From positions 898,180-962,179 of the forward strand of contig LIHN01000001.1 in assembly GCA_001314545.1 (NCBI GenBank): 64,000 bases of DNA, written 5' to 3'. Source of the DNA: Bacteroidetes bacterium HLUCCA01 (GTDB lineage Bacteria > Bacteroidota > Rhodothermia > Balneolales > HLUCCA01). Position numbers and translations under genes: made by a program. The notes beneath the pieces were generated by a model, which saw only the letters and a program-made list of their open reading frames with translations, was not told where the DNA came from and did no database searches. Positions 1-64,000 of the stretch are shown here, in pieces (the first letter of the stretch is position 1; each line of letters opens with the position of its first letter).

Positions 1-242
1 GTTTCAAGCAGGCGAAAATGGCAGGCTTCCAGCAGAAACCGGATTTCCCCATACACCCGTGAGTAATCTACACTCCGAACCAGACTCGCATCATCGCCGG
101 CCTGCGCTGTTTTCAGATACAAATCCACATCCACCAGCAAGGTTTGTCGCTCGTGGCGTTCGTGGCGATGGATACCGATGAAGCATGGAACCGACATGCC
201 ATGGATGGAGATGATATCAAATTTTTCGGCGGAAAAGTTCAT
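1..242 (-). CDS. folB: Dihydroneopterin aldolase FolB, N-terminal part (cut by window edge)
   Basis: I translated the minus strand from ATG at 242; the frame stays open to base 1, so only about 80 residues are visible. They read like the FolB/tetrahydrobiopterin fold: a first strand with IISIHGM, then CFIGIHRHERHERQ (the IG-hExxxxQ region of FolB), then LLVDVDLYL, a DDASLVRSVDYSRVY stretch matching the family's 'D-L-x-x-T-V-D-Y' segment, and an EACHFRLLE helix that carries the catalytic-pocket glutamate. FolB converts 7,8-dihydroneopterin to 6-hydroxymethyl-dihydropterin in cytosolic folate synthesis. About 140 bp separate it from the CYTH gene upstream. Identification is from motifs only, but the match is characteristic. 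Confidence 0.85.
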   Translation of the reverse strand, partial: MNFSAEKFDIISIHGMSVPCFIGIHRHERHERQTLLVDVDLYLKTAQAGDDASLVRSVDYSRVYGEIRFLLEACHFRLLE

Positions 243-380
243 GACAGAGGATGGATATGTAACGAGGAGCTACGTTTTCAGGAAGTGTAAACCGGGTTAG
301 GTGAGGACCAGAACCACCGGAAAGGCCCGGGTTAACTGAACAGCATCGTGGCCTGTTGCGCAGGACTCAACCAGGCGCAT

Positions 381-947
381 TTACCCATGCAGCAGATCAA
401 ACAGGGCGATTTCACAGCGTGCTTTCCGGTCGAATCCGGTAGCCCGGGCGTAGCATTCAATCACAGCTTGTGCCTGCTCCCAGGTATCCACGCCTACCGC
501 TTCAAACTCAACACAACGTGCTGTTCTGGAGCCGGACCTGGCCAGATAATGAACAATTTCGCAGTCGGGAAAGTCGAAAATATCTACCCGTTTGTGTATG
601 CCGAATTCCCCGGGCTCACCAAAACTGCGCAAAAACGTGCGGATCGCTTCCTTTTGGGAGGCCGGATTTTCAAGGGCGAGGTTGACTTCAACGCGGTTAC
701 GGGTATCGCCGCCGTACGACTTCACGGTGAGTTGCTGAATTTCAGCATCGTGTCGGTGGCGATAAATAAAGTCGGGACGTTCAGCGAAGGTGAAGTAGGT
801 ATCGGTAACGTCCAGATGTTTTTCTACCGGCGAGCCCAGGGCCCGGAGGGTTGTGAAAAAATGTTCGGCATCAAAGTGGTCATCCAGCAAATACTTGACT
901 TCAAATTCCTTGAATTCGGCTTTGACGTTCTGAAGGGTGGGTTGCAT
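381..947 (-). CDS. CYTH-domain protein (class IV adenylate cyclase / triphosphatase-like)
   Basis: 188 residues, essentially one CYTH domain. The signature ExExK appears as EFEVKYLL near residue 13. Further strands show the expected alternating charged residues that line the triphosphate tunnel: YRHRHD followed by LTVKSYGG, NRVEVNLAL, and a late CVEFEAVG strand. CYTH proteins bind organic or inorganic triphosphates with divalent metal; members include CyaB-type adenylate cyclase, thiamine triphosphatase and tripolyphosphatase, which cannot be separated by eye. The protein is soluble with no signal peptide. It lies on the same strand as folB but with a gap, so co-transcription is uncertain. 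No clear Shine-Dalgarno precedes the ATG. Confidence 0.8.
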   Translation of the reverse strand: MQPTLQNVKAEFKEFEVKYLLDDHFDAEHFFTTLRALGSPVEKHLDVTDTYFTFAERPDFIYRHRHDAEIQQLTVKSYGGDTRNRVEVNLALENPASQKEAIRTFLRSFGEPGEFGIHKRVDIFDFPDCEIVHYLARSGSRTARCVEFEAVGVDTWEQAQAVIECYARATGFDRKARCEIALFDLLHG

Positions 948-1154
948 GAGGCAGGTTGGTTGATTTTTATTGAATCCTAAGCTACGAAACCCCGATGAGG
1001 CCCGCCGGGTTCACGACCGGTTAAAATACCCGCTGCCCGGGTCAGACAATCCGGGACAGGTGTACCGGGGCAGCGAGGTTACCCCGAAGCCGGTATCCGG
1101 GGGCGATGTTTCCTGATTTGGGCCTGCCGGCGCCGTGGAGAACCGGTGCGCCCA

Positions 1155-1802
1155 TCAAATCACTTTGTAGTGAATAAAGACCAGGTCTTTGTCTGAGCAT
1201 ACGTGGTGCAGTCGAAAATGAACCAGGTCGGTCAGTCCGGTCTGTACGAGGGGAACCGCGTCGGGTCGGGCCACCAGCACCGGGCACACAGTAAGAATGA
1301 GCTCATCAACCACCCCGGCATCATAAAACATGCGATTGATTCCGCCCCCGCCCAGCAGCAGCACCCGTCTGCATCCTGCATCGCGCAGCGCGTTAACCGT
1401 GGCCAGTACCGGAGCGTGTACATTGGCCTGCTCGTTATAAACAATATTCCGAACCCGTTCGGCGCGGGAGTCGTCAGGAAACTCAAGCTCACCGGATGAA
1501 ACCAGCCAACGCTCGGCGTACGACTGCTTCCAGAATATATGGTCGGGCGGTATACCCTTATTGGTCAAAGCTACCCAAATCGGGTACGTACCGTCTTCCC
1601 GGGCCTGTTCAATCACACCTCCGCCGGCTTTCAGGGTACTGGCCCCCAGAATGACCGCATCGGCGCTGCGGATGTGACGAAGCAAATTCTGCCAGTCGGT
1701 TTCGTTGGAAAAACCCTGCATGTGGCGTTCGGCATCGGTCTGATCCGGATGCACGGCCACATATCCGTCAACCGACGCGGCCATAATGTTGATAATGCGC
1801 AT
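1155..1802 (-). CDS. RibD C-terminal-type (dihydrofolate-reductase-fold) reductase
   Basis: 215 residues covering a single RibD-C/DHFR-like fold. The N-terminus MRIINIMAASVDGYVA matches the 'SxDGxIA' start of the family. Next come a helix and strand with LLRHIRSADAVILGAST, the glycine loop LLLGGGGINRMFYDAG that binds NADPH, and VDELILTVCPVLVA, the classic 'DEL-hhxhxPvllG' end. The deaminase domain of full RibD is absent, so this is a stand-alone reductase. Possible roles are a riboflavin-pathway pyrimidine reductase or a pterin/other NAD(P)H reductase. It follows the SDR gene by 38 bp on the same strand, so it probably ends the hydrolase-SDR-reductase operon. Function beyond the fold is not resolved. 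Confidence 0.8.
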   Translation of the reverse strand: MRIINIMAASVDGYVAVHPDQTDAERHMQGFSNETDWQNLLRHIRSADAVILGASTLKAGGGVIEQAREDGTYPIWVALTNKGIPPDHIFWKQSYAERWLVSSGELEFPDDSRAERVRNIVYNEQANVHAPVLATVNALRDAGCRRVLLLGGGGINRMFYDAGVVDELILTVCPVLVARPDAVPLVQTGLTDLVHFRLHHVCSDKDLVFIHYKVI

Positions 1803-1840
1803 GCTAAATAAAAATCACAATCGTTCGAATTTCAGGCGGG

Positions 1841-2629
1841 TCAACTGCATAAAAGTCCGCCGTCAACCGGCAGCACCACCCCGGTTATCCATGACGCAGC
1901 CGGACTGGCCAGAAACCATACCGCCTCGGCGATGTCTTCGGGCTTGCCGACCCGGCCCAGCGGATGCCAGCCGGAAGCCTCCCGGATGGCCTCGTGATAT
2001 TCCGCATCGCTTTTATACCTTCCGCGATACATATCGGTCTCGGTGATGCCCGGCGACACGCAGTTAACCCGGATTCCACGCGGACCCAGCTCCAGGGCCA
2101 GGGAACGCGTGAGATGGTCGATGGCGGCCTTGGCTATATTGTAGGTCGATCCCTGCGGAATAGGTCGTAAACTCAAGGTACTGCCGATGTTGATAATGAC
2201 CGGAGCAGCGCTGTTTTCCAGGACATCCAGCAGGGAGCGCGTCAGAAAGAACACCGCCTCTACATTCGTCTGCATCACCTCACGGTAGGAGGACCCGGTG
2301 ACCTGCTCAAAGGTTTCGGTGGTGTACACCCCGGCGTTGTTCACCAGCACATCCAGCGCTCCGAGCGAGCGTACCCGGGAGGCCAGCGTCTCACGAAATG
2401 CCGCGTCGGTAAGATCGCCGGGAATGGATTCAACCCGGCAATCCGGGTAGGTGGCGGCAATCAGTCCGGCGGTTTCCTCAAGCATAGACTCCCTCCTGCC
2501 CGTGATAACAATGCGCACCGCGCCGGCAGCGGCAAATCGCAGCGCCGAAGCCCGACCAATACCCGATCCGCCGCCCGTGATGAGTACGGTCATGGTCTTA
2601 TTCTTCTTTTTGTCTGATTCAGCGTTCAT
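1841..2629 (-). CDS. Short-chain dehydrogenase/reductase (SDR) family oxidoreductase
   Basis: 262 residues with complete classical SDR motifs: cofactor loop TGGGSGIGRAS near residue 18, NNAGVYT near 93, catalytic serine in NIGSTLSL, YNIAK (catalytic Tyr and Lys), and SPGITETDM after it. The C-terminal part (PLGRVGKPEDIAEAVWFLAS) ends in the usual VDGG. The residue after strand beta2 is ITGRR, and the Arg-Arg suggests a preference for NADPH. The substrate cannot be read from sequence. Its ATG directly follows the stop codon of the upstream alpha/beta hydrolase (spacing zero), which indicates translational coupling and a shared pathway. Confidence 0.93.
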   Translation of the reverse strand: MNAESDKKKNKTMTVLITGGGSGIGRASALRFAAAGAVRIVITGRRESMLEETAGLIAATYPDCRVESIPGDLTDAAFRETLASRVRSLGALDVLVNNAGVYTTETFEQVTGSSYREVMQTNVEAVFFLTRSLLDVLENSAAPVIINIGSTLSLRPIPQGSTYNIAKAAIDHLTRSLALELGPRGIRVNCVSPGITETDMYRGRYKSDAEYHEAIREASGWHPLGRVGKPEDIAEAVWFLASPAASWITGVVLPVDGGLLCS

Positions 2630-3694
2630 TTAAATGCCTTCCTGCAAGATAATTCGGAGTACTTCGTCCGGTTGCTCTATATGCGGAGAATGCCCGACAT
2701 CCTCCATACAATGTTCACTGAAACAACCCCCGGCGGTTTTATATCGTTGCAGGTAAGCCCGGATTTGTCCGATCATGGGTTGCAGGGGGAACACCTCCTC
2801 ACCCGGCCATCCGGGTACCTGTCCGGCCCGACCATAAAAGGCGATGTCGGCCCGCGAGGAATCCGATACCAGCACATCGTCTGATCCGTAAATCCAGCTG
2901 ACTTTGGGTTTGTTCATCGGGTGCCCGGGTTCTGCCGGGTTCAGATGGCGCAGTGAGACTGGCGACAAAGCATTCAGCACGCCGGTCGTTCCGGGGGCAA
3001 ATCCCGGCCAGTTGGCCGAAGGGGCCGCATCACCGGGCCAGTAGTCGCGCCCCAGACGGGTCTGCAACATGCCTTCAACCAGCAAATCTTCCCAGGGCGT
3101 CCGGGTTCCGGATTTCAGAATAACCTCCCTGAGCAGATGCCGGGGCGAGGCAGGCCCGAAACGCAAATCACGACAGCCGGCCTGCAAGGCTTTCATCAGC
3201 TCACGATTGGCCAGCCCGGCGCCGGAACCGGCAAAATCGGGAAAACATGGGGTTCCGGCATCATCGCGGGTACCCCCAAAGCCAAAGGGCGAGCCCGGTG
3301 CAATCTGAATGAGCCAGTCCAGCCGGTCGGCATAGCGGGTGAGCAGGTCCCAGCCGATAATTCCGCCCATAGAATGGGTTATTACCGTGACATTGCTCAG
3401 CATGAGATGGTCGGCCAGGCTCATAAGATCATCGGCCCATTGCTGTACGGCCGCAGATGCATTCAACGGGCGGGCATCGCTCATGCCGAAGCCACTCAAA
3501 TCCGGCGCAATTACGCGAAAGTGACGGGCGAGGCGCGTCATCAACGGCGCCCAGAAAACCGAACTGCTTGTGTTGCCGTGGACCAGCAGCATGGGTATGC
3601 CATCAGCAGGACCTGCAGACAAAAAGTGCGTTTTCAGTCGGCGCGTTTGTACGATTTCAGAGGAAATCCCTGCTTGTTCCAGGGTAACTGACAT
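2630..3694 (-). CDS. Alpha/beta hydrolase
   Basis: 354 residues, cytosolic alpha/beta-hydrolase fold. The oxyanion region LLVHGNTSSS sits at about residue 37, the strand-loop VIAPDLSGFGMSD follows near 61, and the nucleophile elbow THSMGG places the catalytic Ser at about 108. The terminal EDVGHSPHIEQPDE supplies the catalytic His near 335. An insertion of about 100 residues between the elbow and the acid/His part is probably a lid. It is the first gene of a row with the SDR and the RibD-C reductase, so it may act on an ester or lactone that the reductases also process; that is inference. The substrate class is unknown. Confidence 0.88.
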   Translation of the reverse strand: MSVTLEQAGISSEIVQTRRLKTHFLSAGPADGIPMLLVHGNTSSSVFWAPLMTRLARHFRVIAPDLSGFGMSDARPLNASAAVQQWADDLMSLADHLMLSNVTVITHSMGGIIGWDLLTRYADRLDWLIQIAPGSPFGFGGTRDDAGTPCFPDFAGSGAGLANRELMKALQAGCRDLRFGPASPRHLLREVILKSGTRTPWEDLLVEGMLQTRLGRDYWPGDAAPSANWPGFAPGTTGVLNALSPVSLRHLNPAEPGHPMNKPKVSWIYGSDDVLVSDSSRADIAFYGRAGQVPGWPGEEVFPLQPMIGQIRAYLQRYKTAGGCFSEHCMEDVGHSPHIEQPDEVLRIILQEGI

Positions 3695-3772
3695 GATGAC
3701 CGGACAGATTTCGTGGGGTTAAAATTACACTATCGAATGTACGATGTTTCCAGGCAAAATAAGTCGATGTAT

Positions 3773-5197
3773 TTAACACTCAATCACGTTCACAGGAATA
3801 ACCGCAAGACCTCCTTCGGAGGTTTCCTTGTACTTGGTATTCATGTCCCGCGCCGTTTCCCACATGGTTCGGATCACATCGTCCAGGGAAACCCGCGCTC
3901 CGGAGGGGTCCTCGTCCAGGGCGATATTGCACGCGGTAATGGCTTTCATCGCCCCCATCGAATTACGTTCGATACAGGGTATCTGCACCAGTCCGCCGAT
4001 GGGATCGCAGGTCATGCCCAGATGGTGCTCCATGGCAATTTCCGCCGCCTGCATCACCTGTTCTTTGGTCCCGCCCAGGATTTCAGTAAGCGCCGCGGCA
4101 GCCATAGATGAACTCACGCCAATTTCTGCCTGGCAACCGCCCATGGCGGCCGATATGGTGGCGCCTTTTTTGTACAGCGTACCTATTTCCCCGGCGGTGA
4201 GCAGGAAGTCGACCACGGAATCCTCATCGGTATGCGGAATGAAACACCAGGCGTACATGAGCACGGCCGGTATCACACCAGAGGCACCGTTCGTCGGAGC
4301 AGTTACGATTCGTCCGAAGGAGGCATTCTCTTCGTTGACGGCCAGGGCGAAGATACTCACCCACTTGTTGACGGTACGGAAGTCCTGCGGACCCTGACGG
4401 ATGGCTTCAATCCAGGCATCAACATCCTCAAACTTTCGACCACCCAGCTGTTTTTTGCTCAGCTCGTAGGCACGTCGGCGCACATTCAGGCTTCCGGGAA
4501 GAATCCCCTTGCGACGCACTCCCCGGAAAATACACTGCTTGATTTCCTGCCAGATATGCAGGGCGTGGGAACGGATTTCAGCGGGACTGCGCCAGGTCTG
4601 TTCGTTAAGAAAAACCAGCTCTGAAACCCGCAAATTGAGCTTTTTACAGTTGGCGATGATATCCCTGGCGGAATGACAGGGGTAGGGTGTAATTTTGGAA
4701 TCGTTGCGGATTTCATCGGCGCTCTGTCCTTCCTTGACAACAAATCCGCCCCCGATGGAAAAGTAGGTTTCCTCCACCAGCTCGCCATCGTCCAGCCTCG
4801 CCTGAAACCGCATGCCGTTGGGATGGAAATCCAGCGTCATCCCAAACTCGAATACCAGCTGCGTGTGGTAGTCGAAGGCGATGGTGTGTTCACCCCCCAG
4901 TAAGAGCAATCCTTCGTTTTTAACGGCTTCCACCCGTTCCGGTATGGTTTCGGTATCGATGCGGGTGAAGTCCAGTCCGGAAAGCCCCATCAGCACCGCC
5001 ACATCGGTCCCGTGGCCGTGGCCGGTCTTGGCCAGTGAACCGTAAAGCCATACCTGCATGGCCTGAACGCGCGGCAGCTGCTCATCCCGACGCAGCCGTT
5101 CGGTGAACCGACCTGCCGCACTCCAGGGTCCCATCGTATGCGAACTGGACGGGCCTACACCAACCTTGATAATTTCAAAAGCACTGATCGATTCCAT
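3773..5197 (-). CDS. sdaA: L-serine ammonia-lyase (iron-sulfur L-serine dehydratase)
   Basis: 474 residues, the usual length of the single-chain (fused alpha/beta) enzyme that deaminates L-serine to pyruvate with a labile [4Fe-4S] cluster. The N-terminal beta domain begins SAFEIIKVGVGPSSSHTMGP, a near-invariant signature. The catalytic alpha domain shows SSSMAAAALTEILGG and the cysteine region TCDPIGGLVQIPCIERN plus AITACNIAL, which provide cluster ligands. GNC/MGGCQAEIG is also present. It stands alone, with about 200 bp of noncoding DNA on the 5' side and no partner transporter. Confidence in the assignment is high; the physiological role (serine catabolism or nitrogen release) is general. 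Confidence 0.97.
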   Translation of the reverse strand: MESISAFEIIKVGVGPSSSHTMGPWSAAGRFTERLRRDEQLPRVQAMQVWLYGSLAKTGHGHGTDVAVLMGLSGLDFTRIDTETIPERVEAVKNEGLLLLGGEHTIAFDYHTQLVFEFGMTLDFHPNGMRFQARLDDGELVEETYFSIGGGFVVKEGQSADEIRNDSKITPYPCHSARDIIANCKKLNLRVSELVFLNEQTWRSPAEIRSHALHIWQEIKQCIFRGVRRKGILPGSLNVRRRAYELSKKQLGGRKFEDVDAWIEAIRQGPQDFRTVNKWVSIFALAVNEENASFGRIVTAPTNGASGVIPAVLMYAWCFIPHTDEDSVVDFLLTAGEIGTLYKKGATISAAMGGCQAEIGVSSSMAAAALTEILGGTKEQVMQAAEIAMEHHLGMTCDPIGGLVQIPCIERNSMGAMKAITACNIALDEDPSGARVSLDDVIRTMWETARDMNTKYKETSEGGLAVIPVNVIEC

Positions 5198-5407
5198 AGG
5201 AAGTTCCGGCGAGGGTAACTGGATGTGTATTCAGAAAATAGCAAGATTCGGGATAGTTTCTCACCGGGAATCAGCGGTGCCTGAACCGCCCGTACCAGGG
5301 TTCCAAACCGGAGTATCATAATGAGCGGAACATACCCAAAGCCGGTTACTTCCCGGGTTGTACGACAGCCTGGCCCAACCGGCAGCCGCGCTGCACTGCA
5401 GATTGCA

Positions 5408-6424
5408 TCAGCGCAGGTTCAGTCCCTGCAGATACCGCAGCACCGCGCCGGTAAAATCATCGGGTTGCTCGATGTGGAGCATGTGCCCGGCCTGGTCAAT
5501 CTCAACCAGCGTACTGCCGCGGATAGCCTGATGCCCCGACTGAAACACCTCCGCCGGTCGACCCGGATTCAGGTACGGATTGGGAATGAGTCCGTCGTAT
5601 TTACCATACACGATGAGGGCGGGAACGCGGATTTCGCCCAGCAGCGGGGTAGTGGGCTCATCCAGCATGGCGTCCACACTGCGGTCCACGGCATAGGCAA
5701 ACTCATGCATATCCCGGGCTTTGGCCATACGGGTCCGCTCCTCGACCATCCACTCCCAGGTATCGTTAAAGCGATAAAAATTGCCGGACAAATTCCGTCG
5801 GATCGCATCTTCGGGGGTATTCATCACCCCCTGCATGGTAATTACACTGCGCAGCCAGTCGCCCGCACCGCGGTCAAAAGGCTCAATACCGGCAGGCGCA
5901 GCCAGCACGAGGGCTTCCACCCGGTCAGGGTGCCTGAGCGCGGCGTGCATGGCAATTTGTCCACCCATGGAATGACCGGCAAGCACGGCGTCTTGCAGGT
6001 CCAGTTCATCCATCAGCGTGATGAGCTGGTCGGCATACCAGCGCATGCCATAGGGGTAATCGCCCTTGGCCGACTTCCCGTAACCGGGCAGATCTACGGC
6101 AATAACACGGTATTCACGGGCCAGATCGTCAATTACATAGCGCCAGAATCCGGCGTTGGACGCCAGACCATGCACCAGAATGAGGGTTTGTTCGCCGGTA
6201 CCTTCATCGATGTAGGCGATGCCCGGATCGCCGGCAGACATGCGGGTTTCAAAGCCGTAATCAATATCCTGAAACTCCAGAACGGGAGCATCCAGATAGC
6301 GGAATCCACCCGAACAACCTGTGATAATCATCGCCAGCAGGAGGAATCCCAAGATGTTCACATTTCGTGAAGTACCGTTGAGCGCCGACGGGATGTGTGG
6401 CATTTGGTGTTGAGAAAAATTCAT
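5408..6424 (-). CDS. Alpha/beta hydrolase lipoprotein
   Basis: 338 residues. A hydrophobic segment ends in the lipobox MIITGC near residue 36, so this is a predicted lipoprotein facing the periplasm or the surface. The mature part has LILVHGLASNAGFWR, the VIAVDLPGYGKS loop, the elbow AGHSMGGQ with the catalytic Ser, and a final DQAGHMLHIEQPDDF with the His. The start is supported by GGAGGT six to seven bases upstream of the ATG at 6424. It lies 15 bp downstream of the outer-membrane barrel gene on the same strand, so barrel and hydrolase are probably co-expressed. The substrate (ester, lactone or lipid) is not determined. Confidence 0.9.
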   Translation of the reverse strand: MNFSQHQMPHIPSALNGTSRNVNILGFLLLAMIITGCSGGFRYLDAPVLEFQDIDYGFETRMSAGDPGIAYIDEGTGEQTLILVHGLASNAGFWRYVIDDLAREYRVIAVDLPGYGKSAKGDYPYGMRWYADQLITLMDELDLQDAVLAGHSMGGQIAMHAALRHPDRVEALVLAAPAGIEPFDRGAGDWLRSVITMQGVMNTPEDAIRRNLSGNFYRFNDTWEWMVEERTRMAKARDMHEFAYAVDRSVDAMLDEPTTPLLGEIRVPALIVYGKYDGLIPNPYLNPGRPAEVFQSGHQAIRGSTLVEIDQAGHMLHIEQPDDFTGAVLRYLQGLNLR

Positions 6425-6439
6425 ACAATGACCTCCGGA

Positions 6440-8014
6440 TTAGAACATCAGCCAGCTGAGGCTGACAAAGACGGTCCATGGGTTAATGGGATTGATGGTT
6501 TCCGCCACGGGCGAGGTGGCCCTGGGCGCATCGTAGAAGTCGCCGGTGAAGGCATAGCCTCCGCTCAGACCGAGGGTCAGGAAAACTTTCAGATTGTATT
6601 TGACCTCGGCATTGACTTCACCGCCTATGACATTGCCGCCTCCGGGAAGCGAAAAGGTACTCAGAGCCGCCGCGGTTCCGATGCGGGCGCTGAACCGGTT
6701 GGGAATGATATCCCGCTGGGCATTCAAAAACAGCCCGGTCACACCCAGTCCCATGTTGGAGATATCGTGTACGGCCGAGTAATACCGACTGACCACCTGG
6801 GGATCCGGAAACAGCAGAAAGGCTTTATGGGCGCTGTAAATCCCGACGGGCGAGCCCCACACATTTCCGGTTATTACGGAGTTCAGGTTGCCGTCATCTA
6901 CCCCGTCGCCATCCCCGGTGGTATGCAGCACTTCCATCCAGATGCGGTCGCGCGCGGTCATGCCGTACTTGTACTGCACCGAGGCGTTGACCGCAACCCC
7001 GGCCACATCCGCTACCCGACCGGTCAGATCACCGCCGTTGTGGGCGATGGTGCCCAGGTTGGCCATCACATACCCGTCGGCCATCCATGGTCCCTCCACA
7101 AAGTCCCGGTTCCAGCTGGCGTGACTGCCCAGCCAGAACATGTCGGCCTTGTATTCCTGCGAATTGCCCGGTATGCGGATGCGGACCGCACCGTTGTATT
7201 CCGACAGGGCACTGGTCAGCCCCTGTCCCAGCACCGAAACCCCTCCCCGGTTGGAGGCTGTATCGCGCAGATACCACAGATTGACGCCCCATTCCAGTTT
7301 CGGGACCGGACGGGTGAGCAGGTCGGCCATGAACAGGGATACATCATCGTCACGGGCGATGATATTTTCCCACAACTGATAGGCCCCGAAGCGCACATGC
7401 GTGGTGGCAATGGGTCGCCAGAATACCGTGGCCCCTACCCCTTGCGTGCCCCAGTAGGAGAGTTTGTACCCGGTGGTCTGCGCCAGATCCAGGGTGTTTA
7501 CATTCGGGTCGCGGGCATTGTCGAAAATGCGCTGCAAGCCCAGCACTACGTTGTAATTTCGACCGGGCGGACGTAAATCCACGTTGGCCATGAGGGTCTG
7601 CAGGTTGACCTGTCCCCCGCTGAGTCCGCCTCCGCGGTTATTGCCCACCCCGTAGGCCTGGTCGCCGTAGGTGTAATCGATTTTAAACAGGCCCCGGAAC
7701 GTGGCATACCCGTCCAGGATGTCCGGGGTGTAGATGAACATGGGCACAAAACGCTGCTCGGTGTACAGCGCCGCACGGTCGACCGTCTGAGTGGAGTTGG
7801 TTCCAAATAACCGACCGATGACCTGGCCCTGGATCACATCGTTCAGCGGCATAATATTGGTCAGCGTGGTTCGGGTAAACGAGTACCCGATAAACTGAAG
7901 TTCTGGCGGCTTGGGATCGTTGAGCCGGGGCTCATAGGGGTTGTGCACATATTGTGCCGGTGCCAGCGATGCGGTGAGTAGGAGCAGCGCGAGGGTAAGT
8001 AGCAGTGGTCTCAT
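6440..8014 (-). CDS. Outer-membrane beta-barrel (porin-like) protein
   Basis: I start at ATG 8014 because it gives a clean signal peptide (MRPLLLTLALLLLTASLAPA, then QYVHNPY) and avoids overlap with the lipoprotein gene that ends at 8112; an upstream extension to 8218 would have no signal. The mature protein of about 500 residues is rich in alternating aromatic/polar strands with Gly, Asn and Asp turns. It ends in SLSWLMF, a terminal Phe as in BAM substrates. Phrases such as PWMADGYVMANLGT and YYSAVHDISNMGLGVTGLFLNAQRD look like repeated transmembrane strands. No TonB box or plug is evident, so a passive porin or alginate-export-type barrel is likelier than a TonB receptor. The hydrolase gene follows immediately. 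Confidence 0.72.
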   Translation of the reverse strand: MRPLLLTLALLLLTASLAPAQYVHNPYEPRLNDPKPPELQFIGYSFTRTTLTNIMPLNDVIQGQVIGRLFGTNSTQTVDRAALYTEQRFVPMFIYTPDILDGYATFRGLFKIDYTYGDQAYGVGNNRGGGLSGGQVNLQTLMANVDLRPPGRNYNVVLGLQRIFDNARDPNVNTLDLAQTTGYKLSYWGTQGVGATVFWRPIATTHVRFGAYQLWENIIARDDDVSLFMADLLTRPVPKLEWGVNLWYLRDTASNRGGVSVLGQGLTSALSEYNGAVRIRIPGNSQEYKADMFWLGSHASWNRDFVEGPWMADGYVMANLGTIAHNGGDLTGRVADVAGVAVNASVQYKYGMTARDRIWMEVLHTTGDGDGVDDGNLNSVITGNVWGSPVGIYSAHKAFLLFPDPQVVSRYYSAVHDISNMGLGVTGLFLNAQRDIIPNRFSARIGTAAALSTFSLPGGGNVIGGEVNAEVKYNLKVFLTLGLSGGYAFTGDFYDAPRATSPVAETINPINPWTVFVSLSWLMF

Positions 8015-8111
8015 AGGGACAGCCGTAACGGATGAATGGATATGCAGAGCAGGCGGGCGATGCGGCCTCCGCTCAGACCGGGTGGTCTGCCGGAGGCGTT
8101 CTCGCTGTAAA

Positions 8112-8618
8112 TCAGTTATTTCGGTTGAAATACTGTGTCCATGTCGGGCCCAGTGGAGTGGTTCCGAAGGTGGTACTTCCAAAACCGCCTTCAACGGTGG
8201 GCGGATTGAAATTCTCAATTGCCGGGGTGGTCTGGATGACTTCGTAGGTCATGCGGTTTCCTTCAACCTGGAAAATACCGGTGGAAGTAACGGCAACGGG
8301 CTCGCTCTGCGATAAAACGATACTTCGGATACCGCTGGCGGTTTCAGCGCCGAGTTCATAGGTTCCGCGGAAGGTCACCTGAGCGTCATTCTCATCGATG
8401 GAGATCACCTCGTAGGTTCCGTTTTCGTTGAATTCGGCGTCAATACGGGCGGTGTTGAAGGGCGCACCGGCCAGACCGGGAGCTACATCGTCACCCTGGG
8501 AAATCCAGGAGCCTACAATGGCTTCTACCTGATTGTCGTCATCGTTGTCGCTGGAGGAGCATCCGAAACCGATCAGCATCAAAGCTAATGCGGCGAGGGT
8601 TATCATGTTTTTTTTCAT
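8112..8618 (-). CDS. Small lipoprotein, lipocalin-like fold possible
   Basis: 168 residues. It opens with MKKNMITLAALALMLIGFGC, a clear lipobox at Cys 20, followed by an acidic linker SSSDNDDDN. The rest reads VGSWISQG... FNENGTYEVISIDENDAQVTFRGTYEL... GNRMTYEVIQ, which resembles the small 'G-x-W ... N-x-d-G-t-y ... G-t-y' lipocalin-like domain common in Bacteroidota lipoproteins. No catalytic motif is visible. It is the first gene of the lipoprotein-barrel-hydrolase set on the minus strand, about 100 bp from the barrel. Function unknown; a binding or protective surface role would be guesswork. Confidence 0.75.
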   Translation of the reverse strand: MKKNMITLAALALMLIGFGCSSSDNDDDNQVEAIVGSWISQGDDVAPGLAGAPFNTARIDAEFNENGTYEVISIDENDAQVTFRGTYELGAETASGIRSIVLSQSEPVAVTSTGIFQVEGNRMTYEVIQTTPAIENFNPPTVEGGFGSTTFGTTPLGPTWTQYFNRNN

Positions 8619-8731
8619 GGCTGTGTTGGTTTGGTTTGGGTTGAGTGTCAGTTGTTGTGAATTTCAGGGGTCCGGGAATCCGGTCCGGCTGCAATCGGGG
8701 TCACGTTGCCTGAGCGACCCGCGCAGACGTG

Positions 8732-10405
8732 TCAGAGTCCCTCGCGCAGTTGTCGTTTGAGAATTTTGCCGCTGTCCGACTTGGGCAGCTGGTCGAGAAA
8801 GCGGATGTGTTTGGGAATTTTATAGTTGGCGAGCTTGCCCGAGCAGTAGGCCAGCAGGTCTTCGGCCGGGAGGGTCTCTCCCTGACGAAGCACTACAAAA
8901 GCCATGCCCGACTCCCCCCACTTTTCGTCGGGAACGCCAATCACGGCGACCTCCTGAACGGCTTCATGGGTTCGGAGAAAATGCTCGATTTCGGCAGGAT
9001 ACACATTTTCGGCCCCGCTGATGTACATGTCTTTCTTGCGGTCAACCACGTAGAAGTAGCCCTCCCCGTCACGCATGACGATGTCGCCGGTGTACAACCA
9101 GCCGTCTTTGATGGCCGCCGCCGTGGCTTCAGGATTATTCCAGTAGCCCTTCATGCAGACCGGACCGCGCAGAATCAGCTCACCGCGCGCGCCGGTGGGT
9201 ACATCGCGACCTTCATCGTCTACCACACGGGCATCAATGTAGAAGTTGGGGAATCCGATGGAGCCGATTTTTCGCACCGCATCTTCCTCGTTCAGGGAGA
9301 ACACATTCGGACCGAACTCGGTCAGGCCGTACCCTTGCCTCACCGGTACGCCCTTTTCATGCCAGGCTTTGATCAGGGGCAGGGGCATGGGTTCGCCCCC
9401 CACCACGGCATAGCGCAGTTCGTTGAGGCGGGCATCGGCAAAGGCCGGACTCCGGTACATCATGTCCATCATGGTTGGAACGCCGAACAGGATGCTCACC
9501 CCGTGTTCATCGCAAAGCTGCAGCACCCGATCGGGATCGAATTTCGGAATCATGACCAGCCGCGCTCCCCGATGGATGAAGGGCGTGGTGAGCACATTCC
9601 AGCCACCGGTGTGGAAAAACGGGGCAAATACCAGGGTGACATCCTGCTGGGTGAGGTTAAGGCGGAGGCCGGTGTTAATGGAATTCCAGAACAGCATGGT
9701 TCGGGTGATCATCGCGCCTTTGGGTCGACCGGTGGTACCCGAGGTGTATAGAATCATGCATACATCGCGGGTATCGGCGGGTGCCGCTGCTCCGGTTTGG
9801 TCTTCTGAAGGTCGGTCTGCGTAGGGATCGGTTGATGACAGACCCGCTGATTCCGGAACGGCGTGCGCTGTTGTCTTCGCGGCTGCTCCCTGGAGGACCG
9901 TTTCCCTGGTGCGACCACCACCCGCCTGCGCTGCGGCCTCGGCTTCGGCTGCTTCACTGCACTGCTCCCCGTCCAGCGGATACTCCGTTTCCCAGCGGTA
10001 CCAGCGCGATTTCATCTCCTCGAAGATGGCTGTTTCTGGTCCCGATGAGGTATCCAACGCTGCTACCGTCTGTTCGTATTGCTGCTGGTGGATGAGCAGC
10101 TTCGCACCGGCGTCTTCAAGTACATAGGCCAGTTCAGGGGCGGCGAGGCGGAAGTTGAGGGGCACCATGATGGCGCCCAGCTCCTGCAGGGCGTAGAACA
10201 GAAAAATGTATTCGGGTACGTTCTGGGAAAGCACGGCCACCCGGTCGCCCCGGCCGATGTGGTGGCGCTGCTGCAGGCAGTCGGCTATAATGTGTACGAG
10301 GCGGGAAGCCCTTGCGTACGACCATCGGTCGCCCCCGTCTACCTCGAGCATAATACTGTCCGGCGCGTAGTGCGACCATTTCTGAATCCAGTTAGCGTGT
10401 TCCAT
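8732..10405 (-). CDS. Acyl-CoA ligase (AMP-binding, ANL superfamily)
   Basis: The chosen start is the second of two adjacent ATGs (10405); AGGAGG lies four bases upstream of it, and longer in-frame extensions run into the symporter gene. The protein of about 558 residues has all ANL motifs: LYTSGTTGRPKG (P-loop), GYGLTEFGPN (A5), LYTGDI plus VVDRKKDMYISGAENVYPAEIE (hinge) and SDSGKILKRQLRE with the catalytic Lys. The reaction is acid + ATP + CoA to acyl-CoA. Oddity: roughly 75 Ala/Glu/Gly/Ser-rich residues (about residues 150-225) are inserted just before the P-loop, where relatives have a short linker. It overlaps the symporter by 14 bp and ends the GbsR-FabG-KAS-symporter operon. The acid substrate is unknown. 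Confidence 0.92.
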   Translation of the reverse strand: MEHANWIQKWSHYAPDSIMLEVDGGDRWSYARASRLVHIIADCLQQRHHIGRGDRVAVLSQNVPEYIFLFYALQELGAIMVPLNFRLAAPELAYVLEDAGAKLLIHQQQYEQTVAALDTSSGPETAIFEEMKSRWYRWETEYPLDGEQCSEAAEAEAAAQAGGGRTRETVLQGAAAKTTAHAVPESAGLSSTDPYADRPSEDQTGAAAPADTRDVCMILYTSGTTGRPKGAMITRTMLFWNSINTGLRLNLTQQDVTLVFAPFFHTGGWNVLTTPFIHRGARLVMIPKFDPDRVLQLCDEHGVSILFGVPTMMDMMYRSPAFADARLNELRYAVVGGEPMPLPLIKAWHEKGVPVRQGYGLTEFGPNVFSLNEEDAVRKIGSIGFPNFYIDARVVDDEGRDVPTGARGELILRGPVCMKGYWNNPEATAAAIKDGWLYTGDIVMRDGEGYFYVVDRKKDMYISGAENVYPAEIEHFLRTHEAVQEVAVIGVPDEKWGESGMAFVVLRQGETLPAEDLLAYCSGKLANYKIPKHIRFLDQLPKSDSGKILKRQLREGL

Positions 10406-12116
10406 CATGCCTCCTTGGTCCTTGATTCGGGGTTGCATTACCGCGGGTTCCGTCCGCATCCGGGGTAGCCTCAGTGGAAAGTCCGGTGGCCTTTGGGGTT
10501 TTGAAAGCGGAAGTACCGGCGACATCCGGGGCCGCATCAGCGGAAAGTCCGGTTGCCTTCATGGCGGCGTCTGCGGAAGTACCGTCCGCATCCGGGGCGA
10601 AATCCGCATCGTCTGCCGGAACAGCCCGCGGAGCAATCGCATAAACCGCCAGTCCGACCAAAACGGAGGCCACAATGGCCGTTGCCGCCGCCACTCCCGG
10701 GTTCTCACCGGTTGCGAGGGTGCCCGGAAGCGCCAGTTGCCCGTAATACATGCTGAAATGCACCACCACCGCGGTAACCGACGCCGCAATAGCAGCCTGC
10801 TTGGGAGCATTTTTGAGAAACATCCCCATCAAAATGGGCATAAATGCCGCCGAAAAATAGGCATACACCCCGTTCTGGGCGAAAATGCCCACACTGAGCT
10901 TCGGATTCACCAGTTGATCCCAACTCACAACAATCGTCACAACCGCCATAACCACGATGACCAGGCGGTTAATGACAAATCGGTTTTGATCGGTCAGGTG
11001 GATGAATCCGGCGCTCAGCGGACGAATCAAATCGTTGGTAATGGAAGTAGAGAGCGACTGTATCAGGCCTTCCAGGGTGGAAAGTCCGGCCGATATCAGG
11101 CCCATGACCACCAGCAAGGCCACAAAGACGGGGAACTCGTTGACCACATAGGCCGACACAATCCCGTCCATGGGAATTGGTTGTCCGGCCAGGGTCAGAT
11201 CGGGAAAGCGCAGTCGGGCGTACAAACCTACAAAAACAACCAGGAAGAAGATCAGCTGCACCGTAATACCGGTGATCAGGTATCGGTTCACATCCTTGTC
11301 ACTTTTCAGCAGCAGGCTCTTGGTGAGAATGTGCGGCTGACAGACGATGGCTACCCCCACGATGAACTGCGCCACAAAAATCTCGATGTAGTCGCGGAAC
11401 AGGAAACTGTCGGTATTGGTGGACTGGATGAGCTTCGGATCAATCGCGGCGAGTTTGTCCAGAAATCCGTGCACCCCCTCGCTGAAATGCTCATAACCCG
11501 ATCCCAGCAAAATGAAGGCCACGATGAGCATGAGCAGGGCCTGGATGGTGTTGGTGTACACCATGGAATTGGCCCCGCCGAACATCATATAGCCGAAAAT
11601 GAACACCACGACGCCGATGAGGGCCCAGAATTCGGGCAAGTCCAGGGTACTGGATAGCACCTTGGTAAGCCCGACGGCGATGAGGACCACGAAGGTGAGC
11701 AGCAGCAGCGACAGTACCGCGAAAAAGATGCTGTAGCCACGACTCTGATACCGGGTGCCCATCCACTGGGCCATGCTGAGGGCTTTGACCCGGGTTCCGT
11801 GCCGGCGAAAGCCTTTGGTGAGGACAACCAGCGATAGCAACGCCGCCAGCGGGAGCGCCAGGGCCATCGATAATACCCCGCTGATACCGAACAACGCAAC
11901 GAATCCGGGATTGATAATGAAGGTCGCCGCACTGGTGATGGATGCAGCCAGCGACAGTCCCACGGCATAGGGCGAAAACAGGATGCTGCCCAGGGCATAA
12001 TCATCGATGTTTCGGGTCTGCCGCGCACCCCGAATCACAAAAAAGAGGATGCCGGCCGCATAGAGCGTGACCAGCATCCAACCAAACATCACAATATGTG
12101 AACTTTCCTGTTCCAT
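10392..12116 (-). CDS. Sodium:solute symporter (SSS family)
   Basis: 574 residues. About the first 490 form a membrane protein with 12-13 hydrophobic segments and SSS features: the N-terminal YAAGILFFVIRGARQTRNIDDYALG, SLAASITSAATFIINPGF (sodium-binding TM1 region with small residues), and a central ISAGLSTLEGLIQSLSTSITND that matches the conserved SSS signature. It should import an organic acid or similar solute with Na+. The cytoplasmic tail is unusual: about 80 residues rich in Asp, Ala, Thr and Gly made of 22-residue repeats (see the repeat at 10437-10600). Neighbours suggest the solute is the acid activated by the ligase gene downstream. Two bases separate it from the KAS III-like gene upstream. 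Confidence 0.92.
   Translation of the reverse strand: MEQESSHIVMFGWMLVTLYAAGILFFVIRGARQTRNIDDYALGSILFSPYAVGLSLAASITSAATFIINPGFVALFGISGVLSMALALPLAALLSLVVLTKGFRRHGTRVKALSMAQWMGTRYQSRGYSIFFAVLSLLLLTFVVLIAVGLTKVLSSTLDLPEFWALIGVVVFIFGYMMFGGANSMVYTNTIQALLMLIVAFILLGSGYEHFSEGVHGFLDKLAAIDPKLIQSTNTDSFLFRDYIEIFVAQFIVGVAIVCQPHILTKSLLLKSDKDVNRYLITGITVQLIFFLVVFVGLYARLRFPDLTLAGQPIPMDGIVSAYVVNEFPVFVALLVVMGLISAGLSTLEGLIQSLSTSITNDLIRPLSAGFIHLTDQNRFVINRLVIVVMAVVTIVVSWDQLVNPKLSVGIFAQNGVYAYFSAAFMPILMGMFLKNAPKQAAIAASVTAVVVHFSMYYGQLALPGTLATGENPGVAAATAIVASVLVGLAVYAIAPRAVPADDADFAPDADGTSADAAMKATGLSADAAPDVAGTSAFKTPKATGLSTEATPDADGTRGNATPNQGPRRHDGTR
10437..10600 (-). repeat. In-frame 66-bp tandem repeat in the symporter tail
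   Basis: The core ...GTCCGCATCCGGGG (or the variant GGCGACATCCGGGG) occurs at about 10449, 10515 and 10581, exactly 66 bp apart, with similar DNA between (GGAAAGTCCGGT and GGAAGTACCG blocks). On the protein this gives repeats of 22 residues of the form PDxxGTSA...KATGLSxxA. There are about two and a third copies. The exact codon-multiple period means copy number can vary without breaking the frame. Confidence 0.85.
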
Positions 12117-12118
12117 AG

Positions 12119-13125
12119 TTACCAGCGAAATGCGTTACAGGCGAAGGTCAGACCGCCACCGGAACCCATGAAGACCAGCACATCGCCGGATTTCAGGTCG
12201 CCGCTGCGGTGGGCTATGTCCAGGGCCATCCCAATGGCCGCAGAACCGGTATATCCGTAGGTCGACATAATCGCGGGTGCCGTCTGCCGGGGCAGGTTCA
12301 GATTATCCATAGTCTCCCAAATCTGGTTGATGTTGATCTGGGTCATGAAGGCCCGATGGATAGCGTCCACGGGGAAATCGCCCTTCCGGGCTACCTCGGT
12401 GATCATTTCGGTCCACATGAGCGGATTGAGCTCCTTGGGGAATTTCTTGACAAACTGCAGCTGGTGCCCGTGCTCAGCCACCAGTTCGCAGCTGGCGGGA
12501 TGGGCTGTTGCCCCGCCGTAAATCCCCATATAGTCGTAGTACTCCCCGCGGGTTTTTATGCTGGAGGCGATGTGGCCTTGTCCCGGCTCCGTGGTTGCTT
12601 CCAGCACAGCCGCCGCGGCCCCGTCGGCAAAGAGGGTCACCGTTTTTTTATCGTGCAGATCCAGAAAACGACTCATTCCGTACGCGCCGATGACCAGTAC
12701 ACGGTTGTAGTCGGGATTGGCCTTGATGTAATTGGTCCCCGTCTCCAGCGCGGTCACAAACCCGGCGCAGGCGGTGTTCAGGTCGAAGGATGCCGCATTG
12801 ACCAGGCCGGCCTTATGACATACCACGGAAGCCGTGGAGGGCGAGATATAATCCGGGGTATCGGTGCTGATGATGACCAGGTCGATGTCTTCCGGGGCAA
12901 AATCGCCTTGAGAAAGCGCTTCCCGAAGCGCGTAAACGCAAAGATCGCTGGTGGTTTGCCCCTCCGTCATCCATCGTCGTTCACGGATGGTGAGGTTTTC
13001 CTGCAGCCAGGTGTCTACATCTTCACCCAGAATTTCGTTGAAATACCGGTTCGGCACTACCCGTTCGGGTACATAGTGACCGGTGGCAGCGATGCGGGCA
13101 TTGCGGGGTGTGGATGCATGCGTAC

Positions 13126-13129
<4 letters not shown>
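12119..13129 (-). CDS. KAS III-like (thiolase-fold) ketoacyl synthase, divergent active site
   Basis: 336 residues, full thiolase fold of the FabH type. The nucleophile is kept: DLNTACAGF, Cys 121. The other two catalytic residues of FabH are not: the HQAN region reads FMTQININ, with Thr 263 at the His position, and the GNTS region reads STYGYTGSAA, with Tyr 293 at the Asn position. The glycine-rich end FMGSGGGLTFACNAFRW is typical. Decarboxylative Claisen condensation normally needs the missing His and Asn, so this may instead be an acyl transferase or a non-decarboxylative condensing enzyme. The ATG overlaps the stop of the FabG-like gene (ATGA). Operon partners imply an acyl-CoA or acyl-ACP substrate. 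Confidence 0.9.
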
Positions 13130-13860
<731 letters not shown>

Positions 13861-13887
13861 CACTGCTCCGCTGTTTATTTTTTGAAC

Positions 13888-13905
13888 GTTTGAAATATTT
13901 CAAAC
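13888..13905. promoter_or_regulatory. Perfect 18-bp palindrome, probable operator of the GbsR/MarR regulator
   Basis: GTTTGAAATATTTCAAAC is identical to its own reverse complement. It lies between the stop of the regulator gene (13927) and the start of the FabG-like gene (13860). MarR/GbsR dimers bind palindromes of about this size, so regulation of the downstream enzymes by the adjacent regulator is a reasonable inference. It is too short and lacks a loop, so it is unlikely to be a terminator. Confidence 0.7.
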
Positions 13906-13926
13906 AATTAAATCAAAAAAGGGGAC

Positions 13927-14448
13927 TTATTCAACAGGCTCCTTCTCCTGCAAGCGCTTTTCCCGCCATTGTGCGATGAAATCATGATTAAACGTGCCCA
14001 TCATCGTGTAAAACCGCTGCATTTCGAGCATACGTTCATGCAGGTAGTCCATGGCCGGGTCACCAGACGACCGGGTGGCGTCCAGGTATTTCTCGGCAAT
14101 CTGCCGGTTTTGCATCATCGAGCGGGAGTAATTCAGGAAGGCCTGCCCGAAAATATCATCAACGGCCCGGTAGTAATCTTTACGGTCGCCCGGAATCCAG
14201 ACCTTTTCAATGAGCTTGTGTTCTTTGAGCCGGCGGGCAATCTGGGAGACCGGACCCTTGCTCATTTCGAGCCGCTCGGAAATCTGGTCCAGGGAGAGCG
14301 GATCTTTCGAAATGATGAGCAGGGCCACGATTTTCCCCATCAGCGAGCTGTGACCCAATGCCGCATAGGCCTGGGCGAAGTCGTTGATGATTTCGTTTTC
14401 AATCTGTGGATTATCGGTCATGCACCTGGGTGTTTCGTGTGCGTTCAT
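13927..14448 (-). CDS. GbsR/MarR-family transcriptional regulator
   Basis: 173 residues. A winged-helix core covers about residues 28-95: SLMGKIVALLIISKDPLSLDQISERLEMSKGPVSQIARRLKEHKLIEKVWIPGDRKDYY. It holds the recognition helix (MSKGPVSQIARRL) and the wing (WIPGDRKDYYRA). The C-terminal half is helical and would form the dimer interface. This arrangement, with 'GRI...LS..E..e.l.~SKG.vS..lr.L', is typical of the GbsR branch. The start could also be the internal ATG at 14421. It heads the operon on the minus strand and probably senses an acyl or related ligand handled by the next four genes; the palindrome just downstream is its likely site. Confidence 0.88.
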   Translation of the reverse strand: MNAHETPRCMTDNPQIENEIINDFAQAYAALGHSSLMGKIVALLIISKDPLSLDQISERLEMSKGPVSQIARRLKEHKLIEKVWIPGDRKDYYRAVDDIFGQAFLNYSRSMMQNRQIAEKYLDATRSSGDPAMDYLHERMLEMQRFYTMMGTFNHDFIAQWREKRLQEKEPVE

Positions 14449-14522
14449 CGCCTGAGTTTCGTTACCCGGGCGTTGAGTCTTTCTGACAGTATAACTTAAA
14501 TCACAGAGTATTCCACGAACTA

Positions 14523-16682
14523 CTATGCGTTAAATATCACCACCGGGCACCGGGCATGCTGTATGATATTTTCCACCCTCGGACCCATATACAACCGACT
14601 GGAGGCCGGTCGCACACTGGTACCCACCATAATCAGGTCAATGTTATTCTCTTCGGCTACCAGCGTAATGGCCTGCTCCGGACTTTCGCCATGAACCACC
14701 AGGGCCTCAGTTGAAACACCAAACGCTTCTCCGCTTTTCTTGAGCTCAGCTACAATTTCGTGGGCAATTTTCTTGCGGTCGAAATCACGGTTGTCCTGCA
14801 GTTCAATGCCGAGACGAGCCCGTTCATTGGAACTTACATTCATGGCGATGACCTCGCAATTTTCCAGGGCGCGACCTACCATGAAGGCCATTTCAGCGGC
14901 ATTGCGCGCGGCCTTCGACCCGTTCGTCGGCACCAGTACCCTCTTGGGCTGCCAGTCTTTGTCAACCGGAGCCGATTTCACAATCATAGACGGGCAGGGC
15001 GACATCCGCACGAGGTAGTCAATAATCGGATTGAACATCACCCGGGAGTCGGTAACCTGCTCGGTAGCACCCAGCACCAGCAAGTCGTAGTTTTTGCGGG
15101 CCTCATCCAGAATGGCATCCGCCGGGTTATCCGAAACGACCACCTTGGTGACCACCTCCTCAATATGAAAATATTCCTTGAGCTGGCTCAGATAATCGGC
15201 GCAATTGTTCCGTCGCTCTTTGTCCGTGACGGTAAGCAGGGTAACGGAAAGGCTTCGGTCTTTACCGAGCAGATCCAGCAGTTGTCCCTCGATGGACTGC
15301 GTGAAGGCCCCCTCGGGCATATGTTCCCGACTCCGTACCGGCAGCAACACCCGATGGATGTCGGCTACCATGCTCTTGGACTCGAGCTCTTCTTTGGCCA
15401 GTCGCGCCTGCTCCTCCGGACTCAGCTGCACTCTGCGAAGCACCCATCGCAGGGCGAACGGTGCCATGATGGAGGTGGTGATGGCCATGACTACAATGAT
15501 GGAGAACATATCCTGCGACAGGATTCCCAGTCGCAGACCGATGGTGGCAATGATGATTTCCATGGCCCCCCTCGCGTTCAGACCCGCCCCGAAACTCAGG
15601 GCCGTCCAGTGGTCGCGACCCCCGATGGTCCGTGCGCCGATGTAGGTACCCACTACTTTACCCAGAGTGGCGATGGCAATTACAATCAGCGTAATCAGCA
15701 GCAGGGTGGGGTCGGCCAGATTCAGGATGTTGACCTTGAGTCCGGCTACGGCAAAAAAGATGGGGGCAAAGATGCCCAGGGCCATGCTCTCCAGCTTCTG
15801 GTGTACAATATTGGGCAGACGGGGCGCGGTACCGAACAGAATACCCATGACAAAGGCGCCCAGGATGGCTTCCAGATTCAGTGCCTGGGTGATGGCGCCC
15901 CATAAAAAGGTCATGACAATCACCAGGGTCAGCAGACGGTCGTGCTGCACCATTTCATCCTGCACAAAGTTGATGGCTTTGAGCACAAACCATCGACCTG
16001 CGGTAAAGCTGATGACCAGGAAGGCCAGTACACTGCCCACAGTCTGCAGCACACTACCCACACTGACCGCATCTCCGGCGGCAATACCGGCAACAATCGA
16101 CAGTAAAATCCACCCGATGGTATCATCGCTCATCCCTGCCGCCAGAATGGTCTGCCCGATGTCCCGCCGCATCAGGTTCAGGTCCATGAGTACCTTGGCA
16201 ATGACCGGAATAGCCGATATAGCCAGCGCGGTGGCTACAAACAAGGAAAAAATCAGACGGGAGCTATCCTCGGCCAGCAGAAAATCCGGCAGGTATTGTC
16301 CCAGCAGAAAACCGCTCAGAAACGTGATGGAAATCCCGCCGAAGGATACACCGATCGCCGTACGCGCGTGTCGTTTGATAAGCTTGATATCGGTTTCCAG
16401 TCCGGTAATGAGCAGCAGGAACATCGCCCCCAGCAGACTGATCACCTCCAGAAGGTAGCCCTGAACCTCGGTTTGGGGAACGATGAATTCGCCCAGGAAA
16501 GGTACGGCTCCGCTCAGAATGGATGGACCCAGCACAATACCGGCCAGGATTTCACCAATGACCGAAGGCTGGCCCATTCGCACGAAGAGCTCACCCAGAA
16601 GCCGGGCTACCAATAACAGAACGGCAATCTGAATGACCAGTATCAGCACATCGTGGTGCGAGGCCGATGAGAAAACATCCAC
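14523..16682 (-). CDS. CPA2-type cation/proton antiporter with two UspA domains
   Basis: 719 residues. About residues 1-410 form a Kef/NhaP-like membrane domain: GELFVRMGQPSVIGEILAGIVLGPSIL is the classic CPA2 opening, followed by LFVATALAISAIPVIAKVLMDLNLM, the core helix pair region. SFGAGLNARGAMEIIIATIGL is the second conserved helix. The cytoplasmic remainder holds two universal-stress-protein folds, about 435-570 (ending ADAILDEARKNYDLLVLGATE) and about 580-719 (VPTNGSKAARNAAEMAF to IDLIMVGTSVRP, ending in a nucleotide-loop-like SRLYMGPRVENIIQHARCPVVIF). USP domains probably gate transport with nucleotide. The ion (Na+ or K+) cannot be told. It is monocistronic between the regulator operon and a divergent lipoprotein gene. 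Confidence 0.93.
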   Translation of the reverse strand: MDVFSSASHHDVLILVIQIAVLLLVARLLGELFVRMGQPSVIGEILAGIVLGPSILSGAVPFLGEFIVPQTEVQGYLLEVISLLGAMFLLLITGLETDIKLIKRHARTAIGVSFGGISITFLSGFLLGQYLPDFLLAEDSSRLIFSLFVATALAISAIPVIAKVLMDLNLMRRDIGQTILAAGMSDDTIGWILLSIVAGIAAGDAVSVGSVLQTVGSVLAFLVISFTAGRWFVLKAINFVQDEMVQHDRLLTLVIVMTFLWGAITQALNLEAILGAFVMGILFGTAPRLPNIVHQKLESMALGIFAPIFFAVAGLKVNILNLADPTLLLITLIVIAIATLGKVVGTYIGARTIGGRDHWTALSFGAGLNARGAMEIIIATIGLRLGILSQDMFSIIVVMAITTSIMAPFALRWVLRRVQLSPEEQARLAKEELESKSMVADIHRVLLPVRSREHMPEGAFTQSIEGQLLDLLGKDRSLSVTLLTVTDKERRNNCADYLSQLKEYFHIEEVVTKVVVSDNPADAILDEARKNYDLLVLGATEQVTDSRVMFNPIIDYLVRMSPCPSMIVKSAPVDKDWQPKRVLVPTNGSKAARNAAEMAFMVGRALENCEVIAMNVSSNERARLGIELQDNRDFDRKKIAHEIVAELKKSGEAFGVSTEALVVHGESPEQAITLVAEENNIDLIMVGTSVRPASSRLYMGPRVENIIQHARCPVVIFNA

Positions 16683-16930
16683 AAGTAATTCCCTTTGATT
16701 TTAGGGGTCGGACTGCAGCTCAGGAGCAATTGTCAGCTAAAAATCGACCCTGCATCTGTTGACAGCGTTTCGGCAAAATAGGCATAATGAACCGAAGTTT
16801 GTACTGCGGAATGGCGATGACTATATTCTTCGGACCTCATTCCGCAATTTTCATCGCCACCCGCAGGCAGAACCGTGCGTTCCGGGAAATTTCAGCCAGC
16901 GGAACGGCAACGCCAAAACACCCTTACTTC

Positions 16931-17536
16931 ATGAAATACCACGTTCTTTTGGCCGGAATCCTCCTCGCCATTGCATCCTGCACATCTGTGACACCACAAC
17001 CCGTTCCAACCGATACCAGGCTCACGGCGGTCTTCATGGAAAACTATCAACCCTACTGCGGACAAACCTTCGCGGGATACAGCTCTTACACCGATCTGGG
17101 GGAGGATTCCCCCCTGCAGGACGCCCGGTTGACCATGCGGATAACCGACTGCTCGAGCGATGAAGTCCGTATTCATTTTATGGTTGAACAGGACAGCTCC
17201 CGAACCTGGATTCTGAGTTTTCAGGACGATGCACTCCGACTGGCGCACGACCATCGGTACCCGGACGGAAGGGAGTACGAGGCGAATTTTTACGGCGGTA
17301 TTGCGATGGATAATACCAATCAAGCCTTCGCACACTACCCCGAAGGCAAGCGCGCATCGACCAGCCAACTGTTCTTTCCAGCCGATCCACAAACCCTTTC
17401 CGACCGCCCCACCCGCGAAATCAATGTATGGTCCAAGGCATTTGATCACGAGGCTCAAACATACTACTACCGCCTCTACCTTCGCGGTGAACTCCGGTAC
17501 GAAGCCGTCTTCGACCTGTCGACTCCCCGTTCATAG
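16931..17536 (+). CDS. Uncharacterised lipoprotein
   Basis: 201 residues from ATG 16931; upstream in-frame ATGs from 16787 would add 48 residues without a signal. The chosen start gives MKYHVLLAGILLAIASC, a lipoprotein signal with the lipobox Cys at 17. The mature protein begins with a Thr/Pro-rich linker, then MENYQPYCGQTFAGYSSYTDLGEDSPLQDARLTMRITDCSSDEVRIHF and a late region with SQLFFPADPQTLSDRPTREINVW. Two mature cysteines (in PYCGQ and ITDCS) could form a disulfide. I do not recognise the family. It is transcribed divergently from the antiporter gene. It may be a periplasmic binding or stress protein, but nothing in the sequence proves that. Confidence 0.7.
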   Translation: MKYHVLLAGILLAIASCTSVTPQPVPTDTRLTAVFMENYQPYCGQTFAGYSSYTDLGEDSPLQDARLTMRITDCSSDEVRIHFMVEQDSSRTWILSFQDDALRLAHDHRYPDGREYEANFYGGIAMDNTNQAFAHYPEGKRASTSQLFFPADPQTLSDRPTREINVWSKAFDHEAQTYYYRLYLRGELRYEAVFDLSTPRS

Positions 17537-17628
17537 TGAGGCGGCCGGATATGGAGATTGCAAAAACTATTCGTACTATGGCCGTTGAGTCTTAGATGTC
17601 TGTTATGTGAACATAGTCTTCAATTCCT

Positions 17629-18333
17629 ATGCAACCCAGCACCGCTACCTACACCTACAATTTCGACATTGAATCAGGGAAACAGGTCACGTTCCTGATC
17701 CGGCTGAACGATGAAACTCTGGAGTGCCTCAACGAACCGGCGTCTTCCCTGCCCGACTGGACCCGCCTTGCGTACAACCAATGTCAATCATGTCCGCTGC
17801 GCACCGATGACCATGACTATTGTCCGGTAGCCGTGAATTTATATGAAGTTTTCGAGCAATTTCGTGAGGTTAAGTCCTTTGAGCGCGCGGAAATCACCAT
17901 CACTTCACCCGATCGGACCTATTTTAAAAAATCGGATGTACAGCAGGGACTGAGCTCGCTGCTGGGAATTTTGATGGCCACCAGCGGATGTCCTGTTATG
18001 GACAAACTACGACCCATGGTTCGCACACACCTGCCCTTTGCCTCCACCAGGGAGACCTTATTTCGGGTGGTTTCGATGTATATCATGTCGCAATACTTCC
18101 GCAAACGCCGTGGGTTGCCAACGCAAGACGATCTGAACGGACTGCTTTCGATTTACCAGGAGGTGGAAAAAGTGAATACCGGGATGAGCGCACGGATGCG
18201 TGAGTTTTATAAAACCGATGCGAATATTAACGCGCTGGTTATTCTGACCTGCCTGGGTCAGCATGCCCAGCTCACCCTTGAAGACGAGATGTATGAGGAG
18301 CTGGAGACCTTGTTTTCAGCGTATTTTGAGTAG
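17629..18333 (+). CDS. Conserved-looking cytosolic protein with a CxxC...C motif
   Basis: 234 residues without signal peptide or membrane segment. The N-terminal 90 residues look like a compact beta domain (YTYNFDIESGKQVTFLIRLNDETLECL) leading into YNQCQSCPLRTDDHDYCPVAVNL, a Cys-x2-Cys...Cys set that could bind zinc or an iron-sulfur cluster. The remaining 140 residues are helical, with GLSSLLGILMATSGCPVMDKL, which adds a further Cys. I do not recognise a named family with certainty. It lies directly upstream of the transposase remnant, but its composition resembles the flanking genes, so the insertion appears to have landed just after its stop. Confidence 0.72.
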   Translation: MQPSTATYTYNFDIESGKQVTFLIRLNDETLECLNEPASSLPDWTRLAYNQCQSCPLRTDDHDYCPVAVNLYEVFEQFREVKSFERAEITITSPDRTYFKKSDVQQGLSSLLGILMATSGCPVMDKLRPMVRTHLPFASTRETLFRVVSMYIMSQYFRKRRGLPTQDDLNGLLSIYQEVEKVNTGMSARMREFYKTDANINALVILTCLGQHAQLTLEDEMYEELETLFSAYFE

Positions 18334-18340
18334 TAAATGC

Positions 18341-18850
18341 GGTCTTTTCAAATATATTACCTATACCTTCAGCGGTGTTTCTACCGGTCCGAATAGGGTT
18401 TACTTCACAGAAGACGACGCGACGCTCATCGAAGAGGATATCACTGCTCAGTCCGTATTTAATCCAGGCCTGAATCTGCTCAAGGATTTACCCGGCTTTG
18501 GGCTGGTATGCACTTGGACGGTAATGGCCGAAATCGGAGACATCACCCGGTTTCCCAGTGCTCGTGAGTTTACAAGCTATTGCAGGTTCGTTCCCGGCAG
18601 CCGCGACAGTGGCGGCAAACAGCGCCATCGCAGTGGCAACAAGGATGGAAACCGCTACCTGCGCACGGTCTATAATCAGGCTGCTGTCATTGCCTTCACG
18701 CGTTACGGTCCGGTGCGCGAATTCTACAAGAAGATCAAACGACGCAGCGGAAAGGTGTAGCCCGAACGGTTGTTGCTAAGGAATTGTCGAAAACCACGTG
18801 GCATGTACTGAGCAAAAATGAACCCTACAAAGGATTTAAGGGGGTAATGA
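18341..18850 (+). pseudogene. Decayed IS110-family transposase (C-terminal fragment, frameshifted)
   Basis: The frame ending at 18760 holds a recognisable IS110 C-terminal (Transposase_20) domain: LLKDLPGFGLVCTWTVMAEIGDITRFPSA, then REFTSYCRFVPGSRDSGG with the catalytic-serine region and GNKDGNRYLRTVYNQAAV. It stops at KRRSGKV. In the next frame from about 18748 the protein continues (KGVARTVVAKELSKTTWHVLSKNEPYKGF), so a single-base frameshift near 18745-18755 broke it. The N-terminal RuvC-like DEDD domain is missing. IS110 transposases act with an element-encoded bridge RNA; this copy cannot be active. The fragment starts only a few bases after the preceding gene's stop. Confidence 0.85.
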
Positions 18851-19190
18851 CCCCAATTCGTCATCAACACTACTGGCCCCAATCCATAAGCCCGCGTACA
18901 TAAGAGGACCGATGAGTCCGAACCGGCTTGATTGATACATGGATTGTTGGTCTGATACAAGATCTGGGATCGTACGGGAGTACAACGGCTCCCGTCAGTG
19001 GTAGGCATGGTATACCGCCAAGCCCGCAAAGATGTTTAGACGCCAGTAGCGTTACATGAGGATCAGAAACAGACCGCCGGAAGTTCGTTGACGATACTAC
19101 TAACAACCTTGAATACATCCGTTACAATCTACGGACAGGCATTCGTTTGTCCTGTTGACTTTATCCTATTAATAAAGATGTTATGTAACA
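18851..19190. other. Noncoding tail of the IS110 remnant, hairpin-forming
   Basis: About 340 bp with no credible gene. A 7-bp perfect stem (ACGGGAG at 18974-18980 with CTCCCGT at 18989-18995, 8-nt loop) sits in the middle, with other short complementary stretches around. In IS110/IS1111 elements a long noncoding end encodes the bridge RNA, so this may be a fossil of it. No terminal boundary could be defined. Confidence 0.4.
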
Positions 19191-19220
19191 GCCAGACAGA
19201 GGTGCCAATGTAATAACCTT

Positions 19221-19252
19221 TTTGAGCATTTCGTTTATTTCGTTTATATTTG
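19221..19252 (+). promoter_or_regulatory. Bacteroidota-type promoter of the toxin-antitoxin operon
   Basis: TTTG at 19221-19224, a 20-nt spacer, then TATATTTG at 19245-19252 match the -33 TTTG / -7 TAnnTTTG consensus of Bacteroidota primary sigma factor. The spacer contains a perfect 9-nt direct repeat (TTCGTTTAT twice), a candidate site for the HTH antitoxin. Transcription would begin roughly 20 nt before the ATG at 19279. Confidence 0.72.
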
Positions 19253-19278
19253 ATGTACACCCTAAACCTGTTTCGATT

Positions 19279-19722
19279 ATGGCAATATTTGCAAAACCTA
19301 AGAGGCTTCCGGCTCTACGACGCCAAGCCGAACAAACGCTCAAATCGTTGAAAAGATCACGTTCTTCTAAAGGCTCTGTGTACCTCACGGTATCCAGTGA
19401 TAGTTCGCCCATTTCTATTCCTTCTGACGCGGTTTTTTACCTCGAGCAGATTCTGGAGCATATGGCCAAAGGCCAACAAGTCGAAATTGTTTCCGGTTCT
19501 CAAATGATGACTACCCAGCAAGCGGCCGATTTTATGAATGTTTCACGTCCCTACGTTGTAAAGCTGATGGAAACGGGTGAACTTCCTTTCACCAAAGTAG
19601 GAACACACAGGCGTATTGCTTTTAAAGACTTGGATACCTACCAAACTGCCCAAAAAAAGAGAGCTCGAAAAGCGCTCCAAAAACTAGCCGATCAAGCACA
19701 AGAACTAGATATGGGTTATTAA
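19279..19722 (+). CDS. HTH (excisionase-type) antitoxin of a PIN toxin module
   Basis: 147 residues from ATG 19279, chosen because it follows the promoter and an upstream in-frame ATG (19222) lies inside it. The N-terminal half is basic and helical (RRQAEQTLKSLKRSRSSKG), followed by a strand region. Residues of about 76-125 form an excisionase/MerR-like HTH: MMTTQQAADFMNVSRPYVVKLMETGELPFTKVGTHRRI, ending FKDLDTY. This is the usual antitoxin architecture next to PIN toxins of this length. It would bind its own promoter and neutralise the toxin through contacts outside the HTH. One base separates its stop from the toxin ATG. Its base composition is more AT-rich than that of the flanking genes. 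Confidence 0.87.
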   Translation: MAIFAKPKRLPALRRQAEQTLKSLKRSRSSKGSVYLTVSSDSSPISIPSDAVFYLEQILEHMAKGQQVEIVSGSQMMTTQQAADFMNVSRPYVVKLMETGELPFTKVGTHRRIAFKDLDTYQTAQKKRARKALQKLADQAQELDMGY

Positions 19723-19723
19723 T

Positions 19724-20305
19724 ATGGCAGATGTTGCCGTACTCGATGCCAATGTGCTGTATCCGGCGCCCGTGAGAGATCTATTGTTACACCTGGCCTC
19801 AGAAGAGTTGTACCATCCAAAGTGGTCCGATACGATACAGCAGGAGTGGATACGAAGTTTGCTGGCAAAGCGACCCGATATAAAGAAGTCAAGCTTGACA
19901 AATACTCGTGAATGGATGGAAATGGTTTATCCTAAAGCTCAAGATCGACGATACGGATTGCCAAAAACACCCATTAGCTTGCCCGATAAGGATGATATTC
20001 ACGTCGTTGAGACGGCAATAAGTTCCGGCGCAAACTACATCATCACCTTTAATCTCAAAGATTATCCTACCAAGGAACTCGCAAAGTATGGAATTCAGGC
20101 GATTCACCCCGATGATTTTATCTGTTATCTGATAGACTTAGTGCCTGATGAAGTTCTCAATGCATTTAATGCGCAAGTAACAAGTTTGAGAAAACCACCA
20201 AAAACGGCTGATGAAGTTTTGTCTGCACTCAAAAAGTGCGACTTGCCCAAGACGGTGTTAGAGTTGAGACGCCTCAGTCGTAGTAATTATGATGTTAGCT
20301 ATTAA
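19724..20305 (+). CDS. PIN-domain ribonuclease toxin (VapC-like)
   Basis: 193 residues. The PIN fold is shown by the opening VAVLDANVLYPAPVRDLL (Asp 8 as first metal ligand), TIQQEWIRSL (Glu), LPDKDDIHVVETAISSGANYIITFNLKDYP (paired Asp residues and the typical 'D-xx-ivTfN-kDF' end). This longer subclass carries a C-terminal helical extension of about 60 residues after HPDDFICYL. PIN toxins cleave specific RNAs with Mg2+. The one-base spacing to the HTH antitoxin supports translational coupling. Sited between an IS remnant and a tRNA gene, it is probably horizontally acquired. Confidence 0.88.
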   Translation: MADVAVLDANVLYPAPVRDLLLHLASEELYHPKWSDTIQQEWIRSLLAKRPDIKKSSLTNTREWMEMVYPKAQDRRYGLPKTPISLPDKDDIHVVETAISSGANYIITFNLKDYPTKELAKYGIQAIHPDDFICYLIDLVPDEVLNAFNAQVTSLRKPPKTADEVLSALKKCDLPKTVLELRRLSRSNYDVSY

Positions 20306-20656
20306 GCAAACGCTCAGACTTAGGCTTGAATAGTTGAAGTGGAGAGGTTGCATACGAAAAACAGGTGCATTGACTAAACATTTAACACCATATTACTTTA
20401 TTTATCTAATAATAACAAAATAAATATATGCTACTGTTGAATTTTTTATTAAAACAGTGTCAGAAAACGGTTATTCTGTCGTTTAGCTATCAATAAACCG
20501 CGTTTTTAGGGGTTGCTCCGTTGGCCTGGCATACTATTTGAAATACTCACCCTGAATTGGGAATTAGCTGAAAATTCAATACGCAACCTGTCTTGCATTT
20601 CGCTTCAGAATGTGCGTATATTTGACTCTTGCTGAAAACAGCAACTTTGACCTATT
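20306..20656. other. AT-rich intergenic region upstream of tRNA-Leu
   Basis: About 350 bp without a gene. It is clearly more AT-rich than the surroundings, for example around 20370-20450. The only functional element I can support is the tRNA promoter near its right end; I saw no clustered DnaA-type boxes or att repeats. Confidence 0.6.
20593..20624 (+). promoter_or_regulatory. Bacteroidota-type promoter of tRNA-Leu
   Basis: TTG at 20593-20595, a 21-nt spacer and TATATTTG at 20617-20624 fit the TTG/TAnnTTTG consensus. The tRNA begins 33 nt downstream. The -7 box is the same octamer as the toxin-antitoxin promoter. Confidence 0.72.
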
Positions 20657-20740
20657 GCCGAAGTGGTGGAATTGGTAGACGCGCACGTTTCAGGGGCGTG
20701 TGAGGGCAACCTCGTGTGGGTTCGAGTCCCACCTTCGGCA
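20657..20740 (+). tRNA. tRNA-Leu (anticodon CAG)
   Basis: The acceptor stem GCCGAAG pairs with CTTCGGC at 20733-20739. The D arm carries GGTAGAC. The anticodon stem CACGT/GCGTG encloses the loop TTCAGGG, giving anticodon CAG. A class II variable arm (GAGG-GCAA-CCTC) is present, and the T arm is GTGGG-TTCGAGT-CCCAC. The discriminator base is A and CCA is not encoded. Confidence 0.97.
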
Positions 20741-20751
20741 CATTTGTGGGT

Positions 20752-20791
20752 AAAAAGGCTTTGTAACACAACAAGTTACAGAGCCTTTTTT
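20752..20791 (+). terminator. Rho-independent terminator after tRNA-Leu
   Basis: GGCTTTGTAAC (20757-20767) pairs with GTTACAGAGCC (20775-20785), one wobble, 7-nt loop. It is flanked by an A-run on the left and a run of six T on the right, so it could act in both directions. Confidence 0.88.
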
Positions 20792-20897
20792 GTTTGGGTA
20801 CAAATAAAGGTACCCGTAAACGGATGCAAACGCTGCTTCCCCCTGCGTCATATCCGGAAACCACATTCTCTTGAGGGTTTTCGGTACCGATACCCCC

Positions 20898-23177
20898 CTA
20901 AAGGTCGACCACCCGCGCCGGTCGACCGCTTTTACGGGTGATATACCCTGCCAGCAGTCCGGCCTCGTCTTCATCGTTGTACCGTCCGGTGCGAAGCACA
21001 TACCCTCCGTCAACCGCCTCAAGACGCACCTGGTCCAGCCCGGCACGCATCCAGCCCATACCCGCACGCCTCGCCGCTTCAAGCTGATCAAAACGACCCA
21101 GTTCCAGCGTGTAGGCAGGTTCGTCCGCATTGAAATCCGGCGCGTTGCCAAATACGCGGAAGTCGGTGAGGTGGTGCAGGGTCACAAAGATATTCTGCGC
21201 GCTGCCACGCTCCTGTTCAATCTGATTCACGCCATCACGAAATGTGCTGTACCTACCGGTACCCACCAGCCAGCGGATTCGCAACCCCTCCCTGTACTGG
21301 GGCATGAGCGTGACCGAATCCTCTCCTTCGCGCTCAACCCAAATCCGATAGTTGCGTCCGGCTGCTGCACCGGTGTTGGTGGTGATGCGCACCTCGAAGT
21401 AATAGCGGTCGGTGTCATCCCAGGGGATGGTCTCTGCCGACCGGCCATCGTCTATAAGCTGTATGGACGTCCCGGCGCTCCCTGCGGTCCCGGCGTCCTG
21501 CGGCAATGAAGTGCCCTCTTCCTGAAGAGTGGGCGCACTATTACCCGTGGATAACGAGTTGGCAGTACGGGCCGTTTCGGTGGTGGCGTCTGTGGTTGCA
21601 CCTACTTGATCTGCTTCTGAGGTATCGGTCGCACCCATGGTTTCGGTGGGGTTGTCTGTGGCTTCTTCCCTGCTTTCTGATAGATTCTCTTCATCAGGTT
21701 CGCGAACAGAGGCACCACCTGGCGGCGAGGAATTTTCAGCGGCGACAGTGGCTGTGTCAGAAGGGTTGGGCGATAAGGCAGCCAGGCCGGTTGTGTCAGG
21801 CGGGACCGTTACAAAAAGGGAGTCGGCTGTGCGGGCGGGTGCGGGCACGGCCCCGTCGGGTCGATTGAACATGAACGCTGCATAGGCACGGTTCAGATCG
21901 GTTCCGGTACTGTGTTTCATCTGATTGAAACCGGCGGCGGATGATAACAGGGTTGCCACGATCAACGCCACGATCGCCATTCCCGCACGGTTCTTTGGAT
22001 GATCAACCGGCGCCGAAGACCGTTCGGATGCGCCACCCTTCCCGTCATATGGTCGGTCGGAACCCGGTCCGGTGGCCATGGCGGCAGTGCGAGGAGAGGA
22101 CGAAGTCCCGGGACCCTGCCGGGCGACTGATTTTGATGCATCGCTTTTTGATGCACTGGCGGTTGCCGGCCCATCGACCGGGTCGGGAAGGCAAAGCAAG
22201 GCGATGCCCATGACCATCAACGGTATGTTCAGCAGGGCAAGGCTCCGATCGGGCGATTGGGCCCCGAGATACAGGGCTACAAACGGCAGAGCGGCGGCAA
22301 TCAGTAACGCGGGACGCCGATAGGTCAGCAGTACGAGGGCAATGGCGAACGGAAGCACCGTGAGGAATTGTCGTCCTGCCATATCCTGCATTACACCCGC
22401 CTCGGGTGGGGGCAACAGCAGCGCCTGGATTTCGGCACCGGTCAGGGCGCCGGTGAGTGCACTCAGGCCGATATAGACGGCACCCAGTCCCAAAGGCAGC
22501 CCCGGAACCAGCAGGGTTTCCCACACGGCCTTGCGGATTTCCTCACGGCGGACCTCCGGGTCCGGAGCAGCATCTTTCAGTCGGGCATACAAGACCACCG
22601 GCCAGGTAAGCAGAATGAGCGGCAAAAAGGCCAGATCGGTGAACACGAGACCGGTTACGGCCACGGCAATCAGCGCCATCAGGGAATCGGAACGCCGGTA
22701 CATATACCCTCGCATCGACCATACATAGACCAGCACGCCCAAAGCCGAAAGGTACCAGGAGGCCCCGGATGCAGCGCTCATGACCACCAGAGGATGCAGC
22801 AGAAAAGCACCCATCGCCAGCATGGTATAGCTCTTAGCCACCCTGCTTCGCTCCAGCAACAAATACAGGGCTGCGGCCAGGGTCAGGGTTCCCATCACGG
22901 AAGCCAGCACCGGGGCAAAACTACCGGCAAACGGATAGAGCAGCAGGATCATCTGATACGGTGTCACCGGCCAGGTGAGCAGCCATCCGGCCAGCATCCC
23001 GCCGCCATCGAAGGCGTAAACGGCCCGTTCCAGGAAAAAAGCCGCATCCACCGAACTGAAACCACGTTCCTGCAGCATGGACCCGATGAACAGGTAGATT
23101 ACCGCCGCGGTCAGTCCAAGGACTCCCACGCCGGTGTGCCAGTAAAAGGAAGCCGATTTTTCGGAATAACGGGACAT
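20898..23177 (-). CDS. Polytopic membrane protein with low-complexity linker and C-terminal SPOR-like domain
   Basis: 759 residues. Residues of about 15-345 contain roughly ten hydrophobic helices (for example VGVLGLTAAVIYLFIGSML and AIALVLLTYRRPALLIAAAL). Next come a Ser/Ala/Gly-rich stretch, one more membrane helix (AGMAIVALIVATLLSSAAGF) and about 170 residues of Ser/Thr/Glu/Ala low complexity. The C-terminus repeats a motif twice, YTLELGRFDQLEAARRAGMGW and GGYVLRTGRYNDEDEAGLLAGYI, which is how SPOR domains look; these bind denuded peptidoglycan glycans at division sites. The stop of the preceding gene is two bases upstream, so the two are co-expressed. A cell-envelope or division role is inferred; the membrane part resembles no transporter I can name. 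Confidence 0.75.
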   Translation of the reverse strand: MSRYSEKSASFYWHTGVGVLGLTAAVIYLFIGSMLQERGFSSVDAAFFLERAVYAFDGGGMLAGWLLTWPVTPYQMILLLYPFAGSFAPVLASVMGTLTLAAALYLLLERSRVAKSYTMLAMGAFLLHPLVVMSAASGASWYLSALGVLVYVWSMRGYMYRRSDSLMALIAVAVTGLVFTDLAFLPLILLTWPVVLYARLKDAAPDPEVRREEIRKAVWETLLVPGLPLGLGAVYIGLSALTGALTGAEIQALLLPPPEAGVMQDMAGRQFLTVLPFAIALVLLTYRRPALLIAAALPFVALYLGAQSPDRSLALLNIPLMVMGIALLCLPDPVDGPATASASKSDASKSVARQGPGTSSSPRTAAMATGPGSDRPYDGKGGASERSSAPVDHPKNRAGMAIVALIVATLLSSAAGFNQMKHSTGTDLNRAYAAFMFNRPDGAVPAPARTADSLFVTVPPDTTGLAALSPNPSDTATVAAENSSPPGGASVREPDEENLSESREEATDNPTETMGATDTSEADQVGATTDATTETARTANSLSTGNSAPTLQEEGTSLPQDAGTAGSAGTSIQLIDDGRSAETIPWDDTDRYYFEVRITTNTGAAAGRNYRIWVEREGEDSVTLMPQYREGLRIRWLVGTGRYSTFRDGVNQIEQERGSAQNIFVTLHHLTDFRVFGNAPDFNADEPAYTLELGRFDQLEAARRAGMGWMRAGLDQVRLEAVDGGYVLRTGRYNDEDEAGLLAGYITRKSGRPARVVDL

Positions 23178-23179
23178 AG

Positions 23180-25018
23180 TCAGGCGTCTGTTTCCTTGTT
23201 GAACCGGAGTCGGACCCGGGCGTATTCAACCTCCGTACCGGTTCGGGTGTGCAGCAGGGAACCATCCATCCGACTCAGCAACGTGGCCGCGGTGAACATC
23301 GCCGTTGAAATACTGGCCGTATAGGGTTCGAGTTTGCGCGAAAGTACGTCCAGGATGGCAAAGATACTCTCCGGGTCGCCGGAGCTCAGACCGGTTCGGG
23401 ACAGGGCAAAATGCACATCCACATACGGGTTCCCCACCTCCAGCACCACCTGAAACCGGGTTTCCCGGGTGGAGCGCAGCAGGGTTTCCACGATGCCGGT
23501 GAGCGCCCGGTGGAGTCCCTGAAGGTTGGCTGCGACCCAGATATTGGTTTCGGGCTGAATCAGTTCGAGGGTGACCTCGCGCGAGGCCGCCAGGTCCTGC
23601 ATGGAACCCAGCACGCTGTGCAGGGTATCGCTGAGGCTCAGCGGACTGGTAGTCAGCGGCTCGGCGCCGCCGCCCTGGTTGAACAAGTCGGCAAAGGCGG
23701 TATGACGGAATTTCCGCGGTTTGGATGGGGTAGCTGCTGCATCTCCATCAGCTGATCCGAAGGATTCACCCGAATCGTCGGCGGATTGCGGCGGTTCCGC
23801 ATCCGCAGCGCTGTCCGGGAATAAGGCCGGTCTGCTGGCCGGTACCCGTCGGGGTTTCGTTTCCCGGGGATCGGATGTACCGGCGTTGGAAGAACCTGGG
23901 TCAGGAATTGAAACAGAGGATCCGGGGGGGACTGCCCCCGGGGAGGCGACCACTCCGGGGGATCTGTCACGGACCGCGCCCGGGGTTTCATCGTCCGAAG
24001 TGCGTTGCAGATAGGCCTCGGCAGTTACTTCAGGGGCGCCGGCGTCCCGGGATGATTGCACAGCCGGCTGAGCCACTTCGGGTTCATCGGGTTGCTCCAC
24101 GCGGATGACCGGGGTGCTGCGCTGTCGGGCGAGTCGCTTTTGCAGGGGCACCCAGCCCGCAGGCAGGAGCACCGCTGCCGTGAGGGAAGCCAGGTAGAAT
24201 CCGCCTCCCTGCATTAAAAAGGTACCCAATTCCAGGGTCGGGACGGCGTAGATGGTAATCAGGGTCACCATCAGACCGGCCACCCATTGCCATAGCGACT
24301 GCTGCTGGGCCCAGTTCACGGCCAGCGGAGCTGCCAGGGTCGCAAAAGCGGCCATCGACCAGTACAGGTTCACGGGGAGTTCGGGGACCAGGATCCATGC
24401 CGTACATGCGTGCATGAGCGTTACCAGCAGCGCAGCGTGAACCGGCAGGTAACGAAGCGGTCCTTTCTCATCTACCGTGTACAGTACCAGCCATACCAGT
24501 CCGACGAAAACCACCCGCGATCCGGCCAGCATCAGCATTTTTTCGCCCGCATAGAGCACGTCAAACAAGGAAGCCAGCAGAAAGAGCGCGGTAAATCCAT
24601 TCACGAATAGCTGAATGGCCATTCCGGCATATTTTTCCGAGTCCGGAATCAGGTGTCGGGGTTCCGCCAGGGGAACCTCGGGGATGGGATCTTGTTTTCC
24701 GCCGGGTGAAGCGCTGCTCCGCCCCGGTTTGCGGCTTGCAGTTCCTTCCCGGCTGCCTGCAGCGGCGGCGGATGCGGAGGTACCCTGAGGCGTTGCTTTA
24801 CCTGCGGAAACATCGTCCGGTGACGGTTTTCGGGCAGATACGGCCTTATCCGGCGTGCCTGGTCCGGTGCCACGGGGCACAGACCGACCCGACGTTCCGG
24901 CAGACGGTGTTCCGAATCGGGAAGGCTGGTCTGGCTGATGACGTTCAGAATCTGGTTTCACGTGAGATGCTGATAAATGGATCGACTTTATTCTGTACCG
25001 GTATCGCGCAAATACCAT
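23180..25018 (-). CDS. Membrane protein with degenerate histidine-kinase-like ATPase domain
   Basis: 612 residues. The N-terminal 125 residues are basic and Ser/Pro/Gly-rich; about six membrane helices follow (residues 130-300, such as LFVNGFTALFLLASLFDVLY), then a long disordered linker. The last 160 residues follow the order of a kinase DHp/HATPase tail: LSDTLHSVLGSMQDLAASREVTLEL, then GLHRALTGIVETLLRS where an N-box would be, then ALSRTGLSSGDPESIFAILDVLSRK and MDGSLLHTRTGTEVEYARVRL. The N-box Asn, the G1 DxGxG and the HisKA His are absent, so it should not be an active kinase. It probably works as a sensor or scaffold together with the SPOR protein. The extreme N-terminus may start later. 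Confidence 0.65.
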   Translation of the reverse strand: MVFARYRYRIKSIHLSASHVKPDSERHQPDQPSRFGTPSAGTSGRSVPRGTGPGTPDKAVSARKPSPDDVSAGKATPQGTSASAAAAGSREGTASRKPGRSSASPGGKQDPIPEVPLAEPRHLIPDSEKYAGMAIQLFVNGFTALFLLASLFDVLYAGEKMLMLAGSRVVFVGLVWLVLYTVDEKGPLRYLPVHAALLVTLMHACTAWILVPELPVNLYWSMAAFATLAAPLAVNWAQQQSLWQWVAGLMVTLITIYAVPTLELGTFLMQGGGFYLASLTAAVLLPAGWVPLQKRLARQRSTPVIRVEQPDEPEVAQPAVQSSRDAGAPEVTAEAYLQRTSDDETPGAVRDRSPGVVASPGAVPPGSSVSIPDPGSSNAGTSDPRETKPRRVPASRPALFPDSAADAEPPQSADDSGESFGSADGDAAATPSKPRKFRHTAFADLFNQGGGAEPLTTSPLSLSDTLHSVLGSMQDLAASREVTLELIQPETNIWVAANLQGLHRALTGIVETLLRSTRETRFQVVLEVGNPYVDVHFALSRTGLSSGDPESIFAILDVLSRKLEPYTASISTAMFTAATLLSRMDGSLLHTRTGTEVEYARVRLRFNKETDA

Positions 25019-25068
25019 ACCACAAGATAGGGTTTCCGCGATGAATCCTATGCTTTTTTCCGGTCTAT

Positions 25069-25356
25069 TTACCCGGACAGCAGATCATCTTCAATCTCCA
25101 GCACCATATACCAGGCCATCTCCTTACTGTCATAAACGATATCAAAAAAACGCCCCTCCCGGGTCTGCACCACAAAATGAACATGGCGGGTGTCCCCCAC
25201 CCGTTCGGTATAGGTACGCCGTATCTGTGCGACAACATGGGTGTGGCCCTGCCGGGTCAGGAAGCGGTGGGGTGTGATACGCCGTTTTTGCCGGGTGGTG
25301 GTAAACGAGGCAAAGGAAGCGATAACATTGATTTTATCAGGCTCTGATTTCTGCAT
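25069..25356 (-). CDS. Small protein next to the Y-family polymerase
   Basis: 95 residues, soluble. After a variable 30-residue start it reads HRFLTRQGHTHVVAQIRRTYTERVGDTRHVHFVVQTREGRFFDIVYDSKEMAWYMVLEIEDD, a compact alternating-strand pattern with many His, Arg and Thr. I do not recognise a named family. It begins 18 bp after the polymerase stop on the same strand, so it is almost certainly in the same transcript. That suggests a role in lesion bypass or its regulation, though no interaction motif is visible. Confidence 0.75.
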   Translation of the reverse strand: MQKSEPDKINVIASFASFTTTRQKRRITPHRFLTRQGHTHVVAQIRRTYTERVGDTRHVHFVVQTREGRFFDIVYDSKEMAWYMVLEIEDDLLSG

Positions 25357-25374
25357 AAAGTTGGTAGAACCGGC

Positions 25375-26694
25375 TCAGGAGTTTCGGTCGAAAAAGTGGG
25401 TATGCCCTTTGACATCGTGCTGTTTGGCCGCCGGCAGGATGGTGTCAAGGCCGAACCGGTTGTTGATATGGTCGATGGCCTGATAAAGCCCGGCAATTTT
25501 TTCATCTTCCCGGAAGAACAGGTCGGTCTGGTTGCCTTCGGTCAGCTCAATCGTGTGCAGGCCGATGCCCCGGATTTTGTGTCCTTCCCGCAGAAATTTG
25601 TGCAACAGGGGCATGGCCGTGTGAAGACAGGCCTGCTGCACATAATCATCCAGGTTGGTATAGCCCGGGGTGTTGAACACGAAGGATATCCCCTTCCAGT
25701 CCACATCCTGAAACCGGATATATCCGGCAAACTTGACCGCTTTACGACGATACCCGCGCATGCGGTAACACAGCTGGCTCACGGCCTTGGTAATCTCCCC
25801 CTCCACGGCCACCGGATCGTCGGTCCAGTCGGAGAAGGTGTGCATGTAACTAACTTCCTTAGGCGTATGCAGCGTGGTGTCCATAACCCGGGCGCGGTCC
25901 TGCCCGGCTACCGTCTCGTAGAGCATCTTCCCGAAATACGCCCCGAACAGATCCGCAAACACCCCCTTCCCCCGGTCGATGGCATCGCCGATGGTCTGCA
26001 GCCCGCGCGACTGCAACTTGGCATACCTCCTGCTGCCTATACCCCAAACCTCTTTCAGCGGCAGCCCATACAGCCGCTCCCGGGCCTGTTCTTCATCGAA
26101 AATACAGGTAAGTCCGTTGGGTTTGTGCAAATCGGAGGCCAGCTTGGCATAGGTCTTCGAGTACGATACCCCCACCGAGCACAACAGTCCGGTACTGCCA
26201 TAGACCTCGTTTTTCAGGCGCATCGCCATGGCTTCGGTCTCCCCGCGCGGACGTTTGAGCATGAAGGTAATGTCCAGAAAGAACTCATCCATGGAATACC
26301 CCTCCACATCCGGGGCGTAGCGCTCCAGAATGGCGCGGATGTCCCGGGATATGGCCTGGTACTTCTCGTAGTGCACCTGCATGAACAGGATGTACGGACA
26401 AATCTGCGTGGCTTCGAAGGCGCTCATCGCGGTTTTGATGCCCAGCTTGCGGGCTTCGTAGCTGGAGGTGGCCACAATCCCCCGCGGCGTACCATCCTCC
26501 TTACGCCACCCTCCCACAATCACGGGCATGCCGAACAATCCGTAGGAGACCTGCTCTACCTGGGCATAGAAACAGTTCATATCCAGATGCAGGTACAGGC
26601 GCGGACGCATACTCCGGTGCTGCTGGTCGGCAGCGATGGTGTTGTACAGCGTAATGCGATGTACGTTTCGGTTAAGATCGTAGGCGGTGTTCAT
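25375..26694 (-). CDS. Y-family (DinB/UmuC-like) translesion DNA polymerase
   Basis: About 439 residues from ATG 26694. Catalytic carboxylates: the first Asp in LYLHLDMNCFYAQVEQ, and the Asp-Glu pair in YSMDEFFLDI. GSTGLLCSVGVSYSKTYAKLASDLHKPNG is the characteristic palm/finger block, and LKEVWGIGSRRYAKLQSRGL the thumb HhH. A little-finger domain follows (MHTFSDWTDDPVAVEGEI...). It inserts nucleotides opposite damaged DNA. About 30 residues precede the first catalytic strand, so ATG 26610 with a close GGAG is a possible later start; an ATG at 26703 lies inside an inverted repeat. Its promoter region carries that repeat (26694-26730), and a 95-residue partner follows. Confidence 0.92.
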   Translation of the reverse strand: MNTAYDLNRNVHRITLYNTIAADQQHRSMRPRLYLHLDMNCFYAQVEQVSYGLFGMPVIVGGWRKEDGTPRGIVATSSYEARKLGIKTAMSAFEATQICPYILFMQVHYEKYQAISRDIRAILERYAPDVEGYSMDEFFLDITFMLKRPRGETEAMAMRLKNEVYGSTGLLCSVGVSYSKTYAKLASDLHKPNGLTCIFDEEQARERLYGLPLKEVWGIGSRRYAKLQSRGLQTIGDAIDRGKGVFADLFGAYFGKMLYETVAGQDRARVMDTTLHTPKEVSYMHTFSDWTDDPVAVEGEITKAVSQLCYRMRGYRRKAVKFAGYIRFQDVDWKGISFVFNTPGYTNLDDYVQQACLHTAMPLLHKFLREGHKIRGIGLHTIELTEGNQTDLFFREDEKIAGLYQAIDHINNRFGLDTILPAAKQHDVKGHTHFFDRNS

Positions 26695-26730
26695 TTTGCA
26701 CATATTTTATACATATACAAATGTGCAAAA
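26694..26730. promoter_or_regulatory. Inverted repeat over the polymerase promoter
   Basis: TTTTGCACAT (26694-26703) and ATGTGCAAAA (26721-26730) are perfect 10-bp inverted arms 17 bp apart. Read on the minus strand the spacer contains TTGTATATGTATAAAAT, a plausible promoter core, so a repressor bound to the arms would block the polymerase gene. The arm nearest the gene abuts the start codon. Confidence 0.65.
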
Positions 26731-26767
26731 TTTTCCGGCCATGAGCAATGCCGAACTTGTCTGAATT

Positions 26768-26970
26768 GCAAAAAAAATGGGACCGGTTGCCGGGCGCTCA
26801 ATCCCGCTTCCGGGCAGTATATGCGCTGTCATGAACCCGGAAAAAACCCGCCACGGTCACGGATACACACCCCCCCAGGCACAGGCACAAAAAAAATGGG
26901 ACCGGTTACCGGACCGCATCAGCCACGGTCACGGATACACAACCCGCCCCAGGCACGGGCACAAAAAAAA
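26768..26970. repeat. Noncoding tandem repeat of about 72 bp
   Basis: GCCACGGTCACGGATACACA followed by CCAGGCAC(A/G)GGCAC and an A-run occurs at 26850-26896 and again at 26922-26970, period 72. The segment with A-run, TGGGACCGGTT and CCGG occurs at about 26768-26793 and 26885-26912. The last unit runs into the terminator stem. Confidence 0.8.
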
Positions 26971-27006
26971 AGTCCCGCCCCGGCACAGGGCCGAAGCGGG
27001 ACTTTT
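26968..27006 (-). terminator. Rho-independent terminator of the DUF4397 gene
   Basis: AAAAGTCCCGC (26968-26978) pairs perfectly with GCGGGACTTTT (26996-27006); an inner GGC/GCC pair extends it. On the minus strand it is followed by a long T-run, which lies right after the stop at 27026. Confidence 0.92.
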
Positions 27007-27025
27007 ACGGAGTCAGCAAAAGGTC

Positions 27026-28801
27026 TTACTTGATCAGCATCATCTTGGAGGTCTCCACGAAATTGCCGGCCTGCAGGCGGTACATATACGTTCCGCTCGA
27101 CAGGTTCGAGGCATCAAAGGTGGCGGTATGGGTTCCGGCACTCAGGGTTCCGTTCACCAGCACCGCTACCTGTCGACCCAGCATATCATAGACCGTCAGG
27201 GTCACATCCGAGGCCGCCGGAATGGCAAACTGGATGTTGGTAGTCGGGTTGAATGGATTCGGGAAGTTGCCTTTCAACTCAAATGTACCCGGCAACGCAG
27301 CCAAATCCGAGTCGATGCTGGTACCTACAGGCAGGGTCAGCGTAGTACCGTCAGCAAGCACCACCAGGATTTCGAAGGCTTCACCGTCGTTGTTCCCGGC
27401 CGGAGACAGAAAACCTGACGCCAGAGCCAGCACCGCCTGATCGGCCAGGCTGGATACATCCAGAGTGTAGGTACCCACTACCGCATTACCATCGCCCGCA
27501 GCCGTCACGTCAACCACGTACTCATCGGCAGCAACGCTCAGGTAGTCCGACACCTCGCCATACCCTAGGTTACCGGCCAGCACAGCTCCGCCTGCGGTCA
27601 GACGCAGATCTACGGAAGGCGCATCGGTGGCACCATGCCATACGCGAAATTCTACATTGCCGGCTGTTTCGGCCTGGTCACGGGCCTCAATCAGCGCAAA
27701 GACGTTAAAATCGGTTTCTGCACCATCAGGGTTGGCGGCAAAGTCGCCGGGAGTCAGCACCCCATTGGCAACCAGGTGCCAGAGTTCACCTTCGCCAAGC
27801 GCTACCTCGAAAGTGGCGATGGCATCATCGATGCTCTCACTGCCGGGAGCGGCGAAGGAAATGTAATGGGAGAGTCCGGCGGGCAGTTCCAGAAACGGCG
27901 TTGCAGCACGGAAAGGGAAATCGGTGGCGAAGAGCGCTCCGTTCAGGTATACATCTACCTCTGCCACGCCCGGATCAGCAGCGTTGTGAATGACCTGAGC
28001 CGATGCGGTCAGGGCCGGAAGCAGGGCCGTGGTACCGTCGGAGAATACAGCCAGGAGTCCGAACTGCTCACCCCACTGATTGGCTTCAACATCCAGGAAT
28101 CCGGAGGCCAGAACCGTTACAGCAGCACCGCCGGCAGCGCTCAGGTCGGCATCAAATGCCGCAGCGGTAAGGTCGGTACCGGCTACATTGACATCCAGAA
28201 TATAGGCCGCCGGACCAACCGTGATGGTAGCTGCATCGGCATAGGAAGCATTGGGAACCAGGGTAACCGGAGCCGCAGCACGGGCATTGATGTCAACGGC
28301 GGGAGCATCGGTAGCACCATGGAACACATTGATGATAACATCGTCAGCACTGGCGGCTTCCTGGTCGACATCGGCAATGATTTCGAGGTTGAACGCGATG
28401 GAAAGCTCGTCAGGATTGGCGGAAAAGTCGTCCGGACTCAGCACGCCATTGGCTACAGCGATGTAGCTGGTATTGGCCGAAAGGGTAACCTGAAAATCGG
28501 CAATGATGTCGCCGGCACCGGTGCTGTTACCGGGTGCCACACCAATGGTGTACTCCACACCCGACTCCAGCTCGGTGAAGCCGGTGGCCTCACGAAACGC
28601 GAAATCGTCGAGCAGCAGGGTACCGTTCAGATAAATATCAACCTCCGCAGCGCCGGGATCAGCGGCGTTGTGGATAACCTGCAGGAATGCAGGACCGTCT
28701 CCTTCTACATCAGTAACACTTTGGGCTGTGGCCGCCAATGGCAGGGCCAGCACAGCCAGCACCGTTGCCAGGCCACGCATCTTCTCTGTAATAAACTTCA
28801 T
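27026..28801 (-). CDS. Secreted four-repeat DUF4397 protein with type IX sorting domain
   Basis: 591 residues. A signal peptide (GLATVLAVLALPLAATAQ) is followed by four related beta domains. Their starts read QVIHNAADPGAAEVDIYLNG (about 41), INVFHGATDAPAVDINA (about 155), QVIHNAADPGVAEVDVYLNG (about 270) and FRVWHGATDAPSVDLRL (about 385). Odd and even copies are more alike, so a two-domain block was duplicated. A C-terminal type A sorting domain follows: NFPNPFNPTTNIQFAIP, VYDMLGRQVAVLV, LSSGTYMYRLQAG, ending MMLIK. The product is therefore exported by the type IX system and probably surface-anchored. AGGAGA six bases before the ATG supports the start. Ligand unknown; an adhesion or structural role is likely. 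Confidence 0.93.
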   Translation of the reverse strand: MKFITEKMRGLATVLAVLALPLAATAQSVTDVEGDGPAFLQVIHNAADPGAAEVDIYLNGTLLLDDFAFREATGFTELESGVEYTIGVAPGNSTGAGDIIADFQVTLSANTSYIAVANGVLSPDDFSANPDELSIAFNLEIIADVDQEAASADDVIINVFHGATDAPAVDINARAAAPVTLVPNASYADAATITVGPAAYILDVNVAGTDLTAAAFDADLSAAGGAAVTVLASGFLDVEANQWGEQFGLLAVFSDGTTALLPALTASAQVIHNAADPGVAEVDVYLNGALFATDFPFRAATPFLELPAGLSHYISFAAPGSESIDDAIATFEVALGEGELWHLVANGVLTPGDFAANPDGAETDFNVFALIEARDQAETAGNVEFRVWHGATDAPSVDLRLTAGGAVLAGNLGYGEVSDYLSVAADEYVVDVTAAGDGNAVVGTYTLDVSSLADQAVLALASGFLSPAGNNDGEAFEILVVLADGTTLTLPVGTSIDSDLAALPGTFELKGNFPNPFNPTTNIQFAIPAASDVTLTVYDMLGRQVAVLVNGTLSAGTHTATFDASNLSSGTYMYRLQAGNFVETSKMMLIK

Positions 28802-29075
28802 ACAATCTCCTGAATAAAAATTTTGGATTGGTTAAGACAACGCCAGTTTGTTTTTGCGTTGATTGCCTTCTTAACACATCCAAAACCATCCCTGACTACA
28901 CCGTTTACAACTGTTTACACAGTATTTGTTGAAACAGGTATTCGGGCTGCGTTCCGGCACGCCCCGTCCGTGGCGACAACCAGGCCGGCTCAAATCCATA
29001 CAGGGTCTGCGGCTCCGGGTCATAAAAACAGAACCCAGCCGTTTGCGCGGAAGAAATCAGACCATTTTCAGGCGG

Positions 29076-30581
29076 CTAGTCGTCTTCGATGGGGAAGAAC
29101 ATGGTAAAGGTAGTGCCCGCGCCCAGTTTACTTTGTACCTCCACCCGGGCGCCCATCATGTCCAGGAAGCGTTTGGCGATGTGGAGCCCGATGCCGGCAC
29201 CCTCGTACTTGCGGGTACTGCCGGTACTCTCCTGCTTGAACTCATCAAATATGCGGGGAAGGAAATCTTCACTGATACCAATACCGGTGTCTTTAACTTC
29301 CACCACAGCCCAGCGCATGCGATGCCCCTTCTCGGTTTCCGTGACCGTGTCTATCGTGATGGTCACCGAGCCTTTTTCGGTGAACTTAATCGCGTTTCCG
29401 ATCACATTATTGAGCACCTGTCCGAGCAGACGCTGATCGAGCCGCAGCTGCTGGGGTTCGTTTTTGGCCAGGACCTTGATACGCAGACTTTTCTCCACGG
29501 CCAGGGTTGCCACCAGTCGGACCGCCTGCTGCACCTCGGTAGACAACTGCACGGTGTCTTCCACCATTTCAATACGGGTTGCCTCAATAAGGGCCAGATC
29601 CAGCACGGCATCCATGGTCTCCAGCAGGCGCAGTCCGCTGCGGGTAATATTGCGGATCATATGCAGATGCTGCTCGTCTTCCAGCTCCGACTCCAGGATA
29701 GAGGCAAATCCCAGGATACCGGTAAGCGGTGTGCGGATTTCATGGGAAATATTCGACAGAAATGTAGATTTCAGCCGGTTCATTTCCTCGGCCTTGTTCT
29801 TGGCCTGAACCAGCTCCATCTGATCGCGTTTGCGGTCGGTAATATCGCGGGCATTGAGCACCACACCGGAATCCATCCCTTCCACACGGAACAGGGAACC
29901 CACTACATCCAGAAATACATAGCCCTTCTGCTTGTGCAGAAACCGCAATTCCATGCTCAGGGCATGTGGCTCGGCAGCCTGCTGCAGCGACTCCAGAAAT
30001 TCATCCAGCTTCTGCCGGCTGGGCTCGTCGAGGTGGCGGGCGATGTCGGTGCCGATCAGCTCCTCATCGGTGTAGCCAAGTACCCGGAAAGACGACGGAC
30101 TCACGAAGTTAATCTCACCGTTTTCGCCCAGCAACGCGATAATATCATTGCTGTTTTGAATCAGCGAACGGAATTTGAGCTCACTCTGCTTGAGTTTCAG
30201 GCTCATCTCGTGCTTATAGACCGCCATTTCAATGGTGGTCTGAATTTCACGGTCGTTGAAGGGCTTGAGCAGGTATCCGAAAGGCTCGGTATGCTTGGCA
30301 CGGTTGATGGTTTCACCATCACGATGAGCCGTGAGGTAAATATGCGGGATGTCGAACCGGCGATGCAGCTCCCCGGCGGTCTCAATACCGTCCATTTCTC
30401 CCTGGATGCGGATATCCATGAGAACCATATCCGGATGGTGCTGCTCCACAGCCTGCATCGCAGCAGTTCCGGAAGCCACCATATCCACAACTTCGTAACC
30501 GAACCGCTCCAGACGGTGGCGAAGATCCATAGCGACAATCCGCTCGTCTTCAACAATTAACAGACGTGTTTTTTTATCCAT
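29076..30581 (-). CDS. Receiver-PAS-histidine kinase hybrid
   Basis: 501 residues, soluble. A receiver domain comes first (residues 5-120; LLIVEDE, phosphoacceptor Asp 56 in VLMDIRI, Lys in YLLKPF). A PAS domain follows (about 135-255; LIQNSNDIIALLGENGEINFVSPSS to LNARDITDRKR), then HisKA with His 280 in FLSNISHEIRTPL, and HATPase (NNVIGNAIKFTEKG, VKDTGIGISEDFLPRIFDEF, GAGIGLHIAKRF). All catalytic residues are present. The receiver-first order means it takes phosphate or signal from another kinase and couples it to its own kinase. No output regulator is adjacent, so the partner is elsewhere. It is transcribed away from the DPP4 gene. Confidence 0.95.
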   Translation of the reverse strand: MDKKTRLLIVEDERIVAMDLRHRLERFGYEVVDMVASGTAAMQAVEQHHPDMVLMDIRIQGEMDGIETAGELHRRFDIPHIYLTAHRDGETINRAKHTEPFGYLLKPFNDREIQTTIEMAVYKHEMSLKLKQSELKFRSLIQNSNDIIALLGENGEINFVSPSSFRVLGYTDEELIGTDIARHLDEPSRQKLDEFLESLQQAAEPHALSMELRFLHKQKGYVFLDVVGSLFRVEGMDSGVVLNARDITDRKRDQMELVQAKNKAEEMNRLKSTFLSNISHEIRTPLTGILGFASILESELEDEQHLHMIRNITRSGLRLLETMDAVLDLALIEATRIEMVEDTVQLSTEVQQAVRLVATLAVEKSLRIKVLAKNEPQQLRLDQRLLGQVLNNVIGNAIKFTEKGSVTITIDTVTETEKGHRMRWAVVEVKDTGIGISEDFLPRIFDEFKQESTGSTRKYEGAGIGLHIAKRFLDMMGARVEVQSKLGAGTTFTMFFPIEDD

Positions 30582-30803
30582 GCTTTTTATAACTCAAAAT
30601 CACCGCCCCTATGATATATCAGGGACAGGTGCACACAAAAAACGGCTTTAAGCCTGTTGCCGCGCCTCCCCCGAAGCGTTGTCAGCAGCTAAACTCCACG
30701 TTGACCAAGTTCGTTTACAGCTCGGTTTAGTTAGTTTGCTATATTACTACAAATCTTCAGAAGTTACCGTTTTTCTTTCAATTTCTTAACCAAGGCAATC
30801 CAT

Positions 30804-33029
30804 ATGAAACCCGGACTACACAGAATCCTATTGGTTATCGGCAGTTTTGTATTAATATTTACTAATATTTCCGTATCGCAGTCTACAGCACCCCACAGCT
30901 ACGATTCCCTGGAAGAAGCCCTGCAATCGGCCTCTATGTGGCGGGGAGAACCCGGCCCCCGGAATCTGATATGGATCGACGGCGGACAACGATACTCCTA
31001 TTCCAGCAGAAATCCCGAAACCAGCCGCACGGAAATCCGCGCGTACACCCCGGAAACCGGCCGGGATGAACTCCTGCTGGACACGCAGTCCCTCACCTTC
31101 CCCGGCACCGACACCCCCTTCACCTACCGGAGCTTCCAATGGGCGGGCGACAGCGACCACATCCTGTTTGAAACCAACTTCCGCCCGGTCTACCGCCACA
31201 GCGGCATCAGCGATTTCTACTTCTATTCACGCAGTACCGGCACCCTGCAGCTGGTTGCCCGGGACGCGGGTACCGCCGAACTTTCCCCGGACGGCGGACG
31301 GGTCGGATTTGAACGCGAGGGCGACCTTTATATATACGAATTCGCCACCGACCAGACCATCCGCCTCACCCACGATGCTACCGAACACGTATTCAACGGC
31401 AGAACGGGCTGGGTCTACGAAGAAGAATTCATGATCACCCAGGCCTGGAAATGGTCGCCCGACGGACGCTACATCGCCTTCTGGCAGGAAGACGAGTCGC
31501 AGGTTCCCGTCTTTCAGATGACCAATTATGAAGGTCAGCACAGCGAATACGTACAAATCCGTTATCCCAAGGTGGGCGACACCAATCCTACGGTTCGCAT
31601 TGGCGTAGTGGATGTGGTCACCGGCGAACGTACCTGGCTTGACACCGGCATGCCGGCCGACAGCTACATCCCCCGAATTTATTGGACCGCCGATGAGGGC
31701 ACCCTCGCCGTAGTCCACCTCACCCGCAACCAGCGCGAGCTTCGCCTGTTTTTCTTCGATGCCGACAGCGGTGAGCGCCGGCTGGTCATGCAGGAAACCT
31801 CCGAGTACTGGATAGACATATTCAACTTTTTCGAGGGCATCCAGGAATTTTTCTTCTTCCCCGAGCAGAGTCGCGAGTTCTTCTGGCTGTCTGACCGCGA
31901 CGGATACCGCCATCTGTACCGGTACAATTATGACGGGGAGCTGGTCAACCAGGTGACCCGGGGCGAGTGGGAAGTGACCTATATCCATGCCCTGGACGCC
32001 TCCGCCGGACACCTGTATTATTCCTCTACCCAGGCATCACCGCTGGAGCGGCATCTGTACCGGGTGAATCTGGATGGCAGCGAACCCCGGCAAATAACCC
32101 GGGATGCAGGTCGGCATAGTGCGGATGTATCCCCGGACGGGCGCTACTTCCTGCACAGCTGGTCGGCAGTGGATCAGCCGCGCCAGGTACACCTGCGCCG
32201 GACCGACGGAGAAATCCTGAAAACCTACGTGGATGGCAGCACCGTTCAGACCAACCTGGAGCAGCGTGCTTATTACCCGGCCACCCTGCACCGCTTCGAG
32301 ACCAGTGATAGCATAAGCCTGGACATGATGATCATCCTGCCGGAGGGATTCGATGAAAACCAAACCTATCCGGTTGTCCTGGATATTTACGGCGGACCCG
32401 GCGCGCAGTCGGTCTACAATCAGTTCGAAACCAACATGTGGCGACAGTACCTGGCCAGTCAGGGGTTCATCGTAGCCAGTGTGAACAATCGTGGCAGCGG
32501 TGGCAGGGGACGCGATTTCGAGAAAGTGGTCTACCGGAATCTGGGCTGGTGGGAAGCCTTTGATTTCAACGAAACCGCCGCCTACCTGGCCTCCAAACCC
32601 TGGGTTGATGCCGACAATATGGCCATACGCGGTCACAGCTACGGCGGGTATATGGTGCTGTATACCCTCACCGCCTGGCCCGACCGTTTTCAAAAAGGCA
32701 TCAGTGGTGCGCCGGTGAGCGACTGGAAACTGTACGACACCATCTACTCCGAGCGGTATATGGACGAGCTGGAGGCCAATCGCGACGGGTACCGGCAAAG
32801 TTCACCGACTACACGGGCCGACCAGCTGCAGGCCGAGTTGCTGCTGGTCCATTCCTCCATGGATGAAAACGTGCACGTACAACACACGTTCCAGTTCGCA
32901 CGGGCGCTGATAGACAACCGTATTGACGCGCAGCTGCGCATTTTCCCGCCCGGCGCCCATGGGGTATCCTACAGCTGGGATTCCTACCTCTACCTCATGC
33001 AGCTCTACACCGATTTTCTGATGGAGTAA
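30804..33029 (+). CDS. Dipeptidyl-peptidase IV-type S9 peptidase
   Basis: 741 residues with a signal peptide (GLHRILLVIGSFVLIFTNISVS). Residues of about 40-480 form the DPP4 beta-propeller; GWVYEEEFMITQAWKWSPDGRYIAFWQEDES carries the Glu pair that holds the substrate N-terminus. The C-terminal hydrolase domain has the triad Ser 612 (GHSYGGYM), Asp 687 (SSMDENVH) and His 719 (PGAHGVS), and the DIYGGPGAQSV loop. It removes X-Pro/X-Ala dipeptides from peptides in the periplasm or outside, for protein-based nutrition. The gene is monocistronic; the hybrid kinase gene is divergent upstream. Confidence 0.97.
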   Translation: MKPGLHRILLVIGSFVLIFTNISVSQSTAPHSYDSLEEALQSASMWRGEPGPRNLIWIDGGQRYSYSSRNPETSRTEIRAYTPETGRDELLLDTQSLTFPGTDTPFTYRSFQWAGDSDHILFETNFRPVYRHSGISDFYFYSRSTGTLQLVARDAGTAELSPDGGRVGFEREGDLYIYEFATDQTIRLTHDATEHVFNGRTGWVYEEEFMITQAWKWSPDGRYIAFWQEDESQVPVFQMTNYEGQHSEYVQIRYPKVGDTNPTVRIGVVDVVTGERTWLDTGMPADSYIPRIYWTADEGTLAVVHLTRNQRELRLFFFDADSGERRLVMQETSEYWIDIFNFFEGIQEFFFFPEQSREFFWLSDRDGYRHLYRYNYDGELVNQVTRGEWEVTYIHALDASAGHLYYSSTQASPLERHLYRVNLDGSEPRQITRDAGRHSADVSPDGRYFLHSWSAVDQPRQVHLRRTDGEILKTYVDGSTVQTNLEQRAYYPATLHRFETSDSISLDMMIILPEGFDENQTYPVVLDIYGGPGAQSVYNQFETNMWRQYLASQGFIVASVNNRGSGGRGRDFEKVVYRNLGWWEAFDFNETAAYLASKPWVDADNMAIRGHSYGGYMVLYTLTAWPDRFQKGISGAPVSDWKLYDTIYSERYMDELEANRDGYRQSSPTTRADQLQAELLLVHSSMDENVHVQHTFQFARALIDNRIDAQLRIFPPGAHGVSYSWDSYLYLMQLYTDFLME

Positions 33030-33322
33030 CCGTCGGTCCATTTTTTCCGGCCGGGATTACAGCTTACGCTATCATCCGTAAAGCCTGACTTCAACCCCAC
33101 CGCCAGTTTAAACATGGCCGATGGGGGAAGCAGGCCGGCCATCGGCGGCAACAAGGGCAGCTGTACGGCCTTGCACTCCGTGTAGATGCAACAAACTGGC
33201 ATTAATCGGCAACTAACGCAGATTCTAACGTCATTTATAGTCTTTTTACACCGCTTCCGAAACCTTTTAGCTCGCGCGATGCTTACTTTTGTTGTAACAA
33301 CAATTTCTACAAAAAGTACATT
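33030..33322. other. Intergenic region before the RND operon
   Basis: Just under 300 bp with no gene. An 8-bp perfect inverted repeat (GCCGATGG 33117-33124, CCATCGGC 33139-33146) is a candidate hairpin without a T-run. TACTTTTG at 33284-33291 fits the -7 TAnnTTTG pattern about 30 bp before the adaptor start, though I see no good -33 partner. Confidence 0.5.
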
Positions 33323-34651
33323 TTGCGCACATCACCTACACTCACACTACTTGCAGCCGGCTTGTCGGCTCTGATGGCCTGTTCCGGAGAAGAAGCATCC
33401 GACAACCGCGAACGCACCCGACCGGTGCCCTCCGTTGAAACCGTTGTAGCTCAATTTGGCAGCCTCCCGCTGGAAGAACGCATGAACGGCTCAGTGCGGG
33501 CGTTTAACCAGACCGATATCTACGCAGAAATAACCGCTCCGGTAATGGAAGTACTGGTCAGCAACGGCGATGCGGTGCAGGCTGGCCAGCCCCTGGTCCG
33601 GCTGCGGGACCTGGAAGCCCGCGAGCAGCTCAGTCAGGCGCGCTCCAGTCTGGAAATTGCCCGGGCTCAGCTGCAACAGACTCTGGCCCGGCTGGAAGCC
33701 CAGCGCAACCAGCTCAACCGACTGCAGCAACTCACCTCGCGCGACTTCCAGAGTCAGTCGGAACTGGAACAACTGCAGTCTGAAGTCAATGCCCTGGAAG
33801 CTACCCGCCAGCTGAACGAAGCTCAGGTACGTCAGGCCGAATCGGTAGTCAATGAACGGGAGAATCGCCTGGAAGTTACCACGGTCAAAGCCCCCATCAG
33901 CGGTATCGTAGGGCAACGTAATGCCGAGGTGGGCCAGCAGGTCAACTCCGGCACCATGCTCTTTCAGATCGGCGATCTGGACCGTATCCGCGTGCAGGTC
34001 ACCCTCACCGAGGGCATGCTTTCACGCATCCGTACCGGCATGCGCACCCAGATTTCATCGCCGGCATTCGGAGACAGTGTCATCACGGCCCGTGTGAGCC
34101 GGATCAACCCGTTCCTGAATCCAGTCACCCACACCGCCGAAGCTGAAATCGAAATTGAAAATCCCGGCAGGTTGCTGCGTCCCGGCATGTTCGTGAATGT
34201 TGACATTTTCTACGGCGACAGCGAGCAAGCTACGCTGGTTCCCAACAATGCCATTTACCGACACCCCAGGGAGGGTTTCGAAGGCGTCTATGTAGCCCCT
34301 TCGCTGCGTGATGAGCTAAACTTCATGAACGAAGACGGTCAGGAAATTCCCCAGATGGTGGGACCTACCGGCGTTGAATTCCGTCGCATCGAAATCGTGG
34401 CCAGGGGCCGGATGGTCACCGCCGTGCGGGGTATTGACCCCAACACCCATGTAGTCACCCTCGGGCAGAACCTGCTGGCCGACGGAACCGAACAGGCCCG
34501 GATCCGCCAGGTCGACTGGGAGCATATCCTTGACCTGCAGCAGATGCAGGCTCGTGATCTGATCCGCATCATTCAGCAGCGTAGCATAACCCGCCAGAAC
34601 GGCGATACACCCAGCAGCAGTTTACTTCTGACGCAGCCTGCCCGGCTCTGA
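33323..34651 (+). CDS. RND efflux periplasmic adaptor (membrane fusion) lipoprotein
   Basis: 442 residues from a TTG start at 33323; no better start is in frame. A lipoprotein signal ends in ALMAC. The order is that of HlyD/AcrA adaptors: a beta-barrel/lipoyl half (VMEVLVSNGDAVQAGQPLVRL), a long alpha-hairpin (about 90-165, LEARQQ... coiled coil with many Gln and Leu), the second lipoyl half (VKAPISGIVGQRNAEVGQQV), and a barrel (TLTEGMLSRIRTGMRTQI). It links the inner-membrane pump to an outer-membrane channel. The permease gene follows 125 bp downstream; no TolC-type channel is nearby, so one encoded elsewhere must be used. Confidence 0.95.
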   Translation: MRTSPTLTLLAAGLSALMACSGEEASDNRERTRPVPSVETVVAQFGSLPLEERMNGSVRAFNQTDIYAEITAPVMEVLVSNGDAVQAGQPLVRLRDLEAREQLSQARSSLEIARAQLQQTLARLEAQRNQLNRLQQLTSRDFQSQSELEQLQSEVNALEATRQLNEAQVRQAESVVNERENRLEVTTVKAPISGIVGQRNAEVGQQVNSGTMLFQIGDLDRIRVQVTLTEGMLSRIRTGMRTQISSPAFGDSVITARVSRINPFLNPVTHTAEAEIEIENPGRLLRPGMFVNVDIFYGDSEQATLVPNNAIYRHPREGFEGVYVAPSLRDELNFMNEDGQEIPQMVGPTGVEFRRIEIVARGRMVTAVRGIDPNTHVVTLGQNLLADGTEQARIRQVDWEHILDLQQMQARDLIRIIQQRSITRQNGDTPSSSLLLTQPARL

Positions 34652-34776
34652 GCGGCATCCGGGAAACCGGTGCCCGCACCGGACAAGCGTGCAACATACC
34701 CGCACCGTTCATGCAGCGGTGCCGACTCATCCGGCGGATTCGCCGACATATTATATTCACTTAAACTCAAGGTACC

Positions 34777-37700
34777 GTGTCGTTAACCGGAACATCCATC
34801 AAACGTCCCATCGCCACGGCGATGGTCTTCCTCATTGTGATTACCCTGGGTACCATCGGCTTCCGCTACCTGCCGGTTGACCTGTTGCCACCCATTGAAT
34901 TCCCGCAACTTACCATTGCCGTAAACTACGATAATGTAGGTCCGGAGGAGATGGAACTAATCATCACCGACCAGGTTGAAAATGCCATTGCGGGCGTCCC
35001 CAACGTAGAACGCGTGACCTCCAGCTCCAGCGAGGGCAACTCCCGGGTGACCCTGAATTTTGCCCAGGGTGTGAACCTGGATGAAGCCACCAATGATGTT
35101 CGTGCTGCCCTCGACCGGGTCCGCCGTTCGCTGCCGGCTGAAGTTGACGCACCCCGCATCTGGAAATTTGACCCCAACGACTCACCCATCGTCGTTCTGG
35201 GGGCACGCTCTGAGCGGGATCTGGCCGAGGTAACCCGCATCATTGAGCGGGAAATCGGCAAAATGTTTGAGCAGATTCCCGGTGTTGGTGCCATCGATGT
35301 TTGGGGCGGAGTCAACCAGGAAATCCGTGTCGATCTCATCCGTGACCGCCTTGCATCCTCCCAACTTACCGCCGCTGATGTAAGCCAGGCTATCAGTCGT
35401 GAGAACAGCAATGTTCCGGGAGGTAACGTCAAAGACGGACTCAGCGACCTGTACATCCGTTCGGTGGGTGAATTTACCGACATCGACCAGATTGCGAATA
35501 CCGTGATACGCACCGTTGACGGGGCGCCCATACGGGTGCGTGACGTAGCGGAAATCACCCTTGATTACCAGGATCTGGGCCGGTACATCGAGGTCAACGA
35601 CCTTCCCATGATCCGTTTCGGCATCCGTAAGCAGTCCGGCGCCAATACGGTAGCTGTAGCTGAAGCCATCCGCAACGAAACCGAACGGATTAATTCTCTG
35701 CGGGACGACATCGACCTGGTGGTCATCCGTGATCAGAGTCAATTCATCCAAAGTTCGATAGATAACGTACGGAATTCCGCGGTCTGGGGCGGAATACTGG
35801 CTATAGTGGTGCTGCTGGCATTCCTTCGCAACGGGTCCACTACCCTGATCATCGCCGTATCCATACCCATCTCCATCATTGCTACGTTTGCTCTGCTGTA
35901 CTTCAACGGGCTCACGCTGAATCAGATGAGTTTTGGCGGACTCGCCCTGGGGGTCGGCCTTATTGTTGACAATGCCATTGTGGTACTGGAGAATATCGTT
36001 CGAAAACGGCAAAACGGAGCCAAAAAGAAAGAAGCGGCCCGTAAAGGCACCCGGGAAGTTACCGGAGCGATCATCGCTTCCACCCTGACGACGTCGGTAA
36101 TTTTTCTGCCCGTGGTGTTCATGAATACCACAACCGGGGTCATGTTTCAACAAATGGCGCTGGTCGTGGTCTTTGCCCTGATCTGCTCCCTTTTTGTTGC
36201 CCTGACGCTGGTTCCCATGCTCTCCAGCCAGTTCCTGACGATTAAAAAGCTGGAAAAAGACACCACCAGCAGATCGGGTATACAACGCTTTTTCGACCGG
36301 CTGGACAGCGGCTATGGCAACATTGTAGCCTATGTACTGCACCGGAAAACCTGGGTTTTCGCCGTTACCGGTGTCTTGCTGATTGTATCCTACATGGGCG
36401 TTGAACAAATTCCGGTAGAGCTGACTCCGCAAACCGAGTCCGATGAAATCAGCGTTAACCTGCGTATGGATTCCGGTACCAACATCGCCATTGTAAATCA
36501 ATACATGGAAGAGCTGGATGCTGTGGTGCGGCAGGTCATTCCACAGGAAGAAATCCTTTTTTATACCCGCGATGTACGCAATGGCAATGGTGAAATTGAA
36601 CTGGCACTCACCCCTCCTGACCAACGAACCATACCCAGTGCAGAACTGGCGGACCAGCTGCGCGAGCAGGTGCAGGGACTGGTGCCCGGCGCCCGTATTG
36701 ACGTGCGTGCCCAATCGGGACTATGGATCCTCCGGCGGATTTTCGGTGGTGGTGGTGGTGGCAATGAAGCCATTAACATTCAGCTGCGCGGGTACAATCT
36801 GGAGCTGGCCGCCGATATGGCTCAGGATATGGCCAACCGCATTGAGGTATTGCCCGGAATTGTAGATGTACGCGTGGGCGAGCGTGACGGTCGACCCGAA
36901 CAGCGCATCAATCTGGACCGGGAACGGATTGCCCAGCTGGGCATCGGTTCACGCGAAGTCTCAGCAGCTATACAAGCCAACATCAGCGGAAGCCGCGCCG
37001 GGTATTTCCGTAGTGACGGCGATGAAATCCCCATTACGGTCCGCCTCCGACCGGAAGACCGGCTCAGTTCCCTTGACATCAACAATATTTCCGTACGCGC
37101 CGCTGACGGTTCAATTATACCGGTATCCGCACTGGTAACCACCGAGGGCGGTCGGGGTCCGGAAGGCATCCGCCGGGAAAACGGGCAGCGAATCACCAAT
37201 ATTACCGCCAATCTTGAACGCGGTGTTCCGCTGGGAGATGCCGTTGAAGCGATACAAAACGAGCTGGCAGGTTATCCCCTGCCTGAGGGCTATTCCATTT
37301 ATTTCGGCGGCGAATACGAGGAGCAGCAGAAAGCCCAGCGCGATTTCAACATGGCCATTCTGATGGCGCTGATTCTGATTTACATGGTAATGGCCGCTCA
37401 GTTTGAACGGTTTCTGGACCCGCTTATCGTGATGTTTTCCGTACCACTGGCCATAATCGGTATTGTACCCGCCCTGCTGCTGACCGGTACCACGCTGAAC
37501 CTGCAAAGTCTCATGGGTGTGGTCATGCTCATCGGAATTGTGGTGAATAACGCCATCCTGCTGGTCGACTACATCAACCTGATGCGCCGTGAACAGAATA
37601 TGGAATTGTACCAGGCTGTGATTGAAGCCGGAAAGCTGCGCCTGCGACCTATCCTGATGACCACCGCTACAACGGTGCTCGGACTGCTGCCACTGAGTTT

Positions 37701-37917
37701 CGGCACCGGTACCGGCGGGGAAATACAGGCGTCCCTGGCCCGTGTGGTCATCGGCGGACTCACCGCCTCCACCATTATCACCCTGGTATTCATCCCGGTT
37801 GTGTACGTTGCTGCCAACCTCGGTATGCAGCGTGTGAAGGTATGGATTGCATCGCTTCGCAGTCAACCATCGGCTGAATCGGCTATCGCAACCGACTCGG
37901 GCGGAGGAAACGGATAG
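34777..37917 (+). CDS. RND-family efflux permease (AcrB/MdtB-like)
   Basis: 1046 residues, the usual length, starting at GTG 34777. It opens SIKRPIATAMVFLIVITLGTIGF (TM1) followed by a periplasmic loop of the HAE-1 type (EFPQLTIAVNYDNVGPEEMELIITDQVENAI). TM4 carries GLALGVGLIVDNAIVVLENI with the proton-relay Asp. The second half repeats the plan (MGVVMLIGIVVNNAILLVDYINL). A run of six glycines (FGGGGGGNE, about residues 656-661) lies in the second periplasmic loop. It should form a trimer exporting drugs, detergents or lipids using the proton gradient, with the adaptor encoded just upstream. Confidence 0.97.
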   Translation: MSLTGTSIKRPIATAMVFLIVITLGTIGFRYLPVDLLPPIEFPQLTIAVNYDNVGPEEMELIITDQVENAIAGVPNVERVTSSSSEGNSRVTLNFAQGVNLDEATNDVRAALDRVRRSLPAEVDAPRIWKFDPNDSPIVVLGARSERDLAEVTRIIEREIGKMFEQIPGVGAIDVWGGVNQEIRVDLIRDRLASSQLTAADVSQAISRENSNVPGGNVKDGLSDLYIRSVGEFTDIDQIANTVIRTVDGAPIRVRDVAEITLDYQDLGRYIEVNDLPMIRFGIRKQSGANTVAVAEAIRNETERINSLRDDIDLVVIRDQSQFIQSSIDNVRNSAVWGGILAIVVLLAFLRNGSTTLIIAVSIPISIIATFALLYFNGLTLNQMSFGGLALGVGLIVDNAIVVLENIVRKRQNGAKKKEAARKGTREVTGAIIASTLTTSVIFLPVVFMNTTTGVMFQQMALVVVFALICSLFVALTLVPMLSSQFLTIKKLEKDTTSRSGIQRFFDRLDSGYGNIVAYVLHRKTWVFAVTGVLLIVSYMGVEQIPVELTPQTESDEISVNLRMDSGTNIAIVNQYMEELDAVVRQVIPQEEILFYTRDVRNGNGEIELALTPPDQRTIPSAELADQLREQVQGLVPGARIDVRAQSGLWILRRIFGGGGGGNEAINIQLRGYNLELAADMAQDMANRIEVLPGIVDVRVGERDGRPEQRINLDRERIAQLGIGSREVSAAIQANISGSRAGYFRSDGDEIPITVRLRPEDRLSSLDINNISVRAADGSIIPVSALVTTEGGRGPEGIRRENGQRITNITANLERGVPLGDAVEAIQNELAGYPLPEGYSIYFGGEYEEQQKAQRDFNMAILMALILIYMVMAAQFERFLDPLIVMFSVPLAIIGIVPALLLTGTTLNLQSLMGVVMLIGIVVNNAILLVDYINLMRREQNMELYQAVIEAGKLRLRPILMTTATTVLGLLPLSFGTGTGGEIQASLARVVIGGLTASTIITLVFIPVVYVAANLGMQRVKVWIASLRSQPSAESAIATDSGGGNG

Positions 37918-37938
37918 ATAAACGGACTGACCCCGTAC

Positions 37939-37973
37939 GCATCCCGTCAAAAACTGTTATCTTGGCGGGATGC
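37939..37973 (+). promoter_or_regulatory. Hairpin that covers the start codon of the phosphatase gene
   Basis: GCATCCCGTC (37939-37948) pairs with GGCGGGATGC (37964-37973), one T-G wobble, loop of 15 nt. The ATG at 37970-37972 and the G-rich sequence just before it lie inside the 3' arm, so in RNA the stem would hide the ribosome site. Confidence 0.6.
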
Positions 37974-40669
37974 GGTTTCTTTCTACCCTAAACACCTGGA
38001 TTAAAGAATTCCGGTTATACACCAACCGGACCGATAAACTGTTTATTGTATCGGCTATTGCCGCGGTACTGCTGGCGGCCCTGGTCCTGCCGGGTCTGCA
38101 GGAAGAAGTCTACGGACCTGCACATGCACGTGCCACGCAAGAGGAAACCCTCCGGCAAACCGTGGAGTTTCTGGAATTGCTGGGACATCACACTGAGACA
38201 GGGGTAACCGCCTTCAACTACCACACCCGCAGCGAAGAAGGCAATGTGCTGCGCTACCACTTCGGAGTCGACGAAACCGATCGCGTTCTTCGTGAACATC
38301 CCGCTGAAACCCTGCCCCTGCACTACAGCAGCGCCATCATCCACTCGGGAACCGATCGGGATAATTACATCCGTATGGCTATCTTCGACCGGGAGCCCCT
38401 GCAGAACGAAGCGCATTTCGGGAACCCCGCACTGAGTGTGTACCAACGCCGGTTTCAGGTAGACATCGACGTAAATCGCCTTCCGGTAAGTATGGAACTG
38501 TCCGGACAGGACCGTTTTCACGAGGGCGGACTGAATGCCGGACTGCTCCGGCAGGCCCTTCCGGGCACCCCGCTGCTTCCCGAGATGCAGCGACTGAGCG
38601 TCATCGGCGTGCGTGGCGATGCAGACGATGACGACGACAATGGCGATACGGGCGTTGATCCGGTCCTGCCCCCCGATTCACTGCAAACCCTTCAGCTGCG
38701 TCGCACCGAAGCCGAACAGCTGGTCCGACACGTGCTCAGTCACACCCGCTGGGCTGAAACGCCCCTGCGTGTTACGGATATCACCATCAGCTCCCAAACC
38801 AGCGAATACACCATGTACCGGGTGGTCATGCAGACCGACAGCGTTCGTCTGGGCAGACAGCTGCGCATCGAGACCGACGTTGACCACCTCGGCTACATTC
38901 ACAGAATCAATCCCACCCGGGAAGTACTCGATGCGCAGACAAGCGCTCTGCCCGCATCCATCCACGGCGAAAGCAGGATGGTGATACTGATAATGGGCGG
39001 CATTCTGGCCTTTGTACTTTTCGTCATCCGGTTTTTGCGCCAGCAGGTCGATCTTAAAGCCGGTCGGTCTGAAGCTGCAGCAGCCTTTGCAGCCGTCCTG
39101 ATCGTCAATCTGAACCGACATTTCGCCCAGGCCGTGCAGGACGGCTACATGACCCCCGGAATCTGGGACATGCTGGGAACCATCCTGGGCAGTGTCATGA
39201 TAGCGGCAGGCCTGGCCCTGCTCATGTACGTTTTCGCATCGGTGGGCAGTTCACTCTCGCACGAGGTATGGTCGGAACGGATGCATACCCTGACCCTGCT
39301 GCGGCGCGGGTACCTGATCAACCAGCCGGTTGGAGCAACCCTCCTGCGTTCCCTCTCCCTTGGTGCACTGATTACGGGCGTATCCGTGACCCTGACGGCG
39401 TTGATTCCCGGCACGTCGCTGCTGGTTGAATACGATATCCCGTCCCTGAGCCAGCAGTTTCTGTCCGGGGCCGCCCTGGAAACTGCCGATGCGGTGTACG
39501 GAGCCCAGCTGGTTACCAACCTGGTGCTGCTGATTTTCATGGCGCTGCTGTATCGAAAAACCCGGAACAAACCCGTTTTTTACTTGGTGGGGGGCTTGCT
39601 GTTGCTCTGGACGCGGACGAATCCGGTGGATGCAAGCGGATACATAACCATCGTGCTGCACGGCGGCTCCGGACTGGTTCTGCTGTGGGCTTTGCATAAA
39701 TACGGCGCGTTGACCGCACTGCTTACCATGGCCTCGGCATGGATCTGGTGGTCGTGGCTGGGACTGCTCAGCTATTATCCGTTCACGGACCTGGTGAATT
39801 TGCTCTCCCAGAGCGGGGTGCTGCTGGGGTTGGTGCTTACCGGACTTGCCGGCATCGGCAGCGGGATTTCCCTGACGCGGCTGCCCGACTACATTCCCAA
39901 TTACATTCTTGAACTGGCTAACCGGGAGCGCATGGCACGCGAGCTGGAAATTGCCCGTCAGGTGCAGCAAAATTTCCTGCCCGGTGAGAATCCCACGGTG
40001 CCGGGATTTGAACTCATTGCCGCCTGCCATCCGGCCTCGGAGGTCGGGGGCGACTACTACGAATTTCTGAGCGTATCTGACAACCGGCTGGCCCTGGCTA
40101 TCGGCGATGTGAGCGGGAAAGGTATTCAGGCTGCCTTTTTCATGACCCTCATCAAAGGCTTCACGCAATCGATTACCGAAAGCGGTGAGCAGCCCGTCGC
40201 TTTTTTATCGCGCGTAAACCGTCTGTTTCACCGCAATGCTCCCCGGGGCACCTTCGTATCCATGATTTACGGTCACCTCGACCTGTCCGGGAAGTCGCTC
40301 ACCCTGGCCCGCGCCGGCCACAACCCCGCCGTATGGTATCAGGCATCCACCGCAGAAGCGCAGCTGGTCACCAGCACCGGCATGGCGCTTGGACTGATAA
40401 CCGACGCGCGCTTTGAAGACACCCTGGAGGCGGTCACCCTGCAACTGGCCCCCGGCGACCTGGTCTTTCTGTATACCGACGGCTACACCGAAGCCATGAA
40501 CCGCGCCGGCGAATTGTATGGCGAGGAACGCCTGCTGCAGATTATCGCAGCTTCCAGCGCAAAAACCCTGACCGAAATTGTGGACGCGATTGACGCCGAT
40601 GTGCGGGCCTTCGCCGGCGGCGTCACCCAGCATGACGACATGACCATTATGGGCGTACGGGTGCTGTAA
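37970..40669 (+). CDS. Membrane-bound PP2C/SpoIIE-type serine phosphatase (RsbU-like)
   Basis: 899 residues. TM1 is near residue 25 (FIVSAIAAVLLAALVL); then a periplasmic region of about 300 residues with an acidic patch DADDDDDNGDTG; then about nine further helices (residues 325-625). A coiled linker RMARELEIARQVQQNFLPGENP leads to the SpoIIE domain (about 670-899) with metal ligands in SEVGGDYYEF, AIGDVSGKGIQAAFFM and QHDDMTIM. Such enzymes dephosphorylate anti-anti-sigma factors and so switch stress sigma factors. The membrane half presumably senses an envelope signal. A hairpin covers the start codon, suggesting translational control. A cyclase gene follows. Confidence 0.93.
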   Translation: MRFLSTLNTWIKEFRLYTNRTDKLFIVSAIAAVLLAALVLPGLQEEVYGPAHARATQEETLRQTVEFLELLGHHTETGVTAFNYHTRSEEGNVLRYHFGVDETDRVLREHPAETLPLHYSSAIIHSGTDRDNYIRMAIFDREPLQNEAHFGNPALSVYQRRFQVDIDVNRLPVSMELSGQDRFHEGGLNAGLLRQALPGTPLLPEMQRLSVIGVRGDADDDDDNGDTGVDPVLPPDSLQTLQLRRTEAEQLVRHVLSHTRWAETPLRVTDITISSQTSEYTMYRVVMQTDSVRLGRQLRIETDVDHLGYIHRINPTREVLDAQTSALPASIHGESRMVILIMGGILAFVLFVIRFLRQQVDLKAGRSEAAAAFAAVLIVNLNRHFAQAVQDGYMTPGIWDMLGTILGSVMIAAGLALLMYVFASVGSSLSHEVWSERMHTLTLLRRGYLINQPVGATLLRSLSLGALITGVSVTLTALIPGTSLLVEYDIPSLSQQFLSGAALETADAVYGAQLVTNLVLLIFMALLYRKTRNKPVFYLVGGLLLLWTRTNPVDASGYITIVLHGGSGLVLLWALHKYGALTALLTMASAWIWWSWLGLLSYYPFTDLVNLLSQSGVLLGLVLTGLAGIGSGISLTRLPDYIPNYILELANRERMARELEIARQVQQNFLPGENPTVPGFELIAACHPASEVGGDYYEFLSVSDNRLALAIGDVSGKGIQAAFFMTLIKGFTQSITESGEQPVAFLSRVNRLFHRNAPRGTFVSMIYGHLDLSGKSLTLARAGHNPAVWYQASTAEAQLVTSTGMALGLITDARFEDTLEAVTLQLAPGDLVFLYTDGYTEAMNRAGELYGEERLLQIIAASSAKTLTEIVDAIDADVRAFAGGVTQHDDMTIMGVRVL

Positions 40670-40966
40670 CCCCCCTGCTTTCCTTGTGATCTGTAACCCT
40701 GCCGGGTAATGGTGTTCATCCCGGGCGCGCTTCAACCAGGATGAACGTTTCCCGGTACATGTCCCTGAATTATACAGGATGCGCCGACTTCAGCCATCCC
40801 CAAGCTCGCCGCGATATCACAACTTACCCGCATCGCACTGTTTTTTAATGGCTTGCATTTTACGTCTATTGCATTTGACAAAATACATGAGTAGATTGCT
40901 GGTTGGAATGTTGTATTGTGCGGAACTATATCCGTGCGTTACAGTTAACCGGTACAAACCATTTTC
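40670..40966. other. Intergenic region between phosphatase and cyclase genes
   Basis: About 300 bp with no gene. A perfect 8-bp inverted repeat (GTTCATCC 40714-40721, GGATGAAC 40739-40746, 17-nt loop) is followed by a short T-run and may be a weak terminator of the phosphatase gene. Confidence 0.5.
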
Positions 40967-42097
40967 ATGCTCCAATCCAGCGGGAACATACTACTCATAC
41001 ACGACGATGAAATCCGTCTGGCCGACCTGAGGTCGCAGCTGGTGGGGCATTTCAACGTGTTTGTGGCGGGTGATGTGCGCAGTGCGTACCGCATCCTCCG
41101 TGAGTTTGATATGCACGTGGTACTGGCGCCCGAGCACACCGCAAGGATGACCGGATTGCAGCTTGCTGAAAGTATCAAAGGCTCGTTTCCGGATATTGTC
41201 ACCATAGTTCAGGCCGGCAGCAGCGACTATTCTGCCCTTAAAACCGCCGTCCGCCATGGTCGCATTTCCCATTATCTGCGCAGCGATGCCGACGTTGACG
41301 ATATTATTCAGCAGGTTGGCAATGCCATGCAGCTGGTCCAGCTCCGTGAAGACAACCGTACCCTGGGCATCGAGCTGAAAAAACGCACCGATGAGCAGCA
41401 GCGTATACTGGAGCTCTTCAAACGCTACGTGCCCGAGCAGGTGGTTGCCCAGACCCTGAGCAACGGCAACGAGGCCATGATGGTAGGAGAAAATCGCATC
41501 GTTTCGGTACTCTTTGCCGATATTCGTGGATTTACCCGGCTCTCCGGTCAGCTGCGACCTGCCGAAGTGGTTGAGTTTCTGAACGATTTCTGGTCGGTCA
41601 TGTCCGGACAGGTCCGACTCCACCGGGGTTCGGTAAACAAATTATTGGGCGATGGAATGCTGGCCGTCTTCGGAGCGCCCGTCTCGTACATGGACAATCA
41701 GGAAAATGCCGTTATCTGTGCCCTGGAGATGGTCAAAGCCCTGGATGAAGTCAACCAAAAATACAGTCAGCGCCTCGGGCAGGATATCCAGATCGGCGTG
41801 GGCATCAACACCGGTGAAGTGGTAGTGGGTAACGTGGGATCCAGCGATTATATGGAATATACCGTCATCGGCGATACGGTCAACATTGCCCACCGACTGG
41901 AGCAGATGACCAAGAAACGTCCGAACAGCATCCTGATCAGTCAGGAGACCTGGGAGCAGGTCAACTACCTGGTAGCGGCCGAGCCTGTTGATCATCTGCA
42001 GATGGCCGGCAAAGATAAAACGATTACCGTGTATGAAGTCACCAACCGGCTTGACGCCAACATCAAGCCGATGCGTCGGGGCGGATTAGGGTATTGA
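40967..42097 (+). CDS. Class III adenylate/guanylate cyclase with degenerate receiver domain
   Basis: 376 residues. The first 120 follow a receiver fold (ILLIHDDEIRLADL, IVTIVQAGS). However, the phosphoacceptor Asp is replaced by Ala 54 (VVLAPEHT) and the conserved Lys by Arg (HYLRSD). After a linker helix (LFKRYVPEQVVAQTL) the cyclase domain is complete: VLFADIRGFTRLSG and NKLLGDGMLAVFG hold the two metal Asp residues, and GDTVNIAHRLEQMTKK the Asn/Arg pair. Lys in NKLLGD and Thr in EYTVIGD point to ATP, so cAMP is the likely product. The receiver cannot be phosphorylated in the usual way and probably acts as a ligand or partner domain. Confidence 0.93.
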   Translation: MLQSSGNILLIHDDEIRLADLRSQLVGHFNVFVAGDVRSAYRILREFDMHVVLAPEHTARMTGLQLAESIKGSFPDIVTIVQAGSSDYSALKTAVRHGRISHYLRSDADVDDIIQQVGNAMQLVQLREDNRTLGIELKKRTDEQQRILELFKRYVPEQVVAQTLSNGNEAMMVGENRIVSVLFADIRGFTRLSGQLRPAEVVEFLNDFWSVMSGQVRLHRGSVNKLLGDGMLAVFGAPVSYMDNQENAVICALEMVKALDEVNQKYSQRLGQDIQIGVGINTGEVVVGNVGSSDYMEYTVIGDTVNIAHRLEQMTKKRPNSILISQETWEQVNYLVAAEPVDHLQMAGKDKTITVYEVTNRLDANIKPMRRGGLGY

Positions 42098-42109
42098 TCC
42101 CTCGTGCTT

Positions 42110-42295
42110 GCCACCTACAACCCCGGCGGGTCCATAGGTCCATCCGCCTGAAATAACACATCCGTATCCCGCGATTTCGATGATGACGTGGTGCCGCTTA
42201 CAATCCCGGCGGCAGCGTACCCCGTCTGGCCGACACAGCAGCTCCGGAACGGTCGCTGATTGCCTGATGCCCGACCTACAACCCCAGCGGTATTA
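42110..42295. repeat. Three imperfect repeats of the SRAP gene's 3' end
   Basis: TACAACCCCGGCGG (42116), TACAATCCCGGCGG (42199) and TACAACCCCAGCGG (42277) recur about 80 bp apart. The last copy contains the stop codon of the SRAP gene on the minus strand; the other two lie beyond it and read as further LPPGL-stop tails. Confidence 0.6.
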
Positions 42296-42986
42296 TTCCC
42301 CCCACCGGCGGTTCATCGTCCTGCTCCTCGAGGAGTCCGGCATGGTTATTGGCCGGTTTGTTAACCGCATCACTCACCCGGCGGACCCGGGTCTGTGCAA
42401 CGGGCAAAGGTTGCATCAGCTCCTGCAAATCGTGTCGTGGTGTCTGGGGATGCAGCCAGCGACGCACATCCTGCCGGTTCAGCACCACCGGCATACGTTC
42501 GTGAATAGGACGGATTCGCTCATTCGCGGTGGTGGTAATGATGCTGTAGCTGAACACATCGCCCCCCCCGGGCGACCTCCATCGGTCGTAGATTCCGGCG
42601 TAAGCCATAATCACATCGTCTTCTCTGCGCACAAAATGCGGAATGCGGTTCTTCCCCTCCCGCTGCCATTCGTAGAACCCGTTGGATGGAATCACACAAC
42701 GTCGACGTTCAAACGCCATGGCAAAGGAGGGTTTTTCGGCGATGGTTTCGCTGCGGGCGTTCATCATCTTGTACCCGATTGAGGGGTCTTTAGCCCAGTT
42801 CGGGATGAGTCCCCAGCGGAAGGTGGTAATCACCGGTATCCCTTCCCGACCCACCGCCACCACCGGCATCATCATCCCCGGGGTCACATTGTAGTTCGGT
42901 TCGATGGTCCCCGCATTGCTTATGATGGCCTCGAAATACTTTTCGAGCTCATCCGGGGCAGTAAATAGAGCGTAACGACCGCACAT
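42276..42986 (-). CDS. yedK: SRAP-domain protein (YedK/HMCES), abasic-site DNA-protein crosslinker
   Basis: 236 residues. The invariant N-terminus MCGRYALF exposes Cys 2 after removal of Met. NARSETIAEKPSF, RCVIPSNGFYEWQREG (catalytic Glu) and RIRPIHERMPVVL (the active-site His) are the other family blocks. SRAP proteins form a thiazolidine crosslink with abasic sites in single-stranded DNA and protect it from breakage. The gene is convergent with the cyclase gene and unlinked to the polymerase at 25375, although both serve damage tolerance. The C-terminal tail is short and its sequence recurs beyond the stop. Confidence 0.97.
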   Translation of the reverse strand: MCGRYALFTAPDELEKYFEAIISNAGTIEPNYNVTPGMMMPVVAVGREGIPVITTFRWGLIPNWAKDPSIGYKMMNARSETIAEKPSFAMAFERRRCVIPSNGFYEWQREGKNRIPHFVRREDDVIMAYAGIYDRWRSPGGGDVFSYSIITTTANERIRPIHERMPVVLNRQDVRRWLHPQTPRHDLQELMQPLPVAQTRVRRVSDAVNKPANNHAGLLEEQDDEPPVGGIIPLGL

Positions 42987-43222
42987 GGTTTTGATGGATG
43001 GTTAACACAGGGCAGGGCCCGGGGCTACCGGGCATGGCGTTGAGTCAAGAGGCTGGCGGTGGGGGTGATTTTTATTGTTACGGACAGCCTGTGTCCGAGC
43101 CTGCATGTTACCGGAATATTACCAAACAGGAATATACACCCCTTGCCGGCCTTTGCTTTAAAATATAGTAACATCAGAACCTTTGCGAACTTACTATCAT
43201 GGTATTTTAATCAGATTATCCC

Positions 43223-44323
43223 ATGGATCAGCACTACAAGTTACTTACCCCCGGCCCGCTAACCACCAGCTTGTCCGTCAAACAAACCATGCTTAAAGAC
43301 TGGTGCACCTGGGATGCCGACTACAATGACATTGTGCAGGAAATACGCCGTGAATTACTGCAGCTGGCCGGTACAACGGATGAAGAATATACAACAGTGC
43401 TGATGCAGGGAAGCGGGACCTTCTCGGTTGAAGCTGCCATCGGCTCGCTGCTTGGTCCGGACGACAAGCTTCTTGTGCTGGCCAACGGCGCATACGGTCA
43501 GCGCATAGCCACCATCGCCCGCTACGCAAAGATTGCCGTTCACGTACACGATTTCGGTGAAACAAAACCGGTTGATCCGCAGACCACCGGGCAACTGCTT
43601 CAGGCAGACCCGGATATTACCCACGTTGCATTGGTGCACTGCGAGACCACTACCGGCATGCTCAATCCGATTGAGTCAATCATACCGGTCATTAAAGCAC
43701 ATGGTAAACTATGCATTCTGGATGCGATGAGCAGTTTCGGGGGCATACCCATAGCTGTAGGCGAACTCGGAATTGACGCCCTGGTGAGCAGTGCCAATAA
43801 GTGCATCCAGGGGGTGCCCGGATTTGGATTTGTCATCGTTAAACGATCCGTAATTGCCGGGTGTAAAGGATATGCCCGCTCATTGTCGCTCGACCTGTAC
43901 GATCAGTGGGTTACCATGGAGGAGAATCATGGTAAATGGCGTTTTACCTCGGCCACACACACGGTGCGGGCATTCCGGCAGGCCCTTACCGAATTGCACG
44001 ATGAAGGTGGAATCCGTGCAAGAAATGCGCGTTACGCTCAAAACCAGCGCATGTTGGTAGACGGGATGCGGGAACTGGGCTATGTTACCCTGCTGGATGA
44101 TACCCAGCATTCGCCTATCATTACCACCTTCCTTTCACCTGATACACCCGGCTTTTCATTTCGGGCATTTTATGATGCCCTCAAGGTGCACGGTTTTGTG
44201 ATTTACCCCGGCAAAGTGACCGACTATAACTGCTTTCGGATAGGTACTATCGGTGAGGTTTATCCGGATGATATCCAACGCCTGCTTCAGGCCATGCTCA
44301 TGGTCAGCTATACCGATGAGTAG
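43223..44323 (+). CDS. phnW: 2-Aminoethylphosphonate--pyruvate transaminase
   Basis: 366 residues, the normal PhnW length. The family start [32 protein letters not shown] is unmistakable. PLP ligands: Asp 168 (LDAMSSFGG) and the Schiff-base Lys 193 ([17 protein letters not shown]). [13 protein letters not shown] binds the cofactor phosphate, and [18 protein letters not shown] is the conserved C-terminal block. It transfers the amino group of AEP to pyruvate, giving phosphonoacetaldehyde and alanine in the cytosol. It opens the phosphonate locus and is followed by the XRE-cupin regulator gene 151 bp later. The expected next enzyme, a PhnX-type hydrolase, is encoded at 48000. Confidence 0.97.
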
Positions 44324-44474
44324 CCTTGTAATCTTTTAAGTGAACCTGCTATATTATCCGGGTTCATCATTCAGCCAGCCATTGACGGATTCACGGGAAG
44401 CGTCATGTCAGCGATGGCACAGCCGAACCCCGCAGGCTTGTTCGTGTAATCCGTATCCGTAACAACATACAGCA

Positions 44475-45044
44475 ATGGACTCTTATATAACTGGTATTGG
44501 CAGGAAAATCAGAACTATCCGAAAAGAAAAGCAACTTTTTGCCAGTGACATCGCCAAGAAGGCCAACGTGAGCAACGGGCTGATATCCCGGATTGAAAAT
44601 GGTCGAACCGTACCTTCATTACCGGTGTTATTTGCCATCATCCAGGCGCTGGATGTTCAGCCCGGGGATTTTTTTTCCGATGTTTCTGAAGAAACCGAGG
44701 GCAATTATGTTGTGATTCGTTCAGACGACTATACCGTAATTGAAAAAGAGATTGAAGCAGAAGGCTTCGGATACCTGAATATATTTGGCCGACAATTTAC
44801 CAGTACTGGTTGTGAATTTGTGCTGTTAACCCTGCGGGATGGTTGTCAGCGGGATGTTGTGGAGACCGATGCTTTTGAATTCAAGTATATTGTCCATGGT
44901 TCATGCACCTATCAGATCGGCGAAGACCTGGTTGATTTAGGTCCGGGCGACTCGCTTTTTTTTGACGGGCGCATTCCACATGTTCCCTTCAATACCTCAG
45001 GGGCCGACTGCGTCATGCTGGTGGTGTATTTTTTCACGGAATAA
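44475..45044 (+). CDS. XRE-family regulator with cupin sensor domain
   Basis: 189 residues. The HTH_3 domain covers residues 8-65 (IRTIRKEKQLFASDIAKKANVSNGLISRIENGRTVPSLPVLFAIIQAL). A single cupin barrel covers about 110-189 (EFKYIVHGSCTYQIGEDLVDLGPGDSLFFDGRIPHVPFN). This fusion regulates small-molecule catabolism and responds to a ligand bound in the cupin. Being placed inside the AEP locus between phnW and the divergent FAD/aminotransferase operon, it is the obvious local regulator, with AEP or an aldehyde as possible effector. That link is inference from position. Confidence 0.92.
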   Translation: MDSYITGIGRKIRTIRKEKQLFASDIAKKANVSNGLISRIENGRTVPSLPVLFAIIQALDVQPGDFFSDVSEETEGNYVVIRSDDYTVIEKEIEAEGFGYLNIFGRQFTSTGCEFVLLTLRDGCQRDVVETDAFEFKYIVHGSCTYQIGEDLVDLGPGDSLFFDGRIPHVPFNTSGADCVMLVVYFFTE

Positions 45045-45147
45045 GATTGCTGCCGGTTCCTACCGGGTCCGGGAAAATCATGGGAGGGTCAGCTGAAATT
45101 CCGGTGCCGGCAGTCCGGCTGCAGAACGGAGGCTTAATCAGGCATTA

Positions 45148-46275
45148 TCACCGGTACACCTGCAGAAAATCCCGGGCAAAACCAAAACAGGTAGTCAGCG
45201 CATCTCTGCCGAATCCGTTAACAAGGGTTACCCCTTTACAAGGTGACACCACCAGTTCACTGCGGTCCGCCGTTTCGGTAAACATCCCGTTCCAGACATA
45301 CTTAACCGGACCGGTGGCAGGCTTAAGGACCCGACGGGCAGCACCAACGATGAGTTGATTGATGTCCTGCCGGTTGAACGGATCCAGTCCGGGCCCCGTT
45401 TCCATCGAGCCCCCCAGCGTGAGTTCGCCCTCACGATTTTGCGTCAGGATAAGATGAATACCATGCTTTTCACGTTCCGGGTAGACTGTAGCATGATATT
45501 CGGCCATTTCCCGGTAAGCAGCATACATGGGAAACGGTTCATAGTGGGATAGGGCCAGGGTGTTGAGCCATGCCGGTCCCAGGCTGAACGCAGCAGCGGG
45601 TTGCGTACGTATCATTTGCATCTTAACGGTTCGGAGCGCCAGTTGACTGAACACCTCAGGAAACAAGGTACAAGCATCATTGCCGTTGCAAATCAAGACT
45701 TCTTCGGCCTCGTACACCCCATCAAGGGTATGCACTTTGCCAGTCTCGGCATGCACCACCAGCTCATTACAATGCAGATCGCACCCCTCCTGCGTACGCA
45801 GCCAATTGGCTATGGCGTACACAGCTTTTCCTGAATCAAGGGTGATTTCAGCATCGCTCACCATTCCGCCCACCAAGCCGTTGCTGTTGAGTTGCGGATA
45901 CTTTTCTGCCATTTTTTTTGCTGTAAGCAAGGTGGTCTGGTACAATCCGGTTGCATGGTGGGCTTCAAGTACAGCCATTTCTGAGCGATGGTAAGCCGGA
46001 ATTGCAACACCGGTTCCGCTGGTCCAATACCCGGCCGGATCGGCAAGTTCCAGCCATTTATCGCGGGTGTACATAGCGCGTCTGAGCCGGGGGCCAGACG
46101 GCTCAAGCACGGGGGCAACCAGTCCTGTATGTTGCGTAGACGCTCCAAAAGCCCGGGAATCTTTTTCAAGCAAGAGTACCGAGCAACCGTGTTCGAGCGC
46201 TGCAACAGCCAGGGCTAGTCCCGTAATGCCACTGCCAACAATAATATAGTCATATTTAATCCTGGTGATTTTCAT
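45148..46275 (-). CDS. FAD-dependent oxidoreductase of phosphonate loci (DAO/TIGR03364-like)
   Basis: 375 residues. The dinucleotide loop is YIIVGSGITGLALAVAALEHG (Gly 14, 16, 19), followed by LLLEKDSRAFGASTQHTGLVAPV, where a Gly-Ala-Ser motif contacts FAD. The C-terminal DAO half ends PCKGVTLVNGFGRDALTTCFG. This family recurs in phosphonate clusters, where members oxidise AEP or N-methyl-AEP to phosphonoacetaldehyde; which amine is used cannot be told here. It overlaps the class III aminotransferase by 20 bp, so both are one transcript read away from the PhnX-like operon. The ligand set is consistent with an oxidase or dehydrogenase of amino compounds. Confidence 0.87.
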   Translation of the reverse strand: MKITRIKYDYIIVGSGITGLALAVAALEHGCSVLLLEKDSRAFGASTQHTGLVAPVLEPSGPRLRRAMYTRDKWLELADPAGYWTSGTGVAIPAYHRSEMAVLEAHHATGLYQTTLLTAKKMAEKYPQLNSNGLVGGMVSDAEITLDSGKAVYAIANWLRTQEGCDLHCNELVVHAETGKVHTLDGVYEAEEVLICNGNDACTLFPEVFSQLALRTVKMQMIRTQPAAAFSLGPAWLNTLALSHYEPFPMYAAYREMAEYHATVYPEREKHGIHLILTQNREGELTLGGSMETGPGLDPFNRQDINQLIVGAARRVLKPATGPVKYVWNGMFTETADRSELVVSPCKGVTLVNGFGRDALTTCFGFARDFLQVYR

Positions 46276-47659
46276 GGTATGCAGCTGCAGCTTTGTCCGT
46301 TATTTCCAGGGCCTCATCGAATGCCTCCAGGAGGGTATCAATTTCGGATTTAGTCACGATAAGCGGAGGGGTTATCCATAGCCCGAATTTGTCTGATGGT
46401 ATATAAATGTTTTTTTTCTCTAACAGGAAAGAGGCCACTTCTCTGACCGGACTGTGGGCGTATTTTTGATTAAATTTTCGAACCGGTTGTTTGGTCTGGC
46501 GATCCAGTACGAGCTCCATGGTATACATCAGTCCGATGCCGCGCACCTCCCCCACGCTGCGATGTTTATCACGAAGCTTGAGCAGTCCGGCTTCAAGATA
46601 CTGCCCGGTCTTCCGGGTATGTTCCAGCAATTGCTCCTGTTCCAGAACCTGAATGGCAGCAAGTGCTGCAGCACAACCCAGGGCGTGACCCGAATAGCTT
46701 TGTCCGTGTCCGAAGGGCGTATGCCGGAAGGTATTCCAGATTTTTTGGGTCATTATGGTGGCAGCCAGCGGACAATACATCCCTAATGCCTTACCCATAA
46801 TGATGATATCCGGGATGACATCATAGTACTCAATTGCCAGAAAAGTACCGGTGCGACCCATACCTGTCATGGTTTCATCCACTATCATGACCAGATCGAA
46901 CTCATCACATAAATCGCGTATGGCATGCATGTAGGGTTTCGGAGCCGGGATGATGCCATTAGACCCCACAACCGGTTCAACCAAAATGGCTGCCACATAC
47001 TCCTTCCCTCCTTCCATTTCAATCATATGACGCATGTAGGCTGCAGCCTTGAGTCCATCCGGGTCGTCACCAAAAGGTGAGCGATAGGGGTATACATCCG
47101 GTCCAAACAGAACGCCGGGCTGTAGAAGAGGTTCGGCAAACCATCGACGCGGATCGCCGCTTGCTGAAAGTGCACCCGTGGTGGCACCATGCCAGGAACG
47201 GTAGCGGGACAAAATTTTATAGGGGTAGGGGTACGAAACCGGGTCGTAGGCGTCCCGGTTTTCATGAAACACTTGCCGGTATTTATAGAAACGGGCTGCT
47301 TTGATGGCTGCTTCCACACAGGCAGCGCCACTTTGCCCATACCACACTCGCTTATCCGGGCTGCCCGGGGATAAGGCACAAAGCTTTTGGGTCAGCTCTG
47401 CCGTGGCGTCAGTAGCAAAATCATCGGTTACATAGCTGCACTGCTGCATCTGACGATGCATAGCCTGTAATACATGGGGATGGTTAAATCCGATGTTGGC
47501 ACATTCATGGGCACTGCGCAAATCAAATATACGTCGACCGTCCCTGGTGTAGATGTAGCAACCCCGGGTGCGTTCAACCTCAACCGGATTCATGCCGGAC
47601 AGCGTGGACCAACTGGGTATCAGATGGTTGCGGTAGACTTCGGATGCTGATTCAGACAT
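46256..47659 (-). CDS. Class III PLP-dependent aminotransferase
   Basis: 467 residues, fold type I. Asp 261 (VMIVDETMTGMGRTG) and the PLP Lys 290 (IIIMGKALG) are present, with YGQSGAACVEAAIKAAR binding the phosphate and SYRSWHGATTGALSASGD the cofactor ring. The overall pattern (PYKILSRYRSWHGAT, HPFGHGQSYSGH-like segment) is close to taurine/hypotaurine-pyruvate and omega-amino-acid transaminases. In this setting it may accept AEP, N-methylated or hydroxylated relatives, or taurine, an isostere of AEP. It is the first gene of the minus-strand operon with the FAD enzyme and starts 340 bp from the divergent PhnX-like operon. Confidence 0.85.
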   Translation of the reverse strand: MSESASEVYRNHLIPSWSTLSGMNPVEVERTRGCYIYTRDGRRIFDLRSAHECANIGFNHPHVLQAMHRQMQQCSYVTDDFATDATAELTQKLCALSPGSPDKRVWYGQSGAACVEAAIKAARFYKYRQVFHENRDAYDPVSYPYPYKILSRYRSWHGATTGALSASGDPRRWFAEPLLQPGVLFGPDVYPYRSPFGDDPDGLKAAAYMRHMIEMEGGKEYVAAILVEPVVGSNGIIPAPKPYMHAIRDLCDEFDLVMIVDETMTGMGRTGTFLAIEYYDVIPDIIIMGKALGMYCPLAATIMTQKIWNTFRHTPFGHGQSYSGHALGCAAALAAIQVLEQEQLLEHTRKTGQYLEAGLLKLRDKHRSVGEVRGIGLMYTMELVLDRQTKQPVRKFNQKYAHSPVREVASFLLEKKNIYIPSDKFGLWITPPLIVTKSEIDTLLEAFDEALEITDKAAAAYHENHQD

Positions 47660-47999
47660 ATAACCGGGGGCTCAGAGATTGATAACAAAGTAAAAACAAC
47701 TACATCATATTCAGGTAACAACCCGCGCTTAGTTTGTTGGCCTGTGGATGGATGGGCTTGTGAATGCGCATCCGGACGAAATACCAATGTTTTACTATAT
47801 GTAAATAATACAAAAATCGCCAGGGCTCCAGTCCCTACGTACCTTCACCTTACTTATACGTAATATACTCATGCAAAAACAAGGCTTTATTACCATATTG
47901 TTAAGAGTTGCCCCATAGTGCCCGGCACGTTGCTTATACATTCTAAAGCACCTATTATTTACAAATATTCAATTACCTAACTCTTTAGACTCACTGTGC
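47660..47999. promoter_or_regulatory. Divergent control region of the two phosphonate operons
   Basis: 340 bp with no gene, AT-rich compared with the flanks, between the minus-strand aminotransferase/FAD operon and the plus-strand PhnX-like/PbfA operon. It must hold both promoters and probably the site of the XRE-cupin regulator. I found no perfect TAnnTTTG box or strong palindrome, so I do not mark individual elements. Confidence 0.6.
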
Positions 48000-48677
48000 A
48001 TGAAGCCAAAACTAGTTGTATTTGACATCGCGGGCACGACATTGAACGACCGTGAAGACACCGTGTCGTCCGCATTTTTACAAGCCATTCAGGAACAGGA
48101 ACTAACTATAGGCGACAATGATATCCGCTGGGTGATGGGGTACCGGAAAATCGAGGCCATTGAAATGTTGCTGGAAGCTGCCGGCATCGCCGTATCAAAA
48201 GAAAAAATTGAACAGATTCACAATCGATTTATTGAAATCCTGAATCAGCATTACCGGCAGGCCACCATCCGCGAATACGACGGGATTTCCGCACTTTTTT
48301 CCGAACTCAGGCAGGAAGGTATCCGTGTTGCGCTGGATACCGGCTTCAGTGCAGCAACCACGTCGGTCATCACGGACCGGCTTGGCTGGCTCAGGGACGG
48401 ACTGGTAGACGCGATTATCTCCAGTGACCAGGTTGGCCAGGGACGGCCTCATCCGGATATGATTCAGGCGCTCATGCAGCAGTTTCATATCCAAAACCCC
48501 ATCGATGTGGCCAAAGTGGGTGATACCCCATCGGATTTGCTTGAAGGCAAGAATTCCGGATGCGGGATGACTATTGGGGTTACCTACGGCACCCACACAC
48601 GTGAGGAACTGGAACAGCATCCTCATGATCACATTGTTTCCAGTGTAGATGAACTCAAATCCCTGCTGCTCAGATAA
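48000..48677 (+). CDS. PhnX-like HAD hydrolase (phosphonoacetaldehyde hydrolase-like)
   Basis: 225 residues. HAD motif I is VFDIAGTTLND: nucleophile Asp 9 with Ala at +2 and the AGTT sequence, a hallmark of phosphonatases rather than ordinary HAD phosphatases. The cap carries MGYRK with Lys 50 in the position of the Schiff-base Lys of PhnX, but the nearby His of PhnX is replaced (KIEAI). Motif III is GRPHPDM and motif IV VGDTPSDLLEGKNSGCG. The product is shorter than classical PhnX and matches the phosphonatase-like subgroup. It should split phosphonoacetaldehyde to acetaldehyde and phosphate. Its TAA overlaps the next gene's ATG (TAATG). Confidence 0.9.
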   Translation: MKPKLVVFDIAGTTLNDREDTVSSAFLQAIQEQELTIGDNDIRWVMGYRKIEAIEMLLEAAGIAVSKEKIEQIHNRFIEILNQHYRQATIREYDGISALFSELRQEGIRVALDTGFSAATTSVITDRLGWLRDGLVDAIISSDQVGQGRPHPDMIQALMQQFHIQNPIDVAKVGDTPSDLLEGKNSGCGMTIGVTYGTHTREELEQHPHDHIVSSVDELKSLLLR

Positions 48678-50017
48678 TGAAAGACGATAACAGGGTCAGC
48701 GAAGGGGACATCAACGACACCGATGCACGCAAAGCATGGTATCAGCAACTGTCGCAGCAAACGCGGATGGTACTTCAGCGAGACGCGGATGTATTTCTGA
48801 ATCAGACCCTGTCTTCACCTTGTCTGCAGGTACTCAAGGAAAGCAAAGGCACTACATTCACAGACATTGAGAATCGCGTCTGTCTGGATTTCCACGGCAA
48901 CTATGTACACAACGTCGGGTTTGGTCACCCCGAAGTCATTCAGGCCGTTACTGATCAAATGCAGTCGCTGAGTTTTTCAACACGGCGGTATACCAACCTG
49001 CCTGCCATCGAGCTCGCCGAGCGTCTGACCGGATACACCCACTCCCTGAAAAGAATTCTGTTTGCCCCCGGAGGCGCGGAAGCAGTCGGCATAGCCCTAA
49101 AAGCCGCCCGTTTACATACCGGAAGGCATAAAACCGTGTCGATGTGGGACTCCTTTCATGGAGCTACACTGGAAGCGGCTTCGGTTGGAGGAGAGGCTGT
49201 TTTCAGGCAGCATATCGGCCCCTTACTTCCGGGCACGGAGCACGTTCCGCCTCCAAATCCATCAGAGTGCCCGTTTAAATGTGGTACACATTGCTCACTG
49301 CAGTGTGCCGGCTATCTGGAATATGTACTGGAGAAAGAGGGCGACGTTGCCGCTGTTGTTGCCGAGACCGTGAGGAGCTCACCTTTTATCCCGCCACCGG
49401 AATATTGGAAACGGGTACGGGAAGCCTGCGACCGGAATGGCACCCTGCTCATTCTGGATGAAATTCCCCACGCTTTGGGTCGGACCGGCAGGATGTTCAC
49501 GTTTCAGAACTATGGTATTGAACCGGATATGGTGGTCATTGGAAAGGGTCTGGGTGGCGGTATTTTCCCGCTGGCTGCGGTACTGACCCGTGAAGAAATC
49601 AATGCATCGGTAAAGGGGAAGTCGATAGGCCATTACACCCATGAAAAAAATCCGGTAGCGGCAGCAGCAGCGCTGGCCATGCTCAACATCGTAGAAAAAG
49701 AAAACCTGTTGGAGCGGGTTGAGTACCTGCACCGCTATGCCATGACCCGAATGCGGAAAATGCAGCAGCGGCACCCCATCATTCACGACGTCCGGGGTTT
49801 GGGGCTGCTACTTGGCATTGAACTACGCGACCCGCAGACCGGTCAAAAATTACTCCGGGAAGCTGAAAAGGTTATGTATTACTGCCTTGCCAACGGTCTG
49901 AACTTTAAATTATCCATGGGCTGTATCCTGAATTTAATCCCGCCGCTGACGGTCAGCGAACAGGAGCTGGACACCGCATTTACCATCATTGAAGATGGTC
50001 TGGAGGCACTACCATGA
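48677..50017 (+). CDS. pbfA: (R)-1-Hydroxy-2-aminoethylphosphonate ammonia-lyase, PbfA-like
   Basis: 446 residues of the class III aminotransferase fold. It shows the features I associate with PbfA: SSPCLQVLKESKG..., LDFHGNYVHNVGFGHP, STRRYTNLPAIELAE, SMWDSFHGATLEAASVGGEAVFR and GPLLPGTEHVPPPNP. PLP ligands are Asp 261 and Lys 290 (VVIGKGLGGG). PbfA eliminates ammonia from 1-hydroxy-AEP to give phosphonoacetaldehyde, extending AEP catabolism to the hydroxylated form. Residues 198-210 hold four Cys spaced by three residues each, unusual for this fold. It is coupled by one-base overlap upstream and an ATGA overlap downstream, so hydrolase, lyase and DUF5690 protein are made together. Confidence 0.88.
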   Translation: MKDDNRVSEGDINDTDARKAWYQQLSQQTRMVLQRDADVFLNQTLSSPCLQVLKESKGTTFTDIENRVCLDFHGNYVHNVGFGHPEVIQAVTDQMQSLSFSTRRYTNLPAIELAERLTGYTHSLKRILFAPGGAEAVGIALKAARLHTGRHKTVSMWDSFHGATLEAASVGGEAVFRQHIGPLLPGTEHVPPPNPSECPFKCGTHCSLQCAGYLEYVLEKEGDVAAVVAETVRSSPFIPPPEYWKRVREACDRNGTLLILDEIPHALGRTGRMFTFQNYGIEPDMVVIGKGLGGGIFPLAAVLTREEINASVKGKSIGHYTHEKNPVAAAAALAMLNIVEKENLLERVEYLHRYAMTRMRKMQQRHPIIHDVRGLGLLLGIELRDPQTGQKLLREAEKVMYYCLANGLNFKLSMGCILNLIPPLTVSEQELDTAFTIIEDGLEALP

Positions 50018-51312
50018 CCCCGGTACAGCAATGGCTATCCAGGCAATCGGGCTGGGTTTTTTCACTATACGCCATAACCGCAGCCTTCAGCACCTACGCC
50101 TGTATGTATGCCTATCGACGTGCCTTCACGGCCGCGGGATTCGAGGGGTATGATATTTGGGGAATAGAACTGAAGACAGCTCTGATTGTCTCACAGGTTC
50201 TCGGCTACACCCTTTCAAAATTTCTCGGAATCAAAATTATCTCCGAAATGACGCCAAACCGTCGGGCGTGGAGTATTATCGGTTTCATACTATTCGCCCA
50301 TCTTGCTTTACTTCTTTTTTGGCTGGTACCTCAACCCTGGAATATCCCCTTTCTGTTTTTGAACGGGCTTCCCCTGGGCATGGTCTGGGGATTGGTATTC
50401 AGTTTTCTGGAGGGCCGTAAAACCACGGAGCTGCTCGGGGCCGGACTCAGCGTCAGCTTCATCGTATCATCAGGCTTTGTCAAATCGGTGGGGTCATGGA
50501 TCATGAATACCTGGCAGGTATCCGAATTTGCGATGCCATTTATAACCGGGATGGTATTTTTGCTGCCGCTCTTCTTTTTTGTGTGGATGCTCAATCAGAT
50601 TCCCCCTCCAACGCCGGAAGACGAGTTTATGCGCGTCAAACGCGTACCGATGTCGCGCACCGAGCGATGGCACTTTTTCCGGCAGTTTGCTCTGGGCATT
50701 ACCCTGATGACCCTGTGCTACATGTGTCTGACAGCGTACCGCGACCTGCGCGATAACTACGCGCTGGAGATCTTCGCGGCGATAGGGTTCGAGGGCGATT
50801 CAGCCATATTCACCCAGACCGAAGCCCCCATCGCGCTGGTTGTACTGATGGTTATGGCCTCACTCATGCTCATTAAAGGCAACCGGACGGCACTGGTGGT
50901 CAACCACTACATTATTGCCTTCGGGCTGGCCCTCATAGGCCTGGCCACACTGGGATTTCAGAGTGGTTTCATTACTCCCTACTGGTGGATGGTGCTCGTA
51001 GGGCTGGGTTCCTATCTGGGCTATGTACCCTTCAACTGCATCTTGTTCGACCGCTTCATTGCGACCTACCGGACCATGGCCAACGCCGGTTTTCTTATTT
51101 ATATAGCCGATTCCTTCGGATACCTGAGCAGTGTCGGGGTTTTGTTGTTCAAAAATTTCGGCAGGGCTGAAATCAGCTGGTTCGATTTTTTCACGAGTTT
51201 TTCCTACGTGACCTCCATACTCGGTCTTGTACTGACCTTCCTTTCCCTGCTGTACTTCATGAATAAACGGGACGTGGTTGTTATCAACCCGGAACGCCAG
51301 CCCGTCCCCTGA
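50014..51312 (+). CDS. DUF5690/MFS-like membrane protein, candidate phosphonate transporter
   Basis: 432 residues, about eleven to twelve membrane helices without a signal peptide (for example GWVFSLYAITAAFSTYACMYAYRRAFTAA as the first; ALVVLMVMASLMLIKGN near the centre). Charged loops such as YRDLRDNYALEIFAAIGF separate the halves. The arrangement is that of a major-facilitator-type protein; I believe it is the DUF5690 family. Its ATG overlaps the pbfA stop (ATGA), so it is translated with the catabolic enzymes. That position, and the lack of any ABC phosphonate transporter in the window, make it the best candidate for AEP/1-hydroxy-AEP uptake. The substrate is inferred only from context. 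Confidence 0.82.
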   Translation: MTPVQQWLSRQSGWVFSLYAITAAFSTYACMYAYRRAFTAAGFEGYDIWGIELKTALIVSQVLGYTLSKFLGIKIISEMTPNRRAWSIIGFILFAHLALLLFWLVPQPWNIPFLFLNGLPLGMVWGLVFSFLEGRKTTELLGAGLSVSFIVSSGFVKSVGSWIMNTWQVSEFAMPFITGMVFLLPLFFFVWMLNQIPPPTPEDEFMRVKRVPMSRTERWHFFRQFALGITLMTLCYMCLTAYRDLRDNYALEIFAAIGFEGDSAIFTQTEAPIALVVLMVMASLMLIKGNRTALVVNHYIIAFGLALIGLATLGFQSGFITPYWWMVLVGLGSYLGYVPFNCILFDRFIATYRTMANAGFLIYIADSFGYLSSVGVLLFKNFGRAEISWFDFFTSFSYVTSILGLVLTFLSLLYFMNKRDVVVINPERQPVP

Positions 51313-51340
51313 CAACGCACTACCTTCAATGTAACCTCCT

Positions 51341-52981
51341 ATGAAAAAGCTTCTCCTCCCTGTATTCATCCTGATGGGTCTGGTTGGTTGCCAGCAGACC
51401 CGGCCACCAGCCGATCACGTTGTGATTATCGGCGTCGACGGCCTGAGTCCGGACGGTATTCGCATGGCCAATACACCAGCCATGGATGGTCTGATGCAGC
51501 GCGGAGCGTTTACCCTGCACGCCCGGGCTGTGATGCCCAGCAGCAGCGGGGCCAACTGGGGATCCATGATCATGGGTACCGGTCCGGAGCAGCATGGCGT
51601 AATATCCAATGACTGGCGGACCGACAACCTGGTACTGCCGCCAACCGTTGTGGGCGATGACAACCACTTTCCAACCATTTTTTCCGTACTGCGCGATCAA
51701 CGTCCAGACTGGCATCTGGCCGCTTTTCTGCACTGGAACCCCATTCAAAACTTCATCGAGGAGGGTGTAACCGATTACATGGCGCTGCCCCGCAGCGAAG
51801 AGGAGACCACCGATGAAGTACTCAGCTACTTTCAGGAGCACCAGCCTGAGTTTACCTTCATCCACCTGGATCATGTTGACGGAGCCGGCCACCGATACGG
51901 TCACGGAACTGCGCCCTACTACCGGTCTGTGGAAAAAGCAGACAGCCTTATCGGTGAGATCATTGAGGCTACGCGTCGGAACGGCATGTTCGAGCGAACC
52001 GTGTTCATACTTTCATCCGACCATGGCGGAATCGGCTACGGTCACGGCGGAAACAGCCTTGCCGAAATGGAGATCCCATTCCTGGTTTCCGGCAGCGGTA
52101 CCAAACCAGGACACGAGCTGCTGATGCCCGTAAATGTATACGACGTCCCCGCAACAGCACTGTTTGCCCTGGGTGTGGATCAGCCCTACGAATGGACCGC
52201 CCGACCAGCGAAAAATGCGTTCCAGGGTAATCCCGATCCGCAGCTTCGTTACCATTTTAACCGGTTTCAGCCAGCACCGGCAATTACCCCGGCAGGCGAG
52301 GGTGGTTTCAATCCGCCCGGCGGACTATTTATTGGGGAATCACCAACGGTTAGTATTCAAAACCCATCCGAATCAGGCATCATACGCTACACAACAGACG
52401 GTAGCCAACCTGTAAACACCTCAGACACCTACGCGGGACCGTTCAGCCTCAACGAAACCACTGTTGTAAAAGCCCGACTTTTTGAAAACGAAAGGCCGGT
52501 TTCTGACGAGATTACAGCCTATTTCAGAATTCCCGCTGACACAACCGGCAGGGGTCTCTACTACCATATTTTTGAGGCCGAGGGAATATCGCGATTACCT
52601 GATTTCAACCGGCTGCGTCCGGTAGCACAAGGGGTCACCATGGAAATCAGTTCGAATAACCTGATGCTCACCAGGCCCGACTATGTAGCCGCTGTTCTTG
52701 AAGGCTACATTGAGATTCCACAGGATGGGCGGTACACGTTTTCCCTGGCTTCCGATGATGGCAGCAAGCTATACATCAACCGCAGACTGGTCATAGACAA
52801 CGATGGCGACCATGGTGTCATAACGGTATCCAACAGTCTTTTACTGGGAGCGGGAAGGCACCCCATCCGGGTTGAGTGGTTCAACGGAGGCGGCGGGTAC
52901 TGGCTTGCTGCGTACATTGAAGGCAGCACCCTTCCCCGACAAATCATCTCACCTGAAATGCTGTACCGTCGGGCCAATTGA
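51341..52981 (+). CDS. NPP/alkaline-phosphatase-superfamily lipoprotein with PA14 domain
   Basis: 546 residues; lipobox LMGLVGC (Cys 17). The catalytic domain (about 25-295) has metal ligand Asp 33 (IIGVDGLSPDG) and a probable nucleophile Ser 69 in MPSSSGANWGSMIMGTGPEQHGV, where NPP enzymes usually have Thr. HLDHVDGAGHRYGHG and SSDHGGIGYGHGG supply the other zinc ligands. Residues of about 340-395 look like a chitobiase C-terminal beta sandwich (RYTTDGSQPVNTSD). Residues of about 405-540 form a PA14 domain (YIEIPQDGRYTFSLASDDGSKLYINRRLVID), which often binds sugars. It would hydrolyse phosphodiesters or pyrophosphates outside the cytoplasm. It starts 28 bp after the DUF5690 gene, so it may belong to the phosphonate operon. 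Confidence 0.9.
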   Translation: MKKLLLPVFILMGLVGCQQTRPPADHVVIIGVDGLSPDGIRMANTPAMDGLMQRGAFTLHARAVMPSSSGANWGSMIMGTGPEQHGVISNDWRTDNLVLPPTVVGDDNHFPTIFSVLRDQRPDWHLAAFLHWNPIQNFIEEGVTDYMALPRSEEETTDEVLSYFQEHQPEFTFIHLDHVDGAGHRYGHGTAPYYRSVEKADSLIGEIIEATRRNGMFERTVFILSSDHGGIGYGHGGNSLAEMEIPFLVSGSGTKPGHELLMPVNVYDVPATALFALGVDQPYEWTARPAKNAFQGNPDPQLRYHFNRFQPAPAITPAGEGGFNPPGGLFIGESPTVSIQNPSESGIIRYTTDGSQPVNTSDTYAGPFSLNETTVVKARLFENERPVSDEITAYFRIPADTTGRGLYYHIFEAEGISRLPDFNRLRPVAQGVTMEISSNNLMLTRPDYVAAVLEGYIEIPQDGRYTFSLASDDGSKLYINRRLVIDNDGDHGVITVSNSLLLGAGRHPIRVEWFNGGGGYWLAAYIEGSTLPRQIISPEMLYRRAN

Positions 52982-54816
52982 ATAAAAGTATATTCATTCT
53001 GCCGGCAGCACTCATCGCAATAATCCTGCTGGTAAGGCTGACAGACCTGATTCCCTCCCGGACAGAGGCACCGGTTGGAACGGCCGTTGCTTTTCTACCC
53101 GATGTACACTTTCATGATATATTCGCGGGTAACATGACCGGTAACCAACCCATGGTACCCGGGTTATTTCAGGATGACAACCTTACAACGCCCGTCTTCC
53201 TGCGGTCGATGCGTGCTCAAATCGGCTCTACCCGCCTGTTCAACGAAAATTACTTCGCATTTCGGGCTGCATTGGATGACATCGCCTCCCGGGGAATACC
53301 CTATGTAGTGCTGAATGGCGATTTCAGCGATGACGGTCAGCCGATTCACCTGGACGGACTGCAGCGTATTCTGGAAAGCTACGAACAACGGTATAGCATG
53401 CGGTTTTTCATGAGCTTCGGTAATCATGATCCCTATATGCCCTACACACAACCAGCTGGTAAGCGGGATTTCCTAATGGCCGATGGTCAGATTCAGGGGC
53501 TCTACAGTCCGGGGCATCCCATGTGCCCGGAGGATGCTGTACGTTGCACGGAAGGACTTCAGGAATTGGGTTACGAAGCGTTGTTTAATCGCCTATCAGA
53601 CTATGGCTTTGTACCTCGCGAAGGTGATATCCTCTTTGAAACGCCCTTTTCTGCACCCGAAAACCCTGACCCGAGTGATATCCATAATCGCAGCTATCCG
53701 ATCTGTACGGAAAACGGTTCGTGGTGTGGCACCTCCTTTGACACCAGTTATCTGATTGAACCCGAACCCGGTATCTGGCTGCTCTCACTGGATCTGAACA
53801 TTCATATTCCACGGGATAACCGCACCGACAACGACCCTGCCAATCCGGCAAACTACCTAAGCTCCGGCAATGCCGGTTTCAGTGCCCTGATTCAGTATAA
53901 ACCCTTTTTGCTGGACTGGTTAGGCCAGGTCAGCGAACGCGCAAAACGCGGGAAAAAGCAACTTTTTGTATTCAGCCATTACCCTGCCGGCGACTTTTAT
54001 CATAACAGCCGCGATGCCTTGGCCGGATTATTTGGTGAAAACGGCGCACAGCTGCGGCGCCTACCCTCAAGGGAGTCGCAACAGGCATTGGCAGAAACCG
54101 GCATTCCCTTTCATGTCGGGGGACATATGCACCTGAACAATACCCACATCATTGGCGATCGCGAGGGTGAACATAGTATCGGAATACAATCGCCCACGCT
54201 GGCAGCCTATGTTCCGGGTTATACCATAGTACGATATACCGATGAACAAACCATTACCGTAGAAACCATCGTTATTGAACAGGTTCCTCATTTTGACCAT
54301 CTATTCGATGTGTACCGGTCAGAATGGGCGGCACAGGACGAACCTGGCTGGGATCTCACCATCTTATCATCTCAAACCTACCGCGATTTTGCACGGCACC
54401 ATCTCGACCAGCTGGTTCGCCACCGGTTTATACCCAACGAGTGGCCGATGCCTTTGCAGACGCACTTACGCGAATCGAGCGTGCAACAGACCGCTGAGGC
54501 TGGCTCATTTTCACTTCCATTGAGCTGTGACCCAGCCCTTCCAATTGCCACGTTGCCCATCTACTTTTACCGTTACCGCAGCGCAGGGTCGCTGGCACAC
54601 CCCGATATTGACCCGGACGTCATGCAATGCCTGATGGACATACGGGCAACATTGACGGTAAGCCCTCTGCCTGGTTCCGATGACGAATTACTAAATAACC
54701 GGGCGGTACTTCAACGTCAGCTCCTGACAGGTCTGAATCTTCTGGAACGTTTTTCAAGGCCACTCCCCGATCAAAATTTCACAATAGACCTGAAAACCGG
54801 CAGCATCCGCGATTAA
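52978..54816 (+). CDS. Exported calcineurin-like metallophosphoesterase
   Basis: 612 residues from TTG 52978, which overlaps the stop of the NPP gene (TTGA); no other start is sensible. A single N-terminal membrane helix or signal anchor (SIFILPAALIAIILLVRL) puts the enzyme outside the cytoplasm. All five metallophosphoesterase blocks are present: LPDVHFHD, NGDFSDDG, FGNHDPYM, FSHYPAG and GGHMHLNNTH. A long insert after GNHD contains two Cys pairs (CPEDAVRCTEG and CTENGSWCG), probably disulfides. The last 180 residues have no known motif. Translational coupling with the NPP gene suggests that they act in sequence, for example diesterase then monoesterase. Confidence 0.92.
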   Translation: MNKSIFILPAALIAIILLVRLTDLIPSRTEAPVGTAVAFLPDVHFHDIFAGNMTGNQPMVPGLFQDDNLTTPVFLRSMRAQIGSTRLFNENYFAFRAALDDIASRGIPYVVLNGDFSDDGQPIHLDGLQRILESYEQRYSMRFFMSFGNHDPYMPYTQPAGKRDFLMADGQIQGLYSPGHPMCPEDAVRCTEGLQELGYEALFNRLSDYGFVPREGDILFETPFSAPENPDPSDIHNRSYPICTENGSWCGTSFDTSYLIEPEPGIWLLSLDLNIHIPRDNRTDNDPANPANYLSSGNAGFSALIQYKPFLLDWLGQVSERAKRGKKQLFVFSHYPAGDFYHNSRDALAGLFGENGAQLRRLPSRESQQALAETGIPFHVGGHMHLNNTHIIGDREGEHSIGIQSPTLAAYVPGYTIVRYTDEQTITVETIVIEQVPHFDHLFDVYRSEWAAQDEPGWDLTILSSQTYRDFARHHLDQLVRHRFIPNEWPMPLQTHLRESSVQQTAEAGSFSLPLSCDPALPIATLPIYFYRYRSAGSLAHPDIDPDVMQCLMDIRATLTVSPLPGSDDELLNNRAVLQRQLLTGLNLLERFSRPLPDQNFTIDLKTGSIRD

Positions 54817-54845
54817 ATCGGATGGCTGCCGGGCCCGGACAAAAA

Positions 54846-55787
54846 TCATCGCTGCGTCCATCCATAAGCAACGTAGTCGCGATCAAAGCTGCCATCTTCA
54901 TAAAGATTAATGATGGCATAACCCGGAGAAGTCTGATGGTAATCGCCTCCCCACCATCGACCCGAAACGGCTCCGTTGCAATAGTAGGTCACCTCGTTAT
55001 ACAGAACCGCATCAGCCAGGTGAATATGTCCGCTGACTGCCACCCTGACATTTTGGTGTTGATGAAACAGTTCTACAATCCGGCGGGCGTCAATATGCAC
55101 CCAGGCACCCGGTATCGTCCAGTTACCGGTTGTTTCATTGTCTCCATCAAAAAACGCAGCAGCACATACAATCGGAATGTGCGAGAAAACAAAAACCGGA
55201 CGTTCTGAGGGGATTTCCCGAAGGCGCTGCTGTAACCAGGAGAACTGTTCCTCATCCAGACGGGCGGTATACCAGGTTCCGTCTTCTTTCAGATGGGTAC
55301 TGTCAAGCACGATGAAATGCCATCCGTTTTGTTCATAATCGTAATACCGTGCGGGTATGCCAAGCTTTTCAACGGCCCACTGTTTGGCATAGCGCGGATC
55401 GTCCTTGGCTTCAGGGATGCCCCAGACGTCGTGGTTTCCAATGCAGTGGGTCACCGGAAGGGTGTAGGCTGCGGCCACCTCATCCCAAAGGTCCCACTGA
55501 GCCTGTACTTCCTGTTCATTTTTGCGAAGGGCGTCACTGATGGTGTCACCGCCGTTGAAAATAACATCCGGTTTGTCATCCAACGATTGCATGTGCTCGA
55601 TGCACGTGCGCGTCCAGTACGCAGAGTCATTGGAGGGATGTACGTGGGGGTCGGTCATATGCGCAATACGAAGTACTCTGCGCGATTGGGTCACCGGGTT
55701 GGCAGATCGGAACATGGTAAAGCTGCCGGCCGGGATTCCAACGGTTGCAAGGCCCATGGCTTTAAGCCACTCTTTTCGGTTCATCAT
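54846..55787 (-). CDS. Calcineurin-like phosphoesterase with Tat-like leader
   Basis: 313 residues. The leader MMNRKEWLKAMGLATVGIP resembles a twin-arginine signal (Arg-Lys instead of Arg-Arg, followed by a hydrophobic stretch), so export folded and with metal is possible. Catalytic blocks: HMTDPHVHP, NGGDTISD, IGNHDVWG, FSHIPI and SGHIHLAD. It matches the CpdA/Icc-like group in size and order. It is convergent with the gene at 52978 (29 bp apart) and lies 40 bp downstream of the PHP-domain gene on the same strand, so these two form one unit. Confidence 0.92.
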   Translation of the reverse strand: MMNRKEWLKAMGLATVGIPAGSFTMFRSANPVTQSRRVLRIAHMTDPHVHPSNDSAYWTRTCIEHMQSLDDKPDVIFNGGDTISDALRKNEQEVQAQWDLWDEVAAAYTLPVTHCIGNHDVWGIPEAKDDPRYAKQWAVEKLGIPARYYDYEQNGWHFIVLDSTHLKEDGTWYTARLDEEQFSWLQQRLREIPSERPVFVFSHIPIVCAAAFFDGDNETTGNWTIPGAWVHIDARRIVELFHQHQNVRVAVSGHIHLADAVLYNEVTYYCNGAVSGRWWGGDYHQTSPGYAIINLYEDGSFDRDYVAYGWTQR

Positions 55788-55827
55788 ATTGATACGGTGT
55801 GAGGTTGCGGTTTCCGGATTAGTGTAA

Positions 55828-57306
55828 TCATCTGAAATAAATCGGATTTGATATCAGTATAAGGCGGTCATCGTGGCGTACATTCGCGCGGATCCAGCCA
55901 CCATCTTCGGGCAAAACTATGGGAATACTTACCGGCGCATCGCTGCCGGCCGGAACGATGTTGGTATGGACGACCTCGCCGTTAACAATAATCTCCAGCG
56001 TCGTTTCATGGTCGGCAGCGATGTGTGTGGCCCATGAAAAAGGGACAAGAGCGGAGGCGGTTTCGCCCATTTCCACCCGCTGTTCATTTTGTACACCGAA
56101 AAAATCTGCGTCCGGCAGTTCGGGTCCGGTTGTCTTCACATACACGCTGCCGGAGCGTACACCTTCCAGCAGGGAAAATTCACTAAGATTACGGGCATAA
56201 ACCACTGTTGTGGGGGTTCCGGGCTGATCACTACCCTGTCCGGCTCCATGATCGTCGCTCCCGCCAATTGCCGTAATCCGATGCCCTTCGTTGAGTTGTT
56301 TGTGCCAAAATGGGATACCACTGATATCGGTTTCCACCTGCGTGCCGTTAACAATTTCAATCGCTTCAACCCTGCTGAAATCCGTTGCTTCGGCCGACCA
56401 TCCGCAACCTGTGCAGGAATCGCCGGTGGGTCTGCCGGGATGCACAATCGACAGTAACGCTCCGGCACGTGCCACACTATCCTGTAATGCCGGCATCCCA
56501 TAGCCCTCATAACCAAACCGGAAATCCATCGGAAGCCGGGTTCCGTGAACGGTTGCGTGACCGTAAAATGTGGTCACTTCCTGACTGGGCAGCAGCAACA
56601 TGTCCGGGTATTGTGGCTGCAGAACCCACATCTCGTGCTGGTGGCTGATGGTATTGTGATCGGCTATGGCTACAAAATCAAGTCCTCGCCGGTGGGCTGC
56701 CTGCGCAACCTGATACACCTGGCAGGGCGTACGTTGATTGAGGGTATTGCGGCACCCGAATCCATCGCTGTGTCCGGTATGCGTGTGAAAGTCGCCCTGA
56801 TACCAGCCTGCCTCGTCCGTCAATATCAGGGTGTCAGGACCGGTAAACAGTGGATGGGTCCGTGGTATGAGTTCAATAGTAATTTTATAGTTGACCGGCA
56901 GATTAATGACCGGGAAACCCAGAGAAACCTGCCAGGTTCCGGCCGGGAGCGGACCGGGGAGATACGAGGCAGTAGCCCGCGTTTCAGCAACCATGAACGA
57001 TGATTTGGAAAAACGGCTGGTTCCACGGAAACGGTGCGGATCGAACAGGCCGATTTCCACTTCGTTGCGATAACTGTTGTACTCAAATGCAATATTGAGT
57101 TGCCCAATCCCTTCAGGTACCTGAAACGATTCCAGTCGATAGGTATATCGGTCTGAAGGTTCGGCCTGGCCCTCAATGACCATGCGGGTGAGGGTATCGG
57201 ATTCAACCGGGCCATCGGAACCATAACCTGAGACAGGATACGGCACGTGGCCAAAGACCAAAACAGGCAGCAGGTTTACCAGGAGTAAAACAAAAATATA
57301 TTTCAT
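55828..57306 (-). CDS. Exported PHP-domain metallohydrolase (CehA/McbA type)
   Basis: 492 residues from ATG 57306 (ATG at 57315 possible), with signal MKYIFVLLLVNLLPVLVFG. An N-terminal beta-sandwich of about 140 residues comes first. The PHP domain begins YQGDFHTHTGHSDGFG, continues DFVAIADHNTISH, LLPSQEVTT and LLSIVHPGRP, and ends IGGSDDHGAG, which gives a full metal set. A C-terminal beta domain follows. CehA/McbA relatives hydrolyse esters and phosphoesters. The pair CTGCGW could be a disulfide. Its promoter region is shared divergently with the LamG-phosphoesterase at 57475, and the Tat-like phosphoesterase is encoded just downstream. Confidence 0.9.
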   Translation of the reverse strand: MKYIFVLLLVNLLPVLVFGHVPYPVSGYGSDGPVESDTLTRMVIEGQAEPSDRYTYRLESFQVPEGIGQLNIAFEYNSYRNEVEIGLFDPHRFRGTSRFSKSSFMVAETRATASYLPGPLPAGTWQVSLGFPVINLPVNYKITIELIPRTHPLFTGPDTLILTDEAGWYQGDFHTHTGHSDGFGCRNTLNQRTPCQVYQVAQAAHRRGLDFVAIADHNTISHQHEMWVLQPQYPDMLLLPSQEVTTFYGHATVHGTRLPMDFRFGYEGYGMPALQDSVARAGALLSIVHPGRPTGDSCTGCGWSAEATDFSRVEAIEIVNGTQVETDISGIPFWHKQLNEGHRITAIGGSDDHGAGQGSDQPGTPTTVVYARNLSEFSLLEGVRSGSVYVKTTGPELPDADFFGVQNEQRVEMGETASALVPFSWATHIAADHETTLEIIVNGEVVHTNIVPAGSDAPVSIPIVLPEDGGWIRANVRHDDRLILISNPIYFR

Positions 57307-57474
57307 GGTAGCCATAATACGCTTTTCAGCAGCTCTCCGAGGTTATCAAACTGTAACGAACAGGCCGATACTACACACACAAGGACATTTGCTAACAATA
57401 GGATAACCGCGCCTGGCACAACAGAATGGTACCTTGGGCGAACCACCTTTTACAAATAGTAAATTATTTCTGCT

Positions 57475-59316
57475 ATGATACGTTATCTGCTTTGTATCCT
57501 GACCTTGTTGCCATTCAGCGCCGAACTCAATGCACAGTCGCACTGGCACTGGGACTTTCATCCGGACCTGGTACGGGAGGAGTACTTATTGCCGGTGGCC
57601 GGCCATCCCGCTGCCGCAGCGCACATGCCTGAGTTTTCATTGGTTGCCGATTATTCGGTGGCCTTGTTTGACGGCAGAAATCATGCCCTGCTGATTTCCG
57701 ACCGAATTGACACACTGCAACTTCCTGCCCGCGACATGACTGTTGCCGGATGGGTTATGGTAGATTATCCGCAGTCGTGGGGAGGCTTTCTGTCGGTTAT
57801 GCAGGATAACGGCGACTACGAAAAGGGATGGGTTTTCGGCTATATGAATGACCGTTTCAGTTTCGGTCTGTCTACGGAGGGCGCCAATCAGGACGAAACC
57901 GGAACCATGACCTATCTGGAAAGTGCAACCCCCTTTGAATTTGGTCGATGGTACCATGTAGCCGCTACCTACAACGGGGAGGTGATGCGACTTTACGTAA
58001 ATGGGAACCGCTCCGCGGAAAGCCGGGCACAGACGGGTGCCATTTACTACCCGCAATCGACCTGGTTTGCACTCGGCGCCTATCGTGATGATGATGAAAA
58101 CAATCGCTTGTCGGGCGGAATGCATCGCATGCAACTCTGGGATCGGGAGCTGACCCCGGAAGAAATCATGGCAGATTATCGGTCGGGCCGTGATCTCAGC
58201 CTGGCCGAACCCACTCCGCGTATTGCCATGGATGAGCTGCTGATTTATCCGTATCTGAAAAATGTAACCGGCAGCCACGCCCAGGTCCGCTGGATGTCGC
58301 ACCGGCCATCATCCGGCATGGTTGAATATGGTGTTCATGGAGATTCACTGCACCACCGGGCAGTGAGCGAGGAGGAAGCCGACTTCCAGTTTGTGACCCT
58401 CCCGGAGCTGGAAGCCGGACAAACCTATTTTTACCGGGTTCACATCGACCTTAACGACGGTAGCCGGTGGTCCAGCGACCTGTTGACCTTTCAAACCATG
58501 GTTCCCGCCCGGCATGCTGTGAGTTTCAGTATTATTGGCGATACCCAGAACAACCCGGCCGTCTGGGGGACCATTTCCGAACATTTATGGGCAGAACGTC
58601 CCCAGTTTATAGTCCATGCCGGTGATATAGTCTCGCCCGGGAATGACATTTTTAAATGGATTTTCGAGTTTTTTGCGCCTGCCCGCAGTCTTCTGGAACG
58701 GGTGCCTGTATTTGGTGTGCTGGGCAACCATGAACGGAATGCCGGGGAGTATTACAAACTGACCGGGTATCCGGATCCGGGGTACTATTATGCATTTGAT
58801 GCCGGAGACATCCGTTTTTTTATGATAGATACCAATAAAGATGTAACTGCCGGCACGGAGCAGTACCTGTGGCTGGATGAGCAACTTGCTGCATCACCGG
58901 CCCGGTGGAATATCGTTGTACATCACCATCCCCCGTATTCCTCTGACGAGAATGACTACGGTGATACCTGGACGGGAACCTCAACGCGCGGTCATCTGCG
59001 ATTGCGCGACCTTGCCGGCCTGTATGAGCGTCATGGTGTTCCATTGGTAATCAGCGGACATATTCACACCTACGAACGAACCTGGCCTATCTACGAGGGT
59101 CGGGTTGATACCGACGGCGGGGTGACCTATGTCATTACCGGGGGCGCCGGTGGTCCGTTGGAGAACCCTTCCCCCACGCGCAGCTGGTTTTCCCGAAAAG
59201 TTTACCGTGGTCATCACTACAATATGGCTCACGTATTCGGAAATTCGCTGGAATGGATCACGTATGATATCAACGGCAACATCCTCGACCAATTCGAACT
59301 CCATCTGCCAGATTAA
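57475..59316 (+). CDS. Exported phosphoesterase with LamG and purple-acid-phosphatase-like domains
   Basis: 613 residues, signal MIRYLLCILTLLPFSAELNAQ. Residues of about 60-240 form a LamG/concanavalin-like sandwich (FGRWYHVAATYNGEVMRLYVNG is its hallmark). An FN3-like PAP N-terminal domain covers about 265-345 (QVRWMSHRPSSGMVEYG, AGQTYFYRV). The catalytic domain has SIIGDTQ, VHAGDIVSPG, GVLGNHERN, VVHHHPPY and SGHIHTYERTW, the last block typical of purple acid phosphatases. It should bind a glycan or polymer and release phosphate monoester groups outside the cell. The gene is divergent from the PHP gene and convergent with the next phosphoesterase gene. Confidence 0.93.
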   Translation: MIRYLLCILTLLPFSAELNAQSHWHWDFHPDLVREEYLLPVAGHPAAAAHMPEFSLVADYSVALFDGRNHALLISDRIDTLQLPARDMTVAGWVMVDYPQSWGGFLSVMQDNGDYEKGWVFGYMNDRFSFGLSTEGANQDETGTMTYLESATPFEFGRWYHVAATYNGEVMRLYVNGNRSAESRAQTGAIYYPQSTWFALGAYRDDDENNRLSGGMHRMQLWDRELTPEEIMADYRSGRDLSLAEPTPRIAMDELLIYPYLKNVTGSHAQVRWMSHRPSSGMVEYGVHGDSLHHRAVSEEEADFQFVTLPELEAGQTYFYRVHIDLNDGSRWSSDLLTFQTMVPARHAVSFSIIGDTQNNPAVWGTISEHLWAERPQFIVHAGDIVSPGNDIFKWIFEFFAPARSLLERVPVFGVLGNHERNAGEYYKLTGYPDPGYYYAFDAGDIRFFMIDTNKDVTAGTEQYLWLDEQLAASPARWNIVVHHHPPYSSDENDYGDTWTGTSTRGHLRLRDLAGLYERHGVPLVISGHIHTYERTWPIYEGRVDTDGGVTYVITGGAGGPLENPSPTRSWFSRKVYRGHHYNMAHVFGNSLEWITYDINGNILDQFELHLPD

Positions 59317-59354
59317 ACCGAACTTCTCAGAAAGTCGGTTTCAGGTTGTCCCTC

Positions 59355-61535
59355 CTAGCGGATCAGCAGCATGGAGCGCGAAACCATTCCCTGATCGCTA
59401 AGCAATCGATACACATAAAGACCGGAAGCCAGGCCATTTGCGTCAAAATTCACGGTGTGTACGCCGGCGGGTTTTTCACCGGACCAGAGTGTACCTACCT
59501 GTCTGCCGGCGGCGTTGAATACCTGTACGGTTACATGGCTGCGTTGGGGCAGCGCATACGTTATGGATGTAGAAGGGTTAAACGGGTTGGGCGTATTCTG
59601 GTAGAGTTGCAGTCCACGGGGCAGATCGGCATCACCACGGGGCAGGCTAGTGGTATTCTTCTCGATTGAAAACGAGTGCACCACATCCCCCTGTGGGTTG
59701 ACAGCCTCAAATCCCAGTCGGTTACCGCGTATCTGTACGACGCCAAAATGAAATACCGCATCAGAAAACGAGACATGGGCAAAATCGCGGCCGTAGGGGT
59801 CCAGATTTCCACCGCCACCCCCGGTGACCACATAACGTACGCCGTTAATTTCGCCATACTCATACGAATGGGTATGGCCGTTAAAGACCACATCCACCGC
59901 GTATTGCTCAAAAAGAGGCATCAGATCACGGCGGACGGTCATACTGCCTTCCCAGGCCGGCCAATACTCCGAGTACGGAGGGTGGTGAAAATACAGAACC
60001 GTCCAGCGCGACTGCTCCCTTTGTGGTGAACGCAGCGACTCAACCAGAAAGTTGTACTGATCACTGCCACGGTCGAAGGGAATATTGGTATCCAGATTGA
60101 TCAGGTACACATCGCCCCATTGATGCGCATAATACCTTCCGTCAGGATGATAGGTGCGGGGGGTAACGAAGTCGTTCAGAAAGGGCGCTGCATTATCGGT
60201 GTAGGTATCGTGGTTGCCGATGGCCAGAAAAAACGGCATTTGCTGGAGCAGCTCCTCGTAAATCTGGAAGTACACTTCATCGTAGGCGGCACCGTTGCCC
60301 TGGTGAACATCTCCCACATGGATGAGAAATTCGGGATGGTATGTGCCTGAGGCGCGCACCATCTGATCGCGCACCGCCCGCTGATTGTCGTTGCCGGTAC
60401 CGCTGTCGCCCAGCACAAAAAAGCTGTATTCGTTGCGCTGACCCGGTTCGGGAGCGGTTTTGAATGAGTACCCATCCGAGACCGGGATGTCTCCGGAGTA
60501 TACCCGGTAGTAATAGCGGGTATCGGGCTGCAAGCCGTCAACATGGATACGATGGAACTGACCGGACCCCTGCGTTGACAGCACCCGGCTGTAGCTATCT
60601 TTCTCCACTCCTATTTCAATGCGACCAACCACGGCATCCAGACTTTGCCAGGAAATCCAGGCATCTTCGGTACCGACCTGCTGCACGTACGGTTTTCGGT
60701 TATGTGTTACAGGGTACACGACACGACGGTCGGGTTCGCCATACAGGTAAATATTCCGTGTAACCAGCACATCGTCAAAGGATGCACCGGAATTGGCATA
60801 GGAAAGCAGTCCGATGCGACCGGCAGGGTACGTATCATCAATGGCCTGACCGATGAGTTCCCCGTTCATGTATGCTCGTATTGTATCCCCGCGCACATCC
60901 ACGCTCACACTGAAATATCCGGCCGGGTACGCTGCATCCACAATATTTTGATGTAGTGTCACGGGTTCACCATCAACAAAGCGTTGAATCCGTTGAATAG
61001 GGGAACGCGCCGAGGCCGAATTACCGGCATCGTTCATGAGCAGCACCCGGTAATAATTCCCGGGACTTTGGTACCGGACTATCAGCCCTATACCGTCATT
61101 GTCGGTGGAGCGAAGCACCGCATTGAGGGTGTAATCAGACCAGGTATCTTCGCCGGCGGTTATGTGTGTTCCGAGATGGTATATGAACTCCGCCGGTGGA
61201 TCGTACGACCAGATATTGGACAGCTGCCAGAGCTCCCCGTTACGCACTCGCCAGTCAGAGGGACCGGAACGAGGCTGGGGATCATCGGTAATCGTCCACC
61301 CGTTCAGATCCGATACGGAAAAGGTTTCCAGAAACAGGGTATCTGCCGATTGTGAGGGACTTAAACTGGCTTCCGGCCGGTCGTGCTGTGATTGTTCCGT
61401 TACTAAAGTACCGTCGTTACCCGGGGTACCGGACACAGGCGAGACAGAATGGGCGGCCGGCAGGACTGAGACGGCTGTAAGGAACCAACTCCCCGAAAAC
61501 AGCAGCACCCGAAGAAGAGGCGTACATCGATTCAT
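59355..61535 (-). CDS. Type IX-secreted purple-acid-phosphatase-like phosphoesterase
   Basis: 726 residues from ATG 61535; earlier in-frame codons would overlap the gene upstream. After the signal (LLRVLLFSGSWFLTAVSVLPAAHS) comes a jelly-roll of about 190 residues (LNGWTITDDPQPRSGPSDW... GLIVRYQSPGNYYRVLLMN), then a PAP-type FN3 domain (AWISWQSLDAVVGRIEIG, PDTRYYYRV). The catalytic domain follows: VLGDSGTGNDNQ, IHVGDVHQGN, AIGNHDTY, YFHHPPY, FNGHTHSYEYG. It ends in a sorting domain (NTPNPFNPSTSITYALP to SRSMLLIR). This is the clearest evidence that the phosphoesterase group works on the cell surface or beyond. Confidence 0.94.
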   Translation of the reverse strand: MNRCTPLLRVLLFSGSWFLTAVSVLPAAHSVSPVSGTPGNDGTLVTEQSQHDRPEASLSPSQSADTLFLETFSVSDLNGWTITDDPQPRSGPSDWRVRNGELWQLSNIWSYDPPAEFIYHLGTHITAGEDTWSDYTLNAVLRSTDNDGIGLIVRYQSPGNYYRVLLMNDAGNSASARSPIQRIQRFVDGEPVTLHQNIVDAAYPAGYFSVSVDVRGDTIRAYMNGELIGQAIDDTYPAGRIGLLSYANSGASFDDVLVTRNIYLYGEPDRRVVYPVTHNRKPYVQQVGTEDAWISWQSLDAVVGRIEIGVEKDSYSRVLSTQGSGQFHRIHVDGLQPDTRYYYRVYSGDIPVSDGYSFKTAPEPGQRNEYSFFVLGDSGTGNDNQRAVRDQMVRASGTYHPEFLIHVGDVHQGNGAAYDEVYFQIYEELLQQMPFFLAIGNHDTYTDNAAPFLNDFVTPRTYHPDGRYYAHQWGDVYLINLDTNIPFDRGSDQYNFLVESLRSPQREQSRWTVLYFHHPPYSEYWPAWEGSMTVRRDLMPLFEQYAVDVVFNGHTHSYEYGEINGVRYVVTGGGGGNLDPYGRDFAHVSFSDAVFHFGVVQIRGNRLGFEAVNPQGDVVHSFSIEKNTTSLPRGDADLPRGLQLYQNTPNPFNPSTSITYALPQRSHVTVQVFNAAGRQVGTLWSGEKPAGVHTVNFDANGLASGLYVYRLLSDQGMVSRSMLLIR

Positions 61536-61582
61536 AAAAAATAACTGTTTGAATGCAGTGAAAATTACAGACGCACCGGCTG

Positions 61583-63160
61583 TCACCAGATCGGATCCAA
61601 AACCGGCCAGGCCATACGATTGGAGTTTTGTTTGAAGACCTGCAGGGTCATGTTGGGATTGGCCCGGCTCTCACTCAAAGTCAGGGTATCCAGCATGGTT
61701 TCGTTGATATAGACCGGATAGCGGTCTTTGAGCGACGCAGCGGCATCGGTCAACGACCGGGCGAGGTAATCCCGGCGAAAACGACGGAGGCTTTCCTCCG
61801 ACCAGGTCTCGGGTGAGCCAGCTCTGATGCGGTCGGAATAGGGGCTTTGGATGCCGGTTACAAACTCTGTAACTACCTCCTGGTCAAATCGGAGGGTATC
61901 CAGCATACGGTCGCGTGTTTGATGATATACCCATTTATCCTGCCAACGCCGGATATCCCGTTGTACTTCCGCTCGTTCATGCAAATTTTCCCGGGCAGCC
62001 AGGTCGAGGAACACGTCATCGCGGACCACCAGGGCAACGATGTCAGAAAAACGCAAAGAAAAGTCCTGCATTGAACCGTCAGCCCGTAACGGATATCGGC
62101 CGGTATTGAAGGTCGAAAAGAACCGCTGCACACTCCAGTTTCCGCTTTCGGTGTAGATCAGCGTCTGGTCGGCAAGGGTACGGATGGCTTCAAGTTCGGG
62201 CTGGGATGCATCGGCCTGACGGATACGCTCCCACAAGGTACCTGAGGGCGTATCCTGTTTGTACAAATCGAAGAGGTGCGGTACGATGGCATTGAATACC
62301 TCCCGACTGGTCTCCACCTGCAGCGGCGACATACGGTCGTTCACAAACACCGCAGCCTGCTGCATCGCTTTGGTATTGTAGAGTACTTTTCGGGCAGAGA
62401 CCGACCGGTTGGCCCGGTCCAGCGGGGTTAATCGGGCTTGCACTATGTTGCTCACCATAAATACGAACCACTGATTGTTGTAAAAAACAGGATCGGATGG
62501 CGTGTTGATTTCGAGGTCTTGCAGATGTCCGAGTAATTCAGGATCCAGCTCAACGGCCGGCGTGCGGTCGTGAGTAAAAAACTCATCTACCTGATCTGGT
62601 GAAAGGTTGAAAACGTCACTGGCATATCGGGCAGCAACGGTTTCGAAGGGTTCATCCCGCAGTTCATCGCGTAACTGCAGCGCCTGCAGCCGACCCGGAG
62701 CCGGTAAAAACTTAAACTCGACCGAAACGGCCGACTTATTGACCTCGTGTTCAATTTCTTCGGGGGTGATTTCAATCTGGCTGAGAACAAAATGATTGAA
62801 TACTTCCTCAATAATGCGCTCTTCCCGCAGGGTCTGTACGGCTCGTTGTACCGCGGCCACGGTATCCAGCTGCAGCTCATACCCACGCCGGGCCAACAGC
62901 ACTTCGGTAATCATGTGGTTCAGGTAGGCTTCTCTGCGATGTTCGGCAGGCAAGAGATGAGGGTAGCCGAACTCGTAATTCAGCTGAAATTCCCGGGCAG
63001 TGATTACCTGATCGCCCACGCGGGCGAGTACCGGTTCATCCACGGGCTGCGGACCTGCCGGCGTACAGGACGTCAGCAGCCATCCGGCAGTCAGGAGTAC
63101 CACGTATCTCAAAATGACCCCTACAAAAGGCGCGTCATGCAGATTGTTTTTTGCAGTCAT
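61583..63160 (-). CDS. SurA/parvulin-like periplasmic lipoprotein
   Basis: 525 residues from ATG 63160 (63190 also possible). A hydrophobic leader ends in LLTSC. A SurA-N-like helical part covers about 35-150 (VLARVGDQVITAREFQLNYEF, then YLNHMITEVLLARRGYELQ, the standard chaperone start). A degenerate parvulin segment follows (KFLPAPGRLQALQLRDELRDEPFETVAARYASD). The rest is helical with RVLYNTKAM-like blocks and no clear second PPIase domain. The likely role is chaperoning outer-membrane proteins. It lies 47 bp upstream of the type IX phosphoesterase gene on the same strand, so it might assist that enzyme group, but general envelope work is equally likely. Confidence 0.82.
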   Translation of the reverse strand: MTAKNNLHDAPFVGVILRYVVLLTAGWLLTSCTPAGPQPVDEPVLARVGDQVITAREFQLNYEFGYPHLLPAEHRREAYLNHMITEVLLARRGYELQLDTVAAVQRAVQTLREERIIEEVFNHFVLSQIEITPEEIEHEVNKSAVSVEFKFLPAPGRLQALQLRDELRDEPFETVAARYASDVFNLSPDQVDEFFTHDRTPAVELDPELLGHLQDLEINTPSDPVFYNNQWFVFMVSNIVQARLTPLDRANRSVSARKVLYNTKAMQQAAVFVNDRMSPLQVETSREVFNAIVPHLFDLYKQDTPSGTLWERIRQADASQPELEAIRTLADQTLIYTESGNWSVQRFFSTFNTGRYPLRADGSMQDFSLRFSDIVALVVRDDVFLDLAARENLHERAEVQRDIRRWQDKWVYHQTRDRMLDTLRFDQEVVTEFVTGIQSPYSDRIRAGSPETWSEESLRRFRRDYLARSLTDAAASLKDRYPVYINETMLDTLTLSESRANPNMTLQVFKQNSNRMAWPVLDPIW

Positions 63161-63253
63161 ACGGTGTTCGAACGTTGGAGGGACTACCACAACGATGCAG
63201 CCATCCCGGGCACTGCGCCCATCGGTGGATATACCCTGAATTATGAAACAGAT

Positions 63254-63285
63254 ACAGCCGGACCGCTTTCACACGGTCCGGCTGT
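63254..63285 (-). terminator. Terminator hairpin after the right-end gene
   Basis: ACAGCCGGACCG (63254-63265) and CGGTCCGGCTGT (63274-63285) are perfect 12-bp arms with an 8-nt loop, just past the stop at 63307. The T-run is short, so strength is uncertain. Confidence 0.75.
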
Positions 63286-63306
63286 TAGTGTATTTAAGCT
63301 ATACCT

Positions 63307-64000
63307 TTATTTAATCAGCAGCATTTTGCGTGTGATTACAGTACTGCCAGCCTGCAGTCGGTACACATAAACGCCCGATGCCAGCGATGAGGCATCAAAA
63401 TTGACGGTATACTGTCCTGCTGTCTGCTGCCCCTGTACCAGCGTAGCTACCCGCTGACCCAGCACATTGTACACCTGCAGGGTGACTTCCGCATGCTCGC
63501 CGATGCTGTAGCGGATGTTCGTAGTCGGGTTAAACGGATTTGGATAGTTCTGATCCAGGCTGAATGAATACACCTGACCGGCTTCCTCATCAATGGAAAC
63601 CTCGGACGGACCAAGTCGGGTGATTGCAAATTTGTACTCACCACGCGCCGGGTCAACGATACGGTTTGATGAATCGTTTCTGGGCGGAACGTGGGCATCC
63701 TGACCAATTACCAGGAAGTAATAAGTACCACTCTCCGGAACGACGTAGGTGATTTTCGAGTGCCAGTCAAAACCGCCGTCATCGTTGGTGGCCAGCTGGT
63801 TGCCCTCAGCATCGTACAGATACATAAAGGCGTCAAAGTCTCTCGGCCACAGTGCCCCGTCAAACGGCGCCGTCTCTGCTATGAGGGTATCCCCGGCATT
63901 GGCCGTAACCTGATAGTAGTCCAGATCATCATGGAAACCTTCTACATCTTCGTCGTAGAGCATATAGGAGTAGAAAACACCATCGGTAGAGTGGTCACCC
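63307..64000 (-). CDS. C-terminal part of a type IX-secreted protein with PPC-like domain (cut by window edge)
   Basis: The frame is open through base 64000 on the minus strand, so the N-terminus lies outside; about 231 residues are seen. The visible upstream part is a beta sandwich of the bacterial pre-peptidase C-terminal type: DYYQVTANAGDTLIAETAPF, then DFDAFMYLYDAEGNQLATNDDGG and SGTYYFLVIGQ. A type A sorting domain follows: NYPNPFNPTTNIRYSIG, VYNVLGQRVATLV, LASGVYVYRLQAG, ending MLLIK. PPC domains are typically cleaved or bind polymers in secreted hydrolases, so the missing part is probably enzymatic. The final hairpin at 63254-63285 should end the transcript. Confidence 0.88.
   Translation of the reverse strand, partial: GDHSTDGVFYSYMLYDEDVEGFHDDLDYYQVTANAGDTLIAETAPFDGALWPRDFDAFMYLYDAEGNQLATNDDGGFDWHSKITYVVPESGTYYFLVIGQDAHVPPRNDSSNRIVDPARGEYKFAITRLGPSEVSIDEEAGQVYSFSLDQNYPNPFNPTTNIRYSIGEHAEVTLQVYNVLGQRVATLVQGQQTAGQYTVNFDASSLASGVYVYRLQAGSTVITRKMLLIK

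Follow-up and report, generated by a model that had tools for sequence, protein, structure and literature searches.

Genetic organization of the region

The analyzed DNA (referred to below as the window) is a 64,000-nucleotide stretch of contig LIHN01000001.1 of Bacteroidetes bacterium HLUCCA01. The first-pass annotation had placed a phosphonate operon next to an array of exported hydrolases, and this operon is real: PhnW (2-aminoethylphosphonate-pyruvate transaminase; positions 43223–44323, + strand) and PbfA (48677–50017, +) exceed the curated cutoffs (NF010006, 564 bits, cutoff 296, and NF049939, 634 bits, cutoff 525, respectively). An FAD-dependent oxidoreductase of the HpnW type (45148–46275, − strand; TIGR03364, 279 bits, cutoff 285) and a PhnX-like phosphonatase (48000–48677, +; TIGR03351, 203.5 bits, cutoff 218.9) score slightly below theirs, and the latter gives 113 bits with the model of true PhnX (TIGR01422, cutoff 220). 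The same DNA region encodes an XRE-type HTH-cupin regulator (44475–45044, +; HTH_3 and Cupin_2 domains) and a class-III aminotransferase (46256–47659, −; PF00202), which in genomes G119, G289 and G309 adjoins the phosphodiesterase gene NPP described below.

The gene after PbfA encodes DUF5690 (50014–51312, +; PF18943, 553 bits), predicted to adopt the MFS fold. Its AlphaFold model (pLDDT 90) gave SLC37A4/G6PT as the top PDB matches (E=1.9e-8, TM about 0.7), with GlpT (1pw4) at rank 40 (E=3e-6). The predicted fold thus appears to be shared with the SLC37/GlpT organophosphate:phosphate antiporters, at about 15% identity, and DUF5690 is proposed to be an inner-membrane (organo)phosphonate importer. 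A literature search gave no prior description of this family.

All six hydrolase ORFs were found where they had been annotated, or very near (51341–61586), and the reported 28-bp gap between DUF5690 and the first of them is exact. This first gene, NPP (51341–52981, +), encodes a lipoprotein (lipobox LVGC) with a type I phosphodiesterase domain (PF01663, 96 bits), CHB_HEX_C and PA14. Its stop codon is overlapped by the TTG start of MPEa (52978–54816, +), a calcineurin-like phosphoesterase (Pfam Metallophos). These are followed by MPEtat (54846–55787, −), another calcineurin-like phosphoesterase (Pfam Metallophos) with a Tat-like signal; PHP (55828–57315, −), an exported CehA/McbA-type metallohydrolase; LamG-PAP (57475–59316, +), an exported protein combining laminin-G and purple-acid-phosphatase-type Metallophos domains; and PAP-T9SS (59355–61586, −; likely ATG start at 61535), a purple-acid-phosphatase-type Metallophos protein with a type IX sorting tail. 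A SurA/PpiC-like lipoprotein gene (61583–63190, −), recognized by eye and without a match in a Pfam search, adjoins PAP-T9SS here and in G260. The hydrolase genes form four transcription blocks (NPP and MPEa; PHP and MPEtat; LamG-PAP; PAP-T9SS), of which only the first is oriented like PhnX-PbfA-DUF5690. No SusC/SusD pair is encoded in the window.

All six hydrolases have retained their metal-ligand motifs. Five are clear phosphoesterases, as claimed for the whole array, but PHP need not be one and may cut other bonds; it had no Pfam match and was assigned by NCBIfam (CehA/McbA, NF038032, 249 bits, cutoff 80). Similarly, the export predicted for all six enzymes is convincing for four and weaker for MPEtat, whose Tat-like N-terminus carries RK instead of RR (RR is present in relatives L036 and L048), and for MPEa, which has a hydrophobic N-terminal helix lacking a lipobox (several MPEa orthologs have one). 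The sorting domain of PAP-T9SS was recovered with TIGR04183 (31 bits, cutoff 23), and its score with Pfam PF18962 (26.8 bits) lies just below the cutoff of 27. In NPP the two-metal ligand set (D33, D177, D227-H228, H235) is invariant, as is S69, and a Ser-rich stretch, MPSSSGANW, appears to occupy the place of the classical Thr nucleophile. MPEa showed weak structural similarity to Lmo2642 and the acid-sphingomyelinase-like SMPDL3A/B, but its model is of low confidence (pLDDT 52), and a subfamily assignment from structure was dropped as the prediction was too poor.

Linkage to phosphonate genes and a common palindrome

Conserved linkage, genome co-occurrence and a common operator-like palindrome support the inferred functional coupling between the exported hydrolases and the breakdown of aminophosphonates. 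Analysis of 117 genomes of the order revealed an NPP ortholog in seven, all among the eight having DUF5690 (co-occurrence p=1.6e-10, uncorrected for phylogeny), while same-genus genomes G250 and G252 lack both. Some NPP-family match occurs in 108 of the 117, and DUF5690 is tracked by this ortholog group only, not by the family. NPP directly adjoins DUF5690 in G292, G302 and G329. MPEa follows NPP in G292 and probably also in G329, where a second contig opens with the C-terminal part of NPP and continues with MPEa; in G309 the order is NPP, a PhnZ-like HD oxygenase gene and MPEa. LamG-PAP and PAP-T9SS, with orthologs in only three of the 117 genomes, are located in the phosphonate locus of G302.

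Among the best 80 NPP loci of the genome collection, which are related to one another, so that the counts are not independent, 64 have phosphonate-catabolic genes at a distance of up to 10 kb (PbfA in 56, DUF5690 in 55, HpnW in 45 and PhnX in 41), and about 50 contain SusC/D. A common gene order is DUF5690-HpnW-PhnX-SusCD-NPP-PbfA-PAP-PDE, and the gene families were confirmed in the loci of Flagellimonas (L060) and Leeuwenhoekiella (L127). Close versions of this combination recur in many aquatic Bacteroidota, which contradicts a scattered distribution of the hydrolases, never linked to phosphonate genes. Phosphonate genes are absent around MPEa and PHP in G203 and G304 (placed beside inositol genes or SusCD), MPEtat in the SusCD-PDE operons of G282, G284 and G296, and NPP in Chitinophagaceae and others; some of these hydrolase families are therefore not phosphonate-only. 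In G260 (89% complete) the MPEtat-PHP-LamG-PAP block is present and DUF5690 is absent.

The palindrome TTTACNNNNNGTAAA is present in both divergent promoters of the window, which serve five of the six hydrolases: as TTTACTATATGTAAA (47791–47805) in that of the phosphonate operon and as TTTACAAATAGTAAA (57449–57463) in that of PHP/LamG-PAP. A third copy lies within the 5′ end of the PHP gene (57275–57289), giving three copies in the window compared to 0.03 expected; the other four of the seven perfect palindromes in the genome are inside housekeeping genes or at their ends. In other loci the palindrome precedes DUF5690, SusC and regulator genes. Taking all loci and the window together, 20 of the 27 perfect sites are found immediately upstream of DUF5690, SusC, HTH or NPP genes or the window's own genes (0–1 for control palindromes), and 40 of 82 DUF5690 upstream regions contain the palindrome, compared to 2–10 for controls. 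No such palindrome was found before PAP-T9SS, a putative member of the locus by synteny only, and in the phnW upstream region the motif comparison was no better than with shuffles. The HTH-cupin regulator, which many Bacteroidota have kept in their phosphonate loci (tblastn matches at E<=1e-20 in 54 of the loci retrieved), is proposed to bind the palindrome.

Relation to known systems and alternative explanations

The first-pass annotation knew of no described system with this composition, which was too strong a statement. The general idea is already published for the phosphate utilisation system (PUS, with PusCD) of Flavobacterium (Lidbury et al. 2021, PMC8115612), in which SusCD-like complexes are encoded with exported phosphodiesterases (PI-PLC-C1 and a calcineurin PDE in PUSI), and some loci include phosphonate genes and inner-membrane organic-P transporters. 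The window likewise clusters exported hydrolases with a transporter and a regulator; unlike PUS, it has no SusCD, although most of the best NPP loci do. PUS is defined by induction under phosphate starvation. Neither DUF5690 nor PbfA nor NPP-PA14 was found in the passages of the PUS description consulted, and no prior description of this composition or regulon was found. PhnW, the PhnX-like protein, PbfA and the TIGR03364-type FAD oxidase resemble the hydrolytic PbfA/PbfD pathway (PMC8154272, PMC10590968, PMC12366243); a term search of these three papers found no phosphodiesterase, TonB or DUF5690. NPP shares its catalytic domain and metal ligands with NPP (ENPP) enzymes of PF01663 (PDB matches: bacterial NPP and ENPP1-7), but differs from known ones in its PA14 and CHB_HEX_C domains, apparently in having MPSSSGANW for the Thr nucleophile, and in its phosphonate-linked context.

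Gathering of unrelated hydrolases beside the phosphonate operon in an accessory island is very improbable: the four transcription blocks, the patchy distribution and the few orthologs of LamG-PAP and PAP-T9SS would fit it, but adjacency is kept across families and classes together with co-occurrence and a common operator, and for NPP and MPEa chance clustering was rejected on these grounds. General phosphate scavenging is a possible, though rather unlikely, explanation. When P is limiting, the hydrolases would then take phosphate off phospholipids, nucleotides and other esters, phosphonate esters would not be among their substrates, and the phosphonate genes would be co-located through shared P nutrition, as in a PUS-like locus. 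Phosphomonoesterase activity is the usual one for purple-acid-phosphatase domains, and several of the hydrolase families occur apart from phosphonate genes. The PUS loci of Flavobacterium, which encode exported phosphodiesterases and are induced when Pi is depleted (PMC8115612), point the same way. Against scavenging stand the close tracking of DUF5690 by one ortholog group out of a nearly ubiquitous NPP family and the occurrence of the palindrome together with a locus-specific regulator.

A narrower form of the phosphonate-ester reading, overlapping with it and considered unlikely, has the enzyme set digest lipids or glycans that contain inositol (phosphoinositides, GPI, inositolphosphoceramides); aminophosphonates would be used as one branch of this digestion where the glycolipid bears AEP. 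PI-PLC (PF16670) occurs in 15 of the 117 genomes, among them all those with NPP, MPEa or PHP; IolD is found in seven of eight MPEa genomes; in G304, MPEa, PHP, GDPD and PI-PLC lie beside IolC/D/E/G genes; and PI-PLC adjoins DUF5690 in Brevundimonas (L055 and L056). This co-occurrence of PI-PLC and inositol catabolism hints at a glycoinositol-(phosphono)lipid substrate. The composition of Acanthamoeba lipophosphonoglycan (8% inositol, 10% AEP plus 1-OH-AEP; PMC3964302) would suit PhnW and PbfA, but the match is circumstantial. However, no PI-PLC was detected in Flagellimonas-type loci, the PI-PLC gene of the window genome is on another contig among unrelated, unremarkable neighbors, and inositol catabolism as a necessary part in this genome was rejected, since it has no IolD above cutoff. 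Equally doubtful is a dedicated machinery for protist or invertebrate lipids of this kind, in which PI-PLC, NPP-PA14 and ASM-like/PAP hydrolases, within one HTH-cupin regulon, would take apart a glycan that is anchored by inositol and decorated with AEP/OH-AEP; if true, the freed aminophosphonate, and inositol in some relatives, would enter cytosolic catabolism.

Proposed function of the locus

The region is best regarded, with a probability of about two-thirds, as a phosphonate-dedicated, PUL-like ester-utilization locus releasing AEP or OH-AEP outside the cytoplasm. The exported hydrolases, NPP-PA14 foremost and aided by the calcineurin-type phosphoesterases and the PHP hydrolase, would cut ester bonds around AEP or 1-hydroxy-AEP in macromolecules, for example phosphonolipids or phosphonoglycans, and may thereby free head groups of the AEP type from lipids or glycans. 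The freed aminophosphonate would cross the outer membrane, in most relatives via SusCD (a literature search for SusD and AEP gave no relevant prior description), and, judging from the structural model, the inner membrane through DUF5690. By the known pathway, PhnW, HpnW and PbfA would convert it to phosphonoacetaldehyde, from which PhnX would free phosphate. The HTH-cupin regulator may act at the TTTACNNNNNGTAAA sites, with the first promoter serving the catabolic operon, NPP and MPEa, and the second PHP and MPEtat on one side and LamG-PAP on the other.

In nature AEP is largely a component of lipids and glycans. The phosphonate-catabolism papers considered here take the free acid as their starting point. 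A conserved locus in which exported phosphodiesterases are joined to PbfA, the candidate transporter DUF5690 and a predicted regulon would fill in the steps that come before this point and suggest a function for DUF5690. It would also allow the fate of phosphonolipids and phosphonoglycans to be tested directly in cultured strains, among them Leeuwenhoekiella blandensis MED217 and Flagellimonas species.

Hydrolase and phosphonate genes

All six hydrolase genes predicted by the first-pass annotation were confirmed in place: NPP (51341–52981, plus strand; type I phosphodiesterase, CHB_HEX_C and PA14 domains), the CehA/McbA-type PHP metallohydrolase (55828–57315, minus), and the calcineurin-type MPEa (52978–54816, plus), MPEtat (54846–55787, minus), LamG-PAP (57475–59316, plus) and PAP-T9SS (59355–61586, minus; a SurA-like gene lies upstream on the same strand). 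A sequence check revealed intact metal motifs in each. Inspection by eye supported their proposed export for NPP (lipobox), PHP, LamG-PAP and PAP-T9SS, which carry clear signals, but the evidence is weaker for MPEtat (imperfect N-terminal Tat motif) and MPEa (plain hydrophobic N-terminal segment).

Profile searches showed the adjoining phosphonate genes to be real: PhnW and PbfA surpassed curated cutoffs, and HpnW (TIGR03364) and the PhnX-like protein (TIGR03351) scored slightly under theirs. PhnX-PbfA-DUF5690-NPP-MPEa form a single tight co-directional run, in which adjacent genes overlap or are separated by 28 bp. The hydrolases had been described as joined to the phosphonate operon; this holds for NPP and MPEa, whereas PHP-MPEtat, LamG-PAP and PAP-T9SS constitute separate blocks.

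The class-III aminotransferase AT (46256–47659) was ruled out as PbfA (252 bits vs a cutoff of 525). It is a second enzyme of this class, kept divergent to NPP in three genomes of the order (G119, G289 and G309), and may act on another aminophosphonate.

A palindrome in the divergent promoters

Comparison of intergenic regions identified a palindrome, TTTACNNNNNGTAAA, common to the divergent promoters (47791–47805 and 57449–57463), with a third copy in the start of the PHP gene (57275–57289). The 3.37 Mb genome contains only 7 copies; each of the remaining 4 falls inside an unrelated housekeeping gene or at its end. Loci of other genomes provided 17 more perfect sites upstream of DUF5690, SusC, HTH-cupin or NPP genes; with the window counted, 20/27 perfect sites are so placed, vs 0–1 for five control palindromes. 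Near-perfect sites precede 40 of 82 DUF5690 genes (2–10 for controls), many of them in related Allomuricauda. The obvious candidate for the regulator is the HTH-cupin protein, whose binding at this palindrome we infer; alternatively, the sequence may be a promoter element instead of an operator. The sites cover every hydrolase gene except PAP-T9SS.

Distribution of the locus

Among 117 genomes of the order, DUF5690 was above cutoff in 8, which include all 7 with NPP orthologs (at least 45% identity; the G329 copy is split across two contigs). MPEa was found in 8 genomes (6 with DUF5690), PHP in 9 (6) and MPEtat (at least 59% identity) in 9 (5), while LamG-PAP and PAP-T9SS are both limited to one set of 3 (2); hypergeometric co-occurrence values for these counts ignore phylogeny. 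Since orthologs were not found in G250 and G252, of the same genus as the window genome, the cluster is accessory. PbfA-DUF5690-NPP or NPP-MPEa linkage recurs within the order. The gene orders are PbfA-DUF5690-NPP-MPEa (G292); HTH, HpnW, AT and PhnX-PbfA-DUF5690-NPP, with the NPP C-terminus then MPEa on a second contig (G329); and AT divergent to NPP-MPEa (G119, G289) or to NPP-PhnZ-like-MPEa (G309). G302 contains LamG-PAP, PhnX-PbfA-DUF5690-NPP and PAP-T9SS.

G260 (L036:1–9149) carries MPEtat, PI-PLC, PHP, LamG-PAP, PAP-T9SS and a SurA-like gene, ordered and oriented as in the window with PI-PLC extra; DUF5690 was not found in this 89% complete genome despite the hydrolase block. G284, G296 and G282 (L044, L045 and L048) have operons of the order SusC-SusD-MPEtat-type I PDE that lack phosphonate genes.

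NPP-PA14 relatives were also searched in one genome per species, and the best 80 of 408 were retained (Allomuricauda/Flagellimonas, Arenibacter, Leeuwenhoekiella, Roseivirga, Flavobacterium, Caulobacterales). A phosphonate-catabolic gene lies within 10 kb of NPP in 64 of these 80 top-scoring loci, a figure that therefore describes close orthologs and not all 408; PbfA is present in 56, DUF5690 in 55 and SusC/SusD in about 50. The commonest order is DUF5690-HpnW-PhnX-(HTH-cupin)-SusC-SusD-NPP-(MBL-fold protein)-PbfA-PAP-type phosphoesterase-type I PDE. Thirteen of the 80 show no such genes (some are short contigs, others a Chitinophagaceae/Sphingobacteriales group), so membership of the NPP family does not always go with phosphonate genes.

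In Flagellimonas, a secreted MBL-fold protein (L060:11653–12924) separates NPP from PbfA, and related loci have a gap of similar size. A Melioribacteraceae NPP-PA14 ortholog is divergent from a PAP-T9SS-like gene (L076:1430–5305). In Brevundimonas (L055, L056), NPP adjoins a PhnZ-like HD oxygenase, with a TonB receptor, PI-PLC and DUF5690; this Caulobacterales version may rely on an oxidative enzyme for C-P cleavage. Among 14 control genomes, DUF5690 was detected in Caulobacter vibrioides alone, also the sole control with PI-PLC (PF16670).

Transport, substrate and role

DUF5690 is confidently predicted by structure modelling (pLDDT 90) to be an MFS protein. Since the top PDB matches of the model are the glucose-6-phosphate transporters SLC37A4/A2, and GlpT matches too, an organophosphate/organophosphonate importer is suggested. 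No mention of DUF5690 turned up in the text of the open-access papers searched, and a figure on the PusCD phosphate utilisation loci of Flavobacterium (PMC8115612) may show similar clusters. Phosphodiesterase, TonB and DUF5690 do not appear in the text of three PbfA/PbfD papers.

PI-PLC (PF16670) occurs in 15/117 genomes of the order, including all those that have NPP, MPEa or PHP. In G304 (L032:337–20000, L033:1–15000), IolC/D/E/G lie beside MPEa, PHP, GDPD, PI-PLC and SusCD, in what looks like an inositol-phospholipid utilisation locus. Acanthamoeba lipophosphonoglycan contains inositol, 2-aminoethylphosphonate (AEP) and 1-hydroxy-AEP (PMC3964302). Because of these three observations, glycoinositol-phosphonolipids are a testable substrate candidate. 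Against inositol-phosphonolipid digestion count the location of the window genome's PI-PLC, away from the cluster, and IolD, not found there above cutoff; it is an unlikely, narrower version of the phosphonate-dedicated reading, which it overlaps. General phosphorus scavenging is a rather improbable role. The locus is probably (about 0.7) a phosphonate-dedicated ester-utilisation locus, with PbfA pointing to 1-hydroxy-AEP and PhnW to AEP.
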